A stretch of DNA of 64,000 bases from Sulfurimonas sp. (GTDB lineage: Bacteria; Campylobacterota; Campylobacteria; Campylobacterales; Sulfurimonadaceae): NCBI RefSeq assembly GCF_014859695.1, contig NZ_JACUTS010000001.1:1-64000 (forward strand). Direction: 5' to 3'. The position numbers were made by a program, and so were the translations under genes. The number at the start of each line of letters is the position of its first letter. Positions within the stretch are counted from its first letter, which is position 1. Shown here piece after piece: positions 1 through 64,000 of this stretch. The notes beneath the pieces were generated by a model. That model ran no database searches and was not told the origin of the DNA. It worked only from the letters and a program-made list of their open reading frames with translations.

Positions 1-621
1 AAAGATTTTTGGAGAAGATGGCACATCACGCTTAGTAGATTTCTAAGAGATTATGTTTACATTCCTCTTGGCGGAAACAGACATGGAGAGTATAGAACGC
101 ATGTAAACCTAATGGCAACATTCATTCTCGGTGGAATTTGGCACGGAGCAGGATGGACATTTGTCTTTTGGGGATTTTTACATGGATTGGCTTTAGTATT
201 TCACAGAGTTTGGAGCAAATTTAATTTCCACATACCAAGAGTACTGGCATGGTTTATCACTTTTAACTTTATCAATATCACATGGGTCTTTTTTAGAGCT
301 AAAGAGTGGGAGGATGCAGTGAAGGTTTTAGGTGGGATGGTTGGACTTGGCGGATTTACACTCCATCCAATTTTTGAAAGATTTGCGTTTTTACATCAAT
401 TTAACATCAAATTTCAACCTTATGATACGATAACTTTACCTTTGGCAGAAACACTCTGGTTTCCGTTTGCCTTTATCATTATTTTATTTTTTAAAAACTC
501 AATGCAAAAAATAAAATCTTTCACTCCAAATAAAAAAGTAGCGATTTTTACTGCGTTTTTGCTCTCATTTGGCATCTTATCACTTACAAAAATAAGTGAA
601 TTTTTATATTTTAATTTTTAA
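1..621 (+). CDS. MBOAT family O-acyltransferase (AlgI/DltB type), C-terminal part
   Basis: The reading frame is open from base 1, so this is the last 206 residues of a gene that begins before the window; the ORF track starts it too late, at an internal Met. The family consists of polytopic inner-membrane proteins that move acyl groups to an exported polysaccharide or cell-wall polymer. Visible family hallmarks are the segment KDFWRRWHITLSRFLRDYVYIPLGG and, about residue 47, WHGAGW, whose histidine is the proposed catalytic residue of MBOAT enzymes. Several hydrophobic segments follow. It ends 8 nt before an SGNH-like gene, the usual partner in alginate, cellulose or D-alanyl acylation systems. 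The acceptor polymer cannot be told from this window. Confidence 0.9.
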   Translation, partial: KDFWRRWHITLSRFLRDYVYIPLGGNRHGEYRTHVNLMATFILGGIWHGAGWTFVFWGFLHGLALVFHRVWSKFNFHIPRVLAWFITFNFINITWVFFRAKEWEDAVKVLGGMVGLGGFTLHPIFERFAFLHQFNIKFQPYDTITLPLAETLWFPFAFIIILFFKNSMQKIKSFTPNKKVAIFTAFLLSFGILSLTKISEFLYFNF

Positions 622-629
622 GGTTTTTA

Positions 630-1688
630 ATGAGTAGTAAAAAATTTATAGCTTTTGTTGGACTGTTTGCGTTTTTGATTGTTGGATTTGTTGGCGGTGT
701 GAATTATGTGGTTGACCCATTTAACATTTTTCATACAAAGTTTTTAAAAGAACAATTTCAAAGGAATGAAAGATTTATGAAAATAGAATACCTAGAAGAA
801 AATCATTCTAAATTTAATTCATACATGTTTGGTTCATCAAGAATTGGCACAACTCCACCAAGTGTAATTGATAGGTATGTAAAGGATGCAAAATTTTATA
901 ACTTTACAATTTCAAGCGCTAATTTATATGATTATTTAATGCATTTAAAATATTTTATAAAAAGAGGTTATCCTTTGCATAATTTATATATTCAAATAGA
1001 TATTGATAATATGAATAACTTTGGAAGAATTGATACAGATTATTTAAGAAAATTTCATCCTTTTGTAAAAAATGAAAAACTATATAATTTTTATATTGCT
1101 TATTTAACTGGCTTTTTTCCTTTTAATATTAAAGGTAAAGTGCAAGTTAATATCAAACAAGACGATCTAGTTGGCTATTTTATTGAAACAGGCATATGGA
1201 CGAGACCAAAGAAAGAAGAAAACATAAAAATAAATCCTCTAAATTTTATAAAAAATGAGCCATCCTTCAACACAAAGAATTTACGAAACGTTAAGAACAC
1301 TCAAAGCAAAAATAATTTAGAAGCTTTGAAAGAAATTGCTAGTCTCTCTAAAAAGCATGGTGTAAACTTAATTATTTTTACTACACCACATAATAAAAAT
1401 ATGATGGATACATTTATTATTGATGACTATTTAGAATTTTTAAAAACAATTTCAAGGGTTGGTGAATTCTATGATTTTTCAGGATATAACTCAATTACAA
1501 TAAATAATATGAACTATTATGAAAGTAGCCATTATAGGGAAAATGTTGGTAGACTAATCGCTGCTAAAATTTTCAACGACCAAACAGTTGATGTTCCAAA
1601 AGATTTCGGAGTCCTCGTCACCAAAGAGAACATCGAGGAGCATCTTCAAAACCTAAAAGAGCAAATCAAAGCTTACGACTTAAATTAA
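630..1688 (+). CDS. SGNH/DltD-like membrane-anchored partner of the MBOAT acyltransferase
   Basis: A 352-residue protein with one N-terminal membrane segment (about 7-27) and a large domain expected in the periplasm. A GSSR motif near residue 68 (MFGSSRIGTTPP) and a C-terminal ESSHY segment near residue 290 match the nucleophile block and His block seen in SGNH-like proteins encoded next to MBOAT genes (AlgX, AlgJ and DltD-like). It probably performs or assists the final acyl transfer to the polymer after the MBOAT protein moves the acyl group across the membrane. It starts 8 nt after the MBOAT stop. The coding sequence is more AT-rich than that of later genes. The family call rests on motifs and context only. 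Confidence 0.7.
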   Translation: MSSKKFIAFVGLFAFLIVGFVGGVNYVVDPFNIFHTKFLKEQFQRNERFMKIEYLEENHSKFNSYMFGSSRIGTTPPSVIDRYVKDAKFYNFTISSANLYDYLMHLKYFIKRGYPLHNLYIQIDIDNMNNFGRIDTDYLRKFHPFVKNEKLYNFYIAYLTGFFPFNIKGKVQVNIKQDDLVGYFIETGIWTRPKKEENIKINPLNFIKNEPSFNTKNLRNVKNTQSKNNLEALKEIASLSKKHGVNLIIFTTPHNKNMMDTFIIDDYLEFLKTISRVGEFYDFSGYNSITINNMNYYESSHYRENVGRLIAAKIFNDQTVDVPKDFGVLVTKENIEEHLQNLKEQIKAYDLN

Positions 1689-1698
1689 CCCTTTCCTC

Positions 1699-1775
1699 AT
1701 TCCCAACTTGTAGCTGGGAATGCATGCATGAAACTTGTAGCTGAAATATGCATTCCTACGCTGGAACGATAGGAA
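1699..1775. repeat. REP-like pair of small imperfect hairpins
   Basis: Two short inverted repeats sit between convergent genes: ATTCCCA/TGGGAAT at 1699-1721 and TTCCTA/TAGGAA at 1753-1775, separated by a copy of the phrase AACTTGTAGCTG that also occurs in the first hairpin. The layout resembles degenerate repetitive extragenic palindromes. It may also end transcription from both sides, but no T-tract is visible. Confidence 0.5.
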
Positions 1776-1785
1776 CGAGAGCTTC

Positions 1786-3036
1786 CTAGCCCTTAATCCC
1801 GTCTGCTCTTGGAGCCGTCAAAAAACCAAAAAAGACCTTAGCGTAAAGCATAAAAGGTACACTCCATAAGATAGCCGAGTAGAGATAGAGTTCGCTTGAA
1901 TACTCTGGATAGAAGGCTATCGCACTTCTCATAAGCGTTGCAACAACTATTAGTCCGACCATAAGATGCGTGTAGATGTTTGAGGTCAGATGGCGTCCTG
2001 TGTGAATCCAGCCGATGATTATCATGACCATAAGATAGGCAAGACCGTAGCCGCCGCTTGTTATGAAGTGTCTGAAATGAGTGATATTTTCAACTTCATT
2101 TGCAAGGATGCTATAGCCCATCATGGCGTAACCGAGCCCCAAAAGTACATATATAAGACTTAGATAGATAACGTAGGGTTGATTGAGAATAAACTTATCT
2201 TTTAGTTTATAGTCAGACGTTATGGCAAGAATCGCTGCACCGGCTGAGAGTCCAAGCCAGCCGAGTGCTGAGTTCTCAGGGTATAAAAACTCCACTACGC
2301 TAAAGAGTCCGATTGTAAATAGCGCCAAGTTGGTAAGAGGCGGGCGTGATACATAGACATCGTCTATGCCTTTGTCTTCCATAAGCTCATTTACCGCTTC
2401 CATATTGACGCGTCTAAGTGCTAGAAGTATCAAAATGACATGTGCGCCGAGTGCTAGTTTTAAGATATCCATCGGGTCTGTTTGCGCAAGTCCCGCCATG
2501 GAAGCAAAAAACCATGTTTCAAGGATGAAAATAGCTACCATTGTATAGCCTAAAGAGGCATGTCTTTGGAGTTTATCAAGCACGGCAGCTCTTGCAAACC
2601 AGATAAGGTAGCCAAGCATCGCAAGGTTAAAAAATGCAGCGATATATACGCCCGTAATATCAATAAACCAAAAACTAACTCTTCCTAAAATCCATAAAAT
2701 GACGACGTTTCTTAGTTTTTTACCCACAAGCGGCACAAATCCGGGAAAGAGTTCGGGAAGTCCGGTCGATAAAAATGCCAAAATCCCCGCCGTAAGTATG
2801 CCAAAAAGCATTTCATAGACATGCCAGATAAGGATATTGTCCATAAACGGGATGTTTAAAACTCCGCTCCAAACAAATCCCCATAAAATCATCGAGATTA
2901 CTAAGTAGGGTGCGAGAAGCAAAAAGATAGGTCTAAATCCGTATGCCAAATATGGAGGAACACCTTTTTCATCGGGGTAGTAAAGATAGTGGTTCGTTGC
3001 ATGTAAAACTTGCGGTTTCTCTTCTTCGTGCTTCAT
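1786..3036 (-). CDS. nnrS: NnrS family membrane protein
   Basis: A 416-residue polytopic membrane protein with about 12 hydrophobic segments. The N-terminal block PPYLAYGFRPIFLL and several scattered conserved histidines (HVYEMLFG, HFRHFITSGGYG, HTGRHL) match NnrS, a haem- and copper-containing protein tied to denitrification and nitric oxide stress, whose biochemical role is still not settled. It is the last gene of the ABC transporter operon: its ATG overlaps the ATPase stop codon (TAATG), so translation is probably coupled. The Fnr-like box at the operon head fits a role in anaerobic nitrogen-oxide metabolism. Confidence 0.9.
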   Translation of the reverse strand: MKHEEEKPQVLHATNHYLYYPDEKGVPPYLAYGFRPIFLLLAPYLVISMILWGFVWSGVLNIPFMDNILIWHVYEMLFGILTAGILAFLSTGLPELFPGFVPLVGKKLRNVVILWILGRVSFWFIDITGVYIAAFFNLAMLGYLIWFARAAVLDKLQRHASLGYTMVAIFILETWFFASMAGLAQTDPMDILKLALGAHVILILLALRRVNMEAVNELMEDKGIDDVYVSRPPLTNLALFTIGLFSVVEFLYPENSALGWLGLSAGAAILAITSDYKLKDKFILNQPYVIYLSLIYVLLGLGYAMMGYSILANEVENITHFRHFITSGGYGLAYLMVMIIIGWIHTGRHLTSNIYTHLMVGLIVVATLMRSAIAFYPEYSSELYLYSAILWSVPFMLYAKVFFGFLTAPRADGIKG

Positions 3037-3773
3037 TATTTTAGTTCCAATTCAAACGTACTTATAATCTCTTCGTCTTGTAGTATCTCCACGCTTTTAG
3101 AGAAAACATACCTATCTTCTCTTTGGTTTTGGATAAGGTCAAACCTGAATTTTTTTACAATATGCCCCAGATCGGCTTTTAGAAGCAGCATCTCATCGCT
3201 TAGGCGAATCGCCTCCATAAGGTCATGCGTGATGAAAAGTATGCTTATCTCTTTTTTGCTTATCATATCAATGAGCACGCTCTGAAGCTCTTTTTTAAGC
3301 CCTATGTCAAGTGCGGAAAATGGCTCATCCAAAAAAAGCAGGGAGGGTTTGAGAACAAGCGCTCTTGCAAAACTAACTCTCTGCTTCATTCCACCGCTTA
3401 AATCTTTTGGAAATTTCTCAAAATCATCCTCTTCAAGCCCGAAACGAAGCGCTATCTCTTGCGATTTTTTTATTGCGCTCTCTCTCTTTTCGCCCTTTGC
3501 CAAGAGTCCTAGAGAGATGTTATCTATAACGTTTTTCCATGGAAGAAGTCTTGCCTCCTGAAAAGCAAATGCGCTACTCTCAAAGGTGTTTGTAACGCTT
3601 CCTTCCTGAACATCAAGGAGGTCGGCGCAGAGATGCAGAAGTGTTGTTTTACCGCCGCCGCTTGGACCTACTATGGAGAGAACTTCCCCTTTGTCGAGCG
3701 TAAAGTTTATATCTTTTAAAATCTCTGTAAAACCGAAGTGATGGTTTAGTTTTTTAACCTCTAATCTCTCCAT
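3036..3773 (-). CDS. ABC importer ATPase, nitrate/sulfonate/taurine (TauB/SsuB) type
   Basis: A 245-residue ATP-binding subunit with Walker A GPSGGGKTT (about 36-44), signature LSGGMKQR (about 126) and Walker B LLFLDEP (about 146). It is expected to power uptake with the permease and binding protein upstream. It overlaps the permease gene by 13 nt and nnrS by 1 nt, so the four genes form one transcription unit. The C-terminal tail of about 40 residues after the core is typical of this subfamily. The substrate is unknown. Confidence 0.92.
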   Translation of the reverse strand: MERLEVKKLNHHFGFTEILKDINFTLDKGEVLSIVGPSGGGKTTLLHLCADLLDVQEGSVTNTFESSAFAFQEARLLPWKNVIDNISLGLLAKGEKRESAIKKSQEIALRFGLEEDDFEKFPKDLSGGMKQRVSFARALVLKPSLLFLDEPFSALDIGLKKELQSVLIDMISKKEISILFITHDLMEAIRLSDEMLLLKADLGHIVKKFRFDLIQNQREDRYVFSKSVEILQDEEIISTFELELK

Positions 3774-4543
3774 AACTCGACCTCTCTCTTAATTGGCTCT
3801 AATATTATGTACTCAATAAACATGAGCGAAGCTATCATGATGACAACGATTGAGAGAGCCGTAGGAGTATCTAGCTGACTTCTTGCAACAGCCAAAGATG
3901 CGCCGATACCGTTGCTTGTCGCCAAAAGTTCCGCCATGATTACTATCTTCCATGCCATGCCCAGACCGCTGACCCACGCAGGAAAAACGTAGGAGAAGAT
4001 ATGCGGAAAGTAGACATCAAAAAAGCGCATGTGCCATGGAAAGTTGAAACTCTCCGCCATCTCTTTTAGTTCACCATCAAGCGTACGAGTTCCTTGAAGC
4101 GCTCCGACAAAGATGATAGGAAACGAGGCGACAATAACCGTAAAAATTACGGTTTCATCACCCATACCGAACCAAATCATCGCCAAAACTATCCATGCAA
4201 TCGGTGGCATACCCACTAAAATGGTAACAATAGGGCGGCTCATCATGGAAGCTGTTGCGAAAAATCCAGCCAAAAGCCCAAGAGCAGTTCCCAAAATAAG
4301 CGAGAAGCCAAAACCCATAGAAGCGCGGTAAAGCGTCGTCTCTATCTCTGCTATAACTGCATCGTCATGAAGCATCAAGCCCAGTGTTTTGAAGGTCTCA
4401 AGCGGAGAGGGAAGAACCAAATCGCCGTAAACCTGATTGCCTACATCCCAGAGCGCTACAAAAAGAAGTATGGAAGCAACTGCTCCCCATCCGCTCCACA
4501 AATATGCCGGAAAATCTTTGAGAATTTTTAAAGCAAATTTCAT
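3761..4543 (-). CDS. ABC importer permease, TauC/SsuC type
   Basis: A 260-residue inner-membrane subunit with about six hydrophobic segments. The conserved cytoplasmic loop that couples to the ATPase is visible near residue 150-185 (GALQGTRTLDGELKEMAESF). It starts 3 nt after the binding-protein stop. It forms the transmembrane path of the importer with the ATPase of the same operon. Confidence 0.92.
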   Translation of the reverse strand: MKFALKILKDFPAYLWSGWGAVASILLFVALWDVGNQVYGDLVLPSPLETFKTLGLMLHDDAVIAEIETTLYRASMGFGFSLILGTALGLLAGFFATASMMSRPIVTILVGMPPIAWIVLAMIWFGMGDETVIFTVIVASFPIIFVGALQGTRTLDGELKEMAESFNFPWHMRFFDVYFPHIFSYVFPAWVSGLGMAWKIVIMAELLATSNGIGASLAVARSQLDTPTALSIVVIMIASLMFIEYIILEPIKREVELWRD

Positions 4544-4546
4544 ATA

Positions 4547-5530
4547 TTAAAGTCCATAGTAAAAACTATCATCGGGGAGTCTGCCGCCGATGCTTTTAGG
4601 ATCTTCATCTTTTAGGATGTTGAAGAAAAATTCCAAATCTTTTTTTGCTTCTACTGCACTTACGTTTTTAAATCTTATTTGCGAGATTGAATCGCTCACG
4701 CCCTCTTCACTTAACATCTCAATGTTTTTTGCAACCAGTTTGCCCGCTTCTTTTGGATTTGCTTTATACCACTCTAACGATTTTGCATACTCTTCTTGAA
4801 ATCTTTTTATGAGATGTTCATCTTTGACATGCCCCATAACTGCAATACCCGCTTCGGGAAGATCGCCGTTTGTGTTAAAAACCTTACCCCACTCCTCCTG
4901 AAGATCTACGCTTCTGTATAAATCAGGTGCGACTATGCTGATAGGAAAAGATTTTGTTTTTCTAAGTGCCATAGAGATTGCGGGTTCAGCTAAAAGCGAG
5001 TGGTCTATTCTTCTCATGATAAGCATCTGCATAGCATCTATCGGACTTGCCACATAGACGAGTTCAAAATCTTTTTGCGGGTCCAGCCCCTCTTTTTTGA
5101 GCAGCTGTTTAAAGACGATATCGGGCATATCTGCGCGAAAGGGAACAGCTATCTTTTTGCCTTTAAAGTCTTTAAGGGTTTTTAGTGAATTATCACGGCT
5201 TATCATCCCTAAAATCCCCCAAACGGAGACATTGAGAAGTTTTATATCTACGCCTTTGTTGTTCAAAATCGCCGCGGTGTTTGTCGGAACAGCCACAAAA
5301 TCTACATTGCCTCTAATTGTCATAGCTCGAAGCTCATCGGGATTTTTCCAGAGTTTAAACTCTATTTTATCCGCTACGTCGCTTAGAGCATTTGTCTCAA
5401 TCATATGTAAAATAGGATGCGAGACGGATGCAAAAGGACCCGATACGACAATCTTTTGTAGTTTTTCAGCACCGAAAAGAGCGGTTGATGCAAGTGTCAG
5501 TGATAAAAAAGCAGTGATAAGACGTTTCAT
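4547..5530 (-). CDS. ABC importer periplasmic substrate-binding protein, NMT1/TauA-like
   Basis: A 327-residue protein with a Sec signal peptide (about 1-20, cleavage near LFGAEK) and the two-lobed fold typical of NitT/TauT binding proteins. The segments TIRGNVDFVAVPTNTAAIL and FKGKKIAVPFRADMP resemble the ligand-lobe motifs of the family. It is the first gene of the operon TauA-TauC-TauB-NnrS. The family includes binders of nitrate, taurine, sulfonates and thiamine precursors, so substrate cannot be named. Its promoter carries overlapping Fnr-like and Fur-like boxes, which argues for a nutrient needed under anaerobic, iron-limited respiration. Confidence 0.85.
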   Translation of the reverse strand: MKRLITAFLSLTLASTALFGAEKLQKIVVSGPFASVSHPILHMIETNALSDVADKIEFKLWKNPDELRAMTIRGNVDFVAVPTNTAAILNNKGVDIKLLNVSVWGILGMISRDNSLKTLKDFKGKKIAVPFRADMPDIVFKQLLKKEGLDPQKDFELVYVASPIDAMQMLIMRRIDHSLLAEPAISMALRKTKSFPISIVAPDLYRSVDLQEEWGKVFNTNGDLPEAGIAVMGHVKDEHLIKRFQEEYAKSLEWYKANPKEAGKLVAKNIEMLSEEGVSDSISQIRFKNVSAVEAKKDLEFFFNILKDEDPKSIGGRLPDDSFYYGL

Positions 5531-5558
5531 TTTTTAGCCTTTATAATTAATTTTTTGT

Positions 5559-5564
5559 ATCATA
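5559..5564 (-). promoter_or_regulatory. -10 element of the ABC-nnrS operon
   Basis: TATGAT (5 of 6 to TATAAT) lies exactly 22 bp downstream of the Fnr-like box, as expected for a class II Fnr-type promoter. Predicted transcription start is near 5552, about 22 nt before the ATG. Confidence 0.6.
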
Positions 5565-5571
5565 GCAATAA

Positions 5572-5586
5572 TGATATTTATTATCA
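5572..5586. promoter_or_regulatory. Fur-like box between the -35 region and -10
   Basis: TGATATTTATTATCA matches the 7-1-7 Fur model TGATAAT-N-ATTATCA at 13 of 14 positions and is nested in the longer palindrome AATGATA-N5-TATCATT. It lies between the Fnr-like box and the -10, where a bound repressor would block RNA polymerase. Confidence 0.6.
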
Positions 5587-5600
5587 TTGATTAAAATCAA
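5587..5600. promoter_or_regulatory. Fnr-like box of the ABC-nnrS operon
   Basis: TTGATTAAAATCAA is a perfect TTGAT-N4-ATCAA palindrome centred 63.5 bp before the ATG and about 41.5 bp before the predicted transcription start. It abuts the Fur-like box, sharing edge bases with the longer palindrome around it, so activator and repressor would act on one promoter. Confidence 0.7.
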
Positions 5601-5602
5601 TT

Positions 5603-6550
5603 TCAAAAGAGATAGCCGACTCTAAAGATAAATTTCTCTTTCTCAAGCGGCTGATACTCTTTTAAATCATAATGCGCCAAAAACGAGACTCCAAAACCAA
5701 AATGAATCTTCGGTTTACCAAAAGGCAAAAACTCGATTTGCGGCGTTATATAACCCGCACTTCCGCTAAATGCTTTAAATGGAAGCATGGCGCGAAGCTG
5801 TGCGTTTGTGTCATCTCCCATATTCGTTTTTGTATTATACTTAATGTTATACTCAATACCAATATTTAGTTTGTTTGTGACTGCTTTTGTCGTTGAGAGG
5901 TTCAGAGCAATCTCATCACCGAAATCGTAGTCGTTGTGCGCTTTTGGTCTGTACGTGTACATAGCGTGCGCATCCGCTTCCCAGCTCTCGCTTATCATCT
6001 TTGTCGCTCCAAGCCCGAGCATATACTCAAACTCTCCAGTTCCCATCTGTGTCGGCATTGGAGTATTTACGCCGTTTGCAACTGCCGGAGCAGTCTTAAA
6101 TGAGCCGTTTGTTGCACCTGTCGGGAGTTTTATGCCTGCATCAAGAGAGAGCTGATAGTTCGCATCACTCATGGGCACCAAAATATGTCTTGCCGCCAAA
6201 ACGATGTCACCCAAGCCTTTGTTATCTATGGCGACATCGTTTAAGCCGAGTCTTGCTGTTGCCTCGATATTTTTGTAAGGGATGATTGCGCTTACGGTCG
6301 TTTTGTTTGAGAGACCGTAGCTTAAAGCAACCATGGTTATGTTTGCCGTTGCATCAAGATTCTCTCTGTTTTGCACCTCGCTTGAGCCGTCAAACATGCT
6401 GTTTCTCTCAAAATTAATGTGCGTAATCCCCATCTTTAGCTTGCCTTCGGGTAGAACCAAAGCACCGCCTTTAGAGTTAATCGCAGGCATAACATCCGCA
6501 CTTAAAAGCATAGGAGCTATTAAAAGCGATTTTATAAATAGATTTTTCAT
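5603..6550 (-). CDS. Outer-membrane beta-barrel protein (Phenol_MetA_deg-like)
   Basis: A 315-residue protein with a signal peptide (about 1-18, ending at LLSADV) and alternating beta-strand pattern ending in an aromatic residue (FRVGYLF), the usual signal for insertion in the outer membrane. The segment MVALSYGLSNKTTVSAIIPYKN followed by GLGDIVLAARH is characteristic of the loosely defined transporter family PF13557. It lies just upstream of the TauABC-NnrS operon on the same strand, with 72 bp between, so it may supply the same substrate through the outer membrane. Its own promoter region has two Fur-like boxes. Function of the family is poorly known. Confidence 0.75.
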   Translation of the reverse strand: MKNLFIKSLLIAPMLLSADVMPAINSKGGALVLPEGKLKMGITHINFERNSMFDGSSEVQNRENLDATANITMVALSYGLSNKTTVSAIIPYKNIEATARLGLNDVAIDNKGLGDIVLAARHILVPMSDANYQLSLDAGIKLPTGATNGSFKTAPAVANGVNTPMPTQMGTGEFEYMLGLGATKMISESWEADAHAMYTYRPKAHNDYDFGDEIALNLSTTKAVTNKLNIGIEYNIKYNTKTNMGDDTNAQLRAMLPFKAFSGSAGYITPQIEFLPFGKPKIHFGFGVSFLAHYDLKEYQPLEKEKFIFRVGYLF

Positions 6551-6573
6551 TGTTTGTTTTCCTTTTTATATAA

Positions 6574-6588
6574 TGATATTCATTCTCA
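6574..6588. promoter_or_regulatory. Fur-like box, promoter-proximal, for the OM barrel gene
   Basis: ATGATATTCATTCTCA covers the 7-1-7 Fur model at about 12 of 14 positions and lies some 25-40 bp before the barrel gene ATG, next to the AT-rich -10 candidate TATATA. Confidence 0.5.
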
Positions 6589-6629
6589 ACTATAACTTTA
6601 CAACAATATTTCTTAATTAAATATAAATA

Positions 6630-6646
6630 TTGATAACTATTATCAA
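6630..6646. promoter_or_regulatory. Fur-like palindrome between the OM barrel gene and ligA
   Basis: TTGATAACTATTATCAA is a 17-bp palindrome (TTGATAA-N3-TTATCAA) that fits the Fur 7-1-7 model at 13 of 14 positions. It lies about 40 bp from the closer box, as in tandem Fur operators. It is less like an Fnr box because the half-site spacing is 7 rather than 4. Confidence 0.5.
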
Positions 6647-6660
6647 GTTAATTATTTTAA

Positions 6661-9340
<2,680 letters not shown>

Positions 9341-9432
9341 ATTTTAGATAAAATATAACAAATTGCAATATTTTTTGAGTTGGCTTATCACAAAAGCTAT
9401 AATGTTTGAAATGATTATAAAAGGCAAAACTG

Positions 9433-10266
9433 ATGAAACCGCATGAATCTATCAAACTTTTTGAAGAGAAAAAAGTAAGAACTCTCTGGGATGATGAGCA
9501 AGAGAAATGGTACATCTCTGTCGTTGATGTCGTAGAGATACTTACGGAAAGTGTAAATCCTAGAAAATATTGGAGCGTTTTAAAAACACGACTAAAAGCT
9601 GAGGGAAGTGAGTTGGCTACAAATTGTAGTCAACTGAAAATGAAATCACCTGATGGGAAATATTATAAAACGGATGTAGCCGATACTGAGCAGCTTTTTA
9701 GGCTTATTCAGTCTATCCCCTCACCAAAAGCAGAGCCTTTTAAGCTTTGGCTGGCTCGTGTCGGAAGTGAGCGTATTGATGAGATGAGTGACCCTGAACT
9801 TACCATAGATAGAGCATTGAAACAGTATTTGGAACTCGGATATAGCCAAAACTGGATAAATCAAAGGCTAAAAAGCATCGAAATACGAAAAGAGCTGACA
9901 GATGAGTGGAATAGAGTAGGAGTGCGAGAGGGAACAGGGTTCGCGACACTTACGGATATTATCACAAAAACTTGGGCAGATAAAACAACAAAAGAGTACA
10001 AAGTCTTAAAAGGTCTCAAAAAAGAGAACCTGCGCGACAATATGACAAATACGGAGCTGATTTTGAATATGTTGGCAGAAGCATCTACTAAAGATATCTC
10101 AGAAGCGATAAACCCTAAAAGCTTTGAAGAGAGCAAAGATGTAGCCAAACAAGGCGGCAACGTGGCAAAAGTCGCACGAGCCGAACTTGAAGCTAAAACA
10201 GGTAAAAAGGTAGTGACAAGCAAAAACGCAAAAAATCTACTTGAAGATAATGAAAAAAAGAAATGA
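9433..10266 (+). CDS. Orphan BRO-N (prophage antirepressor-like) protein
   Basis: A 277-residue soluble protein. Residues about 1-110 (LFEEKKVRTLWDDEQEKWYISVVDVVEILTES) match the BRO-N DNA-binding domain found in phage antirepressors and in DinD-like proteins. The rest is a charged helical region with a Lys-rich end. No integrase, capsid or other phage gene is near, so it is either a domesticated element or a stand-alone accessory gene between housekeeping genes. Its DNA target and role are unknown. Confidence 0.75.
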   Translation: MKPHESIKLFEEKKVRTLWDDEQEKWYISVVDVVEILTESVNPRKYWSVLKTRLKAEGSELATNCSQLKMKSPDGKYYKTDVADTEQLFRLIQSIPSPKAEPFKLWLARVGSERIDEMSDPELTIDRALKQYLELGYSQNWINQRLKSIEIRKELTDEWNRVGVREGTGFATLTDIITKTWADKTTKEYKVLKGLKKENLRDNMTNTELILNMLAEASTKDISEAINPKSFEESKDVAKQGGNVAKVARAELEAKTGKKVVTSKNAKNLLEDNEKKK

Positions 10267-10285
10267 TAAAGAAACAGGATGCAGC

Positions 10286-10855
10286 ATGATGCCTTTTAAC
10301 AATCTAGGATTTGTCTTTAAACACTTCGGCTCCATTATATATTCCAAACCTATTTTAGAAGATCTATGTCTGTTTTTGCATGGCTTTACCGACAAAGAGA
10401 GCGTCTTGGATATCGGTGCCGGAACCGGAGTGATGAGCGAGTTCGCCTACAGATGCAACGAAAACTTGAAGTATGTGGCAGTTGACCCCGCAGAGGGGAT
10501 GCTCAAATACGCTCTGCCGTATCTGGAAACTCACATAGGAGCAGCAGAGGCGCTGCCGTTTGAAGATAACAGTTTTGATGCCGTATTTATGGGGGAGTCG
10601 CTGCATCACTTTGAAGATATAGACGCCGCGTTTAGCGAGGTAGTGTGTGTGCTCAAAGATGGCGGAAGACTTTTTATATACGATTTTGATTTAGGCACGT
10701 TTTTGGGAAAAAGCATATACATGATGGAAAAACTATTCGGAGAACCCGCCAATTTTTATGAGCCGAGTGCACTAAAAGAGATACTTGAGAGTTACGGTTT
10801 TAGCGTAACTGTAATGAAACACGGATGGCGGTATACTGTAAGTGCTTCGCTCTAG
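10286..10855 (+). CDS. Class I SAM-dependent methyltransferase
   Basis: A protein of about 189 residues with the methyltransferase 11 core: motif I LDIGAGTGVMSEFA (about 40-53), an acidic residue after strand 2 (YVAVDPAEGM) and the post-I segment FDAVFMGESLHHFED. The track starts at a TTG within the BRO-N gene; the ATG at 10286 has an AGGA about 6 nt upstream and avoids the overlap, so I prefer it, though the ATG at 10250 is possible. UbiE-like small-molecule methyltransferases look similar, but the substrate is unknown. Confidence 0.8.
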   Translation: MMPFNNLGFVFKHFGSIIYSKPILEDLCLFLHGFTDKESVLDIGAGTGVMSEFAYRCNENLKYVAVDPAEGMLKYALPYLETHIGAAEALPFEDNSFDAVFMGESLHHFEDIDAAFSEVVCVLKDGGRLFIYDFDLGTFLGKSIYMMEKLFGEPANFYEPSALKEILESYGFSVTVMKHGWRYTVSASL

Positions 10856-10964
10856 CAACGTCAAGTTCTTTTCTTGTTTAAATGAACAATATCTAAATTA
10901 AATACAGAGAAGTAAGATAAAATTAGTGTATCATTAAAGAATTTCAATTTTAGGAGTAAAAAAT

Positions 10965-11315
10965 ATGAATCAAATAAAATATTATGTTATTACTTTTTTT
11001 ATTTTTGCTTTAATTAGCCCAGTTGCAGCACTAGATATAAAAATAGGGGACAAGTTTCATATTACGGGTTGTGAAAATGGAACATTAGTAGTGCCAGTTG
11101 TTAATATGTGGAATAAGCCAGGCAATGCTGCTAATGTTATTGGTAGATTGTCTGGTGAGGGTAGAGAAGACCGAGGTTTAAAATGTCAAGGCGCAAGAGT
11201 AAAACTTTTGGAAGTTAAAAATGTAAATGGTAGAATTTTTTTAAAAATTAAATCATTGGTTAATTTAAAAGAGGGCTGGATAACAGATAGTTTTGTTGGT
11301 AAAAAAATACAGTAA
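10965..11315 (+). CDS. Small secreted SH3-like domain protein
   Basis: A 116-residue protein with a signal peptide (about 1-22, cleavage near PVAALD) and a compact beta-rich domain. The phrases VVNMWNKPGNAANVIGRLSGEGR and LKSLVNLKEGWITDSFV look like the bacterial SH3 fold, which often binds peptidoglycan. RBS TAGGAG lies about 8 nt before the ATG. The gene is clearly more AT-rich than its neighbours and stands alone between promoter-like gaps, so it may be acquired. Function not known. Confidence 0.65.
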   Translation: MNQIKYYVITFFIFALISPVAALDIKIGDKFHITGCENGTLVVPVVNMWNKPGNAANVIGRLSGEGREDRGLKCQGARVKLLEVKNVNGRIFLKIKSLVNLKEGWITDSFVGKKIQ

Positions 11316-11400
11316 AATAAAAATATAAGTGTTTGGCTATTCAATTTCTTTTTACTCTTTAGATGCAAGTGAGCTAACAAACAAACCACGGAGAGAATAA

Positions 11401-11673
11401 ATGAACAGTTTCACAGTAGATGTCGTCGGTATCGTAGGTGTGGCAATGGTTCTGGCAACATATTTTTTACTCCAAAGTGAAAAGATAGACGCCAAAGGTT
11501 TTTTATACTCGTTTCTTAACTTCTTAGGGGCGCTACTTATTGTCTATTCACTCTTGTATAACTGGAATCTTGCCTCTTTTATCATAGAGATTGTTTGGGT
11601 TTTGATAAGTCTTTACGGGCTTAAAAAGTGGTATAGAAATAAAAAGCAAAACGCTTTTAATGATAATATATAG
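11401..11673 (+). CDS. Small integral membrane protein, CBU_0592-like
   Basis: A 90-residue protein with three hydrophobic segments (about 7-25, 33-50, 55-72) and a Lys-rich cytoplasmic tail. The pattern GIVGVAMVLATYFLLQSEKID followed by NFLGALLIVYSLLYNWN resembles the CBU_0592 family of short membrane proteins with no known function. RBS GGAGAG is 5 nt before the ATG. Confidence 0.65.
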   Translation: MNSFTVDVVGIVGVAMVLATYFLLQSEKIDAKGFLYSFLNFLGALLIVYSLLYNWNLASFIIEIVWVLISLYGLKKWYRNKKQNAFNDNI

Positions 11674-11733
11674 ACCATTTAGATAAAATTTCGCATAAAA
11701 AAAAGAAGCTATTTTAGTAAAGAGGAAAAAGAT

Positions 11734-12555
11734 TTGAGAAACAGTACATCCATCGCAATTGGCGGCTTTGACGGGATGCACATCGGACATCAGCAGCTTT
11801 TTGGAGCGTTGGATGAGAATAGCACTATTGTCGTTATCGAGACTGGTTATGCAAACCTTACTCCAAAAAAGGAGCGCGAGCACTTTTCGCACTTTCCTTT
11901 TCTCTATCTTAAACTTGATGATATCCGTCATCTTAGCGGGGAAGAGTTTATAGCTTTTTTAAAAGAGAAGTTCCCAAAACTCCAAAAGATAGTAGTCGGG
12001 TATGATTTTCACTTTGGAAAAAACAGAAAATACTCCTTTAATGACCTGAAAACTCTATTTGATGGAGAGGTAGATGTGATTGAGGAGGTCTCGCTTCACG
12101 GCGATTCCGTGCACTCCCACAAGATAAGAGCAAAGCTTCAAATCGGAGATATAGAGGGAGCTAACGCTTTTTTAGGGCATAATTACACTATCAAAGGGCA
12201 TGTCGTCTCAGGTCAGGGCATAGGCAAAAAAGAGCTGGTCGCTACTATAAACGTAGAGGCAAAAGAGTTTTTGATGCCAAAAGAGGGTGTTTACGTTACG
12301 CTTACGCGCATTGATGATGAGGAACATTTTCATCCATCGGTCTCTTTTGTCGGGCACAGAGTAACAACAGATGGAAGTTTCGCGCTAGAGAGCCATATAC
12401 TTGATGGAGAAGTGTCATGCAAAGAGAGCGCAAGCATTAGTTTTGTCAACTTTATCAGAGAAAACAAAAAATTTGACTCGCTAGATGAGTTAAGAAAAGC
12501 TATAAAAAAAGATATAGCAATCGCTTCAAAGGAGCTAAAATTTCTACAATTATAA
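11734..12555 (+). CDS. ribF: Bifunctional riboflavin kinase / FAD synthetase
   Basis: A 273-residue enzyme that makes FMN and then FAD from riboflavin. The N-terminal nucleotidyltransferase domain shows GGFDGMHIGHQQL (about 8-20) and the C-terminal flavokinase domain contains IKGHVVSGQGIGKKELVATIN (about 148-170). It begins with TTG after GAGGAAAAAGA. It is somewhat short for the family (often about 300). Its 3' end contains the Shine-Dalgarno proposed for truD, so the two are likely translationally coupled. Confidence 0.9.
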   Translation: MRNSTSIAIGGFDGMHIGHQQLFGALDENSTIVVIETGYANLTPKKEREHFSHFPFLYLKLDDIRHLSGEEFIAFLKEKFPKLQKIVVGYDFHFGKNRKYSFNDLKTLFDGEVDVIEEVSLHGDSVHSHKIRAKLQIGDIEGANAFLGHNYTIKGHVVSGQGIGKKELVATINVEAKEFLMPKEGVYVTLTRIDDEEHFHPSVSFVGHRVTTDGSFALESHILDGEVSCKESASISFVNFIRENKKFDSLDELRKAIKKDIAIASKELKFLQL

Positions 12556-13595
12556 AAGAGCTGGACAGAGAGTATCTACACAGCATACAGGATATTGATC
12601 TAAAATTTTACCAAAATGAAAAAGATTTCGTGGTCGATGAAATTCCTATGGAAGAGTTTTTAGGCAGAGGAAATTACCTCATTTTAAAAGTGCAAAAAGT
12701 TGAACTTACAACTTGGGACATGATTGCCATCTTTGCGGAATACTTGGCTATTCCCGCTCAAAAGATAGGTTACGCCGGGCTTAAAGACAAACATGCAACG
12801 ACTACGCAGTACCTCTCTGTGGAGACAAAACATGAGTATATGCTTAAAAAATTTCAACATAAACAGATTAAAATCTTAAGTACGACAAGACATTCGCACT
12901 CCATTAGAATGGGAGATTTGGCAGGAAACAGATTTAGCATAAATCTTTACGAGCTTGATGCAATAGACGCAGGCAAAATAGAAAAAGTTGCTAGAAAAAT
13001 AGCAAAAAACGGGCTTCCAAACTACTTCGGTTACCAAAGATTCGGGCGCGATGCAGACAGTATTGAGCAATCTAGAGAGATGATAAAGGGCGAACTCTTT
13101 ATTGAAGACGCGAAACTTAAAAGCTTTTTGATCTCTGTTTATCAGAGCTACTACTTTAACGAGTGGCTAAGAGAGAGGATAATGCTTTCCAAGGAGAGCG
13201 GCTCTTTGGAATTTACGCTTCTTAGCGGCGATGTTTACATGTCAAAAGATGGCAAACTCTCAACTCTAAAGCTGATACCCTCAAAAGAGTTTGCGGCTAA
13301 AAAATTGGTACCGACCGGACTTCTTTGCGGTCGAGATGTCTTTCGTGCAAAATATGATGCGGCGGAGATAGAAGCAAAGTACGATGATGAGTTTTTGCAG
13401 GAGAAGGGTCAAAGACGTGAAGCCCTAGTTTATCCTACCGATATTGACTGTAAATACGTTAAAAAAGAGACAATGCTAAATATCTCTTTTACGATGCCAA
13501 AAGGCGCTTACGCAACTGTTTTTCTAGAGAGTATTGCGGGGAAAAATTACAGCGCAAAAGATGTAAAAAGAGACAAAAGTAAAAAAAAGAGATAA
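12540..13595 (+). CDS. truD: tRNA pseudouridine synthase D, probably with an ATT start
   Basis: TruD makes pseudouridine 13 in tRNA. Catalytic-core segments GYAGLKDKHATTTQY (Asp nucleophile) and NYFGYQRFG are present. The track starts at GTG 12630 (321 aa), but the frame upstream encodes DLKFYQNEKDFVVDEIP, the conserved TruD N-terminus, so that start is too late. The frame is open from 12489 with no ATG, GTG or TTG before 12630. The best start is ATT at 12540, 5 nt after AAAGGAG, giving 351 residues, the normal length. ATA 12552 or CTG 12561 are alternatives. It overlaps ribF by 16 nt. Confidence 0.85.
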   Translation: MSTIIKELDREYLHSIQDIDLKFYQNEKDFVVDEIPMEEFLGRGNYLILKVQKVELTTWDMIAIFAEYLAIPAQKIGYAGLKDKHATTTQYLSVETKHEYMLKKFQHKQIKILSTTRHSHSIRMGDLAGNRFSINLYELDAIDAGKIEKVARKIAKNGLPNYFGYQRFGRDADSIEQSREMIKGELFIEDAKLKSFLISVYQSYYFNEWLRERIMLSKESGSLEFTLLSGDVYMSKDGKLSTLKLIPSKEFAAKKLVPTGLLCGRDVFRAKYDAAEIEAKYDDEFLQEKGQRREALVYPTDIDCKYVKKETMLNISFTMPKGAYATVFLESIAGKNYSAKDVKRDKSKKKR

Positions 13596-13673
13596 ATTTT
13601 TTCTCGTATTATAAAAGTTTAATTAAATTTTTACTATAATCACAAAATATTTATGAGACAGGGAGTACACCAT

Positions 13674-14348
13674 ATGGGTGAATTGTTCACATTTTTCGGT
13701 CTGATTTCTCACGATAAGACTTTTATCTACATGACGCACATGCTGCTTTCAGCCGGCATTGCTTTGATGCTTGTTAAAATGGCTATGTCAAACTTAAAAA
13801 TGGTTCCAACCGGAACTCAAAACGTAATGGAAGCGTACATCTCAGGCGTTCTTAAAATGGGAACGGATGTAATGGGTCAAGAGAATGCTCGTCGTTATCT
13901 TCCGCTTGTTGCGACTATCGGACTGTTTGTAGGTATTGCTAATATAGTCGGTGTCATTCCAGGTTTTGAGGCTCCAACCGGATTTTTGGAGATGCCTCTT
14001 ACTTTGGCACTTGCCGTATTTGTTTACTACAACTATGAAGGTATCCGCCGTCAAGGTGTTATCAAATACTTCAAGCACTTCCTTGGACCTGTTTGGTGGT
14101 TATACTGGTTGATGTTCCCAATCGAGATAGTTTCTCACATCTCTCGTTTGGTATCTCTTAGTTTCCGTCTTTTCGGTAACGTTAAGGGTGACGATATGTT
14201 CTTAATGGTAATCTTGATGCTTGCTCCATGGGTTCTTCCGTTGATCCCTTTTGCTCTTCTTACATTTATGGCATTCTTGCAGGCGTTCATCTTTATGATG
14301 CTTACGTATGTTTACCTTGGTGGAGCTATAGCTGTTGACGAACACTAA
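13674..14348 (+). CDS. atpB: F1Fo ATP synthase subunit a
   Basis: A 224-residue polytopic protein that forms the proton half-channels facing the c ring. The essential arginine region is [19 protein letters not shown] (about 155-175). I chose ATG 13674 ([17 protein letters not shown]) rather than the track's 13653, because CAGGGAG lies 8 nt upstream of the later ATG. A TATAAT element is seen near 13635. As is common in Campylobacterota, atpB stands apart from the other ATP synthase genes. Confidence 0.96.
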
Positions 14349-14360
14349 CGGCTAAACACT

Positions 14361-14624
14361 ATGCAAAAAGAGAAATTCGATAGAATTATTAGCTTTTTGC
14401 TTGGAGCATCGTGGGCAATCGTCATCTTCGGTGCTCTTATAACTTTTCAGATCTTCTCTTTTTTAGGCTTTTCACTCGCTCTTTTTACTACTATAACTTT
14501 TATAGTTATCTCTTTCTTCCTGATTTTAGCGCTTGACGCTTTTGTTATAAACAGACTAAGGCTTGAAGAGGCAAAAAAACATACACAACTCTTAGAAAAA
14601 ATCTACTCAAAACATACCAAGTAA
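14361..14624 (+). CDS. Small two-helix membrane protein after atpB
   Basis: An 87-residue protein with two hydrophobic segments (about 10-32 and 38-60) and a charged C-terminal helix (RLRLEEAKKHTQLLEKIYSKH). It starts 12 nt after atpB and is likely cotranscribed. The shape recalls AtpI or AtpZ-like helpers, but I see no diagnostic motif. Function unknown. Confidence 0.65.
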   Translation: MQKEKFDRIISFLLGASWAIVIFGALITFQIFSFLGFSLALFTTITFIVISFFLILALDAFVINRLRLEEAKKHTQLLEKIYSKHTK

Positions 14625-14712
14625 ATCCACAATTATTTGCGCTTTATGAAACATAAAAGCATTAATTGGGTAAAATCCAACACAATATTATAATTTTTTA
14701 TCAAGGAAAACT

Positions 14713-16137
14713 ATGTTTGAAATAGTTATCGGTCTAGAAGTCCACGTTCAGCTAAACACAAAAACTAAACTTTTTTGCTCATGTCCTACGAGCTTTAACC
14801 ACAAACAAAATACAAACACATGCCCGACCTGTCTGGCACTTCCTGGAGCTCTTCCAGTACTGAACAAAGAGGTGCTTCATAAGTCTGTAATGCTTGGAAC
14901 AGCAATAGATGCAACTATAAATAAAACATCATATTTTGATAGAAAGAGTTACTTTTATCCTGATAGCCCATCCGCTTATCAGATTACGCAGCTCTATACT
15001 CCAGTAGTTGAACATGGAAAACTGCGTATTGATTTTGAGAACGGAACCCATAAGATTATTCGTATAAATCGTGCACATATTGAAGCTGATGCGGGAAAAA
15101 ACATACATGACGGTGCTATTTCAAAAGTTGATTTAAACCGTGCCGGAACACCGCTTTTAGAGATAGTGAGCGAGCCTGACATGAGAAGTGCCGAAGAGGT
15201 TACTCTTTATCTTAAAAAACTCCACTCGATTATTCGCTACTTAGATATCGGCGATGCAAACATGCAAGAGGGTTCATTTCGTGTGGATGTAAACGTCTCT
15301 ATTCGCCCAAAAGGTGACGAGAAACTCTATACGCGTGTTGAGATAAAAAACATAAACAGCTTTAGGTTTATCCAAAGAGCCATAGAGCTTGAAGTTGCTC
15401 GCCAGAGTGAAGCTTGGGAAGATGGTGTTTATGATAAAGAGATTCTTCAGGAGACAAGACTTTTTGATCAGGTAAAACAAGAGACCCGTTCAATGCGCGG
15501 TAAAGAGGAAGCGGCTGACTATCGTTACTTTCCAGAGCCTGACTTGCTAAAAGTGGTTGTAACCGATGATATGATGGAGGAATTTAGCAAAATTCCTGAA
15601 CTTCCAGATGAGAAGATGGAGCGTTTCGTAAAAGATTACGGCATGAGCGAGTATAACGCTATGGTTGTTACATCTTCGCTTGAGATGGCGCACTTCTTTG
15701 AGAGAATGATGGAGGAGGGCATAAGCGCTAAAAATGCTCTTACATGGCTGACTGTTGAGCTTCAGGGCAGATTCAAAGGAGAGGTTAATATCTCAAACTC
15801 TCCTATTGATGCTAATAAACTCGGTTTTTTGGTAAAGAGAATAGAAGATGGCACCATAAGCGGAAAAGCTGCTAAAGAGGTTCTTGACTATCTTTTAGAA
15901 AAAGGCGGCGAGGTAGATGCGGCTATAGATGCACTTGGACTAAAACAGGTAAGCGATACGGGTGCGATAGAAGCTATTTGTGATGCTATTATAAATGCGA
16001 ACCAAGACAAAGTAGCAGAGTATCAAGGCGGTAAAGAGAAGCTTTTTGGCTTCTTTGTCGGGCAGGTTATGAAAGAGTCCAAAGGAAGCGCAAATCCGCA
16101 GAGCGTAAACGAGATATTAAAAGCAAAGTTGGGATAA
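14713..16137 (+). CDS. gatB: Aspartyl/glutamyl-tRNA amidotransferase subunit B
   Basis: A 474-residue enzyme subunit that, with GatA and GatC, turns Glu-tRNA(Gln) and Asp-tRNA(Asn) into the amidated forms. The start [20 protein letters not shown] and the zinc-site region CSCPTSF...CPTCLALPG are textbook GatB. The [18 protein letters not shown] block and the C-terminal YqeY-like tail are intact. RBS CAAGGAAAA precedes the ATG. Confidence 0.98.
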
Positions 16138-16141
16138 TATT

Positions 16142-17698
16142 TTGTTAAAACGTTTGATAGTAGACGGCGCCTATGCGATTAGTACGTCAAAACGTTATGC
16201 CAAGATAAAGCATTTTTTTTACAATTTTTTAGAAAACGACTCCAACAAATACAAAAAGATATTTGACCTCTTTATGATAGCGCTTATCTTCTCAAGTGTT
16301 GCCATACTCATTAGAGAGGTAAAGTCTCATGTAGACGACTCCCTTCTTTTTTTTAACAACTACATCATCTCAATCATTTTTCTTATAGAGTATCTGCTTA
16401 GGTTTTGGGTAACCAGCAGTGTAAGCGAGATAATCATCAAGCATAGTGAATATGACGTTATGCTAAAGAGAGAGTTTAGTCTTCTAAAAGCTTTTAGAGA
16501 GATTATTGCTATAAAGATGCGGTATGTTTTTTCTATAAAGGCTATTATAGACCTCTTTGCCATACTTCCATTTTTCCATGAGTTAAGACTTCTGAGGCTT
16601 TTTGTACTATTTAGGGTATTTAAACTCTTTAGATACGCCAAAAGCATACAGACATTCGGCTCAGTTATAGCAACAAAGAAGTTTGAGTTTTTAACGCTCT
16701 TTATTTTTGCATCTATAGTTATTTTTGTCTCATCCGTTCTTATATACGTTATGGAGGCAAATAATCCGACTTCGCCTGTAAACACTCTGTTTGAAGCTAT
16801 ATACTGGGCAGTCGTGACAATCTCTACGGTTGGCTACGGCGATATTGCTCCTGTGACCGAAGAGGGGAGGATTGTGGCTATGTTTGTTATCGTAGCCGGA
16901 ATTGCGGTCTTCTCATTTACAACCTCTTTGATAGTGACCGCATTTACGGAGAAGCTCGATGAGATAAAAGATGATAAGTTAATCAACGACATAGCTAAGA
17001 TGAAAAGCTTTTACCTTATATGCGGCTATGAGGGGATATCGAAAGAGGTTGCAAAAAAATTATCCCACAACAGCGATATTATTGTTTTGGAGGAGAATGA
17101 CAAAAAAGCCAGACAAGCAAAAAAAGATGGTTTTTTCGCTCTTAATTATGACCCGGGAAGTATAGATAGCTACAGAAAACTTCGCATAAATATACAAGAC
17201 CAGGTAAAAGCGATACTCTGCCTTGGGCACAGCGATGTTGAGAATGTTTATACCGCTTTGACCGTTCGCTCTTTTAACAAAGATGTATATATACTCTCTA
17301 TTTTAAAAAATAAAATGAATAAAAATAAGCTGATGTTTGCAGGCGTAAATGAGGTTTTTTACGAAAAAGAGCTTGTAGGAATGATTGCAAAGGGTCTAGC
17401 AGGACAAAAAATCGCATTTGAGGCTATTCATGCTCTTCGTTCTAGCTATAACGGTGTTGATATGCAAGAGATTGTTATAAACGAGAGAATAGCAGGCAAC
17501 TACAGAAGTGTTGGTAAGCTTCAGAGCAAAAAGTTTAGGATACTTCTTTTGGGTCTTCACAAAAGCGACTCAAAAGAGTTTTTGTTCAATCCAAAAGATG
17601 ATACAACTGTTGAGGCAGGGGACTATCTGCTTCTTATAGGAAATATACAGTTTATAAAAGAGTTTAATAGCTTTTTATACAAAAAGGATGGCAGATGA
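16142..17698 (+). CDS. Voltage-gated-type potassium channel with RCK (TrkA-N/TrkA-C) domains
   Basis: A 518-residue protein with six or so membrane segments in the first 260 residues, an S4-like stretch rich in Arg (LRLLRLFVLFRVFKLFRYAK), and the potassium filter TVGYGD (about 233-238). A Rossmann-like TrkA-N domain follows (YLICGYEGISKEVAKKL, about 290) and then a TrkA-C domain. This is the Kch/KtrA-like architecture for ligand-gated potassium flux. It begins with TTG 4 nt after gatB, with only a weak ribosome site, and overlaps the next gene by 4 nt. Confidence 0.88.
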   Translation: MLKRLIVDGAYAISTSKRYAKIKHFFYNFLENDSNKYKKIFDLFMIALIFSSVAILIREVKSHVDDSLLFFNNYIISIIFLIEYLLRFWVTSSVSEIIIKHSEYDVMLKREFSLLKAFREIIAIKMRYVFSIKAIIDLFAILPFFHELRLLRLFVLFRVFKLFRYAKSIQTFGSVIATKKFEFLTLFIFASIVIFVSSVLIYVMEANNPTSPVNTLFEAIYWAVVTISTVGYGDIAPVTEEGRIVAMFVIVAGIAVFSFTTSLIVTAFTEKLDEIKDDKLINDIAKMKSFYLICGYEGISKEVAKKLSHNSDIIVLEENDKKARQAKKDGFFALNYDPGSIDSYRKLRINIQDQVKAILCLGHSDVENVYTALTVRSFNKDVYILSILKNKMNKNKLMFAGVNEVFYEKELVGMIAKGLAGQKIAFEAIHALRSSYNGVDMQEIVINERIAGNYRSVGKLQSKKFRILLLGLHKSDSKEFLFNPKDDTTVEAGDYLLLIGNIQFIKEFNSFLYKKDGR

Positions 17699-18399
17699 GA
17701 AAGAGTACCGCACTGCTTTTTGGATATAACGACTATACGCTTGAGATTGTAAAAAATATCTCTCTTTATTATGAAAATATAGAGATATTCAGACTTGATG
17801 AGAGTAGTGATAAAAATATACAAAACAGCAAGTATAAAATATCTAGATTTGATCTAAGCGATGATTGGGATGAGCTAAAGGATAGCGTCAATATAGACGA
17901 ATGTACAGCTTTTTGCGTATTAGAGGATACCGCGGAGAATATTTTTCTTACAATCTCTTTGAGAGAGGCTTTTGAGGAGCTTACCATTGTGGCATTGGCA
18001 GAGGATAAGGAGAGTGCAGACAAACTCTCTCTTGCGGGAGCTTCAAAGGTTATACCTACTATTCAAACAACGGCAAATATGATAGTAGAGATGCTTGAAA
18101 AGCCGATAATCACACAAGTGCTTCACAATATTTTATATGAAAAAAGCGATTTAAAGATTGCTCAGATAAGAGTAGATAATGCTCATAAATTTGAAGGAGT
18201 CTACCCATATGATATAGATTGGGGAGCGGAGTATAATGTACTGGTTTTGTCGGTTTTAAGAGAAGATTTGGAGACTGAGTTTATATATTCATCAAAAGCA
18301 AAACATCACCAAATAAAAGAAGGCGATGTGTTTGTAGTGGTCGGGTATGAGAAAGATTTAGGTGAATTTGAAAGAATTATGGGGAGCAGATATGACTAA
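17695..18399 (+). CDS. Second RCK (TrkA-N/TrkA-C) protein paired with the channel
   Basis: A 234-residue soluble protein with a degenerate TrkA-N-like Rossmann domain (start STALLFGYNDYTLEIVKNI; lacks a full GxGxxG) and a C-terminal TrkA-C-like domain (QIKEGDVFVVVGYEKDLGEF). Its ATG overlaps the channel stop (ATGA). It probably assembles with the RCK ring of the channel and changes its gating. The missing glycines suggest nucleotide binding has changed or been lost. Confidence 0.75.
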   Translation: MRKSTALLFGYNDYTLEIVKNISLYYENIEIFRLDESSDKNIQNSKYKISRFDLSDDWDELKDSVNIDECTAFCVLEDTAENIFLTISLREAFEELTIVALAEDKESADKLSLAGASKVIPTIQTTANMIVEMLEKPIITQVLHNILYEKSDLKIAQIRVDNAHKFEGVYPYDIDWGAEYNVLVLSVLREDLETEFIYSSKAKHHQIKEGDVFVVVGYEKDLGEFERIMGSRYD

Positions 18400-19282
18400 A
18401 GTAGGAGTAATAGGAGCCGGAAAATGGGGAAGTGCTTTGGCTTTTGCACTAAGTGAGAAGTGCGAAGTTTATATAACCTCAAGGACTCCCAGAGATATGA
18501 AAAATTTTGTCTCTTTGGATGAGATTTTAAAGTTGGAGTACATAGTTATTGCTATTCCTGCGCAACAGGTTTCGTCTTGGCTAAGAGAGAATTTTAAATA
18601 CAACAATCAAAAAATATTGGTTGCCGCAAAAGGTATAGAGGCTACGACAGGAAAGTTTTTAAATGAGATATATGAGGAGTATGTTCCCGATAATAACATT
18701 GCTTTTCTCTCAGGTCCATCATTCGCCACTGAGGTTATGAAGTCGCTCCCTACCGCACTTGTAGTCAACTCTAAAAATGAGGAGCTTAGCAAAAAGTTTG
18801 CCTCCTTTTTTCCATCATTTATAAAAACATACACCTCTACGGACGTTGCCGGAGCAGAGGTTGCGGGTGCTTATAAAAATGTTATAGCTATAGCGGCAGG
18901 CATTTGCGAAGGTTTGGGTCTTGGGAAAAATGCAGCCGCTTCGCTAATATCCAGAGGTCTTGTAGAGATGCAGAGATTTGGCAAAGAGTATGGCGCAAAA
19001 GAGGAGAGTTTTGTAGGACTTAGCGGCGCAGGAGACCTGTTTTTAACAGCATCCTCAATCATGAGCAGAAATTTTCGTGTCGGGTTAGGGGTTGCTCAAG
19101 GCAAATCTAAAGAGCAGATAGTAGAGGAGCTCGGAGAGGTGGCAGAGGGCATCGGAACAACATATGCGCTCTATAAAATAGCCCAAGAGAAAGATCTCTA
19201 TCTTCCCATAGCAAGAGAGGTCTATAATATGTTAGAGGGTTTAGACCCGCATGTGAGTTTGAGTAATTTCCTTGCAAATTAA
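18392..19282 (+). CDS. gpsA: NAD(P)-dependent glycerol-3-phosphate dehydrogenase
   Basis: Makes sn-glycerol 3-phosphate for phospholipid synthesis. The NAD site is VGVIGAGKWGSALA (about 4-17), and the catalytic region is VAGAYKNVIAIAAGICEGLGLGKNAAASLI. I chose ATG 18392 (297 aa) over the track's 18362: GGGGAG lies about 7 nt upstream and the extra residues are not family-like. It overlaps the RCK gene by 8 nt. Confidence 0.96.
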   Translation: MTKVGVIGAGKWGSALAFALSEKCEVYITSRTPRDMKNFVSLDEILKLEYIVIAIPAQQVSSWLRENFKYNNQKILVAAKGIEATTGKFLNEIYEEYVPDNNIAFLSGPSFATEVMKSLPTALVVNSKNEELSKKFASFFPSFIKTYTSTDVAGAEVAGAYKNVIAIAAGICEGLGLGKNAAASLISRGLVEMQRFGKEYGAKEESFVGLSGAGDLFLTASSIMSRNFRVGLGVAQGKSKEQIVEELGEVAEGIGTTYALYKIAQEKDLYLPIAREVYNMLEGLDPHVSLSNFLAN

Positions 19283-19320
19283 TAAAAAAGTTGCTTAATA
19301 GCTAAAATATATGTATAATT

Positions 19321-19340
19321 ATTCATACGATTATATGAAT
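19321..19340. promoter_or_regulatory. Probable operator of the toxin-antitoxin operon
   Basis: ATTCATA-CGATTA-TATGAAT is a perfect 7-bp inverted repeat placed right after an extended -10, TGTATAAT (19312-19319). An RHH-type antitoxin bound here would block its own transcription, the usual autoregulation of such pairs. Confidence 0.6.
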
Positions 19341-19351
19341 AGGAGTGTATG

Positions 19352-19579
19352 ATGCACAAAATAAGAAGCACATTTACAGTCTCTGACTTTATCATTGATG
19401 AGTTAAATAGTGTATCGCAAGAGCTAAATGAGAAGAAAAGTCATATTGTTGAAAAAGCTCTTAGTATGTACTTTGATGCAATAGATGAAAAACTCTCAGA
19501 CCAAAGACTTAAAAATCTTGAAAACAAAAAAGAGAAGCTTATCCCCACAAGTGAAGTTTTTAAAGAGTTAGGTTTATAG
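19352..19579 (+). CDS. Ribbon-helix-helix antitoxin
   Basis: A protein of about 75 residues. The N-terminal strand RSTFTVSDFIIDELNSVSQELNEKKSHIVEKALSMYF fits a ribbon-helix-helix DNA-binding dimer, and the charged C-terminal tail would wrap the toxin. ATG 19352 has AGGAG 6 nt upstream; the track's ATG at 19349 is only 3 nt from it. It is followed 4 nt later by a RelE-like toxin. Confidence 0.8.
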   Translation: MHKIRSTFTVSDFIIDELNSVSQELNEKKSHIVEKALSMYFDAIDEKLSDQRLKNLENKKEKLIPTSEVFKELGL

Positions 19580-19583
19580 CTAC

Positions 19584-19844
19584 ATGTACGAACTTAACTT
19601 TTTAAGCAGTGCAAAAAAAGAGTTCGTTAGACTTGACACTGTAGCTCAAAAAATTATCAAAGAAAAACTCCTCCTCTTAGTCACAAATCCCGATATTTTA
19701 AAAAACAACATCAAAGCACTCAAGGGCGAATACAAAGGTAAATTTAGACTTCGCATAAACCAATACAGAGTCGTCTTTCAAGTAAAAGAAGAAATTCTAG
19801 TAATAGTTATTATTCGCATTAGGCATAGGAAAGAGGTTTACTAG
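19584..19844 (+). CDS. RelE/ParE-family toxin
   Basis: An 86-residue basic protein with the RelE fold pattern: YELNFLSSAKKEFVRLD at the start, LKGEYKGKFRLRINQYRVVFQV in the middle and a C-terminal RIRHRKEVY. The family includes ribosome-dependent mRNA interferases and gyrase poisons; conserved Arg and the final His-Arg-Lys-x-x-Tyr favour the RelE mode. It is paired with the antitoxin directly upstream. Confidence 0.85.
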   Translation: MYELNFLSSAKKEFVRLDTVAQKIIKEKLLLLVTNPDILKNNIKALKGEYKGKFRLRINQYRVVFQVKEEILVIVIIRIRHRKEVY

Positions 19845-20007
19845 ATGGCTACATGTAGCGTAGAAAATTGTAAAAATGAGTGTTTTGAGCAAGAAAATAA
19901 CTGACCTTGCGCACTTTTGTAAAAAAGTTTGTAAAACACCTTGTAATTCTCGAAAAAGATACTTTTTCTAAAGAAACATTTTCACTTCGTGAAAACCGCA
20001 TTAGCTT

Positions 20008-20121
20008 GTTTTCGTAGCTTTTAGGTATGCTAACCAATGGCATACTCCATGACAATGGGGTTGTAGGGACGTCTGTCCCTGCCACTAGAACGGACGAGTT
20101 CGTTTTAGTGCGTAACATCAG
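20008..20121. repeat. Inverted repeat, copy A, left of the DASS transporter
   Basis: About 114 bp that is the reverse complement of 21765-21880, with phrases such as GTATGCTAACCAATGGCATACTCCATG identical. It holds the hairpin GGGAC-GTCT-GTCCC. Weaker similarity continues outward to about 19915 with an indel. The 349-bp gap 19845-20192 contains only this repeat and the transporter promoter; the minus-strand ORF in the track is a by-product of the repeat. Confidence 0.85.
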
Positions 20122-20192
20122 AAGATAAGTGTATTTTGCATTGTGAGAAAAATGATTGGTATACAGTTAGACAAAACACAAGGAGAAAGTAA

Positions 20193-21548
20193 GTGAGCAG
20201 AGATAAAGAACAGTTTAAAAAAATAACGGTAGCTATTGTCATCGGTCTATTTTTCTTCGCACTCTCATTTACTGTTTTTAATGCTACACAGGCTTCACTT
20301 CTTGGGCTTATAGCATTTCTTGTAACTCTTTGGACAAATGAGGGCTTACCTCTTGGAGTCGTCTCTCTGCTGCCGATCGTTCTTTTCCCGTCCTTCTCAA
20401 TTCTCTCGACGACTCAGACGACTGCAAACTATGCAAACCCAATCATATTTCTCTTTTTCGGCGGCTTTTTGCTAGCTATAGCAGTTGAGAAAACAGAGCT
20501 TCATAGATGGGTCACAGATAAGATGTTTGCCATCTTTCCATCAACTCCAAAAGGCATAATCTTTTCGCTCACAATAGCGTCTGGACTGCTTAGCTCGCTT
20601 CTCTCAAACACCACAACGACACTGCTTTTAATCTCAATCGCTCTTTTTATAACCGAAGATGTCAGGCTTAAGATGAGATTTGCCCTTGCAATAGCTTACG
20701 GTGCTAGCGTAGGAGGGATTTTAACTCCAATAGGGACGCCGCCAAACCTTATTTTGCTCGGTTTTATGCAGAAGAGCGACATGGAGGTTATCTCCTTTTT
20801 GCAGTGGATGGTAATGGTCGCTCCGCTTGTTTTTGTGATGTTTTTTGTGGTTGCATCTCTGCTTAGCATTGGCGTAAAAGATATAGAGATATCCATAAAG
20901 AGTGAAAAAAAAGCCCTTGATGCCCAGCAAAAAAAAGTTCTTTTTTTAATCGGTGGAGTTATTTTGCTCCTTCTGCTAAATGCTCCTCTTAAGCCATACT
21001 GGAGCGGGTTAGGGCTCAATGAAAACGGCATTTTGTTAGGTGCGGGACTTCTGCTTTTTGCTCCGCCATTTAGTACTCTTGAGTGGACAGAGGACAAAGC
21101 AAAGATCCCGCTTAGGATTATGTTTTTATTTGGCGCAGGTTTTTCGATTGCAGCCGCCTTTAGCGCAACGGGTCTTGCCGATGAGGTCGCCTCTTACCTA
21201 ATTGTCATAACGCAGCTTCACCCTATTTTAATCATTCTAAGCGTGGCTATGCTTATAACATTTACAACGGAGATAACCTCAAATACGGCGCTTATATCGG
21301 TCATGCTTCCCGTTATATATGCAGTCTCGCAGCAGAGCGGGCTTGATGCGACTCTCTTTATGATGGTAGCCACGGTGTGCGCAAGCTACGCCTTTATGCT
21401 CCCAATTGCTACGCCTCCAAATGCCGTAGCCATGAGCAGCGGAGCCGTGAGTGTGAAAGATATGGCAAGATATGGGGTTGTTTTTAACTTTATAGGGATC
21501 TTTTTAATAGCGATGATCGCGGAGTTTTTCTGGAAGGGATTTCTTTAG
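20193..21548 (+). CDS. DASS/SLC13 family anion transporter
   Basis: A 451-residue inner-membrane protein with about 11-12 hydrophobic segments. The SNT-type motifs of the family are visible: SLLSNTTTTLLL (about 131) and the paired EITSNTALISVMLP (about 367), followed by LPIATPPNAVAMSSGAV. The family imports dicarboxylates, citrate, sulfate or related anions with sodium. It starts with GTG 7 nt after AAGGAG. It is enclosed by a pair of inverted repeats, which suggests a mobile or invertible segment. Confidence 0.9.
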   Translation: MSRDKEQFKKITVAIVIGLFFFALSFTVFNATQASLLGLIAFLVTLWTNEGLPLGVVSLLPIVLFPSFSILSTTQTTANYANPIIFLFFGGFLLAIAVEKTELHRWVTDKMFAIFPSTPKGIIFSLTIASGLLSSLLSNTTTTLLLISIALFITEDVRLKMRFALAIAYGASVGGILTPIGTPPNLILLGFMQKSDMEVISFLQWMVMVAPLVFVMFFVVASLLSIGVKDIEISIKSEKKALDAQQKKVLFLIGGVILLLLLNAPLKPYWSGLGLNENGILLGAGLLLFAPPFSTLEWTEDKAKIPLRIMFLFGAGFSIAAAFSATGLADEVASYLIVITQLHPILIILSVAMLITFTTEITSNTALISVMLPVIYAVSQQSGLDATLFMMVATVCASYAFMLPIATPPNAVAMSSGAVSVKDMARYGVVFNFIGIFLIAMIAEFFWKGFL

Positions 21549-21742
21549 GAATCCCTGTTTTTGTACATCGTATAAAAATCTTTTAAAATAAGCCCCGCCG
21601 TAAAAAACCATAAAATATTTAAAATGTAGTTGCCATCAAGTCCGTTATCGTAAAGATATGGAAAAAAGAGGAAGTAGGGCCACTTAAAGAAGTAGAAAAA
21701 CAGTATTGCCGACCCGTAGAGCTCTCTTAAAATTCTTTTCAT
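21545..21742 (-). CDS. Small membrane protein, unknown
   Basis: A 65-residue ORF with two hydrophobic segments (about 10-28 and 38-55) and Lys/Arg at both ends. It is convergent with the transporter, overlapping its stop by 4 nt, and inside the repeat-framed segment. Ribosome site is weak. I do not recognise it; it could be a real small membrane protein or a chance ORF. Confidence 0.45.
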   Translation of the reverse strand: MKRILRELYGSAILFFYFFKWPYFLFFPYLYDNGLDGNYILNILWFFTAGLILKDFYTMYKNRDS

Positions 21743-21764
21743 AAGGCTATTTTACCCTTTTTTA

Positions 21765-21880
21765 CTGATGTTACACAACAAAGCGAACACGTCCGTTTTA
21801 TTGGCAGGGACTAAAGTCCCTACAACCCCCTTACCATGGAGTATGCCATTGGTTAGCATACCTAGAAGCTACAAAAAACA
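21765..21880. repeat. Inverted repeat, copy B, right of the DASS transporter
   Basis: The reverse-complement partner of copy A. Here the short hairpin reads GGGAC-TAAA-GTCCC: the stem is kept and the loop differs. Outward similarity (ATAATTCTC-rich) runs on to about 21935. The track's ORF from 21768 reads through this repeat into the Dabb gene. Confidence 0.85.
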
Positions 21881-21953
21881 AAGTTTTTTGAGAATTATAA
21901 AGTTGTTTGTGCACTTTTTTGTTAGAATTTCACAAAAAAAGCAGGGGTTTCGT

Positions 21954-22244
21954 ATGATAGTTCATATAGTGATGTTTAAATTCAAAGAAGAAAACAAAGA
22001 GTCAAATATTAAAGAGGTAGTGAGCAGGCTTAATGCCCTAGTCGGGCTGATTCCTGAGCTAAACTCAATGGAGGTAGGCGTGAACTTTACCGACTCCGAG
22101 CGGGCGTTTGACCTTTCTTTATACTCTACGTTTGAAACAAAAGAGGATTTGGCTTCTTACGCAATCCATCCAGAGCATTTAAAAGCAGTCGAACTTATAA
22201 AGTCCGTGACGTCGGAGTCAAAAGTAGTTGATTATATTTTATAG
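21954..22244 (+). CDS. Dabb (stress-responsive alpha/beta barrel) domain protein
   Basis: A 96-residue protein beginning MIVHIVMFKFKEENKES and containing VGVNFTDSERAFDLSLYSTFETKEDLASYAIHPEHLK, the standard Dabb ferredoxin-like dimer fold. I chose ATG 21954, after GCAGGGG, because the 62 residues upstream in the track come from the repeat. The role of bacterial Dabb proteins is poorly defined. Confidence 0.85.
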   Translation: MIVHIVMFKFKEENKESNIKEVVSRLNALVGLIPELNSMEVGVNFTDSERAFDLSLYSTFETKEDLASYAIHPEHLKAVELIKSVTSESKVVDYIL

Positions 22245-22250
22245 TAGAGG

Positions 22251-22286
22251 ATTCTCGGCATGTTAAAGAAATAACACGCCGAATCT
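22251..22286. terminator. Bidirectional terminator between Dabb and EF-hand genes
   Basis: GATTC-t-CGGCATGTTA / TAACACGCCGAATC forms a stem of about 15 pairs with one wobble and one bulge, loop AAGAAA. It lies in the 46-bp gap between convergent stops. Confidence 0.75.
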
Positions 22287-22290
22287 ATAT

Positions 22291-22608
22291 CTATCTTCTT
22301 CTTCTGGTTTGATGATCTTCAAACTCTTTTTTGTTTACAAGACCATCTTCGTTAGCATCCATTCTTGAGAACTCGTAATGCTCTTTGACATTTCTTAGCA
22401 TTCTGCCGTCATCTCTTCTCTCTTGGACTCTTTTCTCTCTAGCCTCATGAAGCTCACTCTCGGTAAGAGTTCCATCACTGTTTAAATCAAAACTTTCAAA
22501 AGTAGGCATATCGCGCCCACCGTTTTGTGCCAGAACTCCAATCGGTGCGACCAACAACAGGCTTAATGCAACAAGAGACAATCTTACATGTTTAGAAAAC
22601 ATTTTCAT
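22291..22608 (-). CDS. Secreted EF-hand protein
   Basis: A 105-residue protein with a signal peptide ending at VLAQNGG and two EF-hand calcium loops: DLNSDGTLTESE and DANEDGLVNKKE. Both loops carry the expected acidic ligands and final Glu. The start is ATG 22608 with AAGGAG 7 nt upstream; the track's Met is 14 residues too early. It is probably a periplasmic calcium-binding protein; partner unknown. Confidence 0.8.
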   Translation of the reverse strand: MKMFSKHVRLSLVALSLLLVAPIGVLAQNGGRDMPTFESFDLNSDGTLTESELHEAREKRVQERRDDGRMLRNVKEHYEFSRMDANEDGLVNKKEFEDHQTRRRR

Positions 22609-22649
22609 AACAGACTCCTTAAGTTTGGTATTGCAAATATTGTAGCACA

Positions 22650-22852
22650 TTAATAGTTAAGCGTAAATCTCAGCCAGATAAAATCCTCTACATGCTTTTT
22701 TCCAAACTCGCTTAAAGTCCCTCCGCTGTTGATGTTATAGGAGATATCGACCTCGGTGTTATTTTTAAAAGCGTAGAGAGCACCGACTCTGTTCTGTTGT
22801 GAGTAGTCTTGAAGATTTGTCATATTTTTATAGTAAATCGAGAAGACTCCTT
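22650..22852 (-). pseudogene. C-terminal remnant of an outer-membrane beta-barrel gene
   Basis: The minus frame encodes KGVFSIYYKNMTNLQDYSQQ and ends FIWLRFTLNY before a stop, i.e. three or four amphipathic beta strands closing on an aromatic residue, the classical end of a barrel. The frame meets a stop immediately upstream, where the patatin gene ends, and no signal peptide or N-terminal part is present. An internal ATG would give only 57 residues. I read it as the surviving tail of a deleted or rearranged barrel gene. Confidence 0.6.
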
Positions 22853-22853
22853 T

Positions 22854-23615
22854 TTAAAGCTCTTTTAGTATTCTCTTTGTCTCTTTATACCCAAGATTAA
22901 TCAGCTCTTTCATTTGAGACATATCGACTGCATTATACTCCGAGAGGTCCGGTTTTATGGTTAGGTCCGCCTCTTTTGTTTGAGCTTTTTTATTTAATTT
23001 GACCAAAAAGTTAAAACTGTTATATAGAACTTCAATAACATTCTCAGGCTTTTTGTAAGAGCGCTCAGGAACAAGGTCTACTCCTATTAAAAAATCAACA
23101 TCCTTATCTTTTAGACAGCTAAGAGGAACATTTTCAACAATCCCGCCATCAACCAAAAGTCTCTCTTCAATCTCAACTGGAATAAAAATTCCAGGGATAC
23201 ATGTGCTTGCAACAACTGCGTCCGCAACGCTTCCTTTGTTCAAGATGACCTTTTCTCCGGTTGTAATATCAGTAGCTATCATGCCAAGCGGGATGTTTGC
23301 ATCTTCAAAATTTTTATTACCTATGTTGTGTTTAATAATCTCGCCTATTTTTTCATTTGAGAGTAGTCCATATTTTGAAAGAGTAAGCGAAGAGATCTTT
23401 TTCCACTCAAACTCAACGACTATCTTCTCTATCTCTTGGGGAGTTTTTCCAAAAGCATAGAGTGCTGCTACAATTGCGCCCGCACTTGTTCCGCAAATGG
23501 CACTTATTTCGATCTTTTTCTCTTCAAGCGCTTTTAAAACACCCACATGAGCAGCGCCTAAAACCGCCCCTCCGCCTAGAGCTAGCCCGACTTTTTTATC
23601 TTTGAGGCTGCTCAT
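22854..23615 (-). CDS. Patatin-like phospholipase (RssA type)
   Basis: A 253-residue soluble protein with the oxyanion loop GLALGGGAVLGAAHVGVL (about 10-27), the nucleophile elbow GTSAG (Ser about 43) and the Asp dyad partner in LLVDGGIVENVPL (about 150). It is expected to cleave acyl esters of phospholipids. It overlaps the upstream DUF502 gene by 4 nt. Confidence 0.92.
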   Translation of the reverse strand: MSSLKDKKVGLALGGGAVLGAAHVGVLKALEEKKIEISAICGTSAGAIVAALYAFGKTPQEIEKIVVEFEWKKISSLTLSKYGLLSNEKIGEIIKHNIGNKNFEDANIPLGMIATDITTGEKVILNKGSVADAVVASTCIPGIFIPVEIEERLLVDGGIVENVPLSCLKDKDVDFLIGVDLVPERSYKKPENVIEVLYNSFNFLVKLNKKAQTKEADLTIKPDLSEYNAVDMSQMKELINLGYKETKRILKEL

Positions 23616-24199
23616 TTGCCCTCACCTTTTTTACTGCTTGAAATTCCGGCAGTCATAATAAATCCTAGAGCCTCTTCAGTTTTCATATTGATTGGAGTTA
23701 TATTTTTTTTAGGGATAAAAAGGGAGTAACCGCCTATTTGATAACTAAGTTGAAAATAGACCATAACTGGTTCTTCCATATCCAAGAAATCAAACCTTTG
23801 TAAATCCTCAGAAGTTATAAAACCCATTATCTTAGAATCCATCCAGTGCGTATCTACAAGAACAACAATGTCGTTCTCTTTATTTTTTAGGTTTGAGAAG
23901 AAGTTGAAAAAATCTTTTACGGCGCTGTAGAGAGTGTTTACGAGAGGCATTTTATCGACAAGTGACTCAAAAAAATCTCTTAATTTTTGAACAATCCAAA
24001 GTTTTAGAAGCAGTCCCACAAAAAAGACGATGGCAATTCCGGCAATAAGGCCCAAACCGGTGAAATAGTACTCTTTTGGCAGCACATATAAAATAAGATT
24101 GCCAAAGAAGTTCTCCGTCATTTTTAAAACCCATACGAGAATATATAAAACCAGAGCAGTAGGGAGAATAAGGCTAAGACCGTTTATAAAAGTTTTCAC
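23612..24199 (-). CDS. DUF502 family membrane protein
   Basis: A 195-residue protein with two membrane segments (about 5-27 and 47-70) and a soluble C-terminal domain. The phrases PLVNTLYSAVKDFFNF and VMVYFQLSYQIGGYSLFIPKKNITPINMKTEEALGFIMTAGIS fit DUF502, whose role is not established. Its stop overlaps the start of the patatin gene (ATGA), so the two are cotranscribed. Confidence 0.88.
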   Translation of the reverse strand: MKTFINGLSLILPTALVLYILVWVLKMTENFFGNLILYVLPKEYYFTGLGLIAGIAIVFFVGLLLKLWIVQKLRDFFESLVDKMPLVNTLYSAVKDFFNFFSNLKNKENDIVVLVDTHWMDSKIMGFITSEDLQRFDFLDMEEPVMVYFQLSYQIGGYSLFIPKKNITPINMKTEEALGFIMTAGISSSKKGEGK

Positions 24200-24279
24200 A
24201 GATGTTCCTTGAGTGTTTTAAGATTTAAAAGATTGTATCGAAAATAATGTTAGAATTTCGAAAAATTTAAGGTAGAGAG

Positions 24280-25536
24280 ATGTTAATGACAATAGTAGGA
24301 ATCTATACTCTTTTTGTGCTTGTCTCCATATATACAAGCGTTATGCAGATAGGTTATGTAAATAAGGCGAAAAAAGGCAAAGCAGTTCTTCTCTTGGACA
24401 ATGATTTTATAAAAGCGGGAAATTACAGCGTTGCAAAAGAGAGGATGAGTATCGCAAGTATCTTTATAGAGTATATTGTCTTTATTTTGTGGATAGATTT
24501 TGGAATCAAGTTTTTAGAACAAAATATATCTTATGAGAATGAAGCTCTTTTGAATATTGCCATCGTCATGAGCTTTTTGGTTATAAACTCGCTTATCTCT
24601 CTGCCGTTTTCATACTACGAAAAATTTGTTCTGGATCAGAAGTTTGGTTTTAACAAATCAACTCTTGGGCAGTGGATAAAAGATATCTTTATCTCCTTTG
24701 TTATGACGCTTCTCTTTGGCTCTTTAGTAGTTTGGGGAGTTTATGAGATAATTTCAAGTTTTGAACTTTGGTGGATGTGGAGTTTTGTATTTATCTTTGC
24801 GGTCGTTATTCTTATCAATATGTTGTACCCGACTTTTAGGGCGCTCTTCTTTGACAAACTTACTCCGCTTCAAAATGAAGAACTAGATGTTCAGATAAAA
24901 GATTTGATGGATAGAACCGGCTTTGTAAGTTCGGGTGTTTTCATAAGTGACGCCAGTAAGAGAGATGCAAGATTAAACGCATACTTCGGAGGAATCGGTA
25001 AATCCAAAAGAGTCGTTCTTTTTGACACGCTTATAGAGAAGCTCACGACCAGAGAGCTTTTGGCGGTTTTAGGTCATGAACTTGGGCACTTTGCACATGG
25101 AGACATATATAAAAATATCGCTCTTATGGGCGCAATTTTGCTTGGTATGTTTGCAATATTCGGTAATCTGCCGCTCTCTTTTTATACAGAGCTTGAAATA
25201 TCGCAAGCGCCTTATGCAGTTATGATCTTGCTGATGCTTTTTATGCCTGTTTTGGGCTTTTTTATGATGCCGATAATGGGAATCGTAAGCAGACACAACG
25301 AGTATGAGGCAGACAAAACAGCAAGTGAGCTTAGCGGTCCAGGCGGTTCAATAGAGCTTGCTAACGCCTTGAAAAAACTGGTAAATGAGAACAAAAGTTT
25401 TCCGCTCTCGCATCCGCTCTATATCTTCTTTCACTATACGCACCCGCCTGTTTTAGAGAGACTAAAAGAGCTTGGCGTTGATGTAGGGGAGATTGATAAA
25501 AAGGCTTTGGGAGAAGCATGTCAAGCGGAAATCTAG
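24280..25536 (+). CDS. M48 family zinc metalloprotease (Ste24/CAAX protease 1-like)
   Basis: A 418-residue integral membrane protease with several hydrophobic segments. The zinc site is HELGH (about 265-269) with the third ligand in NEYEADKTASEL (about 345). An N-terminal CAAX-protease domain (PFSYYEKFVLDQKFGFN) is present. It probably degrades or processes membrane proteins. The stop overlaps prmC by 19 nt. Confidence 0.92.
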   Translation: MLMTIVGIYTLFVLVSIYTSVMQIGYVNKAKKGKAVLLLDNDFIKAGNYSVAKERMSIASIFIEYIVFILWIDFGIKFLEQNISYENEALLNIAIVMSFLVINSLISLPFSYYEKFVLDQKFGFNKSTLGQWIKDIFISFVMTLLFGSLVVWGVYEIISSFELWWMWSFVFIFAVVILINMLYPTFRALFFDKLTPLQNEELDVQIKDLMDRTGFVSSGVFISDASKRDARLNAYFGGIGKSKRVVLFDTLIEKLTTRELLAVLGHELGHFAHGDIYKNIALMGAILLGMFAIFGNLPLSFYTELEISQAPYAVMILLMLFMPVLGFFMMPIMGIVSRHNEYEADKTASELSGPGGSIELANALKKLVNENKSFPLSHPLYIFFHYTHPPVLERLKELGVDVGEIDKKALGEACQAEI

Positions 25537-26348
25537 TAAAAGATATTTTAAAAGAGATAACTTCAAAGCTTGCTCCTCATGTAGAGAGGGCCTCAAGAGA
25601 GGCGCAACTTCTTTTAATGTACCATCTTGAGGTGGATGAGCTTTGGCTTATAACAAACCAAGAGGCAGATGTAAAAGAGAGTGATAAACTTTTAAAACTG
25701 GCAGAGCGAAGAGCCAAGAGTGAGCCTCTTGAGTATATAACCGGAAGGGTCAGTTTTTACAGCGAGGAGTTTTTTATAGCAGAGGGAGCGCTTATTCCGC
25801 GTCCTGAAACTGAACTTCTTATTGATGAGGTGCTCAAAAACATAGCCGATAAAAATGCAAATATTACCATTGCAGAGGTGGGTGTGGGAAGCGGAATCAT
25901 ATCGATTATGCTTGCAAAATTTCTTCCAAATGCAAATATTATAGCGGTAGATATTTCAGAGGTGGCGCTGGGTATTGCAAAGAAAAATATAGAGCTGTTT
26001 GGAGTAGAAAATAGAGTTGCGCTAAGACTCGGCTCACTTCTAGAACCCGTAGATGAGCAGATTGATTATTTGGTCTCAAACCCTCCCTATATTGCGCAGA
26101 GTGCAGAGCTTGAGCCAAACCTCTCTTATGAGCCACAGAATGCTCTTTTTGGCGGAGAGATAGGCGATGAGATAATTAAAAAACTTCTTGATGAAGTCTT
26201 AAGCAGAAAGATTAACTTTTTTACATGTGAGATGGGTTATGACCAAAAAGATAAAATATCGGCATATTTAAAAGACAAAAGCTTTGCAAAATTAGAGTTT
26301 TATAAAGACTATAGCGGTTTTGACAGAGGTTTTACGCTGAGGTTATAG
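25518..26348 (+). CDS. prmC: Peptide chain release factor N5-glutamine methyltransferase
   Basis: A 276-residue enzyme that methylates the GGQ glutamine of RF1 and RF2. The SAM motif VGVGSGIISIMLA (about 114) and the catalytic motif NPPY (about 192) are present, with the N-terminal helical domain that docks the release factor. It starts inside the end of the protease gene. Confidence 0.94.
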   Translation: MSSGNLVKDILKEITSKLAPHVERASREAQLLLMYHLEVDELWLITNQEADVKESDKLLKLAERRAKSEPLEYITGRVSFYSEEFFIAEGALIPRPETELLIDEVLKNIADKNANITIAEVGVGSGIISIMLAKFLPNANIIAVDISEVALGIAKKNIELFGVENRVALRLGSLLEPVDEQIDYLVSNPPYIAQSAELEPNLSYEPQNALFGGEIGDEIIKKLLDEVLSRKINFFTCEMGYDQKDKISAYLKDKSFAKLEFYKDYSGFDRGFTLRL

Positions 26349-26351
26349 TAT

Positions 26352-26831
26352 TTGAAAAGAAATATTTTTATAGATTTTGCATATTTTACTCTTTTGTGCG
26401 CTACATTTGGAGCTGTTTTAGTTTTGGGTGCTGTCGTCGCCCCTATAGTTTTTCATACAGATAAGATTTTATATTCAGTTTTGCTTGACAACTACAACGC
26501 AGGAATTATTATGGGTGAAGTTTTTCGCCGTTTTAGCTACTGGATATACTTTTTAGCTTTTTTTGTCACTGTATACGAACTTGCGATGTATAAAAGAGGG
26601 CAGAGAGATGTGATAATATTCACAAGTGCAGTTACCGTTGTCTTCTCTGCACTTATGTTTAGTGCGGTCTACTCTCCAAAGATACTCTCTATGCAGGTTC
26701 TTGGAGTAGAAGCTACACAAAGTGACACTTTTAGAAACATCCATATGGCAAGTGAATTGGATTTTAAAATCTTAGCTGCGGCTCTGCTTGTACTTTTTAT
26801 CAGAAGGCTGATGCTTCTTAGGCTCCAATAA
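26352..26831 (+). CDS. DUF4149 family membrane protein
   Basis: A 159-residue protein with four hydrophobic segments. The order of segments and the internal GEVFRRFSYWIYF and NIHMASELDFKI phrases match DUF4149. It starts with TTG 3 nt after prmC. Function unknown. Confidence 0.75.
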   Translation: MKRNIFIDFAYFTLLCATFGAVLVLGAVVAPIVFHTDKILYSVLLDNYNAGIIMGEVFRRFSYWIYFLAFFVTVYELAMYKRGQRDVIIFTSAVTVVFSALMFSAVYSPKILSMQVLGVEATQSDTFRNIHMASELDFKILAAALLVLFIRRLMLLRLQ

Positions 26832-26866
26832 GGGCGCTTTTTAAAAAGCTACGCCCAATTTTTATT
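26832..26866 (+). terminator. Rho-independent terminator after the prmC operon
   Basis: GGGCG-C-TTTTTAAAAAG-CTA-CGCCC followed by AATTTTTATT, directly after the DUF4149 stop. Confidence 0.7.
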
Positions 26867-26898
26867 CTCCTTCATAGTATAACTTTTTCTTTTAATCA

Positions 26899-26912
26899 TT
26901 GATTTCAATCAA
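26899..26912. promoter_or_regulatory. Fnr-like box for the OM barrel gene
   Basis: TTGATTTCAATCAA is a perfect TTGAT-N4-ATCAA palindrome, 67.5 bp before the GTG start. A -10 TATCAT (26935-26940) follows exactly 22 bp after it. Confidence 0.7.
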
Positions 26913-26972
26913 GATGATTGAGCGACAAATTTAATATCATTTTAGCTAATACTACTTTTTGGGGAGGCTATT

Positions 26973-27530
26973 GTGAAAGGTATATTAAGTAAATTTATAG
27001 TTAGCGGGTTGACATTATTAGCAGTTTCTCAGACTGCTTCTGCAAGTTCTTCTTCGGGAGATGGCAGCGGATTTTATATTGTTCCAAAAGTGGTAGTTGT
27101 ATTGGGAGATACAATTATGCATCATGGACATAAACTTAACGGAGAGACCGGAGTCGGCGCAGGTATAGATCTGGGTTACTCTTTTACTCCAAACTATGCG
27201 CTGGAGTTGTCTGCTACACATGCGGAAGCTGATGTTGTAGAAGATGACCATGTTAAAGATACTGCAGAGTATACGACATATGGTTTTAACTTTGCATATA
27301 CAAGAATTCTTGTAGGTCATTTTGCAATACTCGCAAAACTAGGCTATGCATGGGAGTATGAGAAGATGGACAAACTTCATATAAAAGAGACTCTTGACGG
27401 CGTTACTTATGCGTTGGGATTTGAGTATGGAGTGGCAGAGAATATGGAACTTGTGTTTGAAGTAGAGGGTGCAAATGTTACAAGTTCTAGAGGCGAGAGT
27501 CTTCTTTTTGGTCTAAAATACAAATTTTAA
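26973..27530 (+). CDS. Outer-membrane beta-barrel (OmpA/OmpW-like porin family)
   Basis: A 185-residue protein starting with GTG after GGGGAGG. It has a signal peptide (about 1-24, ending QTASASSS), about eight predicted strands and the C-terminal SLLFGLKYKF insertion signal. The segment VVVLGDTIMHHGHKLNGETGVGAGIDLGYSFTPNYALELSATH is typical of small eight-stranded barrels. The paired His (HHGH) near residue 50 could bind a metal, which is inference. An Fnr-like promoter and the nos neighbours suggest use during anaerobic respiration. Confidence 0.8.
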   Translation: MKGILSKFIVSGLTLLAVSQTASASSSSGDGSGFYIVPKVVVVLGDTIMHHGHKLNGETGVGAGIDLGYSFTPNYALELSATHAEADVVEDDHVKDTAEYTTYGFNFAYTRILVGHFAILAKLGYAWEYEKMDKLHIKETLDGVTYALGFEYGVAENMELVFEVEGANVTSSRGESLLFGLKYKF

Positions 27531-27538
27531 ATATTTTT

Positions 27539-27559
27539 ACCTAAGTTTTTAACTTAGGT
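27539..27559 (+). terminator. Hairpin after the OM barrel gene
   Basis: ACCTAAGT-TTTTA-ACTTAGGT is a perfect 8-bp stem, 9 nt after the stop. No strong T-tract follows, so termination may be partial. Confidence 0.55.
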
Positions 27560-27641
27560 AATCTCTTCATATAAAGAATCATCTAAACTACTTTTTATTA
27601 CTTTAGGATAGAATAATACAATTATTATTTAAGGAAATTCT

Positions 27642-28733
27642 ATGTTTATAAAAGTACTCCTCTTTTTTAGTTTCATTTTATCAGCAGCAGCTTTAGATGC
27701 GAACGGTTTTACAAAAGCAGCAACAACAAAACCTCAGTTAGTCCAAACAGGTTCTCAAAAAGAGTGGTGTCCGGTATGCGGCATGAGCATAGAGGCTTAC
27801 TATAAAACTTCACACTCTTCAATAATCAACAATCATAAAAACAGACAATACTGCTCCATGAGATGTCTTGCGATAGATATGCAGGAGTATGAGATAGACC
27901 TTGATAATATTAAGGTCGTTGATGTTTCAACCGAAAAGCTAATAGGTGCCAAAAATGCCTACTATGTCGTCGGTTCCGATATCAGAGGCACTATGGCAAA
28001 GGTGAGTAAGCTTGCTTTTGAAGATAAAGAGGCTGCGGAAGATTTCAGTATTGAAAAGGGCGGGGAGATAGTTGATTTTAAAACAGCGCTCAAGATAGCA
28101 CAGGATTCACTGAAGTCAGATATTGCAATGGTTGAGAATAAAAAAGAGAAGCAGGTCTACTCTATTGGCAAAAAAATATTTGAGAAGAGATGCGAAAAGG
28201 AGATAGACTTGAAGAGCTATCTTGAGATCAATGAACTCAAAGCACACATAAAAGATGAAAATGTTTGCGGCGAACTAAAAGAGAGTGAGATACAGCCGCT
28301 CTCTCTCTACCTTTGGGAAGTAAAAAGGTTTGGCGACCTTGAAAATATTGGCGAGACAATAAGTGTTGATAAAAATGAAAAGTGCCCGATTTGCGGTATG
28401 TTTGTCTACAAATATCCAAAATGGGCGGCGCAGATATTTTACGGAGACAGACACTTCTCATTTGATGGCGTAAAAGATATGATGAAGTATTTTTTTATGC
28501 ACAAAGAGGAGGTCTCAAAAATAGTTGTGAGCGATTACTACTCCCAAAAAGCGCTCAATGCCAAAGAGGCTTACTATGTAGTAGGAAGTGATGTTTATGG
28601 TCCGATGGGAGAGGAGCTTATACCTTTTGCAAAAGAGAGTGAGGCAAAAACTTTCTACATGGACCACAAAGGCTCTAAGATACTAAGGTTTGATGAGATA
28701 ACAGAGATGGAGATTAAGAAGCTAGATGAATAG
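27642..28733 (+). CDS. Exported protein with two NosL-like domains
   Basis: A 363-residue protein with a signal peptide (about 1-18). Domain 1 (about 43-155) has CPVCGM, YCSMRC and YYVVGSDIRGTMAKVSKLAF; domain 2 (about 247-355) has CPICGM and YYVVGSDVYGPMGEELIPFA. These are the Cys-x-x-Cys-x-Met copper site and the NosL core. NosL binds Cu(I) and helps assemble NosZ. A linker with two cysteines (about 180-225) lies between. A fusion of two NosL modules with an FtsX-type ABC system downstream suggests copper handling or export. It overlaps the next gene by 8 nt. Confidence 0.85.
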   Translation: MFIKVLLFFSFILSAAALDANGFTKAATTKPQLVQTGSQKEWCPVCGMSIEAYYKTSHSSIINNHKNRQYCSMRCLAIDMQEYEIDLDNIKVVDVSTEKLIGAKNAYYVVGSDIRGTMAKVSKLAFEDKEAAEDFSIEKGGEIVDFKTALKIAQDSLKSDIAMVENKKEKQVYSIGKKIFEKRCEKEIDLKSYLEINELKAHIKDENVCGELKESEIQPLSLYLWEVKRFGDLENIGETISVDKNEKCPICGMFVYKYPKWAAQIFYGDRHFSFDGVKDMMKYFFMHKEEVSKIVVSDYYSQKALNAKEAYYVVGSDVYGPMGEELIPFAKESEAKTFYMDHKGSKILRFDEITEMEIKKLDE

Positions 28734-29025
28734 AAAAAGCACTATTCTTATCTACTCTTTTTTTGCTCTAAGTGCTCTTTTGTTTGCAGAGATTGGCTAT
28801 CTTTCTCTAGCAAAAGGCATAGATGAAGCAGCACTGAAAAACAAAAGAGAGTTTGTAGAAACCGTGCAGCTTCCAGACCTTTGTATCGCAACAGAGGCTT
28901 CATATATCAGACATAGAAGCTTAAGCGATTTTTTCTCAATCTATAGAGATGACGGTACCTTAAGAGAGTACTTTGCATCTACCTATGTTTATAGCAGTTT
29001 CGATATTTTAAAAGAGGAAAAATGA
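28726..29025 (+). CDS. Small membrane-anchored protein of the NosL-ABC operon, unknown
   Basis: A 99-residue protein with one N-terminal membrane segment (about 7-27) and a short periplasmic part containing one Cys and several His (LPDLCIATEASYIRHRSLSDFF). It overlaps the genes on both sides by 8 and 4 nt, so it belongs firmly to the operon. No family is recognised. A role as small metal-binding or scaffold subunit is conjecture. Confidence 0.7.
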   Translation: MNRKSTILIYSFFALSALLFAEIGYLSLAKGIDEAALKNKREFVETVQLPDLCIATEASYIRHRSLSDFFSIYRDDGTLREYFASTYVYSSFDILKEEK

Positions 29026-30197
29026 GAAGCAAGTTTAACCTCTACATAACCGAGTATGCCATAAACTCCCTGCTTCGCCAGAAATATAAAACATTTTTTA
29101 TCTTCTTGGTTTTGAGCGCTCTTATATTTTTGCTAAGCTCGCTCTTTTTTATAACAAACTCTATAAAGCATGAGCTCTACTCCACCCTCGACTCACTTCC
29201 CGAGATAACTATTCAAAAGATTAAAGCTGGACGTCAAGATGAGATAGATATAGCGGTTGTAGATGATATTTTGCAGATGAGCGGTGTGCAGAGCGCAGTT
29301 GCAAGAGTGTGGGGCTACTACTACTTTGAAAATGCAGGGGTAAACTTCACTCTCGTTGGAATTGAGGAGTATGAAGAGCAGCATAAAGAGTCGCTTAAGG
29401 GTGTTGCAGAATTGCTTGATTTTGATGGCTCTTCCATGATGGTAGGCGAGGGCGTTAAGAGAGTTATGGATGAGAGCTACTACAAAGAGTACTTCAACTT
29501 TATAAAGCCTGAGGGAACTCTAAAAAGAGTTCATATAGGCGGCACATTTGAGGGCGATACCGAGCTTGAGTCAAACGACGTCATAGTTATGAGCAAAAAA
29601 AACATTAGAGAGATTTTTGGGATTGATGAGACAAAAGCGACGGACATAGTGGCAAAAGTCGCAAATCCAAACGAGATAGCGACCATTGCTTCAAAGATAA
29701 AGCTTATGTACCCAGATGCAAGAGTGGTTACAAAAGATGATCTAAAGATAAGTTATCAAAATATTTTTGACTATAAAAGCGGGGTTTTTCTAGCACTCTT
29801 TATTGTCTCTCTCTTTACGTTTTTTATAATTATCTACGACAAAGCAAGCGGGCTCAGCAGCGAAGAGAAGAGGGAGATAGGGATACTCAAAGCTCTTGGC
29901 TGGAGGGTTGACGATGTTTTAAAGGAGAAATTTTACGAGGGGTTTGTGGTCTCGTTTTTCTCCTACATGACGGGTACCATTTTAGCTCTGTTTTTTGTTT
30001 ATGTCCTAAGGGCTCCTCTTATGCAAAACATCTTTGTGGGCTATTCGCAGCTAAAGACATCCTTTAATCTCCCTTTTGTTCTTGATGTGCAGACCATGGC
30101 GCTCATATTTTTTCTAAGTGTACCAATCTATATAGCGGCTACTATTATCCCTGCATGGAGAAGCGCTACACTCGAAGCTGATGAGGTTATAAGATAG
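29022..30197 (+). CDS. FtsX/MacB-type ABC transporter permease
   Basis: A 391-residue protein with one membrane segment near the N-terminus (about 22-45), a large periplasmic domain and three C-terminal segments (about 245-385). The loop GLSSEEKREIGILKALGWRVDDV just after the first C-terminal segment is the FtsX-family coupling motif. Such permeases (LolC/E, MacB) do not move substrate through a classical channel but drive extracytoplasmic work such as lipoprotein or metal-protein handling. It overlaps the ATPase by 1 nt. Confidence 0.9.
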   Translation: MRSKFNLYITEYAINSLLRQKYKTFFIFLVLSALIFLLSSLFFITNSIKHELYSTLDSLPEITIQKIKAGRQDEIDIAVVDDILQMSGVQSAVARVWGYYYFENAGVNFTLVGIEEYEEQHKESLKGVAELLDFDGSSMMVGEGVKRVMDESYYKEYFNFIKPEGTLKRVHIGGTFEGDTELESNDVIVMSKKNIREIFGIDETKATDIVAKVANPNEIATIASKIKLMYPDARVVTKDDLKISYQNIFDYKSGVFLALFIVSLFTFFIIIYDKASGLSSEEKREIGILKALGWRVDDVLKEKFYEGFVVSFFSYMTGTILALFFVYVLRAPLMQNIFVGYSQLKTSFNLPFVLDVQTMALIFFLSVPIYIAATIIPAWRSATLEADEVIR

Positions 30198-30865
30198 TGA
30201 TAAAACTAAAAGATGTAGTCAAAGAGTATACGGCGAACAATGCAGATACTGTAACCGCTTTAAAAAAGATAAGTCTAGAGATAAAAGAGGGGGAGTTTGT
30301 AGTGCTTAGAGGTGCAAGCGGGAGCGGAAAGAGCACCGTTCTCTCACTTATTGCCGCACTTAGCAAGCCGACAAGCGGAGAGGTGGAGGTTGATGGAGAT
30401 AAAATCTCCAAGCTTGCGGACAACTTTGCATCCGAGTATAGACGCCATAACATAGGGTTTGTTTTTCAAAAATACAATCTTATTTCTACTCTTAGCGTCA
30501 AAGAGAATATTATTTTGCCGCTTGTTCCCATGAATCTTAGCCAAAAAGAGATAGAGGAGAGACTCTTGAGAGTTTTAAAAATGTTTCATATTGAGCATAA
30601 AGCCAATCAGCTTGTCAAAAATCTCTCAGGCGGAGAGCAGCAAAGAGTGGCAATTGCCAGAGCAAATATAAACAATCCCAAGATTATTTTAGCGGATGAG
30701 CCTACGGCAAATCTGGATGAAAAGTTGTCGCTGCATCTTATAGAGATGTTAAAGGAGTTAAAAGCCGAGGGAAAAACAATCGTAGTCGCAACGCATGACC
30801 CTCTCTTTTTCGGGCTCTCTTTTGCAGACAAAGAGATAGAGCTGCATCATGGGAGTATGCTTTAG
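30197..30865 (+). CDS. LolD/MacB-type ABC ATPase
   Basis: A 222-residue ATP-binding protein with Walker A GASGSGKST (about 37-45), signature LSGGEQQR and Walker B IILADEPTAN. It pairs with the FtsX-type permease just upstream. The next gene starts one base after its stop. Confidence 0.93.
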   Translation: MIKLKDVVKEYTANNADTVTALKKISLEIKEGEFVVLRGASGSGKSTVLSLIAALSKPTSGEVEVDGDKISKLADNFASEYRRHNIGFVFQKYNLISTLSVKENIILPLVPMNLSQKEIEERLLRVLKMFHIEHKANQLVKNLSGGEQQRVAIARANINNPKIILADEPTANLDEKLSLHLIEMLKELKAEGKTIVVATHDPLFFGLSFADKEIELHHGSML

Positions 30866-31813
30866 ATGTTTTTAACTCCCGAAGTTCTTGCAATATTTAT
30901 CTTAAATGCAGTATTTGCGCTCTTCGCCTCCATTGCATTTTTTCTTAGTGTTAGAATCTATCTAAAGTGGAACATGAACTCATCCTCTGCCTCTCAGTAT
31001 GAGCTTGAGAAGCAGAGTTTTTTGGGCGCTACGATTATAAAGTATATTTTAATAACCAAAACAGCTCTTTTTCTCTTTTTTATATTTACGCTTGATAAGA
31101 TTTCCAATGTTATAACCGGAGCCATGTGTGCGGCAGGCGTGGTCGATGCGACGCAGACGGGAGCTTCTCTGATTGTTTTAAAAATCCTAAATATCTATCT
31201 TTTTGCTCTGTGGCTAAAACTTCATGCACAAGACTTGAGCGATAAGCAGCAGCCCTATACAAGGATGAAATTTGGATTTTTCATACCTCTGTTTTTTCTC
31301 TTTGCGGCAGAGGTGATTTTAGAGACAGTTATGTTTAGCTCCATTGAGATTGACAAGATGGTAAGCTGCTGCGGAAGCATATATTCAAGTACTTCTACCT
31401 CTGTGATATCTTCGCTTTTTTTACTGGATACCTCTGTTTTGGTTGCTCTGTTTTATGGTAGTTACCTCTTGATTGTTCTATTTTATTTTGTAAAAAACAG
31501 ATATATTTTCTCATTTTTAAATTTTCTTTTTATACCTATCTCGCTTATTTCTCTGATACTTTTTTTCGGCACATATATCTACGAGCTTCCATCACACCAC
31601 TGCCCGTTCTGCTTTTTGCAGAGTGACTACTATTATGTGGGGTATCTAGTATATACTCTTCTTTTTTTGGGAACATTTCATGGGATATCTGTTAGTTTTT
31701 CAAAAGAGAGGGAGAGAAGCTACAAAGCCTCACTTTTATTTAATTCTCTTTATGTTATATTGTTGTCTATGTATGTAGTTGTATACTACATGAAAAATGG
31801 TGTTTTTCTATAG
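30866..31813 (+). CDS. Polytopic membrane protein with conserved-looking Cys/His clusters
   Basis: A 315-residue protein with about eight hydrophobic segments. Three Cys sites fall in loops: GAMCAAGV (about 91), SCCGSIYSS (about 168) and SHHCPFCFLQSDYYYVGY (about 245). The last, HHCPFC, looks like a metal or disulfide site. It lies between the ABC ATPase and a NosL lipoprotein, so a role in copper transfer or thiol chemistry across the inner membrane is plausible. No named family recognised. It starts directly after the ATPase stop. Confidence 0.75.
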   Translation: MFLTPEVLAIFILNAVFALFASIAFFLSVRIYLKWNMNSSSASQYELEKQSFLGATIIKYILITKTALFLFFIFTLDKISNVITGAMCAAGVVDATQTGASLIVLKILNIYLFALWLKLHAQDLSDKQQPYTRMKFGFFIPLFFLFAAEVILETVMFSSIEIDKMVSCCGSIYSSTSTSVISSLFLLDTSVLVALFYGSYLLIVLFYFVKNRYIFSFLNFLFIPISLISLILFFGTYIYELPSHHCPFCFLQSDYYYVGYLVYTLLFLGTFHGISVSFSKERERSYKASLLFNSLYVILLSMYVVVYYMKNGVFL

Positions 31814-31821
31814 GGATATAT

Positions 31822-32253
31822 ATGGTAAAGTTCAAGATTATTCTATTTTCGTTGCTGGTGTTTATGTTTTTAGGTTGTGAGAAAGGAGATAGTAACGGTC
31901 CTGCAAAAATAAACTGGGACAGAGATATGTGTGACAGATGTGTTATGGTCATAAGTGACAGAAAGCATGCATTGCAGCTCAAAGACCCAAATACAAGAAG
32001 AGTCTATAAGTTTGATGATATAGGCTGTATGGCATTATGGTTTATTGAAGAAAACATTGAGTATAAAGAGAGTGCTGCTATCTGGATTACAGATGCTTAC
32101 ACGGGAGAGTGGATAAATGCAAGAGAGGCGTTTTACACAACTAACAATATAACTCCTATGGCATTTGGATTTAGTGCTTATGAATCAAAAGAGTATATAA
32201 AAGCGGGCGAAGAAGTCATCGCCTATGATGAGGTATTAAAAAGAATAAAATGA
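31822..32253 (+). CDS. NosL-family lipoprotein
   Basis: A 143-residue lipoprotein (lipobox FLGC about 14-17). The Cys-x-x-Cys-x-Met site MCDRCVM, then KFDDIGCMALWF and NNITPMAFGFSAYE, match NosL, a periplasmic Cu(I) chaperone for NosZ. It is closely similar in these blocks to the lipoprotein at 39870, so the two are probable paralogues. Its stop overlaps the regulator gene (ATGA). Confidence 0.88.
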   Translation: MVKFKIILFSLLVFMFLGCEKGDSNGPAKINWDRDMCDRCVMVISDRKHALQLKDPNTRRVYKFDDIGCMALWFIEENIEYKESAAIWITDAYTGEWINAREAFYTTNNITPMAFGFSAYESKEYIKAGEEVIAYDEVLKRIK

Positions 32254-32879
32254 GAGTACATTTAGAAAATATAGTTCTTTTTAAAAATATTGATGAAGAG
32301 ACAATTAACAAGATAGAAAATTTTACTACAGAGCACAGAGTTAGCAAAGACAATATTGTATTTTATGAGGGCGATGAGCCTAAATACCTATATCTTTTGG
32401 TTAAGGGCGTGATTAAGCTTTATAAAACATCATCAAATCATAAAGAGGTAGTGCTTAAATACTTTCATGACAATGAGCTTATAGGCGAAGTTGCAAATTT
32501 TGAAGGTATGCCATACCCTGCGACCGCAAAAGCATACAGCGATGTGGAGTTTTTGAAGATAGATTTTGAGAAGCTAAAAGAGGTCATCTTTTCAAATCCC
32601 AATATGGCATTTAATATTCAAACCTCTCTTATAAAAAAGATTAAAAACCTCGAAAATATCATATCTACCAACTTGGTTCTAGACTCAAAAGAGAGAGTCG
32701 CTAAATATATCTACAACCATTCGGAAGATTTTTTTGAGACTAAAAACATAGAGATAGCAGAAGTTCTCGGCGTCTCGCCTGAAACACTCTCTAGAATACT
32801 TAAGTTTTTCAAAGACAAAGAGATAATCAATGTCAAAACCAAATTTGCAGACAAAGAGGCTCTAAGAGAGTTTTTTTAA
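32250..32879 (+). CDS. Crp/Fnr family transcriptional regulator
   Basis: A 209-residue regulator with a cyclic-nucleotide-like beta barrel (about 10-120), a long dimer helix and a winged helix-turn-helix (about 155-195). The recognition helix reads SPETLSRIL; the E-x-x-S-R pattern is that of Fnr, which reads TTGAT half-sites. There is no N-terminal Cys cluster, so it is not an iron-sulfur oxygen sensor; a NO or haem-type signal is plausible, as for the Nss regulators of Wolinella. It is translationally coupled to nosL-like 31822. Confidence 0.9.
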   Translation: MRVHLENIVLFKNIDEETINKIENFTTEHRVSKDNIVFYEGDEPKYLYLLVKGVIKLYKTSSNHKEVVLKYFHDNELIGEVANFEGMPYPATAKAYSDVEFLKIDFEKLKEVIFSNPNMAFNIQTSLIKKIKNLENIISTNLVLDSKERVAKYIYNHSEDFFETKNIEIAEVLGVSPETLSRILKFFKDKEIINVKTKFADKEALREFF

Positions 32880-32893
32880 AAATAGAGATAGAA

Positions 32894-32907
32894 CTGACCT
32901 ATATCAA
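32894..32907. promoter_or_regulatory. Fnr-like box before the pentaheme cytochrome gene
   Basis: CTGACCTATATCAA matches the TTGAY-N4-RTCAA consensus except at its first base. It is centred 63.5 bp before the ATG, and a -10 TAAAAT (32930-32935) follows exactly 22 bp after it, as in three other promoters of this window. Confidence 0.6.
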
Positions 32908-32963
32908 CGCCAAGAGCTCTTCGCTTAGTTAAAATACTTCAATTTTAATCCACGGAGGGAAGA

Positions 32964-34088
32964 ATGCGTTATTTTTTTTTATTGCTAGGTGCAATTCTAT
33001 TTGCAGCTCACTTAGAGGCAAGCGAGAGCAAGGTGTGCCAGGCTTGCCACCCGATAATCTATGATGAGTATTACGAATCTTCTCACCGCAACGCATCTAT
33101 TTATAACAATCCAATCCATAAAGCTATGTGGGAGAAACACCCAAAAGACGAGAAGGGGTACACTTGCGCAAAGTGCCACTCTCCAAGTGATTTAGAGGTT
33201 CTTCAAAGCGGAATCGTTACAAAAAATGAGACTCAGGTAGAAGAGCCGATCTCTTGTATCTACTGTCACAGCATAAAAGATGTTCAAGTGGGTGAGAGTT
33301 CAAACAGCAATATTTTAGTCGATAAAAAACGCGAATTCTATACAGCTCAAGAGGGTAAAAAGGGCAGTGCAGAGTATGAGATGGAGTCCTCATGGTTTGG
33401 ATTAAAAAAGGAGCCAAAGAGCTCTCCCTATCACAAGATTGACTATGACAACGAAAACTACTATAGCGGAAATGCCTGTATGGGATGTCACTCTCATGCA
33501 AATAACGATCACGGTTTTGATATAACGATGCTTGACGCACTAATAAGCAAAGATGACAAAAATAGCTGTGTTACATGCCATATGCCGCAGGTTATCGGCT
33601 CAAAAGTCACAATACATGAGACAAAAACACATGCGTATCACGGTATCGCGGGGATTTACCACAAAAGCACGAACATGGGAGAATATATTGACTTTAATCT
33701 CTCAAAAAAGAGTGATAGCTTTAGTGTAAACGTCATAAACAGATCAAATCATGCTCTTTTTGGACAGGCATTTAGACAGGGAATTTTAAAAGCAGAAATA
33801 AAGAGGGGCGATAAGACAATTACGCTTGAGCCTTTTATATTTGAGAGAATATTGGCTCGTGATGGCGTAGAGGTTATGCCGTGGGAAGCGAATGAGGCTA
33901 TAAAAGATACCCTTATTTATGCAAAAAGAGAGGTTTTATTTAATGAGACTCTTCTTGGTGGAGATAAGCTTACCCTAACTCTGGGAGTTCAAAGAATATC
34001 TCAAGAGGGTGCTAAAAAGCTTGGCTTAGAGCTTGACAAAGAGTTTACAAAATTTAGAGTTTTAAAAAGTGAGACATTTGGTTTTTAA
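32964..34088 (+). CDS. Periplasmic pentaheme c-type cytochrome
   Basis: A 374-residue secreted protein (signal about 1-20) with five CxxCH haem sites: CQACH (about 25), CAKCH (about 68), CIYCH, CMGCH and CVTCH, all in the first 215 residues. Extra histidines (YESSHRN, NPIHKAM) look like axial ligands. The last 140 residues have no haem motif and look beta-rich. The layout resembles the cytochrome c554 group of multihaem proteins. It may carry electrons in N-oxide respiration. The acceptor is unknown. It follows the regulator gene, with its own Fnr-like promoter. Confidence 0.85.
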   Translation: MRYFFLLLGAILFAAHLEASESKVCQACHPIIYDEYYESSHRNASIYNNPIHKAMWEKHPKDEKGYTCAKCHSPSDLEVLQSGIVTKNETQVEEPISCIYCHSIKDVQVGESSNSNILVDKKREFYTAQEGKKGSAEYEMESSWFGLKKEPKSSPYHKIDYDNENYYSGNACMGCHSHANNDHGFDITMLDALISKDDKNSCVTCHMPQVIGSKVTIHETKTHAYHGIAGIYHKSTNMGEYIDFNLSKKSDSFSVNVINRSNHALFGQAFRQGILKAEIKRGDKTITLEPFIFERILARDGVEVMPWEANEAIKDTLIYAKREVLFNETLLGGDKLTLTLGVQRISQEGAKKLGLELDKEFTKFRVLKSETFGF

Positions 34089-34153
34089 GTAACAATTTTT
34101 TATATTTGTGTAAAATACCTTAATAAATAAAATATATATTACGGGTAGCATAA

Positions 34154-34846
34154 ATGGTACAAGAAGATGTACGAGTATTAATGGTGGAAGATGATGAGAT
34201 ACTAGCAGAGCTTATATCTGATTATCTTCACAATTGCGGAATAACAGTTGAAGTAAACTCTGACCCTACAACCGTAATAGAGCATCTTAAAAAAACAAAC
34301 TTTGATCTTATTATCCTTGATCTGACGCTTCCAAAGATGGACGGGTTATTTCTTTGTGAAAAGATCTCCGCCGCTTTTGATATTCCCATCATCATCTCAT
34401 CTGCAAGAGACGAGGTAAGCGACAAAGTTTTGGGTCTTGAGAAGGGTGCGGATGATTATCTCCCTAAGCCTTATGACCCTAGAGAGCTTGTTGCTAGAAT
34501 ACATGCAATGCTAAGGCGTAAAAAATCATCTTCATCCGCACCTCTTAAGGAAGAGATATTTGGAGATTTTAAAATTGACAAATCAAAGATGGTTATACAC
34601 CACAAAGATATTGCCCTTGATTTAACCGTAGCAGAGTACGGCGTTTTGTCCTTTTTTATCAATCAAAGAGGCATAGTGCTTAGCAGAGGAACGATTCTAG
34701 ATGCAGTTGAGGGTTTGAGCTGGGAGAGTGATGAGAGAAGTATAGATGTCATCATTAGTCGTTTGCGCTCAAAACTACTCGACAATCCAAGAGCTCCTAC
34801 ATATATAGAGTCTGTTCGCGGCATCGGTTACAGGATGAAGAGTTGA
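34154..34846 (+). CDS. OmpR-family response regulator
   Basis: A 230-residue protein: receiver domain (about 7-118) with the acidic pair VEDDE, phospho-Asp in LIILDLTLP, Ser in ISSARD and Lys in YLPKPYDP; then an OmpR-type winged helix domain ending in RGIGYRM. It overlaps the kinase gene by 4 nt. It is the best candidate to bind the triple TTAACA arrays before the porin and DUF302 genes, since OmpR-family dimers typically bind direct repeats spaced 11 bp. Confidence 0.95.
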   Translation: MVQEDVRVLMVEDDEILAELISDYLHNCGITVEVNSDPTTVIEHLKKTNFDLIILDLTLPKMDGLFLCEKISAAFDIPIIISSARDEVSDKVLGLEKGADDYLPKPYDPRELVARIHAMLRRKKSSSSAPLKEEIFGDFKIDKSKMVIHHKDIALDLTVAEYGVLSFFINQRGIVLSRGTILDAVEGLSWESDERSIDVIISRLRSKLLDNPRAPTYIESVRGIGYRMKS

Positions 34847-36054
34847 GTAGACACTCTATTTTATTTAAGATAGGGATCTTTTTCTCTATAGCATTTGTCA
34901 TAATCACAATTCTTTTTAAATTTATGTATGACTATGAGTTCTTATCGGTCAAAGAGAAGCTAAAGGGTCACTATCACAAAGTGGCAAGATACGTTATGCA
35001 GCACCACACGGGCATAGACTCCAACGAGGAGTTCTTGAAAAATCTGGAGAAAAAGCACATAAAAATAGTAGGGGATGATAAAGAAAAATTAGTGAAATTG
35101 CCAAAAAGCGATTCCATATCGTGCGGAATGCTCTACTTTGATCTTTACGAGAGGGATGGATACAGGTATCTTGTAACGCCGGATGTAACCGGAGGACTTA
35201 TTTTAAAAGATATGAATACCAAACCGATAAACGTATACTATATGTGGTGGCTTTATGGCGCTTTTGTATTCGTATTTTTGGCTCTCTTTCTCTCCATTGC
35301 AATAAGCATGTACCCACTAAAACATCTACAGACGCAGATTCGGCGTTTTGGAGAGGGAGATATGGATATTGATCTTGCATCTAAGGGAAAAGATGAGATT
35401 GCAGAGGTCTCAAACGAGTTTGACAAAGCAGTTAAAAAGATAAAAGCGATGATAAACTCAAGAGCAATATTTATACGAAATATAACACATGAGTTGAAAA
35501 CACCCATAACAAAAGGGAGACTCTCCTTGGAGTTCTTGGAGGAGTCTCGTACAAAAGATATTCTTACAAATGTTTTTTTGCGCCTAAACCTACTTACCAG
35601 AGAGATTGTGCAGATTGAGAACATAACCGCGTGTGACTGCAATATAGACAAAAAGAGCTACCATCTGACAGATATTTTAGACAATGCTGCAGATCTGCTC
35701 TTTTTGGAACCTGAGAGCATAAAAAACAATCTTGATAACAGAGTTGTTGAGGTTGATTTTGATCTTATGAGCATAGCGTTTAAAAATCTTATTGATAATG
35801 GCATAAAGTACTCAATAGATTCTGAAGTTTACCTTGATCTTCAAGGCAATGAACTTGCATTTTGCAGCAAAGGCGATAAGCTACAATATCCTCTTGAGTA
35901 CTATACGCAACCTTTTACAAAGTGCGATACAAACTTGAGTGAGAGTTTCGGGCTGGGTCTTTACATAGTAAACTACATTTTAGAAAAACATGACTACTCT
36001 CTATTATACAGCTACAAAGATGGCATCAACTCTTTTACTATAACGCTTTGTTAA
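34843..36054 (+). CDS. ArsS-like sensor histidine kinase
   Basis: A 403-residue membrane kinase starting with TTG: membrane segments at about 8-28 and 135-158 flank a periplasmic sensor of about 105 residues; then HAMP (about 160-212), a HisKA domain with H-box NITHELKTPITKG (about 222) and an ATPase domain with N-box FKNLIDNGIKYS and G-box ESFGLGLYIV. The overall pattern is that of the ArsS-type kinases of Campylobacterota. The stop codon lies inside the first TTAACA repeat of the porin promoter. Confidence 0.93.
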   Translation: MSRHSILFKIGIFFSIAFVIITILFKFMYDYEFLSVKEKLKGHYHKVARYVMQHHTGIDSNEEFLKNLEKKHIKIVGDDKEKLVKLPKSDSISCGMLYFDLYERDGYRYLVTPDVTGGLILKDMNTKPINVYYMWWLYGAFVFVFLALFLSIAISMYPLKHLQTQIRRFGEGDMDIDLASKGKDEIAEVSNEFDKAVKKIKAMINSRAIFIRNITHELKTPITKGRLSLEFLEESRTKDILTNVFLRLNLLTREIVQIENITACDCNIDKKSYHLTDILDNAADLLFLEPESIKNNLDNRVVEVDFDLMSIAFKNLIDNGIKYSIDSEVYLDLQGNELAFCSKGDKLQYPLEYYTQPFTKCDTNLSESFGLGLYIVNYILEKHDYSLLYSYKDGINSFTITLC

Positions 36055-36078
36055 CAATTCATTAACAAAAAGTTAACA
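36051..36078. promoter_or_regulatory. Triple TTAACA operator before the porin gene
   Basis: TTAACA occurs at 36051, 36062 and 36073, each 11 bp apart. A -10 TATACT (36099-36104) follows 20 bp after the last repeat. This is a classic layout for activation by an OmpR-family regulator. Confidence 0.75.
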
Positions 36079-36172
36079 CCCAATTTATAAAGCTCTCTTA
36101 TACTACATTTATGCAGTTTGAACTCAAAGTAGTTTTAAACTACAGATAAAATTCTAAAAAAAAGGGTTATGG

Positions 36173-37552
36173 ATGAAAAAAGCTATAAAATTGTCCTTAG
36201 CGGCAGCTTTGGCAGGCGGAGCAATGCTTCAGGCGGCAGATGTTGATATTAATGGTTACAGAGGTGGAAGTATTGATTTAATGCTAAAGGCGATGACCGT
36301 AATAGATGATGAGAAAAATGGTTTTGCACCGAGCAACGGAAGTGGTTATTTGGTAAAGCTTAAGTATGAAACCCCTGATGTTTGGCTAGATGGTCTAAAA
36401 GTCGGTGTTGGTATGTATGTCAATGGTGATGCTGGTTTAACAGAATGGGATGAAAAAGGTGCTCCAACTTATGATAAAGGCGCATACGGGATGGTTGTTG
36501 ATGTGGATGGTGAATCAAAAGCACTTATGGGTGAGTTTTATCTCTCATACAAACATCAGTATTTTGATGCAAAATTTGGACGTCAAACACTTGACACTCC
36601 GCTTACAAAGATAAATACATCTCTTATGCCAAACTTCTATGAGGCGTATATGTTAGGTACAAACGTAATAGAGGGTCTTCGTTTAACTGCAGGTCAGATC
36701 ACAAAAATGTCTCTTGGTTCCCGTGCAGCACCGGATTGGGGAATAATAGGTGAAAATACAGGAACGGCAGGCGTTGCTGTTAACATTGAACAGTTAGGCG
36801 GAGACATTGAGCAAGCTAAGTTTTACAATATGGGAACAATAGCTGGTAAAGACAGCACGGCAGGGCGTACTGTGATTGGTGCTACATATACGGGTATAAA
36901 AAATCTTAAAGCTGATTTTTGGGTTTATCACTCTGATGATATAGCAAATGACATATATGCAGAGGTAGGCTATAAAATCCCAGTCTCTGAAGGTATGGCA
37001 GTAAACTTAAATGCTCAGTACTTAATGCAAAAAGATACTGGCGATAGTTTGGCAGGCGAGAGAGACTTTAATATGTTCGGTGCAAAAGTCGCACTTGGTA
37101 CTAAAAAGTGGGGAGTTTTTGCTGCATACAATCAGTCTGGAAAAAAAGATGATCTTGGAGCTAACCAAGAGGGGCAATACTTTAATGCTTGGGGAGCAGA
37201 CCCTGCATATACAAGCTCTATCTTCTCTCGTAACGCATACCGTGAAGATGTAGATGCATATAAAGTAGGTGCTCACTACGTTATTATGAAAGGCTTGAGA
37301 GTAAGTGTTGACTATGCTAACTACGGTAAATCTGCATCATCTGCAGGTAATGTTGCAGCGCTAACAAAATTAGCTATGGATGATGCGTACGAGGTTGATA
37401 TAGGTGTTAACTATAGAGCAAATGAAAACTGGTTTTTCAGAGTATTTAATGCAAGACGTGTAAGTGAGTTTAACGGTACTACTCCAAGTGCATTTGACGA
37501 TCATGAAAGACGTCAAAACCACTACCGTGCTGTAGCGGTATACAACTTCTAA
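36173..37552 (+). CDS. Outer-membrane porin
   Basis: A 459-residue porin with a signal peptide (about 1-21, ending LQAADV), long alternating strands and a C-terminal NHYRAVAVYNF. The layout (VDINGYRGGSIDLMLKAMT..., KFGRQTLDTPLTKINTSLMPNFYEAYMLG) fits the Opr-like porins of Campylobacterota, expected to be 16- or 18-stranded. It follows the two-component system and has a triple TTAACA operator, so it is probably its main target. Confidence 0.85.
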   Translation: MKKAIKLSLAAALAGGAMLQAADVDINGYRGGSIDLMLKAMTVIDDEKNGFAPSNGSGYLVKLKYETPDVWLDGLKVGVGMYVNGDAGLTEWDEKGAPTYDKGAYGMVVDVDGESKALMGEFYLSYKHQYFDAKFGRQTLDTPLTKINTSLMPNFYEAYMLGTNVIEGLRLTAGQITKMSLGSRAAPDWGIIGENTGTAGVAVNIEQLGGDIEQAKFYNMGTIAGKDSTAGRTVIGATYTGIKNLKADFWVYHSDDIANDIYAEVGYKIPVSEGMAVNLNAQYLMQKDTGDSLAGERDFNMFGAKVALGTKKWGVFAAYNQSGKKDDLGANQEGQYFNAWGADPAYTSSIFSRNAYREDVDAYKVGAHYVIMKGLRVSVDYANYGKSASSAGNVAALTKLAMDDAYEVDIGVNYRANENWFFRVFNARRVSEFNGTTPSAFDDHERRQNHYRAVAVYNF

Positions 37553-37574
37553 CACTTAATTTTCTCCTACAAGA

Positions 37575-37594
37575 TTGCCGGACTAGTCTGGCAA
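37575..37594 (+). terminator. Hairpin after the porin gene
   Basis: TTGCCGGACTAGTCTGGCAA is a near-perfect palindrome (GU pairs at two places), 22 nt after the porin stop. No long T-run follows, but it fits a 3' mRNA end. Confidence 0.6.
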
Positions 37595-37617
37595 TAAACT
37601 CTCCTGTTTTAATTTTT

Positions 37618-37642
37618 ATAGGCTCTCTTCTCAAGAGCCTAT
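37618..37642. terminator. Second hairpin in the porin-DUF302 gap
   Basis: ATAGGCTCT-CTTCTCA-AGAGCCTAT is a perfect 9-bp stem. Between this and the hairpin at 37876 the 363-bp gap shows no supported gene, only AT-rich DNA with scattered promoter-like words. Confidence 0.5.
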
Positions 37643-37875
37643 ATTCCCAATAATATTTCTTGTTTAAATAAATATTTATAGTTCAATCTTCTCTCTTTTG
37701 CAGCTGTCTAACATATAAATAGTGCATACACTTTAGCTATAACTATCTATGCATATTTGGCTATGCTTTGAACTGTTTTGTATGCTGTATTAGTAGTTTT
37801 AAGATGTGAGGGTTTTACTTTTTAACTGTTTATAATTAAGTATTTTTTGGGGAATTATATAGTTTATAAGAGGTA

Positions 37876-37903
37876 TCAAACTCTCGCAAAAGCGGGAGTT
37901 TGA
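37876..37903 (-). terminator. Terminator hairpin of the DUF302 gene
   Basis: TCAAACTCTCGC-AAAA-GCGGGAGTTTGA is a 12-bp stem with one wobble pair, 13 nt beyond the DUF302 stop. Confidence 0.7.
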
Positions 37904-37915
37904 AGGGAGTTTTAG

Positions 37916-38383
37916 TTACTCCATTTCCATTGAATCTTCAATAGCCTTAGTAACTTTTTTCTCTAATTTTACAAGAGATTGGTACGCTTTAGAGTCTCTA
38001 GGAGCCGATGAAGGACGAACGTATAAAACTGTAGTTACACCATCTTTTTCAGTAAGTGTGATACGAATTGGGCAGTAAGCCATCATATCTGAATCTTGGT
38101 TGATAATGTCGTTACCGAATTTACCGTTACATGCAACAAGCGTTCTAACTGCAGTTAAACCTGCTTTGTTAAACTCAGCGCCAAACTTCTTATCTAGACC
38201 TTTTTGTTTAAACTCCTCTAAAATATCCAGCTGCCAAACAACAACAAGCATCTCTTGCTTGAACTTTGCAAGCATATTCTCTAGAACCTTATCAACAGGA
38301 GCTTTGTAGCTTACCTTATAAACGTTACTCTCTGCAGCCCATACCGACACAGTCAATAAACACGCCAATAGAATCTTTCTCAT
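37916..38383 (-). CDS. Secreted DUF302 family protein
   Basis: A 155-residue protein with a signal peptide (about 1-17, ending VWAAES) and a DUF302 core: LVACNGKFGNDIINQDSDMMAYCPIRITLTEKDGVTTVLYVRPS. Two cysteines lie in this core. The start is ATG 38383, about 8 nt after AAAGGA, not the track's 38392, whose ribosome site would touch the start codon. It shares the triple TTAACA promoter with the porin, so both are likely controlled by the nearby two-component system. Function of the family is unknown. Confidence 0.82.
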   Translation of the reverse strand: MRKILLACLLTVSVWAAESNVYKVSYKAPVDKVLENMLAKFKQEMLVVVWQLDILEEFKQKGLDKKFGAEFNKAGLTAVRTLVACNGKFGNDIINQDSDMMAYCPIRITLTEKDGVTTVLYVRPSSAPRDSKAYQSLVKLEKKVTKAIEDSMEME

Positions 38384-38484
38384 TTTACACATCCTTTGAA
38401 TTTTACCCTATAGCGGGCTTTAATACTAAATCTCTTGTTAAAGAGATTTATTGTTACAAGTATATGTGGTTTGTATGAATTAGA

Positions 38485-38512
38485 TGTTAACTTTTTGTTA
38501 ATAGAGTGTTAA
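38485..38512. promoter_or_regulatory. Triple TTAACA operator before the DUF302 gene
   Basis: On the minus strand TTAACA occurs at 38512, 38501 and 38490, 11 bp apart, then 20 bp, then TATACT (38464-38459). The repeat number, the pitch, the gap and the -10 are identical to the porin promoter. Confidence 0.75.
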
Positions 38513-38523
38513 TGTGCACTCTA

Positions 38524-39021
38524 TTAGAGCCTTCCGTTGAGCAGTCTGATGAGAGCGTCCGATATTTGGTTGAAAGCAAATACTCTTTTACCGTTGTGTT
38601 TAGAAGCAAATTTATTGGCTGCTTCATATGTTGCAAACGGTACCAAATCATCGCCCGCAGGTGAAATCACATTACTTCCGTATACAAAAAAGGCGCCTTT
38701 TGCATTTATGGGCTTGAGTGTGTCAAAATCGGTAACTAAAATTTCTTTAAAATCTTCCTCTTCTTTGACACCGATATCAAACCATCTGCCGGGCTGTAGA
38801 TAAAACTCCATCATTGACTTTGGAGATGAAAAGAAGAGTTTTTTGCCGTTTGTCAGCTCTATTTTACAAGCCCACATGGGCGCTTCATATACCTTTATTT
38901 TCCTTACTACACACGTGCTCTCTTTATCAAAATCCATCTTGTAAGAGTCGTTTGCGCTCAAGCTTGAAATAGGCAAGAGAGATAGAGCAATTACCAGTGA
39001 TGCGAATATTTTTTTGTACAT
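38524..39021 (-). CDS. nosL: NosL-like accessory protein, last gene of the nos operon
   Basis: A 165-residue secreted protein (signal about 1-23). It keeps the NosL core (KLFFSSPKSMMEFYL, FFVYGSNVISPAGDDLVPFATYEAANKFASKHNGKRVFAF) but the usual CxxCGM is replaced by two cysteines 16 residues apart (CVVRKIKVYEAPMWAC), so copper binding may differ. It follows nosY by 11 nt, the place of nosL in Wolinella-type clusters. Confidence 0.82.
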   Translation of the reverse strand: MYKKIFASLVIALSLLPISSLSANDSYKMDFDKESTCVVRKIKVYEAPMWACKIELTNGKKLFFSSPKSMMEFYLQPGRWFDIGVKEEEDFKEILVTDFDTLKPINAKGAFFVYGSNVISPAGDDLVPFATYEAANKFASKHNGKRVFAFNQISDALIRLLNGRL

Positions 39022-39032
39022 AAAAACTCCTT

Positions 39033-39860
39033 TTAAACCAAATCTTTTTTTTCAAATATTTTAAAACCGCCGTAAGCAAAAGCCAGCCCCAAAAGAAGAG
39101 GATAGCCGATGGACACAAGAACAAACACGCTTTGACTCATAAGGTCAAGTATATAAAAGGCAACAGGTCCCATAACTGTAAGTTCAGGATCAAAAAGAGA
39201 TATAGCGGCCACCCTGAAGAGTTCCATGGGGTTAATCATAGCTATAAATATAATCAACTCCTCGTTTATTCTTTGCTGCATCATAAGCGAGATAAGCGCT
39301 ATATCTATAAAAGCGAGCAGAAATATCCAGACAAAGAACGAGATTCCAAGAGCAACTTCGGATGATTTTACAAACGAAGAGATGAAAAATGCTATACCTA
39401 AAAAAGCGCTAGAGAGTGAGAAGAGAAGCCCAGTATATAAAAAAAAGATACTCCACGGAATTGCCGCACCTTTTATAAAACCAAAAATTATAGCAATAAT
39501 CATGGCAAAAAGAACGGGAAGATATACCGTGATAAACCTTCCTATGATCTTGCCCCAGTAATACTGCCTGAGCGATATAGGAAACGAGAGCATATACTCA
39601 AGTATATGGTTGTCTCTGTCACCGGAGATGGAGCGAACCGTGGTTATGAGTATAAATATAGGAAGTATAACTATCGTGATTTGGATATACATAAGCAGAA
39701 GTCTGCTGAGTCCGCTAAACCCCATGACCTGAGATTCCGTCACTCCTGCTATAAAAAAGAGGGCAATTAACCCTCCAAATACAAGAGAGTAGACCAAAAA
39801 CCATTTGGCTCTTATAGACTCTTTGAGATCTAGATATGCGATTAAATATAAATTTTTCAA
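39033..39860 (-). CDS. nosY: ABC permease NosY
   Basis: A 275-residue membrane protein with about six segments. GDRDNHILEYMLSFPISLRQYYWGKIIGRF and the C-terminal ALAFAYGGFKIFEKKDL fit NosY, the membrane half of the NosFY transporter thought to feed sulfur or copper species to NosD for building the CuZ centre. It lies 9 nt downstream of a lipoprotein gene rather than directly after nosF. Confidence 0.9.
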   Translation of the reverse strand: MKNLYLIAYLDLKESIRAKWFLVYSLVFGGLIALFFIAGVTESQVMGFSGLSRLLLMYIQITIVILPIFILITTVRSISGDRDNHILEYMLSFPISLRQYYWGKIIGRFITVYLPVLFAMIIAIIFGFIKGAAIPWSIFFLYTGLLFSLSSAFLGIAFFISSFVKSSEVALGISFFVWIFLLAFIDIALISLMMQQRINEELIIFIAMINPMELFRVAAISLFDPELTVMGPVAFYILDLMSQSVFVLVSIGYPLLLGLAFAYGGFKIFEKKDLV

Positions 39861-39869
39861 ATCAATCCT

Positions 39870-40337
39870 TTAGTGTTCGAGTATCTGTTTTCTAATTTTT
39901 GGATTTCCCATATGTTCGCCTCTGAGTATTCTGAGTTTAACCTCGTCTATTTTTACAGTGTTCTCTTTTTTGAGTTCATACGCACCGAATCCATAGTTCA
40001 TTGGGGTCTTCTCATTGAAACTAAAGTATGCTTTTGACGCATCTATGTATTTTTGCGTATCGTTCGTAAAAACCTCTGCTTTGTAGATGTTTATGTTTTT
40101 TTCTTGGCTCCAAAGAACAAGACATCCAACATCGTCAAAACCGTAGTTTCTATTTTGTACTTGAAGCTTTGCCGTATAAATATTTGATGCAGGAAGCTCC
40201 ATCTTGCATTTTGGGCAGACCTCATTGTGTTTGCCGCCACTATCTTCAGAAGAGAGAGAGTTTGATGAATTGCAGCCTGATATAAAAAACAGAAGCATAA
40301 AATTTAAGATAAAAAATAAAGATTTAAAGTCTTTCAT
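39870..40337 (-). CDS. NosL-family lipoprotein inserted between nosF and nosY
   Basis: A 155-residue lipoprotein (lipobox FISGC). The copper site is CPKCKM, followed by YGFDDVGCLVLW and EKTPMNYGFGAYE, as in the lipoprotein at 31822. Start: ATG 40337 instead of the track's TTG two codons up. Its start overlaps the nosF stop by about 14 nt. A NosL family member here, besides the nosL at the operon end, is uncommon in my experience of these clusters. Confidence 0.83.
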   Translation of the reverse strand: MKDFKSLFFILNFMLLFFISGCNSSNSLSSEDSGGKHNEVCPKCKMELPASNIYTAKLQVQNRNYGFDDVGCLVLWSQEKNINIYKAEVFTNDTQKYIDASKAYFSFNEKTPMNYGFGAYELKKENTVKIDEVKLRILRGEHMGNPKIRKQILEH

Positions 40338-40962
40338 CTGCAACTACTTTTCCCATGTCCATATATATTTGCCTGTTTACCAATCCTTGAACCTCTTCTA
40401 CCCTGTGTGTGACAAAAAGAAGAATTTTTTCATCTTCATTTTCTTGTAAAAGTCTATAGAAGTCATCTCTTGCCTTTGGATCAAGATTTGCAGTAGGCTC
40501 GTCATATATAATGATGCTGCTTTTTTTGGCTAAACTGATTGAAATAAGCAGTTTTTGCTTCATTCCACCGCTTAGTTTAAAAAATGACTTGTAAAGGTTT
40601 CCTTTGATGTCAAGCTTCATCTCGTTTGAGTAGTGCTCAATAAGCTCTTTGTCTATATCGGTGCTCATGCAGACATACTGCATCAGTTCTTGGATATTTA
40701 ATTTTATGGGAGGGGGAAGCTGCGGTACAAAACTGACATTTTGCAGCACCTTTACCCTCTCTTTAATCGGGCAAAAACCATCTACAAGAACTCTTCCCGA
40801 ATCAGGATGGTAGTACCCCAGAATTGCGCGGATAAGGGTTGTTTTTCCCGCACCGTTAGCACCCATTAGTGCTATAGAATCATTTTTATTGAACTCGCAA
40901 CTCACACTGTCAAGAGATATATGCTCGCCGAATTTTTTTGTAAGGTTTGAAATAGTTATCAT
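40324..40962 (-). CDS. nosF: ABC ATPase NosF
   Basis: A 212-residue ATP-binding protein with Walker A GANGAGKTTLI (about 34), signature LSGGMKQK (about 130) and Walker B IIIYDEPTANLDP. It is short for an ABC ATPase, as is usual for NosF of this lineage. It powers NosY and acts with NosD. Confidence 0.92.
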   Translation of the reverse strand: MITISNLTKKFGEHISLDSVSCEFNKNDSIALMGANGAGKTTLIRAILGYYHPDSGRVLVDGFCPIKERVKVLQNVSFVPQLPPPIKLNIQELMQYVCMSTDIDKELIEHYSNEMKLDIKGNLYKSFFKLSGGMKQKLLISISLAKKSSIIIYDEPTANLDPKARDDFYRLLQENEDEKILLFVTHRVEEVQGLVNRQIYMDMGKVVADERL

Positions 40963-40965
40963 TTT

Positions 40966-41871
40966 TTACACCAGGCTCTTAAGTCTAAAATCAAAGTTTA
41001 GCGCATCTGTATGGCAAACATCAATACATCTTCCGCAAAGCGTACAGTCTGCACCTGTAATATACTCTCTTGTTATACCTTTTTCTTCTCTTTGTTTGTC
41101 ATATTTTGCTTTTGTAATCTCTAAAACCTGATTTTCAAAACATACATCATGGCAAACCATACAGTGGTCGCAGTTGTCATTCCACTCGACTCTGAGTGCC
41201 GAGATTTTCCCCAGGTAACCGTATGTCGTACCGATTGGACAAATATATGTACACCAAGCTCTTCGGGAGTAAAAAACCTCAAAAGCCAAAACCACTACAA
41301 CCCAAAGAAGCGCCAAGCTCCATCCATACGCAATAGTGCGGCTTAAAATTCCAACAACGTTAAATGTCTCAAACACCAAATAGCCGCTAACTAAAGAGAG
41401 ACTCAAAAATATGACCCAAAAAATATGTCTGACTCTGTGATCAAACTTTCTCTCTTTGATAATTTTTTTATTCACAAGAGTGTCATGCCATTTTTCGCCG
41501 ATTTCGCTTAGTATGCCATATGGACAAACCCATGCGCAGTAGCTTCTTCCGCCGACAAGAAGATAAAAAGCAGCAATTGTCGCAGTGCCTATTATCATAT
41601 TTACAGGCAGCTCGAACGTAGCTAGAAAAAGCTCTATGGTAGTAAAAATATCTATAAGATGAAAACCTAGAAATCTTGAACCGCTCAGCGTTCCCTCGAG
41701 CATCTGAATATCGACGTGAAAAGATAGAAAAAAGAGCAGGTGAATGGAAATGATTAAAATCCATCTCTTCATCCTGTAACTAAACTTTTTTTTACCGTCT
41801 TTTGTTTTGTCAAAAAATGTTGACCAAAACGAAGAGTGTTTAATCGTCTCTCTACTATTATATTTATCCAT
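40966..41871 (-). CDS. nosH: NapH-type iron-sulfur membrane protein NosH
   Basis: A 301-residue protein with about four membrane segments, two membrane-edge CxxxCP motifs (CAWVCPYG and CTYICPIG) and two 4Fe-4S sites at the C-terminus (CDHCMVCHDVC and CTLCGRCIDVC). With NosG it probably forms a quinol-to-cytochrome path, as proposed for NapGH. It lies 3 nt before nosF. Confidence 0.93.
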   Translation of the reverse strand: MDKYNSRETIKHSSFWSTFFDKTKDGKKKFSYRMKRWILIISIHLLFFLSFHVDIQMLEGTLSGSRFLGFHLIDIFTTIELFLATFELPVNMIIGTATIAAFYLLVGGRSYCAWVCPYGILSEIGEKWHDTLVNKKIIKERKFDHRVRHIFWVIFLSLSLVSGYLVFETFNVVGILSRTIAYGWSLALLWVVVVLAFEVFYSRRAWCTYICPIGTTYGYLGKISALRVEWNDNCDHCMVCHDVCFENQVLEITKAKYDKQREEKGITREYITGADCTLCGRCIDVCHTDALNFDFRLKSLV

Positions 41872-41904
41872 TTAAAGCTCCATTTTTCGGCTGGTTGTTA
41901 GACA

Positions 41905-42405
41905 CTATTTATTGCTCTCAGCTGCGCGTGAGGGAAATTCTCCGATTTCATCTGCAAACTTTCTTAGTTCCTCTTCGCTGGTGTTAATGAGCAACCCTCT
42001 CATAATCACGTTCTCTTTTCTGTTGGCTTTAAAATCAGTTAAATCTTTGTATATCTTATCAGCACTTTGTCCATAAAGTTTTGGTCCCATAAGCTTTCTT
42101 CCGTCTTGCTCTCCAGAGCCGTTTGCTCCATGACATGCGGCACATTTACTTTTGTACTCCATACTTACTTTTATGGCTCCTATATTTCCGGCTTTGTCTT
42201 TAAGTGCCCTTAGCTGATCCGTCTCTTTTTCTTCATCACTTTTTTCTGCCGGTGCTGCTTGTGTTGTGGTAGTAGCATCTGCAAAGCTTCCTATACCTTT
42301 GGCATGTTCGCCGCCATGGTAAGCTCCTCCTTTTGAGAGAGTCCATGCCATTAGAGCAAATACTAAGATTGTTGCTATTGCCGCTATCGTATTTTTCATG
42401 CTCAT
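41905..42405 (-). CDS. nosC2: Membrane-anchored monohaem cytochrome NosC2
   Basis: A 166-residue protein with an N-terminal membrane anchor (about 5-25), an Ala/Glu-rich linker and a cytochrome c domain with the haem site CAACH and a Met-containing C-terminal part (LMGPKLYG, VIMRGLLIN). It is expected to carry electrons to NosZ. It overlaps nosC1 by 4 nt. Confidence 0.9.
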   Translation of the reverse strand: MSMKNTIAAIATILVFALMAWTLSKGGAYHGGEHAKGIGSFADATTTTQAAPAEKSDEEKETDQLRALKDKAGNIGAIKVSMEYKSKCAACHGANGSGEQDGRKLMGPKLYGQSADKIYKDLTDFKANRKENVIMRGLLINTSEEELRKFADEIGEFPSRAAESNK

Positions 42406-43034
42406 CTCCTCATCTCTTTTATCATCTTGTTAAATTCGTATATTTCATCGGAGAGCCTTCTTATCTCTTCATCATCCATTTGGCTGATAAGACCGTTCAT
42501 CAATACATTTTTAGATGAGTCTTTTTTAAACTCTGCAATCTTATTAAAAATATACTCAGAGTCTTTTCCAAGAAGAGAGGGACCTATAACACCGTTTGCA
42601 TAGTCATTATGACATGCAGAGCATTTGACGATAAACTCTTTGCTTAACTGTTTTACAAGCATTGAAACTTGTATGCTTTCATAAGGGCTTCTAACATATA
42701 TGTTTGCGTCTACGGCACTTCTTGGTTTTGTCCTCACAGAGGCATCTTCATTTGCAGGCATTGCATTTAGATCATATTCACTCTGTATGTTGTAGTCATA
42801 GTAGTAGGATTTACTCTGGTTTTTATCATGTTCTTTTTCTTCAACTTTAACAGCGAGAGCATTTTTGTTTTCAACAACTTCAATACTCTGCAAAGCAGCT
42901 GTTTTTGGAGATTGTGCATTTGCACTCTCTTTTTTATCGCTCTCTTGGCTGCAACCTGTAAAAAGGGCAAGGAACAAAACACCGCCGATATAGAATAAAC
43001 TTTTAGATTTTGATTTTAAATTACAATTTTTCAT
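42402..43034 (-). CDS. nosC1: Lipoprotein monohaem cytochrome NosC1
   Basis: A 210-residue protein with lipobox LFTGC near residue 28, a long polar linker and a cytochrome c domain with haem site CSACH (about 148). Its C-terminal half resembles NosC2 (VIGPSLLGKDSEYIFNKIAEFKKDSSKNVLMNGLISQMDDEEIRRLSDEI), so the two arose by duplication. It is expected to pass electrons from NosGH towards NosZ. Confidence 0.9.
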   Translation of the reverse strand: MKNCNLKSKSKSLFYIGGVLFLALFTGCSQESDKKESANAQSPKTAALQSIEVVENKNALAVKVEEKEHDKNQSKSYYYDYNIQSEYDLNAMPANEDASVRTKPRSAVDANIYVRSPYESIQVSMLVKQLSKEFIVKCSACHNDYANGVIGPSLLGKDSEYIFNKIAEFKKDSSKNVLMNGLISQMDDEEIRRLSDEIYEFNKMIKEMRR

Positions 43035-43043
43035 TTTATGGCC

Positions 43044-43784
43044 TTATTTTTTGTTTAAGTAGTACTCTTCATAAGTCACTCTTGGTTTGACTACAATTGA
43101 TGCAATTGTTGTTGGGCAAACTTCTTGACACGCACCGCATCCTATACATCCGTCATAGATTTCAGGTCTGTTGCCTCCGCCGCTGTCACTCACCATAGCT
43201 ATGGCACTCATAGGATTTGGAATAGGGCACATGTCGGCGCATAGAGTACACTCCTTGTCTTCAAAAGAGTCAAATTTTTCAAGAAGTTCTACTTCAAGTT
43301 CGTGAATATTTACAACAGAGTTTGTAAATTTATGCATTTGCTTATTGTACCCCTTTGGTATAGGAGTATTTGTCATAGCAAGACAGGTGTCTGGAAACTC
43401 TAACACGGCAATTCCCATCTTGATATCTTCTGGTTTTTCAGTATGATGATCAAGCGCTCCGCTTGGGCATGCAAGAACACAAGGCACCGCGCTACAAGCA
43501 TAGCAACCTCTCTCATCTGCATCAATATATGGTGTTCCAACACCATGCCCGCTTAGAAAATCGGCAAGTTTTATAGAGTGGTAAGGACATACCTGAAGAC
43601 ACTGACCGCACTTTATACAGAGCGCTAGAAATTTTTTTTCATCTACGGCTCCCGGCGGTCTCAACCTATTTTCTGCCCTTAAGACATAGGGGCTAAATAC
43701 CATGCCCCCGCCTAAAACAAGTCCTAGTACTCCTAAAGTAGAGTATTTTATAAATTCTCTTTTATCTGTCTTAACTTTTTCCAA
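43044..43784 (-). CDS. nosG: NapG-type ferredoxin-like protein NosG
   Basis: A 246-residue exported protein with about four 4Fe-4S motifs: CIKCGQCLQVCP, CYACSAVPCVLACP, CTLCADMCP and CIGCGACQEVCP. The N-terminus (KREFIKYSTLGVLGLVLGGG) is a hydrophobic anchor or signal without the twin-Arg pair usual in NapG, so its export route is uncertain. It works with NosH. Confidence 0.92.
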   Translation of the reverse strand: MEKVKTDKREFIKYSTLGVLGLVLGGGMVFSPYVLRAENRLRPPGAVDEKKFLALCIKCGQCLQVCPYHSIKLADFLSGHGVGTPYIDADERGCYACSAVPCVLACPSGALDHHTEKPEDIKMGIAVLEFPDTCLAMTNTPIPKGYNKQMHKFTNSVVNIHELEVELLEKFDSFEDKECTLCADMCPIPNPMSAIAMVSDSGGGNRPEIYDGCIGCGACQEVCPTTIASIVVKPRVTYEEYYLNKK

Positions 43785-43787
43785 AAT

Positions 43788-45005
43788 TTATCCTTCTATC
43801 TTAACTATGGGTTCTGCATCTTCAAATAAAAAAAGCGGCTTTGTAAATGGTGCCAGTTTTGCTAAAAAATTTAGCAAAGATATAACGGGCGAGCCGTAGA
43901 AAAACTTAACATCCGGGTTGTGAATCCAGAGCTGATCCGCATATCTATAGACTTTATGCGGGGTATCGCCTATGTTATCACCATTCTTATCAAAGCCCTC
44001 GTAGTTATCCCAGTAATTCTGGCTAATCTCATTATTGTAAGTTCTGCTTGATCTTCCATCATTTATAACATCTTCAATATTTCCCATTATTATGTTGTTT
44101 TTGATAATGTTGTCTTCACTTAAAGAGTGGAAATGAAGTGCTTGTGAGTTGTACAATATTTTGTTGTTCTCTATCCAGTTATTTGTATCAGGCTCAAATG
44201 GGGATCTGTCAATATAGATTCCCTGAGCACAGTATAGAATCGTATTGTCTTTTATGGTAAAGTTGGTTACCTCTTTTAAGCCTATGCCCATTCCGGTAGT
44301 GCCCAAAGAGCTTTTTATGAAATTGCCCGTTGCTACGGTATCTTTTGAGTACATAAAAAATATTCCTACCGAGTTGTATTTGTAGCTATTATTTTTCACA
44401 TAATTTTTGCCGGCATACATAAAGTGCAGCGAATATCTGCAATACTCCCCGATATTCTCCTCTATAAGATTTCCGTGACTATACCAGACAACCATGTCGC
44501 GAGAGCGGATAAGCGAGTTTTTTCTTATGATGTTGTCGTGGCTGTACCATAGTCTTAAACCGTCTCCTTTTAATCCTAGGTCAAAATCTTTTGATGTTAT
44601 GGTGTTGTTGGAGATGATAGAGTTGCTAACCATCTGCATGTCAATTCCAAAAAGGCAATCATCTATGGTGCAGTTGCTGACTTCACACTGTTTTGCTTCA
44701 GAGATAGTGATGGCAGCATCAACGTTTTCATGCCTATCCCCACTTCCCGTAATCCTTAAATTTTTAAGTGTCACATAAGAACTTTTTATGGTTATTACAG
44801 TTCCTTTGCCTTCACCGTCAATGACTACGCCATCTTCTTTTCCTATAATTGTCAAAGGTTTATTTATGACAATACTGCCTTTGTAGACCCCCTCAGGAAG
44901 CTTTAAGATAGAACCGACAGGTGCATCATCAATTGCTTTTTGCAGTACATTTGCGCTTAACAATGGCAAAAATAGAGTTAATAAAACAAAAAAAAGTTTA
45001 AGCAT
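43788..45005 (-). CDS. nosD: Periplasmic copper-assembly protein NosD
   Basis: A 405-residue secreted protein with a signal peptide (about 1-18) and a right-handed parallel beta-helix (CASH-type repeats: NSIISNNTITSKDFDLGLKGDGLRLWYSHDNIIRKN). NosD is needed with NosFY to build the CuZ centre of NosZ. Length is normal. It overlaps nosB by 8 nt. Confidence 0.94.
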   Translation of the reverse strand: MLKLFFVLLTLFLPLLSANVLQKAIDDAPVGSILKLPEGVYKGSIVINKPLTIIGKEDGVVIDGEGKGTVITIKSSYVTLKNLRITGSGDRHENVDAAITISEAKQCEVSNCTIDDCLFGIDMQMVSNSIISNNTITSKDFDLGLKGDGLRLWYSHDNIIRKNSLIRSRDMVVWYSHGNLIEENIGEYCRYSLHFMYAGKNYVKNNSYKYNSVGIFFMYSKDTVATGNFIKSSLGTTGMGIGLKEVTNFTIKDNTILYCAQGIYIDRSPFEPDTNNWIENNKILYNSQALHFHSLSEDNIIKNNIIMGNIEDVINDGRSSRTYNNEISQNYWDNYEGFDKNGDNIGDTPHKVYRYADQLWIHNPDVKFFYGSPVISLLNFLAKLAPFTKPLFLFEDAEPIVKIEG

Positions 45006-45789
45006 GTTGGTTATTTATTCCCTTAAGAGCCTTTTGTTTTGCAAAAAATGCAAGTAAGCTCAGCAGACCGATTGCCAAAATAAGATAAAAACCGATTGAC
45101 GGATAAGAGTGTGTAACAAATTGTGCAATCTTTCCGTCTCCAAAAACAGTAGGCATAAAAGGTTTTATTTTAAACATCCCCCAGTCATGCAGATTATGCC
45201 CAAACCAATAGAGCCAAAATGAATAATCAGCAATAAAGAGGAGTGGAAGGGATGCCGGAATCAGCATAAAATAAATTAAAATCTTAGAGTTGTAAAGTAT
45301 AAAATATATTATTCCCAAAGATAGTGCTAAAAGAGCATATATGCCTATCTCCCTCTCAATAGTTCCGCCAACCCACATAGGATCCATTCCTACATAGTGG
45401 TTGATAGTATTCATTTCATGAACTTCTCCGCTGTAGCCGTCAAAATGAAAAAATACGGGAATACCTTCTGGAAAAGCATCTTTAGGATAGTTTGGCGCTT
45501 CAAGCGAAACTGCCCAAATAGGCATAGAAGCAGGACCTATTTCCGCTGTAGTCGATATCATTTTTTCTAAGTCATTGTGCGCTTCTTGTGGCGTACTAAC
45601 ACTTTTGTATCGTCCTTGATTATAAAAATTCCAAACTGTTTTACTAAAAGATGAGATCTCACTCTCTTTGGAGTTTTCTATTTGATTTAACACCCCATGA
45701 AATGCCAGCATTGGAAGTGTAAAAGAGAAGGTTAGGATTAATAAAGCTAAAGTAGCAAACACTCTTGCTTTTGTCAAACTTTTATTCAT
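44998..45789 (-). CDS. nosB: NosB, polytopic membrane protein of clade II nos clusters
   Basis: A 263-residue protein with one N-terminal membrane segment, a periplasmic domain (about 40-140, YNQGRYKSVSTPQEAHNDLEKMI) and four C-terminal segments. NosB is present in Wolinella-type clusters next to nosZ; its task is not resolved, though electron transfer or NosZ maturation has been proposed. It is preceded by a 189-bp leader with two hairpins. Confidence 0.85.
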   Translation of the reverse strand: MNKSLTKARVFATLALLILTFSFTLPMLAFHGVLNQIENSKESEISSFSKTVWNFYNQGRYKSVSTPQEAHNDLEKMISTTAEIGPASMPIWAVSLEAPNYPKDAFPEGIPVFFHFDGYSGEVHEMNTINHYVGMDPMWVGGTIEREIGIYALLALSLGIIYFILYNSKILIYFMLIPASLPLLFIADYSFWLYWFGHNLHDWGMFKIKPFMPTVFGDGKIAQFVTHSYPSIGFYLILAIGLLSLLAFFAKQKALKGINNQHA

Positions 45790-45812
45790 TATGAAAGTCC
45801 TTTGTATATAAA

Positions 45813-45854
45813 AAATAAAACTTGAAAATTAATAACAATCCTCAAGTTTTATTT
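45813..45854 (-). promoter_or_regulatory. Long AT-rich hairpin in the nosB leader
   Basis: AAATAAAACTTGA-N16-TCAAGTTTTATTT is a perfect 13-bp stem ending about 24 nt before the nosB ATG. On the minus strand a T-rich tract follows (TTTTTTATATA). It may act as a second terminator, an mRNA end or a translation control. Confidence 0.5.
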
Positions 45855-45918
45855 TATAATGTATTATATTACAATATTATTCTTATAAGCTTAAATAATA
45901 AAGGATTGATATAAATGC

Positions 45919-45955
45919 AAAAAGGGAGAAGAATAAAATTCCTCCCCCTTTTTTT
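45919..45955 (-). terminator. Intrinsic terminator just after nosZ
   Basis: On the minus strand GGGAG-GAAT-TTT-ATTC-TT-CTCCC is followed by TTTTT, 24 nt past the nosZ stop. Partial termination here would give more nosZ mRNA than downstream nosBDG... mRNA. Confidence 0.7.
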
Positions 45956-45978
45956 AATTGTTTCTAAAAAATGTATCT

Positions 45979-48579
45979 TTAGAAAAGATTTGCGTTCTCA
46001 TCTACCCATTTAAGATATTCAATGATATCTTTAGTCTCTTTTTCATTCATGTGCTGATTAGGCATTTTAAGGTTAAAGTAATCAATCATCCCTTTAACAT
46101 ATGGATCATCATACATGTGTTCAGGACTCATAATAAAATCTTTTACCCATTTTTGACTATCTTTACCATGTCTCTCAAGTACACCTGTTAAGTCTGGACC
46201 GGAAGAGACTTTACCGATAACGTGACAGCCGCCACATCCGCCTTCGCCAAAAGCTTTTTCGCCGGCTGCTGCTGCAGCTGACTGTTTTGTAGCAATGATT
46301 CTAACAAGGGCATCTTTTGCTCTGATTCCAACATCGGCTGTTTTAACCATAAGCTGCCAAATCATATTTTCAAATAGGATGGCTTTTTCCAAATCACCGG
46401 CTTTAACAGCTTCATCAGCCAGTTTTTTCTGTGCCGGAATTTGACCATATTGATCAAATGCATCTGTAACAAGCTCTGCAACAATCTTATGCTTATCAAA
46501 GTTATTGTCTTTTAAGAACTTCACCACTGACTGGATAACAGCATCGGTTGCGGCATTTGTTGCGACAGTTTTCTCATACTCAGCTTGTAGCTCTGCAGGA
46601 GACATTGTCTGCATCTTCATTTTTTGCGCACTTTCGTACTTTTTGTTTGGGTCTTTTACCATTAGGTAACCCATCATCTCTAAGTGAAGTGCAGAACAAA
46701 ATTCAGTACAGTAGTAAGGAAAAACACCCTCTATATCAGCGATAAATTTAATACTTGCAGTCTTGCCCGGCTCAAGTGAAGCATGAATATTATAATGGCC
46801 AATCGTAAAACCGTGTGCCTCATCTTGAGCACGCTCAAGGTTTGTTAGGTACATAGTTACCTCATCGCCCTTGTTTACAGTAATTCTCTCGGGATTGATG
46901 TGTGAACGAACAACAGTCGCATAAATTTTGACTTTGTTTCCATCTCTTTCAATTCTCTCTTGACCTGCAAGTGTTTTACCCTCGTGGATTGAGTCAGTTC
47001 TAGAGTTTGTACCCATTGGATATCTTACATGCCCGTGAAGTTTTTCAGCTCTAATAGCAACTGCTTGGTGTGGCTCTCCAAGAGGAAGAGGCATGTCTAC
47101 AAGAAGGTCCATCTTTTTACCACTAATATCAATTAGCTGGTGATTTTGTGGATGAAGTGGTCCAACATTTTGAAATCTATCAATTGCTAATTTGTTGAGT
47201 GAAATAATATATTTTCCTTGAGGATCAGCAGATTTACCCTCCATCCCACAAAGGTGTCCTACATTGTAGTGAACATTTACTTTATCTAGTACTTTAAGAG
47301 TTTTATAGTTCCATTTTACGATTTGACTATCAACGTAAAGTGAAGTATAAATTTCACCGTCTACAGGAGAGTATTGGTTATGTAATGGCCCAAGACCCAG
47401 TTCTGCTTGACCATGCAGAGATTTCTTCATATCTAAGATAGGAATACCGTATGGGTCTTTTCCTACATACTCTTTGCTGTCAATAAGTTTTTTGATTTTG
47501 CTCCATTTAAAAACAGAAGCGTGCGTATCTAGTTTACCACAAACCGTGATGTATTCACCATCAGGAGAGACGTCGACACCGTGTGGAGATTTTGGTTCAG
47601 GAATTAAGAATAGTGCATTGTTTTTAACTGCAATATCCATAGGAATAACTTTGTGATCATTAATGATTTTTACATTTTTTGGATCTTTTGCAAGTTCTCC
47701 CAGTTTTCTCCAGTTATATACATGTAAGAAGTCAGTGTCGTTTCTACTCATACCCGCTTCGTTTGGCGGCATACCGACTTCGATTCCGCCTGTATACATT
47801 TCAGTATTTACAGAGTTTGTGAATCCCCAGCCGTCAGAAACACCTTTTCCAGCATCACTTAAATCTTGCATATATGGAGGCATCTCAATTGTAAAAGACT
47901 CTTTCTCTTGAATCTTCCCTTTTTTGTGATCAAACTTCCACATTGTAACACCGCCGCGGTATGCTTCTTTGTAAGCTTCGATTGGATGGTAGTTGTTGTC
48001 AAATGGAGCTGCATATTGGCATGCTTCAATGATATAGTCACTGTTTTGGGTAAAGAAAGCCCCACCGTGAGCAGATTTGAAAACAGGGTTAACAACAATC
48101 TGTTTAGTTTCAAAATCTGCTAAGTCGATGATTGCGATACGAGGATTTGCCTTGTCATTTATAGCAAGCCATTTACCGTCATATTTTCCATCTATTTCTG
48201 AGAGAGCAGGGTGGTGAGTATCTCCCCAGTTTATCTCTCTTCCTCTGATATTTCCTTGTCTTAGAACCTTTTTAGACTCTTCGTCAAATCCGTATCCCTG
48301 CCAAGGCTCAGGAGTAAAGACTCCGATATATTTTAAAATTCTCATAGAGGGAACGCCGTATACTATTACCTGACCGGCTTGACCAGCTGAACTAAAAACA
48401 ACAAACTCATCTTTTACCCCCGAAGGGTTGTAGGTTTTTGCAGCACGGACCACATCAACTTCGCTTAGACCTCTTTTCTTCATAACTTCCGCAAGCTCAC
48501 CGCTACTAGCAACCAAACCAGTTGCTGCCACCGAAGCGCTCAGTATGACTGAAGAAAACTTGGTAAAATGTCTTTTCAT
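45979..48579 (-). CDS. nosZ: Cytochrome c-fused clade II nitrous oxide reductase (cNosZ)
   Basis: An 866-residue periplasmic enzyme that reduces N2O to N2. It has a Sec-type signal (about 1-27; no twin-Arg), a seven-bladed propeller with the CuZ His ligands (DTHHPALSE, GGAFF, SPHGVDVSPDG), a cupredoxin domain with the CuA motif CTEFCSALHLEMM, and a C-terminal haem c domain with CGGCH. The C-terminal haem domain is the Wolinella-type fusion. The start is ATG 48579 with AAGGAG upstream, not the track's Met ten codons earlier. An Fnr-like promoter lies ahead. Confidence 0.97.
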   Translation of the reverse strand: MKRHFTKFSSVILSASVAATGLVASSGELAEVMKKRGLSEVDVVRAAKTYNPSGVKDEFVVFSSAGQAGQVIVYGVPSMRILKYIGVFTPEPWQGYGFDEESKKVLRQGNIRGREINWGDTHHPALSEIDGKYDGKWLAINDKANPRIAIIDLADFETKQIVVNPVFKSAHGGAFFTQNSDYIIEACQYAAPFDNNYHPIEAYKEAYRGGVTMWKFDHKKGKIQEKESFTIEMPPYMQDLSDAGKGVSDGWGFTNSVNTEMYTGGIEVGMPPNEAGMSRNDTDFLHVYNWRKLGELAKDPKNVKIINDHKVIPMDIAVKNNALFLIPEPKSPHGVDVSPDGEYITVCGKLDTHASVFKWSKIKKLIDSKEYVGKDPYGIPILDMKKSLHGQAELGLGPLHNQYSPVDGEIYTSLYVDSQIVKWNYKTLKVLDKVNVHYNVGHLCGMEGKSADPQGKYIISLNKLAIDRFQNVGPLHPQNHQLIDISGKKMDLLVDMPLPLGEPHQAVAIRAEKLHGHVRYPMGTNSRTDSIHEGKTLAGQERIERDGNKVKIYATVVRSHINPERITVNKGDEVTMYLTNLERAQDEAHGFTIGHYNIHASLEPGKTASIKFIADIEGVFPYYCTEFCSALHLEMMGYLMVKDPNKKYESAQKMKMQTMSPAELQAEYEKTVATNAATDAVIQSVVKFLKDNNFDKHKIVAELVTDAFDQYGQIPAQKKLADEAVKAGDLEKAILFENMIWQLMVKTADVGIRAKDALVRIIATKQSAAAAAGEKAFGEGGCGGCHVIGKVSSGPDLTGVLERHGKDSQKWVKDFIMSPEHMYDDPYVKGMIDYFNLKMPNQHMNEKETKDIIEYLKWVDENANLF

Positions 48580-48638
48580 GATATTCTCCTTAAATTCCAT
48601 TAATAACAAAATGGTAGTTTAATTTGAGGAGTAATAAT

Positions 48639-48652
48639 TTGACTATGGTCAA
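48639..48652. promoter_or_regulatory. Fnr-like box of nosZ
   Basis: TTGACTATGGTCAA (inside the 16-bp palindrome TTTGAC-N4-GTCAAA) is centred 66.5 bp before the nosZ ATG. A -10 TACCAT (48616-48611) follows after 22 bp, as in the other three Fnr-like promoters. Confidence 0.72.
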
Positions 48653-48667
48653 ATTATTTAATTAATT

Positions 48668-49609
48668 TTATTTTTTAAGTTTAGAATATAAAATGAGAGC
48701 GTCTAAATCTTTTTTTAAATTTTTTAACTTTATAGCTGTTGAACCTAGCTCTTCAAGAGATTGTATGACGGAATCCTCTTTTTTTCTCAACTCTTTATCT
48801 CTTGTTTTTTCGTTCATAGCATATATCAACTCTACTAAATCCTCTATATGCTTCTCTGTACTCTCCAGTGATTTATATGTATATTCTATGGAGTTTGCTG
48901 AGTACTCTATGGAGTCATTTATCTTTTTTACCAGTGAATTAAAATTGTCTTTTGCCTGCGTTATTTCTGTACCGGCATTCTCTATTTCAATAGGCTTTAG
49001 TTCTTTGATTGATGCATTTGAAATAATCTCTTTTGAGGCAGATAGAAATTTTTGTACAAAAGCGATAACTGTTTTTAACTCGGTAAATAAGTATAGAAGA
49101 AGTAGTACTAAAAAAATAAAAAGTAGATACTGAATATATTTGTAGAACTGCTGTTTTTCTTCAAAACTATCTTTTTCTTTTTGAATGATATGGTTGAACT
49201 CTAAAATAAGTTTTAAGTTAGTGTTATAAATCTCTTTTAGACTTTTTTCAAATAAAATAGTTGAGTAGATGGATCTGTTTTTGAACTGATCTCTGAAATT
49301 TTGTACATTAAGATAAAAATTGTTCCATAGTTTTGCAATATTTTCATTTGTTGCAATATTTTGTTCTCTGTAATTCATAACAGCTAAAAATTTTCTTATG
49401 GAGTCGTCGAGTGTTTGTGAGGAGCTATTTGGATTTTTATATATATAGAAAATATTTTTTGATATCTCTTGGGTGAAATCTTTTTGTTCATTCATTGCAT
49501 CTATAAAATCATTATGTTGTGAGATGCTTTTTGACGTGTAGCTAAAAAGAGTTGCAAGCGTAATTGAGAGAACAAATATTAGTGCGCCTACAATTTTAAT
49601 TTTTTTCAA
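48668..49609 (-). CDS. Membrane sensor-like protein upstream of nosZ, no output domain
   Basis: A 313-residue protein with membrane segments at about 5-25 and 160-182 and a helical periplasmic domain between (long four-helix-bundle pattern). The cytoplasmic part is a charged coiled coil with no kinase, GGDEF or chemotaxis signalling motif. It starts with TTG after GAGGAG, 3 nt after the Crp/Fnr gene. It might sense a periplasmic ligand and tune the regulator next door, or act as a membrane scaffold. Not a family I recognise. Confidence 0.7.
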   Translation of the reverse strand: MKKIKIVGALIFVLSITLATLFSYTSKSISQHNDFIDAMNEQKDFTQEISKNIFYIYKNPNSSSQTLDDSIRKFLAVMNYREQNIATNENIAKLWNNFYLNVQNFRDQFKNRSIYSTILFEKSLKEIYNTNLKLILEFNHIIQKEKDSFEEKQQFYKYIQYLLFIFLVLLLLYLFTELKTVIAFVQKFLSASKEIISNASIKELKPIEIENAGTEITQAKDNFNSLVKKINDSIEYSANSIEYTYKSLESTEKHIEDLVELIYAMNEKTRDKELRKKEDSVIQSLEELGSTAIKLKNLKKDLDALILYSKLKK

Positions 49610-49612
49610 ATT

Positions 49613-50281
49613 TTACTCCTCATAGATAGAGATTAGAGCTTCTTTGTCTAAAACTACTATATTTCCATTTTTAGAATCTATAATATTGTCTCTTTTTAGT
49701 ATGTTCAAAACTCTTGAGAGTGTCTCCGGCTGTATATGAAGTATAAGAGATATCTCTGCTCTTTTTAAATTGTTAAATATATCCAGATCATCATATAGCA
49801 TCATAGCGACTTTTGCGGTAGAGTTAAAGATAAACTCTCTATTTATAAGAGATTGCAGCTGCTGGGAATTTAAAATAACTTCATTGATGAACTCAGAACA
49901 AAGAAAGCCTTTGTCTAGAAACTCTTCTTTAAATTTTTTGTAATCTATTTGAAGTATTTGAGAATCTTTTAGAAGTGCTACATTTGCAAAAGAGTTGAGA
50001 GTCTCTTGTTTTATGTTTGATATTTCAGTTATTAGAGAGTTTTCATATATATAGTATAAAAATATTTCGTTATTATACTTGTCTATTTTATATGCTTTTG
50101 CCAACCCTTTTAAAAGATATAAAAGAGAGTTGTTCTGTTTTTTCTCATAATATACAACATACTCTTTAGAGTAGTTGTGTATGACTGAGATAGATGACAA
50201 AAGTTCTATTTGCTCTTTATCGAGAGATGAAAAAAAATCTAAAGAGGAGATAAGCTCCTTGGAAGAGATGTTTTTATTCAT
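49613..50281 (-). CDS. Crp/Fnr family regulator upstream of nosZ
   Basis: A 222-residue regulator with a cupin-like sensor domain (about 15-125), dimer helix and winged HTH. The recognition helix reads QPETLSRVL, E-x-x-S-R again. It has one internal Cys and no N-terminal cluster, so no [4Fe-4S] oxygen sensing as in E. coli Fnr. Proteins of this kind (NssA-C in Wolinella) control nos genes in response to NO or N2O. The target is presumably the TTGAC-N4-GTCAA box before nosZ. Confidence 0.88.
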   Translation of the reverse strand: MNKNISSKELISSLDFFSSLDKEQIELLSSISVIHNYSKEYVVYYEKKQNNSLLYLLKGLAKAYKIDKYNNEIFLYYIYENSLITEISNIKQETLNSFANVALLKDSQILQIDYKKFKEEFLDKGFLCSEFINEVILNSQQLQSLINREFIFNSTAKVAMMLYDDLDIFNNLKRAEISLILHIQPETLSRVLNILKRDNIIDSKNGNIVVLDKEALISIYEE

Positions 50282-50712
50282 TGCAGGGTATTAAAACATA
50301 TCTCTTTGTTTATATCGAACTTAAATAGTTCTGCCTTGCTGTGGGCACTGTTATATATATACTGGATTGAAATATCTGCGTCTAAAAAGCGTTTTGAGTT
50401 TCTGCAAACACCTAGAGTTACAGCCTCTTTCATTCTGCTATGATCCTCTTTTTTTACACTTTCATCACTTTTTGGGGAGATATCAATTTCAAATATATAA
50501 ACAAGCGTGCTGTTATCTGCTTTGATGCTTCTGAGTTTTGTATATTTATCGATTGTTGAGGGCAGTGCCTTTGATAACTCTTGGGCAGCTAATTTAGCAA
50601 TCTCTCTGTTTTGCTTTTTCATATTTTGTGATGAAAGTTCTCCGCTTTGTAGCTGCATTTCTGAGGCAAAAGCAGAAAACATTATAAATAGTATCGTAAA
50701 TAAAAATTTCAT
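50278..50712 (-). CDS. Small secreted protein of the regulator operon, unknown
   Basis: A 144-residue protein with a signal peptide (about 1-16, ending FASEMQ) and two cysteines (GVCRNSKR, EICFNTL). Chosen start: ATG 50712 after GAGAAGAA; the track's start lies too far upstream. It overlaps the Crp/Fnr gene by 4 nt (ATGA). I do not recognise a family; the cysteines may form a disulfide. Its place before a regulator and sensor suggests a periplasmic part of the same switch. Confidence 0.65.
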   Translation of the reverse strand: MKFLFTILFIMFSAFASEMQLQSGELSSQNMKKQNREIAKLAAQELSKALPSTIDKYTKLRSIKADNSTLVYIFEIDISPKSDESVKKEDHSRMKEAVTLGVCRNSKRFLDADISIQYIYNSAHSKAELFKFDINKEICFNTLQ

Positions 50713-50747
50713 TTCTTCTCTTTCTTTGTAAAAAATAGTGCGCAACA

Positions 50748-50773
50748 GCAACCCTTAATCACTTAAGCGTTGC
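50748..50773. terminator. Hairpin after ftsZ
   Basis: GCAAC-c-CTTAA-TCAC-TTAAG-c-GTTGC, a stem with one mismatch, in the 79-bp gap between ftsZ and the regulator operon. It is next to A/T runs on both sides. Confidence 0.5.
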
Positions 50774-50791
50774 AAAAAAAACTAAAAAGTT

Positions 50792-51910
50792 TTAATCTTG
50801 TTGCTGTCTCATATATGAGGGAATATCTAAGTGACTGCCGTCTAGATCACCGCCTACAACCAGTCTTGGGCGGATTTTTGTCACAGGAGTCGGAGCCTCG
50901 TTTACAAAGTTCTCGTTATTTGAACCTGCATGCAAGTCTTTCTCAAAACCTGTTGCAATTATTGTGATTTTTACATAGTTTTCAGGAAGAGAGTCATCTG
51001 TGGAAGTTCCAAAGATAACATCTGCATCTTCATGCGCACTCTCTTGAACCACAATCATAGCTTCGGATGTCTCTATCATAGGAAAGTTAGGATGCATATG
51101 GAAATGAACCAAAACACCCATCGCTCCGTTTATAGAGACATTATCAAGAAGAGGAGACTCTATAGCCGCTTTAATAGCCTCGTATGCCGCATTTTCTCCT
51201 TCATGCTCGCCAACGCCCATAAGCGCCATGCCTTTGTGGCTCATAACCGTTTTCAAGTCGGCGAAGTCAAGGTTGATGTCATTTGAACCTGTAGAGAGAA
51301 TGACGCCTGCTGTTCCGCTTACAGCCTGAGCCAATACGCTGTCGACGATTTTAAAACTGTCTTTAATTCCCAGTTTTCTATCAATAATAGAGAGAAGCTT
51401 GTCATTTGGAATGACTACGATAGAGTCACTCTCTTTTTTAAGCTCTTCAAGTCCCGCTTTTGCAAGTTTGAGTCTTTTTGGAGCTTCAAACATAAAAGGC
51501 TTCGTGACGATTGAAATGGTTAGTGCATCTACCTCTTTGGCAATCTTTGCAATTACCGGAGCAGCTCCGGTTCCGGTTCCGCCGCCAAGACCCGCAGAGA
51601 TAAATACTATGTCAGCTCCCTCAAGAGCTTTTTTTATCTCGTCGTAGTTCTCTAGCGCAGACTCTTTGCCGATTTCAGGTTTCATACCTGCACCAAGACC
51701 CTTTGTAAGCTTCACGCCTATTTGGATTGTTGTTGCACCGACAGTCTCTTTTAATGCTTGAGCGTCTGTGTTTATCATAATCATCTCAATGCCAGTAACA
51801 CCCTCTTTGATCATGTGTCCTATCATGTTGCCGCCGCCGCCGCCTACGCCTACAGCCACAATCCTTGCTCCATTTATGCCACATGCTTCTTCAATTAAAA
51901 ACGGTTCCAT
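50792..51910 (-). CDS. ftsZ: Cell division GTPase FtsZ
   Basis: A 372-residue tubulin-like GTPase. The GTP signature GGGTGTGAAPVIAKIAKE (about 105) is intact; the N-terminal loop reads VGVGGGGGNMIGHMI. The C-terminal tail DIPSYMRQQQ carries the conserved peptide that binds FtsA and others. It follows ftsA by 9 nt. Confidence 0.98.
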   Translation of the reverse strand: MEPFLIEEACGINGARIVAVGVGGGGGNMIGHMIKEGVTGIEMIMINTDAQALKETVGATTIQIGVKLTKGLGAGMKPEIGKESALENYDEIKKALEGADIVFISAGLGGGTGTGAAPVIAKIAKEVDALTISIVTKPFMFEAPKRLKLAKAGLEELKKESDSIVVIPNDKLLSIIDRKLGIKDSFKIVDSVLAQAVSGTAGVILSTGSNDINLDFADLKTVMSHKGMALMGVGEHEGENAAYEAIKAAIESPLLDNVSINGAMGVLVHFHMHPNFPMIETSEAMIVVQESAHEDADVIFGTSTDDSLPENYVKITIIATGFEKDLHAGSNNENFVNEAPTPVTKIRPRLVVGGDLDGSHLDIPSYMRQQQD

Positions 51911-51919
51911 ACTCTCTCC

Positions 51920-53278
51920 TTAAAATAACTGTGTTGCCCAGTTCCAAAATTTACTAAAGGCTCCAGCCTCGTCCTCTTTTTTGTTCTTTTTCATAGAAAT
52001 TGAAACAATACCCTCTTTTTTATGACTCTCTTGGAGGTGTGGTGTTGAGATATCAGGTTCTTCGGTTAGGTTTATGCTGCTGTGACCTGTAAGAACTTCG
52101 TTTGAGTGTCTAACTCTTTTGTTTACGTCTATTTCGTACTGTGTGTAGGCAGATGCTGCATACATAACAAGACCGATTGCGCTTGAGTACTCCGGTGAGC
52201 GAAGGTTCTCAAAAAGACCATTCATCTCTTTTGGCTTTGCGAGACGCACAGGCACGGAGCCGAATGTTGCAACCGCAAGCTCTCTCATCCCTTCCATTTG
52301 GGAGAATCCGCCTGTAAGAACTATGCCTGCTCCTATTTTATCTTTTAGTCCGCTGTTTTCGATAAACTGAGCCAAAATCATAAGAGTCTCTTCAACTCTT
52401 GCATAGATTACATTATGCACGACTTCAAGAGAGACTTCATGTGTTGTATTTTCATCGCCTATAATCGGGAGTTCTATTAAGTCGCTGCTTGGATTTAGAA
52501 GTGAGCCGTAGTTTAGTTTTACGCTCTCTGCAATATTGAGCGGAGTGTGCAGCGCCATGGAGAGATCACTTGTCACATGGTTGGAACCAACTCCTAAAAA
52601 GTCGTTATATCTGATGGAGTTGCCTGCGTGAATTGTGATATTGCTGGTGTTTCCGCCCATATCAATAACGGCAATACCAAGCTCTTTTTCATCTTCATTA
52701 AGTGTTGCTATTGAAGATGCATACCCTGTAAGGACAATGTTTTCAACTTCGACACCAGCGCCGCGAACAGCTTTTCTGAGGTTATTTAGGTTTGATTTTT
52801 GCGTTGTGATAATGTGCGTCTCAACCTCAAGTCTCGAAGCATTCATCCCAAGAGGGTCTTCTATATAGTCTTGATCGTCCGCTTTAAAGTTGTAAGGAAG
52901 AGCGTGAAGCACTTCGTACTCGTTTGGAATGTTAGCATTATAAAGAGAGGTCTGCATGACTCGCTCTATCTCTTTAAAACTAACCTCTTTGTTTTGAATA
53001 TTTACGATACCGCTGGAGTTCAAGCTTTTTGTGTAAGCGCCTGAAATGGAGACTATTGCAGTTTTTACTTCGCTGCCAGAGACTCTTTTTGCATCATTGA
53101 GAGCAGTTCTTATAGATCTTGAAGCAAGTTCTATGTTTGTTATGCTTCCTTTTTTTAGACCTTGTGCCTTGCAAGTTCCCGCTCCTGTTATAGCTATGGA
53201 GTTATCGTCAGCTATCTCTGCGATAATTGCACATATTTTTGTCGAACCAATATCTATGGCTAAAACAGTTCTGCTCAA
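51920..53278 (-). CDS. ftsA: Cell division protein FtsA
   Basis: A 452-residue actin-fold protein that ties FtsZ to the membrane. It has the phosphate-1 motif AIDIGSTKICAIIAE (about 6-20) and a C-terminal amphipathic helix (FSKFWNWATQLF). The region before that helix (about 400-435) is a longer charged linker. It is followed by ftsZ. Confidence 0.97.
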   Translation of the reverse strand: MSRTVLAIDIGSTKICAIIAEIADDNSIAITGAGTCKAQGLKKGSITNIELASRSIRTALNDAKRVSGSEVKTAIVSISGAYTKSLNSSGIVNIQNKEVSFKEIERVMQTSLYNANIPNEYEVLHALPYNFKADDQDYIEDPLGMNASRLEVETHIITTQKSNLNNLRKAVRGAGVEVENIVLTGYASSIATLNEDEKELGIAVIDMGGNTSNITIHAGNSIRYNDFLGVGSNHVTSDLSMALHTPLNIAESVKLNYGSLLNPSSDLIELPIIGDENTTHEVSLEVVHNVIYARVEETLMILAQFIENSGLKDKIGAGIVLTGGFSQMEGMRELAVATFGSVPVRLAKPKEMNGLFENLRSPEYSSAIGLVMYAASAYTQYEIDVNKRVRHSNEVLTGHSSINLTEEPDISTPHLQESHKKEGIVSISMKKNKKEDEAGAFSKFWNWATQLF

Positions 53279-53279
53279 C

Positions 53280-54752
53280 TTATAGTCCTTCGATAAATAT
53301 CTCAGTTTTGTACTTGTTTTGCAGGATTTTAATCAACCCTTCGTTAAACATAGCACTTTTCAATCTAGCGATAACATCGTTTTGATTGCTGTTATCGTTC
53401 TCAAGCAGCTTTTGTTCCAAGATGTTATACATAACAACGTTTCCGCTCTCAAGAGCAATGTAGCCTCTCTTTGAGTTTTTAGTAACAAGAGTGTTTAAGA
53501 ACTCGTTTGCATCACTTTCGCTTAGATCTGTTAGCTTGTTATAATCATTAACCGTTATAAAATCGGTTGTTTTGCCTTTAAATGTAGCGAATGAGTTTTT
53601 TGCCAGCTCTGAGACTCTTATTTTTCTCTCTTGATCAATATACATAGCAGTAACTTCACTCTTGGCATCTTCATAGCTTTTTGGTTGTGAAGGGTTAACT
53701 TTTACAAGTTCAAATGTAAAATAGTCATCACCGACCATTATAGGTTTAGAAAAGGGCGAGAGAGGAGTTAAGCCAGATACTACATCAATAGCGTCTTTGC
53801 CAAAAGGGTTGTTTGAGAGAGAGATGGTCGCACTTTTTATCTCTTGCTCGCTTACCTCTCCCTTTTTGTGTGCTATATAGCCTCTTAATGCCTCTTTTTT
53901 AGTCTCTTTTGCATTAAGTTCACTAACAACCATGCTTCTTGCATCTTCTAAAGAGAGTATTTTTCCCTCGCTATCTTTGAAGTTCAGTTTGTTCTCATCA
54001 TAGTACTGAGCGATTGTAGCATCATCATATTCAAGTGAGAGTTTTGGCTGTTTGATGAACTTCAGATCATAACGTACCTCACTCATAAAGCTGTTTTTCA
54101 TCTTCTCCCAAAAAGGTTTTAGGGAAGCATCAGATGTATCGACATTTATTTGGCTTACATCTAAGAGTTTATACTCTATCTTGTCTGCGATATTCATTGC
54201 AGTGTTTAAGATTTTATTTTCACTCTCCTGCACCTCTACAGGTAGAAGCTTCAATGTTTTTTTGATAAGAAGCTCTTTTTTTACGTCAGCCTCATACTCT
54301 TTGATGCTTAGGTTGTTTCTTAATAGAGCCTGTTTGTATATCTCTTTGTCAAAAACACCATCTTTGTGGAAAAAATCCTGCTTTTTGATCTCATCTAAAA
54401 GTTCTGTGTCGCTGATTTGCAAATCATAAGATTTAGCCAGGTTGAGGACGAGTGCTTGCTGCGTTAAGTATTGAAGAGCCTGTGATTTTAGACCAAAACT
54501 TTTTGCTTTTTCTTCATCAAACTCTCCTTGGAACATCTGTGAGTATTGATTGTAAAGATTTGAATAACTTTTTTGAAGCTCTCCCATTGTTATCTCAACA
54601 CTACCTACTTTTGCTACTGCTCCGGCCTTATCTCCATAGTTGTATTGACCCCATCCGACAAAGCCGGCACCGACAAAAGCGATAGTAGAAATCCAGATAG
54701 TTATTATGAGATATTTTTTATGTCTTTGCATCCATGTGATCATCGGTTTCAA
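53280..54752 (-). CDS. PpiD/SurA-like membrane-anchored peptidyl-prolyl isomerase
   Basis: A 490-residue protein with one N-terminal membrane segment (about 14-35) and a SurA-N type chaperone domain (about 40-190). The parvulin-like domain near 250-360 is divergent. It is expected to help fold outer-membrane proteins in the periplasm. Start either Met 1 or Met 4; both lack a strong ribosome site. It ends 2 nt before ftsA. Confidence 0.85.
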   Translation of the reverse strand: MKPMITWMQRHKKYLIITIWISTIAFVGAGFVGWGQYNYGDKAGAVAKVGSVEITMGELQKSYSNLYNQYSQMFQGEFDEEKAKSFGLKSQALQYLTQQALVLNLAKSYDLQISDTELLDEIKKQDFFHKDGVFDKEIYKQALLRNNLSIKEYEADVKKELLIKKTLKLLPVEVQESENKILNTAMNIADKIEYKLLDVSQINVDTSDASLKPFWEKMKNSFMSEVRYDLKFIKQPKLSLEYDDATIAQYYDENKLNFKDSEGKILSLEDARSMVVSELNAKETKKEALRGYIAHKKGEVSEQEIKSATISLSNNPFGKDAIDVVSGLTPLSPFSKPIMVGDDYFTFELVKVNPSQPKSYEDAKSEVTAMYIDQERKIRVSELAKNSFATFKGKTTDFITVNDYNKLTDLSESDANEFLNTLVTKNSKRGYIALESGNVVMYNILEQKLLENDNSNQNDVIARLKSAMFNEGLIKILQNKYKTEIFIEGL

Positions 54753-54894
54753 GCCTTGTTTATGATATTTTTGTAATTTTAGGTAAATTCGTATTAAACC
54801 TTGATAAAGAGAGCTTATGGTGATAGTAACTAAATATGAGTGTTAATTAAAAGGTGGTAAAATTTATCAACAAAGAGTTAAGAAAGGATTTTTA

Positions 54895-55245
54895 ATGAGC
54901 ACTATCGAAAAATACTCAAATATTAAAGAAGAGTTGCCAAAACTGCCAGAGGTATTGCTAAATACGATTCAATCGGATGTCTTAGAGATAAAGAGCATAA
55001 ATAAAGAGTGCGAGAAATATATTCAAAACTGTGCAAAGATGCCTGAATTTAAAGAGGCATTTTATGTTGTTTACTCAAAATATATTGATAGAGACAATCA
55101 TCAATATGAGAAGTTTATTTTTTTAGGCAAAGATGGCGAAGAGCTCTTTGATGTAAGTGGAGCAGAGATGGAGCTTCACGGACTTTTGGCATGTACGAAC
55201 CTTGAGCTTACTCCAGAGTATGAAGCTGTGGAGTTAAAAAAATAG
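54895..55245 (+). CDS. Small conserved-type hypothetical protein before bioA
   Basis: A 116-residue acidic protein with no signal or membrane segment. RBS AAAGGA is 7 nt before the ATG. It runs into bioA with a 3-nt gap, so they are cotranscribed. No family recognised. Confidence 0.7.
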   Translation: MSTIEKYSNIKEELPKLPEVLLNTIQSDVLEIKSINKECEKYIQNCAKMPEFKEAFYVVYSKYIDRDNHQYEKFIFLGKDGEELFDVSGAEMELHGLLACTNLELTPEYEAVELKK

Positions 55246-55248
55246 TAT

Positions 55249-56550
55249 ATGAATAATTTAGAGTTAAAAAAGAGAGACTTGGAGGTTTTGTGGCACCCAT
55301 GTACGCAGATGAAAGACCATGAAACACTCCCATTAATCCCAATAAAAAAGGCTCATGGAGTATACCTGGAAGATTTTGAGGGCAACTCTTATATAGATGC
55401 TGTTAGCAGCTGGTGGGTCAATCTTTTCGGACATACCAACAGTTATATCAACGAAAAAATCAAAGAGCAGCTAGATACTCTAGAGCATGTGATTTTGGCA
55501 GGATTTACGCATGAGCAGGTAGTGAGACTCTCTGAGCGGTTGGTAAAACTAACACCAAAGGGACTTAGTAAATGCTTCTATGCCGACAACGGCTCAAGTG
55601 CCGTTGAAGTAGCGCTAAAGATGAGCTTTCATGCTCATAAAAATAGCGCCAAAGAGAGAAAACTTTTTGTTTCTCTGAGTAACTCATACCACGGCGAGAC
55701 AATAGGTGCACTTAGCGTAGGCGATGTGAAACTATATAAAGATACTTACGAGCCGCTTCTTATCCGAACCGTTCAGACTCCTGTTCCAAAAGATATGAGT
55801 ATAGAGGCGGCTAGAGAGGCGGCTTTGGCATTTGGAGAGTTGTGTGAAGAGAGGGCTGATGAGATAAGCGCTATTATACTTGAGCCGCTTGTTCAGGGTG
55901 CAGGATATATGCATATGTACAATAAAGAGTTTTTGGTTTTGGTGCGTGACATTTGCAACAGTTACGACATTCACATGATAGCCGATGAAGTGATGGTCGG
56001 TTTTGGAAGAACGGGCGAGATGTTTGCATGCCAGAGCGCTAACATAACACCTGATTTTATAGTTTTGTCAAAAGGGCTTACAGGTGGCTATCTGCCTCTC
56101 TCAGTCGTACTAACAACAGATGAGATATATGCCAAGTTTTATTGTGACTATAACGAGCATAAAGCATTTTTGCACTCCCACAGTTATACCGGAAATGCTC
56201 TTGCCTGCGCCGCTGCAAATGCAACTCTTGATATTTTCCAGAGAGATAACGTTATAGAAGAAAATAGAAAAACCGCTGAGTATATGGCAGAAAAACTCTT
56301 AAAGTTTCAAGAGCTTGAAAATGTCGCTTCCATTAGGCAGACCGGCATGATTTGCGCAGTGGAGTTAAAAGGGTACACACCAGAGGAGCGAATAGGGCTT
56401 AGAGTATATCAATACGGGCTTGATAACGGTGTTCTGTTACGTCCGCTTGGTCATGTAGTCTACTTTATGCCGCCCTATATTATCACAAAAGATGAGTGCG
56501 ACAAGATGATGGACACTGCTTACTCAGCTATAAAGAGTCTTCTTAAATAG
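55249..56550 (+). CDS. bioA: Adenosylmethionine-8-amino-7-oxononanoate aminotransferase
   Basis: A 433-residue PLP enzyme of biotin synthesis. Signatures: LWHPCTQMKDHE at the start, SSWWVNLFGH, the aminotransferase class III block IADEVMVGFGRTGEMFA and the PLP lysine in LSKGLTGGYLPL. Full length. Confidence 0.96.
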   Translation: MNNLELKKRDLEVLWHPCTQMKDHETLPLIPIKKAHGVYLEDFEGNSYIDAVSSWWVNLFGHTNSYINEKIKEQLDTLEHVILAGFTHEQVVRLSERLVKLTPKGLSKCFYADNGSSAVEVALKMSFHAHKNSAKERKLFVSLSNSYHGETIGALSVGDVKLYKDTYEPLLIRTVQTPVPKDMSIEAAREAALAFGELCEERADEISAIILEPLVQGAGYMHMYNKEFLVLVRDICNSYDIHMIADEVMVGFGRTGEMFACQSANITPDFIVLSKGLTGGYLPLSVVLTTDEIYAKFYCDYNEHKAFLHSHSYTGNALACAAANATLDIFQRDNVIEENRKTAEYMAEKLLKFQELENVASIRQTGMICAVELKGYTPEERIGLRVYQYGLDNGVLLRPLGHVVYFMPPYIITKDECDKMMDTAYSAIKSLLK

Positions 56551-56554
56551 AAGT

Positions 56555-57145
56555 TTAATCAAAAGCAGAGTCGTTTTTAGTGTTATCCAGCAGAAGAAGT
56601 CTGCAGCTCTTCTCTAAAATGGCAATTTTTTTTGCCATCTCGTGAACATCTCTGTTAAAAGTGTAGACTCCATAACCTCTAATAACCATGATGTCTGTTT
56701 TTTTACTCTGAAAATAGTAGGCAATCTCACTGCTTGCTCTCTCATACCAGTCATCAAAGCTTCTAGGGTCAACTATCTCAATGGAACCCAACTCTTTGTA
56801 TCCGAAATAATCTTTTGGGGTAATGATATTGTGGTCTAGCGAATATGCCGTTGTAAAAGGGGGCATACTAAAACAGATAAATTTAGCGTCGGATATTTGG
56901 GAGTAGATGCTGTGATGAATATTTGAGTCAATACTCGCTTGGTTCCATCTGTAATCTTTTTTATAATAAAGCTCTATAAGTGAACTCTCATCAAGCGCGT
57001 CAAATATAGCTTCTTTAGTATTGATTACAAAGCGGTTTGATTCGGTTTTTGCAGAGATGGAGCCGTGATATATGCCGAAAAAATCTTTTCTAAACATTGA
57101 TAGTGCAAGTCCGGAGAGTTTCTTTTTGAGATGATCTTTATTCAT
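56555..57145 (-). CDS. Class II aldolase/adducin-fold protein lacking the usual zinc histidines
   Basis: A 196-residue protein with the order of segments of class II aldolases (FFGIYHGSISAK, the PKDYFGYKELG block, VIRGYGVYTFNRDVHEMAKKIAILEKS). The standard VHTHSPYATA zinc motif appears here as ICFSMPPFTTA, so the metal ligands are replaced, and the later HG is changed to YG. It is probably not an active aldolase; it may have a structural or binding role. It stands convergent with bioA, 4 nt away. Confidence 0.75.
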   Translation of the reverse strand: MNKDHLKKKLSGLALSMFRKDFFGIYHGSISAKTESNRFVINTKEAIFDALDESSLIELYYKKDYRWNQASIDSNIHHSIYSQISDAKFICFSMPPFTTAYSLDHNIITPKDYFGYKELGSIEIVDPRSFDDWYERASSEIAYYFQSKKTDIMVIRGYGVYTFNRDVHEMAKKIAILEKSCRLLLLDNTKNDSAFD

Positions 57146-57188
57146 TAAAATTGCTCTTTTGTTGAAATATAAAAGTTTATCACAAAGC

Positions 57189-57563
57189 TTACTTTAAAAC
57201 AACGTCATCAAAAAAGAGTTCTCTATTGTTCTCGAAGTTTTCAACTAGGTTTGTAAAGCATCCCCCAAGCTCTCTGATTGTTTCAATATTTGGCTCAATA
57301 TATATCTTATTTGCCTTTTTTTGCATTTTTATGACGCCTGCTTCACGAAGCAGTTGCAGATGTTTGGATATTGTAGGCAGTGAGTATTCAAAGTGCTCGG
57401 CAATTGTCGATACGCAGGTAGCATGCGGATTTACTTTTACTTTAGGATTCTTCTTGTCGATAGAGCAGACATAGCCGCCGGTAAAAATATTTTTAAAGAT
57501 TAGAAAACGGGTCTCATTACCCAGAGCCTTGAAAATCTTGATTTTTTGTTGCATATCGAGCAT
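57189..57563 (-). CDS. ArsR-family regulator with a cysteine pair suited to persulfide sensing
   Basis: A 124-residue winged-helix repressor: core LGNETRFLIFKNIF, recognition block SLPTISKHLQLLREAGVI. It has Cys 33, Cys 50 and Cys 102. The two flanking the DNA-binding core recall the pair in BigR/SqrR that forms a tetrasulfide bridge with reactive sulfur. It is divergent from a rhodanese and DsrE gene, with a palindrome between, which supports a sulfur role. RBS AAGGA lies 6 nt before the ATG. Confidence 0.83.
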   Translation of the reverse strand: MLDMQQKIKIFKALGNETRFLIFKNIFTGGYVCSIDKKNPKVKVNPHATCVSTIAEHFEYSLPTISKHLQLLREAGVIKMQKKANKIYIEPNIETIRELGGCFTNLVENFENNRELFFDDVVLK

Positions 57564-57607
57564 CTATTTTCCTTGACAAATTATTTAGATAATTATATCA
57601 TACCAAA

Positions 57608-57627
57608 AGGTATTTAGTTAAATGCCT
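57608..57627. promoter_or_regulatory. Probable ArsR operator between the divergent genes
   Basis: AGGTATTTAGTTAAATGCCT is an imperfect 20-bp palindrome (AGG-N-ATTTA ... TAAAT-N-CCT) located between the ArsR and rhodanese start codons, a usual place for an operator acting on both promoters. Confidence 0.55.
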
Positions 57628-57656
57628 AAATAAGCAAATAGCTTAAAGGAAAGATT

Positions 57657-58136
57657 ATGAAAAAAGTATCAGGAAGGTTGTTTCATACAGCACTGTTAGT
57701 AATGTTACTGCTCTCTAGCAGTTTGTACGCTCAAGAGAGTGGGAAAACGGTGCTTATTAACGAGGCAAAAAAAGAGGCGGGTGAAGTGACCCCTGAGCAA
57801 CTAAAAGAGATGATAGAGGATGAAGAGGTCATTATTCTTGACGTAAGAGAGAGTGAGCAAAGGACAGAAGGATACCTTTTTAGTGACTTTGCATCAGTAA
57901 ATACGATTTCCATTACCCGCGGTAATTTAGAGTGGGAGATAGAGGATAAAATCAAAGACAAAGAGACTCCTGTTGTTACTTACTGCAGAAATGGCGGTCG
58001 TGGTGCGCTTGCGGCTCAAACATTAAAGAAGATGGGCTACAAAAATGCCAAAAATCTCAAAGGCGGGATTCAGGATTGGGCAAAAGCCGGTTATAGCGTA
58101 AAAACTGGATTGGGCGTTTTTAAAATAGCAAAATAG
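57657..58136 (+). CDS. Exported rhodanese-domain sulfurtransferase
   Basis: A 159-residue protein with signal peptide (about 1-25, ending LYAQES) and a rhodanese domain (about 45-150). The active-site loop is TYCRNGGRGALAAQTL, Cys about 109. Rhodaneses accept a sulfane sulfur on this Cys. It lies 10 nt before a DsrE-like gene and has RBS AAAGGAAAG. Confidence 0.9.
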   Translation: MKKVSGRLFHTALLVMLLLSSSLYAQESGKTVLINEAKKEAGEVTPEQLKEMIEDEEVIILDVRESEQRTEGYLFSDFASVNTISITRGNLEWEIEDKIKDKETPVVTYCRNGGRGALAAQTLKKMGYKNAKNLKGGIQDWAKAGYSVKTGLGVFKIAK

Positions 58137-58146
58137 GAGATAAAAA

Positions 58147-58500
58147 ATGATAACGATTATTCTGAACCATGAGCCTTATGACGGCTCTGATATTACGTGG
58201 AATGCCCTGCGTCTCGCTTCAACACTACATAAAAACGCAGAAGATGTAAACATCTTTTTAATGAATGATGCAGTTGATTTAGCAAGAGACAAAACAAAAA
58301 AGCCTGATAGCTATGACCATGATTTGGTTTTAATGCTAAAAAAACTCTATGCAGATGGAGTTTCACTGCAAGCTTGCGGAACATGTAGCGCAAGATGCGG
58401 CATTTTTAAAAACGAACCCTACTTTGATGAGAAAGTATCCTCAACAATGCAGGTTCTATCAGATTGGGTTGTAGGCAGTAAACAGGTGCTTACATTTTGA
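58147..58500 (+). CDS. DsrE/DsrF-like sulfur relay protein
   Basis: A 117-residue protein of the DsrE fold (MITIILNHEPYDGSDITWNALRLASTLHK) with a Cys cluster ACGTCSARCG (about 76-85). Members carry persulfides on such a Cys. Together with the rhodanese upstream it forms a two-step sulfur relay. Confidence 0.88.
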   Translation: MITIILNHEPYDGSDITWNALRLASTLHKNAEDVNIFLMNDAVDLARDKTKKPDSYDHDLVLMLKKLYADGVSLQACGTCSARCGIFKNEPYFDEKVSSTMQVLSDWVVGSKQVLTF

Positions 58501-58527
58501 TTTAAATAGGAGGATTCCCTATTTAAA
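58501..58527. terminator. Shared bidirectional terminator, DsrE gene and dnaJ
   Basis: TTTAAATAGG-AGGATTC-CCTATTTAAA, a perfect 10-bp stem that overlaps the dnaJ stop codon in the 18-bp gap between convergent genes. Confidence 0.7.
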
Positions 58528-59643
58528 CCAGCTTTTCATCTTCTCGATGGCAGAGTCCAAAACGCTCTCGTGCGGTTTTGACTCTATGCCGAAAGACTCT
58601 TGAAGTTTGCTAAGGAGTTCGCGCTGCTCATCGGTCAGTTTTTTAGGGTAGGTGATGTTTACCTGTGCGATGAGATCTCCCTTACCGTGACCGTGAACAT
58701 CCTCGATGCCTTCGCCTCTAAAAACAAACTGCTGCTTATCTTTTGTACCGATATCAAGCTTTAGCTCAAGTTCTCCCGTTAGTGAAGGGATAGCGAGACT
58801 CTCTCCCGCAACAGCCTGAGTAAAAAATATAGGAATTGCGATGTAGACGTCATTTGCGTCTCTTTGAAAGTGCTTATCGGGTCTTACGTTAAAAGTGACA
58901 TACAAATCGCCTCTTGTACCGCGTTTGCCGATATTTCCTTTTCCTGAGACTCTGAGGCGGTTACCGCTGTCAATCCCTTTTGGGATTTTAATGGTTACAT
59001 TGCCTTTTTCTTCATGATACCCTTTCCCATCACAGCTACCGCAATGCGCTGAGGGTGCAGAACCGCTTCCATGACACACAGGGCAGGTTTGAGAAAATGT
59101 CATAAAACCCTGTTTTATAAAGATTTGACCTTGCCCTCTACATTGATGACATGTGGAGAGTTTGCCGTCTTTAGCACCCGTACCCTTACAGCTGTTGCAT
59201 GAGTTTTTGTACTTAAACTCTATATCTTTTTCGCAACCAAATACCGCTTCGTTGAAACTGATGGTCATGTCAACATTCATATCAAGCGGATACTTCTCCG
59301 TATCTGCCGGATTTTGGCGACGGCGCGACGAGCCCCCAAAACCGTTAAACATCTCTTCAAAGATTGAACCTAAATCATCAAACCCTCCAGAAGAACGACC
59401 TCTTCCGCCGCCCATGCCTTGAAGCCCCTCTTTGCCATATCTATCGTAAACACTTCGCTGTTTTTCATCGCTTAGACACTGATAAGCTTCGTTGCAGAGT
59501 TTAAATTTATGTTCGGCTTCACTGTCACCCTGATTTTTGTCTGGATGATAAATTTTCGCCATTTTTCTATAAGCTTTTTTGATTGTAGTTTGGTCGGCAT
59601 CTCTTGAGATTTCCAATATTTCGTAATAGCTTAAATCCTGCAT
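58519..59643 (-). CDS. dnaJ: Chaperone DnaJ
   Basis: A 374-residue type I Hsp40: J domain with HPD (about 33-35), Gly/Phe-rich stretch, four CxxCxGxG zinc motifs (CNSCKGTG, CHQCRGQG, CPVCHGSG, CGSCDGKG) and C-terminal client domains. Works with DnaK and GrpE. Confidence 0.98.
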   Translation of the reverse strand: MQDLSYYEILEISRDADQTTIKKAYRKMAKIYHPDKNQGDSEAEHKFKLCNEAYQCLSDEKQRSVYDRYGKEGLQGMGGGRGRSSGGFDDLGSIFEEMFNGFGGSSRRRQNPADTEKYPLDMNVDMTISFNEAVFGCEKDIEFKYKNSCNSCKGTGAKDGKLSTCHQCRGQGQIFIKQGFMTFSQTCPVCHGSGSAPSAHCGSCDGKGYHEEKGNVTIKIPKGIDSGNRLRVSGKGNIGKRGTRGDLYVTFNVRPDKHFQRDANDVYIAIPIFFTQAVAGESLAIPSLTGELELKLDIGTKDKQQFVFRGEGIEDVHGHGKGDLIAQVNITYPKKLTDEQRELLSKLQESFGIESKPHESVLDSAIEKMKSWFK

Positions 59644-59719
59644 ATTATTTTAATATCCTAACATCTAAAATTTTTTCGCAATTATATCGTTTTAAATTTA
59701 ATCTATGTATAATCCCTTT

Positions 59720-60811
59720 ATGAAACATTTTACACTCTATTTAACCTTGTTTTTACTCTTTACGGGCTGTTCTAAAGAGCCTCCGGTGAGCTTTTCAAAC
59801 ATGCCCGATACCAATCTTTACAAGAGCGATTTTAGCGAGCTTCCAAACTGGAGCCAAGAGGATTATGCAAATGCGCTAGAGTCGTTTGTGCGTAGCTGCA
59901 AAACGGCTAAAACACAAGAGATTTATGCTGATTTATGCATTAGAGCAACAGATGCCGTAGATGCCAAAGGGTTTTTAACGACCTACTTTACTCCATATAA
60001 AATAGCTCTGCCAAATAGTTCGCAAGATGGGCTTCTAACAGGCTATTATGAGCCTGAGCTAAGAGGTTCACTGACTAAAAAAGAGCCATATATCTACCCA
60101 GTATATAGAACTCCAAAAGATTTAGTTGTCGTTGATCTGGGCGAGCAGTATCCCGAACTAAAAAGCTATAGGTTAAGAGGTAAAATTATCGGCAATAGGC
60201 TTGTGCCTTTCCATGATAGAGAAGATGCTGTAAAAAATGAACTTGATGCGGAGATTATCTGCTATACGGACTCGAAAATTGATCTCTTCTTTTTAGAGGT
60301 TCAAGGTTCGGGAAGAGTAAGTCTTGATAATGGAAGCACTATATTTGTCGGTTATGAGAACCAAAACGGGCACAAATACGCCTCAATTGGAAAATATCTT
60401 GTAAATATGGGCGAAATAGCTCTGGAAGATATTTCGCTTCAGAGCATAAAAGCGTGGTTAGAGCAAAATCCCTCAAGGATTGATGAAGTGCTCAACTACA
60501 ACAAGTCTATGGTCTTTTTCAGACAAAAAGAGCATGCGGCAAGCGGTTCGCTCGGGGTTGTGCTTACTCCAAAACGCTCAATCGCGGTAGATAGAAGGTA
60601 TATTCCACTGGGAAGCATGCTCTATCTGAGCGCACAGGACGAAGCTGTCTCTTTTAACCGTGTCGTTATGGCTGAGGATACGGGCGGTGCCATCAAGGGG
60701 AGTGTGAGAGCCGATATATTTATGGGCTACGGGGAGGAAGCAAAAGAGGTGGCGGGCAGACTAAAAGCGCCTCTGAAGCTCTGGATACTTTTGCCAAAAG
60801 GGAGCTCTTGA
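59720..60811 (+). CDS. mltA: Membrane-bound lytic murein transglycosylase A
   Basis: A 363-residue lipoprotein (lipobox LFTGC near residue 17) that cuts peptidoglycan. It contains the MltA barrel domain (LLTGYYEPELRGS) and the 3D domain with its aspartates (VMAEDTGGAIKGSVRADIFMG). I chose ATG 59720 rather than the track's 59705, because an extended -10, TGTATAAT, ends 6 nt before this ATG; the mRNA would be leaderless. The stop overlaps the recR start. Confidence 0.92.
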   Translation: MKHFTLYLTLFLLFTGCSKEPPVSFSNMPDTNLYKSDFSELPNWSQEDYANALESFVRSCKTAKTQEIYADLCIRATDAVDAKGFLTTYFTPYKIALPNSSQDGLLTGYYEPELRGSLTKKEPYIYPVYRTPKDLVVVDLGEQYPELKSYRLRGKIIGNRLVPFHDREDAVKNELDAEIICYTDSKIDLFFLEVQGSGRVSLDNGSTIFVGYENQNGHKYASIGKYLVNMGEIALEDISLQSIKAWLEQNPSRIDEVLNYNKSMVFFRQKEHAASGSLGVVLTPKRSIAVDRRYIPLGSMLYLSAQDEAVSFNRVVMAEDTGGAIKGSVRADIFMGYGEEAKEVAGRLKAPLKLWILLPKGSS

Positions 60812-61380
60812 TGAACGGCTCACTGGAGAAGTTTAACAAACTGGTAGATGCCCTGCAAGAACTCCCTACCATCGGGAAGAAATCGGCAACAAGGCTTGCT
60901 TACCACATGGTTATGAAAGATAGATTTACCGGGATGAAAATTTCCCATGCAATCGAAGAGGCTCTTGGATCTCTCAAAGAGTGCAGTTCATGCGGTGGCA
61001 TGAGTGAAGATGAGCTCTGCTTTATTTGCTGTGATGAGAGCAGGGATGAGATGCTTTTATGCATAGTTGAAAATGCAAAAGATATATTGATTTTAGAGGA
61101 AAACGCACTTTTTGGCGGAAGATATTTTGTTCTGGAATCATTAGCGGAGTTTGATTTCTCAAAACTGGAGAGATTGGTCTCCTCCGGTGTACAAGAGATA
61201 GTCTTTGCTCTAACGCCATCTATTGCAAATGATGCGGTTATGTTATATATTGAAGATAAATTAAGTAATTTTAATATAAACTACTCAAAAATTGCTCAAG
61301 GCGTTCCAACCGGAGTGAGTTTAGAAAATATTGATATTTTGTCTTTAACGAGAGCGTTATCGGGCAGAGTAAAGGTTTAA
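60811..61380 (+). CDS. recR: Recombination protein RecR
   Basis: A 189-residue repair protein with the HhH start ALQELPTIGKKSATRLAYHM, a zinc finger (CSSCGGMSEDELCFICC) and a Toprim domain. ATG 60811 sits 6 nt after GGGAG and overlaps the mltA stop (TGATG); the track's TTG one codon earlier is less likely. Confidence 0.96.
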   Translation: MNGSLEKFNKLVDALQELPTIGKKSATRLAYHMVMKDRFTGMKISHAIEEALGSLKECSSCGGMSEDELCFICCDESRDEMLLCIVENAKDILILEENALFGGRYFVLESLAEFDFSKLERLVSSGVQEIVFALTPSIANDAVMLYIEDKLSNFNINYSKIAQGVPTGVSLENIDILSLTRALSGRVKV

Positions 61381-61382
61381 AT

Positions 61383-62171
61383 TTGAGATTTATTTATTTG
61401 GCTTTTGTTTTTACTTTTGTAGTAACATTGAGCGGTTGTAGTTCAAAGACGCTAGAGAAGCCAAGCGAGGTTGCAGTTGTTGAGCAAGAAAGCGATGACT
61501 TTAACGGCGAACTAGAAGGGTTTTCGGACGAGTTTGAAGACAAAGAGGTTTATGACCCGTTTAGCGGTTATAACAGAGCCATGACGACCTTTAATGACGG
61601 CATGTATGAGTATGCACTTAAGCCTGTTGCAAATGGATACAACTATGTGATGCATGTTGAAGTTAGAGAGAGTGTGAAAAACTTCTTTAACAATCTCTAC
61701 TTTCCTATGCGATTTGTAAACAACGTTTTGCAAGGCAAGTTTTCTTACGCTGCCGAAGAGACGGGGCGCTTTGTCATCAACACAACAGTGGGGATACTTG
61801 GGCTTTTTGATCCTGCAAAAGTACACTTTAACCTTGAAGTGCATAATGAGGATTTTGGTCAGACTTTAGGATTTTACGGAGTAGGGAGCGGCCCTCATAT
61901 AGTACTTCCTCTTTTTGGACCATCAAACTTAAGAGATTTAATAGGTATGTATCCTGACGCTCTGCTTAGTCCGCTTGACTACACAGAGAGAAGTTACTGG
62001 ACATTGACTGATACATGGCCTGAGTATTTGGGTGCAAAAACAGTGGAAAAAGTCAACTATATCTCTTTAAATATGGACAGGTATGAGAAGATGAGAGGAG
62101 ATGCGGTTGATTTGTACCCGTATTTCAGAGATGTTTATGAGCAGTATCGAAACAAACAGATTGAGGAGTAA
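61383..62171 (+). CDS. mlaA: MlaA (VacJ) family outer-membrane lipoprotein
   Basis: A 262-residue lipoprotein (lipobox LSGC, about 16-19). The MlaA core is visible as DPFSGYNRAMTTFNDGMYEYALKPVANGYNYVM and GSGPHIVLPLFGPSNLRDLIG. It removes misplaced phospholipid from the outer leaflet. It starts with TTG 2 nt after recR. Confidence 0.93.
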   Translation: MRFIYLAFVFTFVVTLSGCSSKTLEKPSEVAVVEQESDDFNGELEGFSDEFEDKEVYDPFSGYNRAMTTFNDGMYEYALKPVANGYNYVMHVEVRESVKNFFNNLYFPMRFVNNVLQGKFSYAAEETGRFVINTTVGILGLFDPAKVHFNLEVHNEDFGQTLGFYGVGSGPHIVLPLFGPSNLRDLIGMYPDALLSPLDYTERSYWTLTDTWPEYLGAKTVEKVNYISLNMDRYEKMRGDAVDLYPYFRDVYEQYRNKQIEE

Positions 62172-62174
62172 AAG

Positions 62175-62777
62175 TTGAAAAATATCTTTAAAAAAATAGT
62201 TGTGTTATGTGTGGCGCTGCTTTTTGCGCAAAATTTGGCGGCAGATGAGCAGAGTAATCTGAAAAATCGTTTTTTAGACAAAATAAATGAAGTGATATTA
62301 ATAGTTGAAGATAAAAGACTCTCTAAAGATGATAGAAACCGTAGTATTGTAAAAGCATTGACTCCGATGTTTGATTTTGAGCTTATGGCAAAACTAAGCC
62401 TCGGAAATGCATGGAGAGAGCTTAAAAAAGAGAACCAAGAGAGATTTATAGAGTTATATGTAGAGAGAATGAAACAGTCTTACTCTGCAAAAATTGATGC
62501 TTATGAAGATGAGAAGGTTGAGGTTAAAAAGATTGAGCAGCCGCAGAAAAACAGAATAGCCCTCACAACAGACCTTGTAGGCAAATCTGAAAAACTGGAG
62601 ATTGTCTATAAATACCACAAGCCAAGCTCAAAACAGGCGGACAAGGATGAGTGGCTTGTATATGACGTAGAGATTTTAGGAGTCAGCATTTTAAAAACCG
62701 ACAGAGCTCAATTTAAAGAGTTTTTACAGACAAAAAGCATATACGAACTTATGGATGCTTTGGTTAAGCAGTCGTAA
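62175..62777 (+). CDS. mlaC: MlaC family periplasmic phospholipid carrier
   Basis: A 200-residue secreted protein (signal about 1-22, ending NLAADE) with the MlaC/Ttg2D pattern: FDFELMAKLSLGNAWRELKKENQERFIELYVERMKQSY. It ferries phospholipid between membranes. Starts with TTG 3 nt after mlaA. Confidence 0.92.
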   Translation: MKNIFKKIVVLCVALLFAQNLAADEQSNLKNRFLDKINEVILIVEDKRLSKDDRNRSIVKALTPMFDFELMAKLSLGNAWRELKKENQERFIELYVERMKQSYSAKIDAYEDEKVEVKKIEQPQKNRIALTTDLVGKSEKLEIVYKYHKPSSKQADKDEWLVYDVEILGVSILKTDRAQFKEFLQTKSIYELMDALVKQS

Positions 62778-62780
62778 ATA

Positions 62781-64000
62781 ATGTTAGAGAGTCTATACAA
62801 AAACTATATTTTAAAATACCCAAAAATTGTTCTAGCACTCATGAGCGCCTTTATAGTAGTCATGGCTCTTTTTGCCTTTAGGCTGGAGATTGACGCAAGT
62901 GCCGAGACACTTCTTCTTGAAGATGATAAAGATTTAGAGTACACAAGAGATGTGCTTAAGAGGTTTGAAGCGCCGAACTTTTTGGTTGTTACCTACACCG
63001 CGCAAGATGACCTTCTCAGTGATGAGAATATTGCAAACATTAAGAAATTAAGCTCGCAGGTACAAACTCTTGAGGTAGTACAGAGTATCAACTCTATAGT
63101 AAATGTTCCGCTTTTGCAATCTCCTCCGGTTGAGCTAAAAGAACTCCTTAAAGATATACCGACGTTAGAATCCCCTAAAATTGACAAGAGTTTGGTAAAG
63201 CAGGAATTTTTAACAAGTGCTATCTATAAAAGAAATCTGGTAAGTGATGATTTTATGACTACCGCATTGATGGTAAACCTTAAAAGAGATGAGAAATATT
63301 TTAGTCTTATAGACAACAGAGACAGATTTGTAAAGCTTAAAAAGCAAAAAGAGCTGAGTGAGGATGAGAAGGGAAGTTATAAAAAAGCTGAGACAGAACT
63401 CAAAGAGTATAGAGATATTCTAAGAGAAGAAACTCATCAAATGATACTGAAACTAAGAGAAATTCTCAAAAATTTTGAGCAGGAGCACAGCAACGTCAAA
63501 CTCCATCTAGGCGGGGTCGAGATGATTGCCGATGATATGGTTGAATTTGTAAAGTATGACCTGAAAACCTTTGGGTTTTTGATAGTCATACTTCTTATAG
63601 CAGTTCTATATATACTTCTTAAGAAGGTGCAGTGGGTTGTTATAGCACTTTTTATCTGCACCACTTCGCTTATTGTTACAAGCGGACTTTTGGGGCTTTT
63701 TGGCTGGGAGATAACGGTTGTCTCTTCAAACTATATCTCGCTGCAGCTTATTATGAACATGTCGCTGGTCGTGCATCTTATAGTGAGGTACAAAGAGTTA
63801 TATGCCCATGATAAACATGATACGCAGAGGGAAATAACGCTAGACACTGTGCTCTCCATGGCAAAACCCTCTTTCTTTGTTGTAATTACAACTATGGCTG
63901 GATTTAGCTCTTTGGTTTTTAGCGGTATTTTGCCGGTTATAAACTTTGGGTGGATGATGAGTACGGGGATAGTTGTCTCACTTCTTATGACATATATTCT
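62781..64000 (+). CDS. RND superfamily (MMPL/HpnN-like) transporter, N-terminal part
   Basis: A frame open to the end of the window, so it was not listed in the ORF track. It starts at ATG 62781, 3 nt after mlaC: MLESLYKNYILKYPKIVLALM. At least 406 residues are visible: membrane segment 1 (about 15-35), a large periplasmic domain with a coiled-coil stretch (LKEYRDILREETHQM) and the next segments (from about 260) with an inside loop. RND proteins next to mlaA/mlaC (as in hopanoid loci) are thought to move lipids across the envelope. The C-terminal half is beyond the window. Confidence 0.88.
   Translation, partial: MLESLYKNYILKYPKIVLALMSAFIVVMALFAFRLEIDASAETLLLEDDKDLEYTRDVLKRFEAPNFLVVTYTAQDDLLSDENIANIKKLSSQVQTLEVVQSINSIVNVPLLQSPPVELKELLKDIPTLESPKIDKSLVKQEFLTSAIYKRNLVSDDFMTTALMVNLKRDEKYFSLIDNRDRFVKLKKQKELSEDEKGSYKKAETELKEYRDILREETHQMILKLREILKNFEQEHSNVKLHLGGVEMIADDMVEFVKYDLKTFGFLIVILLIAVLYILLKKVQWVVIALFICTTSLIVTSGLLGLFGWEITVVSSNYISLQLIMNMSLVVHLIVRYKELYAHDKHDTQREITLDTVLSMAKPSFFVVITTMAGFSSLVFSGILPVINFGWMMSTGIVVSLLMTYI

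Follow-up and report, generated by a model that had tools for sequence, protein, structure and literature searches.

A set of genes encoding NosL, an FtsX-type permease, its ATPase and a membrane protein with the motif HHCPFC was found in the window (the whole stretch of 64,000 nucleotides of Sulfurimonas sp. DNA that was analysed) and in many other Campylobacterota. We propose, at a probability of about 0.58, that this module is a NosL-coupled ABC system of the LolCDE/MacB type for periplasmic Cu(I) handling, serving mainly the maturation of copper respiratory enzymes. The proposal builds on the gene set and its conservation, the linkage to NosZ and MccA, the co-occurrence with NosL, the predicted fold of the permease and the invariant Cys, Met and His residues of the HHCPFC protein.

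Gene order and conserved core

The region at 27642-34088 encodes the following proteins:

27642-28733, + strand: exported tandem-NosL protein, 363 aa (Pfam PF05573, two stretches)
28726-29025, + strand: small protein, 99 aa, with an apparent single N-terminal membrane anchor (without Pfam or NCBIfam match)
29022-30197, + strand: FtsX/MacB/LolC-type permease, 391 aa (Pfam FtsX, 1.2e-11)
30197-30865, + strand: ABC ATPase, 222 aa, FtsE/LolD/MacB subgroup (Pfam; below NCBIfam cut-offs)
30866-31813, + strand: HHCPFC membrane protein, 315 aa, eight predicted helices (new family)
31822-32253, + strand: NosL-type lipoprotein, 143 aa, with lipobox LGC and CDRCVM (Pfam NosL)
32250-32879, + strand: Crp/Fnr-type regulator, 209 aa (Pfam)
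32964-34088, + strand: pentaheme c-type cytochrome, 374 aa (five translated CXXCH motifs)

The eight open reading frames are intact and share the + strand. As the sequence-only reading had described, the genes are tightly overlapped from 27642 to 32879 (in gene order, overlaps of 8, 4 and 1 bases, two abutting genes, a gap of 8 bases and an overlap of 4). The gene for the cytochrome starts 84 bases past the Crp/Fnr gene. The Pfam domains expected for the double NosL, the FtsX permease, the ABC ATPase and the Crp/Fnr gene were also found, and the five CXXCH motifs of the downstream cytochrome were counted. In a promoter and terminator scan, signals did not exceed those of shuffled sequences. 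A separate nos cluster lies at 38524-48609, in the opposite direction to the NosL-FtsX-ABC-HHCPFC genes, with NosZ (891 bits) and NosD (438 bits) assigned by NCBIfam and the remaining genes by order and similarity. There, NosD, NosF and NosY are genes of their own (39033-45005) and the ATPase of the module is 29% identical to NosF, so the module is distinct from the NosDFY machine, as had been claimed.

The tandem NosL protein matches PF05573 with 183.5 bits (2.6e-54) over two domains (65.3 and 126.8 bits), carries CPxCGM motifs and has two Cys in its interdomain linker, C184 and C209, that are conserved among 52 homologues. The lipoprotein at 31822 reaches 24.5 bits for NosL, barely above the 24-bit Pfam cut-off, and shares 37% identity with its lipoprotein counterpart in the nos cluster. 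In the mcc-type NosL-like lipoprotein the CxxC-M is lost, a point against copper handling. In the small anchored protein a motif LpDLAisTEAxyiRHRS is conserved and conserved Cys are absent.

The regions around HHCPFC homologues, taken from whole genomes and from named GTDB records, were annotated with the window proteins, giving 98 non-redundant loci with good flanks; since these loci were chosen by us or come from the best 80 of 333 matches, their counts describe the sample and not the phylum. The permease was found in 93/98 loci, the ATPase in 96/98, and NosL within 5.5 kb of the HHCPFC gene in 78/98. NosL, the FtsX-type permease, the ATPase and the HHCPFC membrane protein thus constitute the conserved core, and the recurrence of the FtsX-ABC-HHCPFC order across Campylobacterota indicates that the arrangement is not due to chance. 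The small anchored protein (58/98) and the NosL-type lipoprotein (51/98) are accessory. The Crp/Fnr gene, previously counted as part of the module, is a local addition outside the core (18/98), and the pentaheme cytochrome, previously considered as a component or substrate, is only a neighbour, present in 6/98 loci. Wherever the record title names a group, the best 80 of the 333 HHCPFC matches are all Campylobacterota, and among the named loci listed within these 80 the nearest are from Sulfurimonas. A search for homologues on plasmids returned none.

The HHCPFC protein and the ABC transporter

The HHCPFC protein has no family match in Pfam or NCBIfam; a profile search against the PDB gave nothing, and no PDB entry reached an E value below 1 in a Foldseek search with its model. 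The family is new among membrane proteins, with no counterpart in Pfam, NCBIfam or the folds of the PDB. Among 26 diverse homologues the invariant residues are M87 and C88, C168 and C169, and H244, C246, P247 and C249. The predicted model (pLDDT 82.8, pTM 0.81) has eight membrane helices, and places the loops with C88, C168-C169 and H244-C246-C249 on one side and Lys/Arg-rich loops on the opposite one, which suggests that the Cys side is periplasmic. Loops 169-172 and 242-252 have low model confidence, and for this reason no geometry of a metal site is claimed.

The CPxC motif together with a second Cys pair also suggests a thiol-redox module, where the HHCPFC protein would be a VKOR/DsbB-like membrane oxidoreductase that maintains the proper state of the cysteines of NosL and apo-cytochromes, assisted by the ABC transporter and acting beside the haem lyase in mcc clusters. 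In this sense, one homologue (locus L044) shows a weak Pfam VKOR match over residues 176-253, its genome being the only one with such a signal among 121; the CcsBA haem lyase adjoins the module in mcc clusters; and a thioredoxin-family protein occupies the last place in locus L074. However, the VKOR match is found in 1/26 homologues and lies below the cut-off (18.7 vs 27.5 bits), and VKOR is absent from the PDB fold and profile matches. The window protein itself has no PF07884 match, and membership in the VKOR family was rejected. Furthermore, eight helices are predicted instead of four or five, the five invariant Cys include a vicinal pair and are accompanied by an invariant Met and His, and the family is tied to NosL. 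We consider the thiol-redox explanation unlikely, though it is the strongest competitor of periplasmic copper handling.

The permease contains a Pfam FtsX C-terminal domain (45.2 bits), and its model (pLDDT 81.7, pTM 0.67) finds LolE as the best Foldseek match (3e-14), followed by LolC, MacB and HrtB, with probability 1.00 to LolE, MacB and HrtB. The domain and the matching predicted fold place it among the FtsX/MacB/LolC-type ABC transporters. These mostly perform mechanical work on the periplasmic side, as is established for LolCDE and MacB. The module was not assigned to the LolCDE lipoprotein exporter, as the permease scores 51.8 vs 362 bits and the ATPase 201 vs 308 bits against the NCBIfam equivalog cut-offs.

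Linkage to NosZ and MccA

Among 397 Campylobacterota genomes, 161 encode the HHCPFC protein and 129 NosZ, and of these 129 the module occurs in 104 (odds ratio 15, p 4e-30; the species are related, so p-values overstate independence). In 29 of the 43 genomes where both genes are listed on one contig, the HHCPFC gene lies at most 21 kb from nosZ, and in nine loci (L041-L047, L053, L054) the module stands inside the nos operon. On the other hand, the module is absent from 25 NosZ genomes. Their nos clusters look complete in the loci inspected (L183-L190), which implies that the module is not needed for every NosZ.

The second linkage concerns the sulfite reductase MccA, reportedly a haem c-copper enzyme (Hermann 2015). 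The first gene of the mcc cluster in Campylobacter- and Sulfurospirillum-type loci matches MccA of PDB 4RKM with 1306 bits. The HHCPFC protein is present in 55/55 genomes with an MccA above 1000 bits, and in all 23 same-contig cases the two gene starts are 9.4-13.3 kb apart; ten further pairs agree by reading of the listed positions. The genes follow on one strand in the order mccA-mccB-mccC-mccD-CcsBA-Sel1-NosL-FtsX-ABC-HHCPFC-NosL-like (L181, L182); after mccA, the PPIase-like and Fe-S genes were assigned by position only, and NrfD-like, CcsBA and Sel1 come next. The MccA of genome G167 is identical to PDB 4RKM over 702 residues, which makes this genome W. succinogenes or nearly so; its mcc copies of the FtsX, ABC and HHCPFC genes lie at about 382.6-385.4 kb. 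A further MccA candidate, taken by length at L050, is an RNase J.

In a tree whose bootstrap had not settled, the mcc copies of the HHCPFC protein form one clade (100/99) and the nos-embedded copies are scattered (17 label changes). At least two copies were found in 17/18 MccA genomes outside family f3 vs 3/106 module genomes without MccA; genome G377 has one copy in nos (L042) and one in mcc (L181). A divergent MccA group of 41 genomes, with about 50% identity, has the module in 7/41. Loss of the copper ligands, which we take to be C399 and C495 in MccA, does not account for this, as the Cys at the likely ligand positions are kept in six aligned sequences. Together with the 25 NosZ genomes mentioned above, this group indicates that the module is not obligatory for either enzyme family.

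Its linkage to two respiratory enzymes that contain copper makes it probable that the module handles copper for them or delivers it to them. In agreement with the earlier expectation of an association with copper enzymes, the set occurs mostly in their company: 104/161 module genomes encode NosZ and 116/161 NosZ or MccA. Instead of copper handling, the module could be considered to mature haem proteins, namely MccA in mcc and the pentaheme cytochrome of the window, given the CcsBA gene adjoining in mcc clusters and the position of that cytochrome downstream in the window. However, that cytochrome is rare among the loci, the nos-embedded copies stand next to a copper enzyme and the constant partner is NosL, so we regard this explanation as very improbable, the least favoured of those considered.

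Against the proposal, 39 genomes with the module lack both enzymes, and a search for a partner in them gave no convincing candidate. Multicopper oxidases were not enriched (7/39 vs 12/41, p 0.30) and cytochrome cd1 was weakly so (9/39 vs 2/41, p 0.02). These 39 are the module genomes that remain after exclusion of all that encode NosZ, MccA or a member of the MccA-like group, and NosL is present in 39/39 of them vs 3/80 genomes without module and NosZ. Counted by genus, the values are 18/18 vs 3/29, which softens and does not remove the problem of shared ancestry. Five loci (L055-L057, L060, L061) keep the prmC-like - module - ftsZ context of the window with the nos block absent (FtsZ at L055 assigned by Pfam), and their source genomes (G143, G282, G289, G326, G332) lack NosZ. 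Consequently, the tie to N2O respiration in the sequence-only reading holds as regards linkage to nosZ and is too narrow as a function, because the module is also part of mcc and persists with NosL where both enzymes are missing.

This persistence, and the same chromosomal place without the nos block, would also fit copper detoxification, in which the module clears surplus Cu(I) from the periplasm by stripping or export, NosL acts as a sponge and the proximity to copper enzymes is incidental. Nevertheless, the strict one-strand linkage to mccA, the separate copies for each enzyme and the mcc-specific clade better fit a dedicated maturation, and the loci read contain no conserved gene for an outer-membrane channel or periplasmic adaptor. 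Detoxification appears improbable to us, more so than the thiol-redox explanation.

Proposed mechanism and relation to known systems

For the whole module we infer copper binding, direction and mechanism as follows. The HHCPFC protein would bind Cu(I) on the periplasmic face, and ATP hydrolysis in the cytoplasm would drive, by analogy with LolCDE and MacB, a movement of the periplasmic domain of the permease, which need not carry copper across the membrane. This movement may pass Cu(I) between the HHCPFC site and the NosL proteins, and NosL would then deliver it to the apo-enzyme. Separate copies may serve separate enzymes, as could be the case of nos and mcc in G377. A more ambitious proposal, which we hold tentatively and with less confidence than copper handling itself, is that this is a third, hitherto undescribed type of maturation machine for periplasmic copper enzymes, combining a mechanical ABC transporter of the FtsX type with NosL and with a membrane protein that has a new fold and binds copper, and having paralogues dedicated to NosZ, MccA and at least one further copper enzyme.

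The module resembles NosDFY-NosL, the system for maturation of the CuZ site of NosZ, in having an ABC transporter and NosL by nosZ and a presumed role in periplasmic copper handling. It differs in that NosFY belongs to another ABC family, uses NosD, occurs in the same genome and includes neither an FtsX permease nor an HHCPFC protein. With LolCDE, MacB and HrtBA it shares the permease fold with a periplasmic domain and the ATPase subgroup; it differs in having one permease gene and, as partners, NosL and the HHCPFC protein instead of LolA or MacA. The FTR1/P19-FtrD iron system, presumably with the C. jejuni Cj1658-Cj1665 gene order of an FtsX-type ABC transporter and thioredoxins, also combines such a transporter with a membrane protein that contains Cys and with redox or metal proteins of the periplasm. 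To our knowledge, that system includes neither NosL nor an HHCPFC protein. An FtrD-like gene is absent from the window module, which was not assigned to it; in one of the 98 loci (L074) an FtrD-like gene set directly adjoins the module.

The mcc cluster is reportedly known from Kern 2011, which may already offer an interpretation of part of the mcc side. In a search of the open literature, with subscription papers mostly outside its reach, the module was nowhere treated as a unit, and the gene set is almost unstudied. The nos clusters of S. cavolei have a five-gene insertion between nosL and nosY that includes an ABC permease and ATPase, to which the accessible part of the source gives no function and no link to mcc (PMC4794192). 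Locus L047 matches the arrangement of this insertion. The mcc cluster of W. succinogenes and the S. cavolei insertion contain the same families in the same order as the module.

The greenhouse gas N2O has an important biological sink in NosZ, an enzyme whose copper supply is only partly understood; for MccA, we are not aware of any account of its Cu(I) supply. A module common to nos and mcc is a concrete candidate for the copper supply of both enzymes, and in W. succinogenes it lies beside a structurally solved MccA. Furthermore, NosL is a protein that binds a single Cu(I) and serves the CuZ site (PMC7558416), and the joint distribution of the module and NosL suggests that the role of NosL is wider than that of a NosZ chaperone.

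NosL-type proteins and the tandem NosL linker

In the tandem NosL protein (window 27642-28733), the domains are joined by a linker at residues about 173-230, which contains two conserved cysteines and resembles a c-type cytochrome domain (GKKIFEKxC ... LQxLxLYLWE) devoid of the haem motif. The nos cluster of the window encodes two additional NosL-type proteins, one at 38524-39021 with no CxxC close to the N terminus, and the other, at 39870-40343, being a lipoprotein. Also, a run of several consecutive NosL-type genes lies upstream of the module in the Campylobacterota genome G219 (neighbourhood L054:2558-5131).

Further module copies and neighbouring genes

We found additional copies of the FtsX-ABC-HHCPFC module apart from the nos and mcc clusters in the genomes G167 (L196:7122-9921) and G206 (L197:7806-11424), each of which also possesses an mcc-linked copy. 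In L037:8786-10488 the permease gene is separated from the ATPase gene by an insertion that comprises a RhuM-family gene plus a 231-aa ORF. In L074:443-9875 a divergent module copy directly adjoins an iron-type cassette (FtrD-like/FtsX/thioredoxin). Downstream of the pentaheme cytochrome, the window has genes for a two-component system as well as for a porin-like protein (34154-37552), and these occur in matching order in neighbourhood L035.

Divergent MccA-like clusters

In the neighbourhoods L175, L176 and L178, and partly in L177, L179 and L180, a divergent MccA-like octahaem gene precedes one that encodes six CXXCH/K motifs; a protein of ~195 aa and CcsBA come after in three of these loci, and NosL and the ABC module are absent. 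They constitute a second type of MccA-like cluster.
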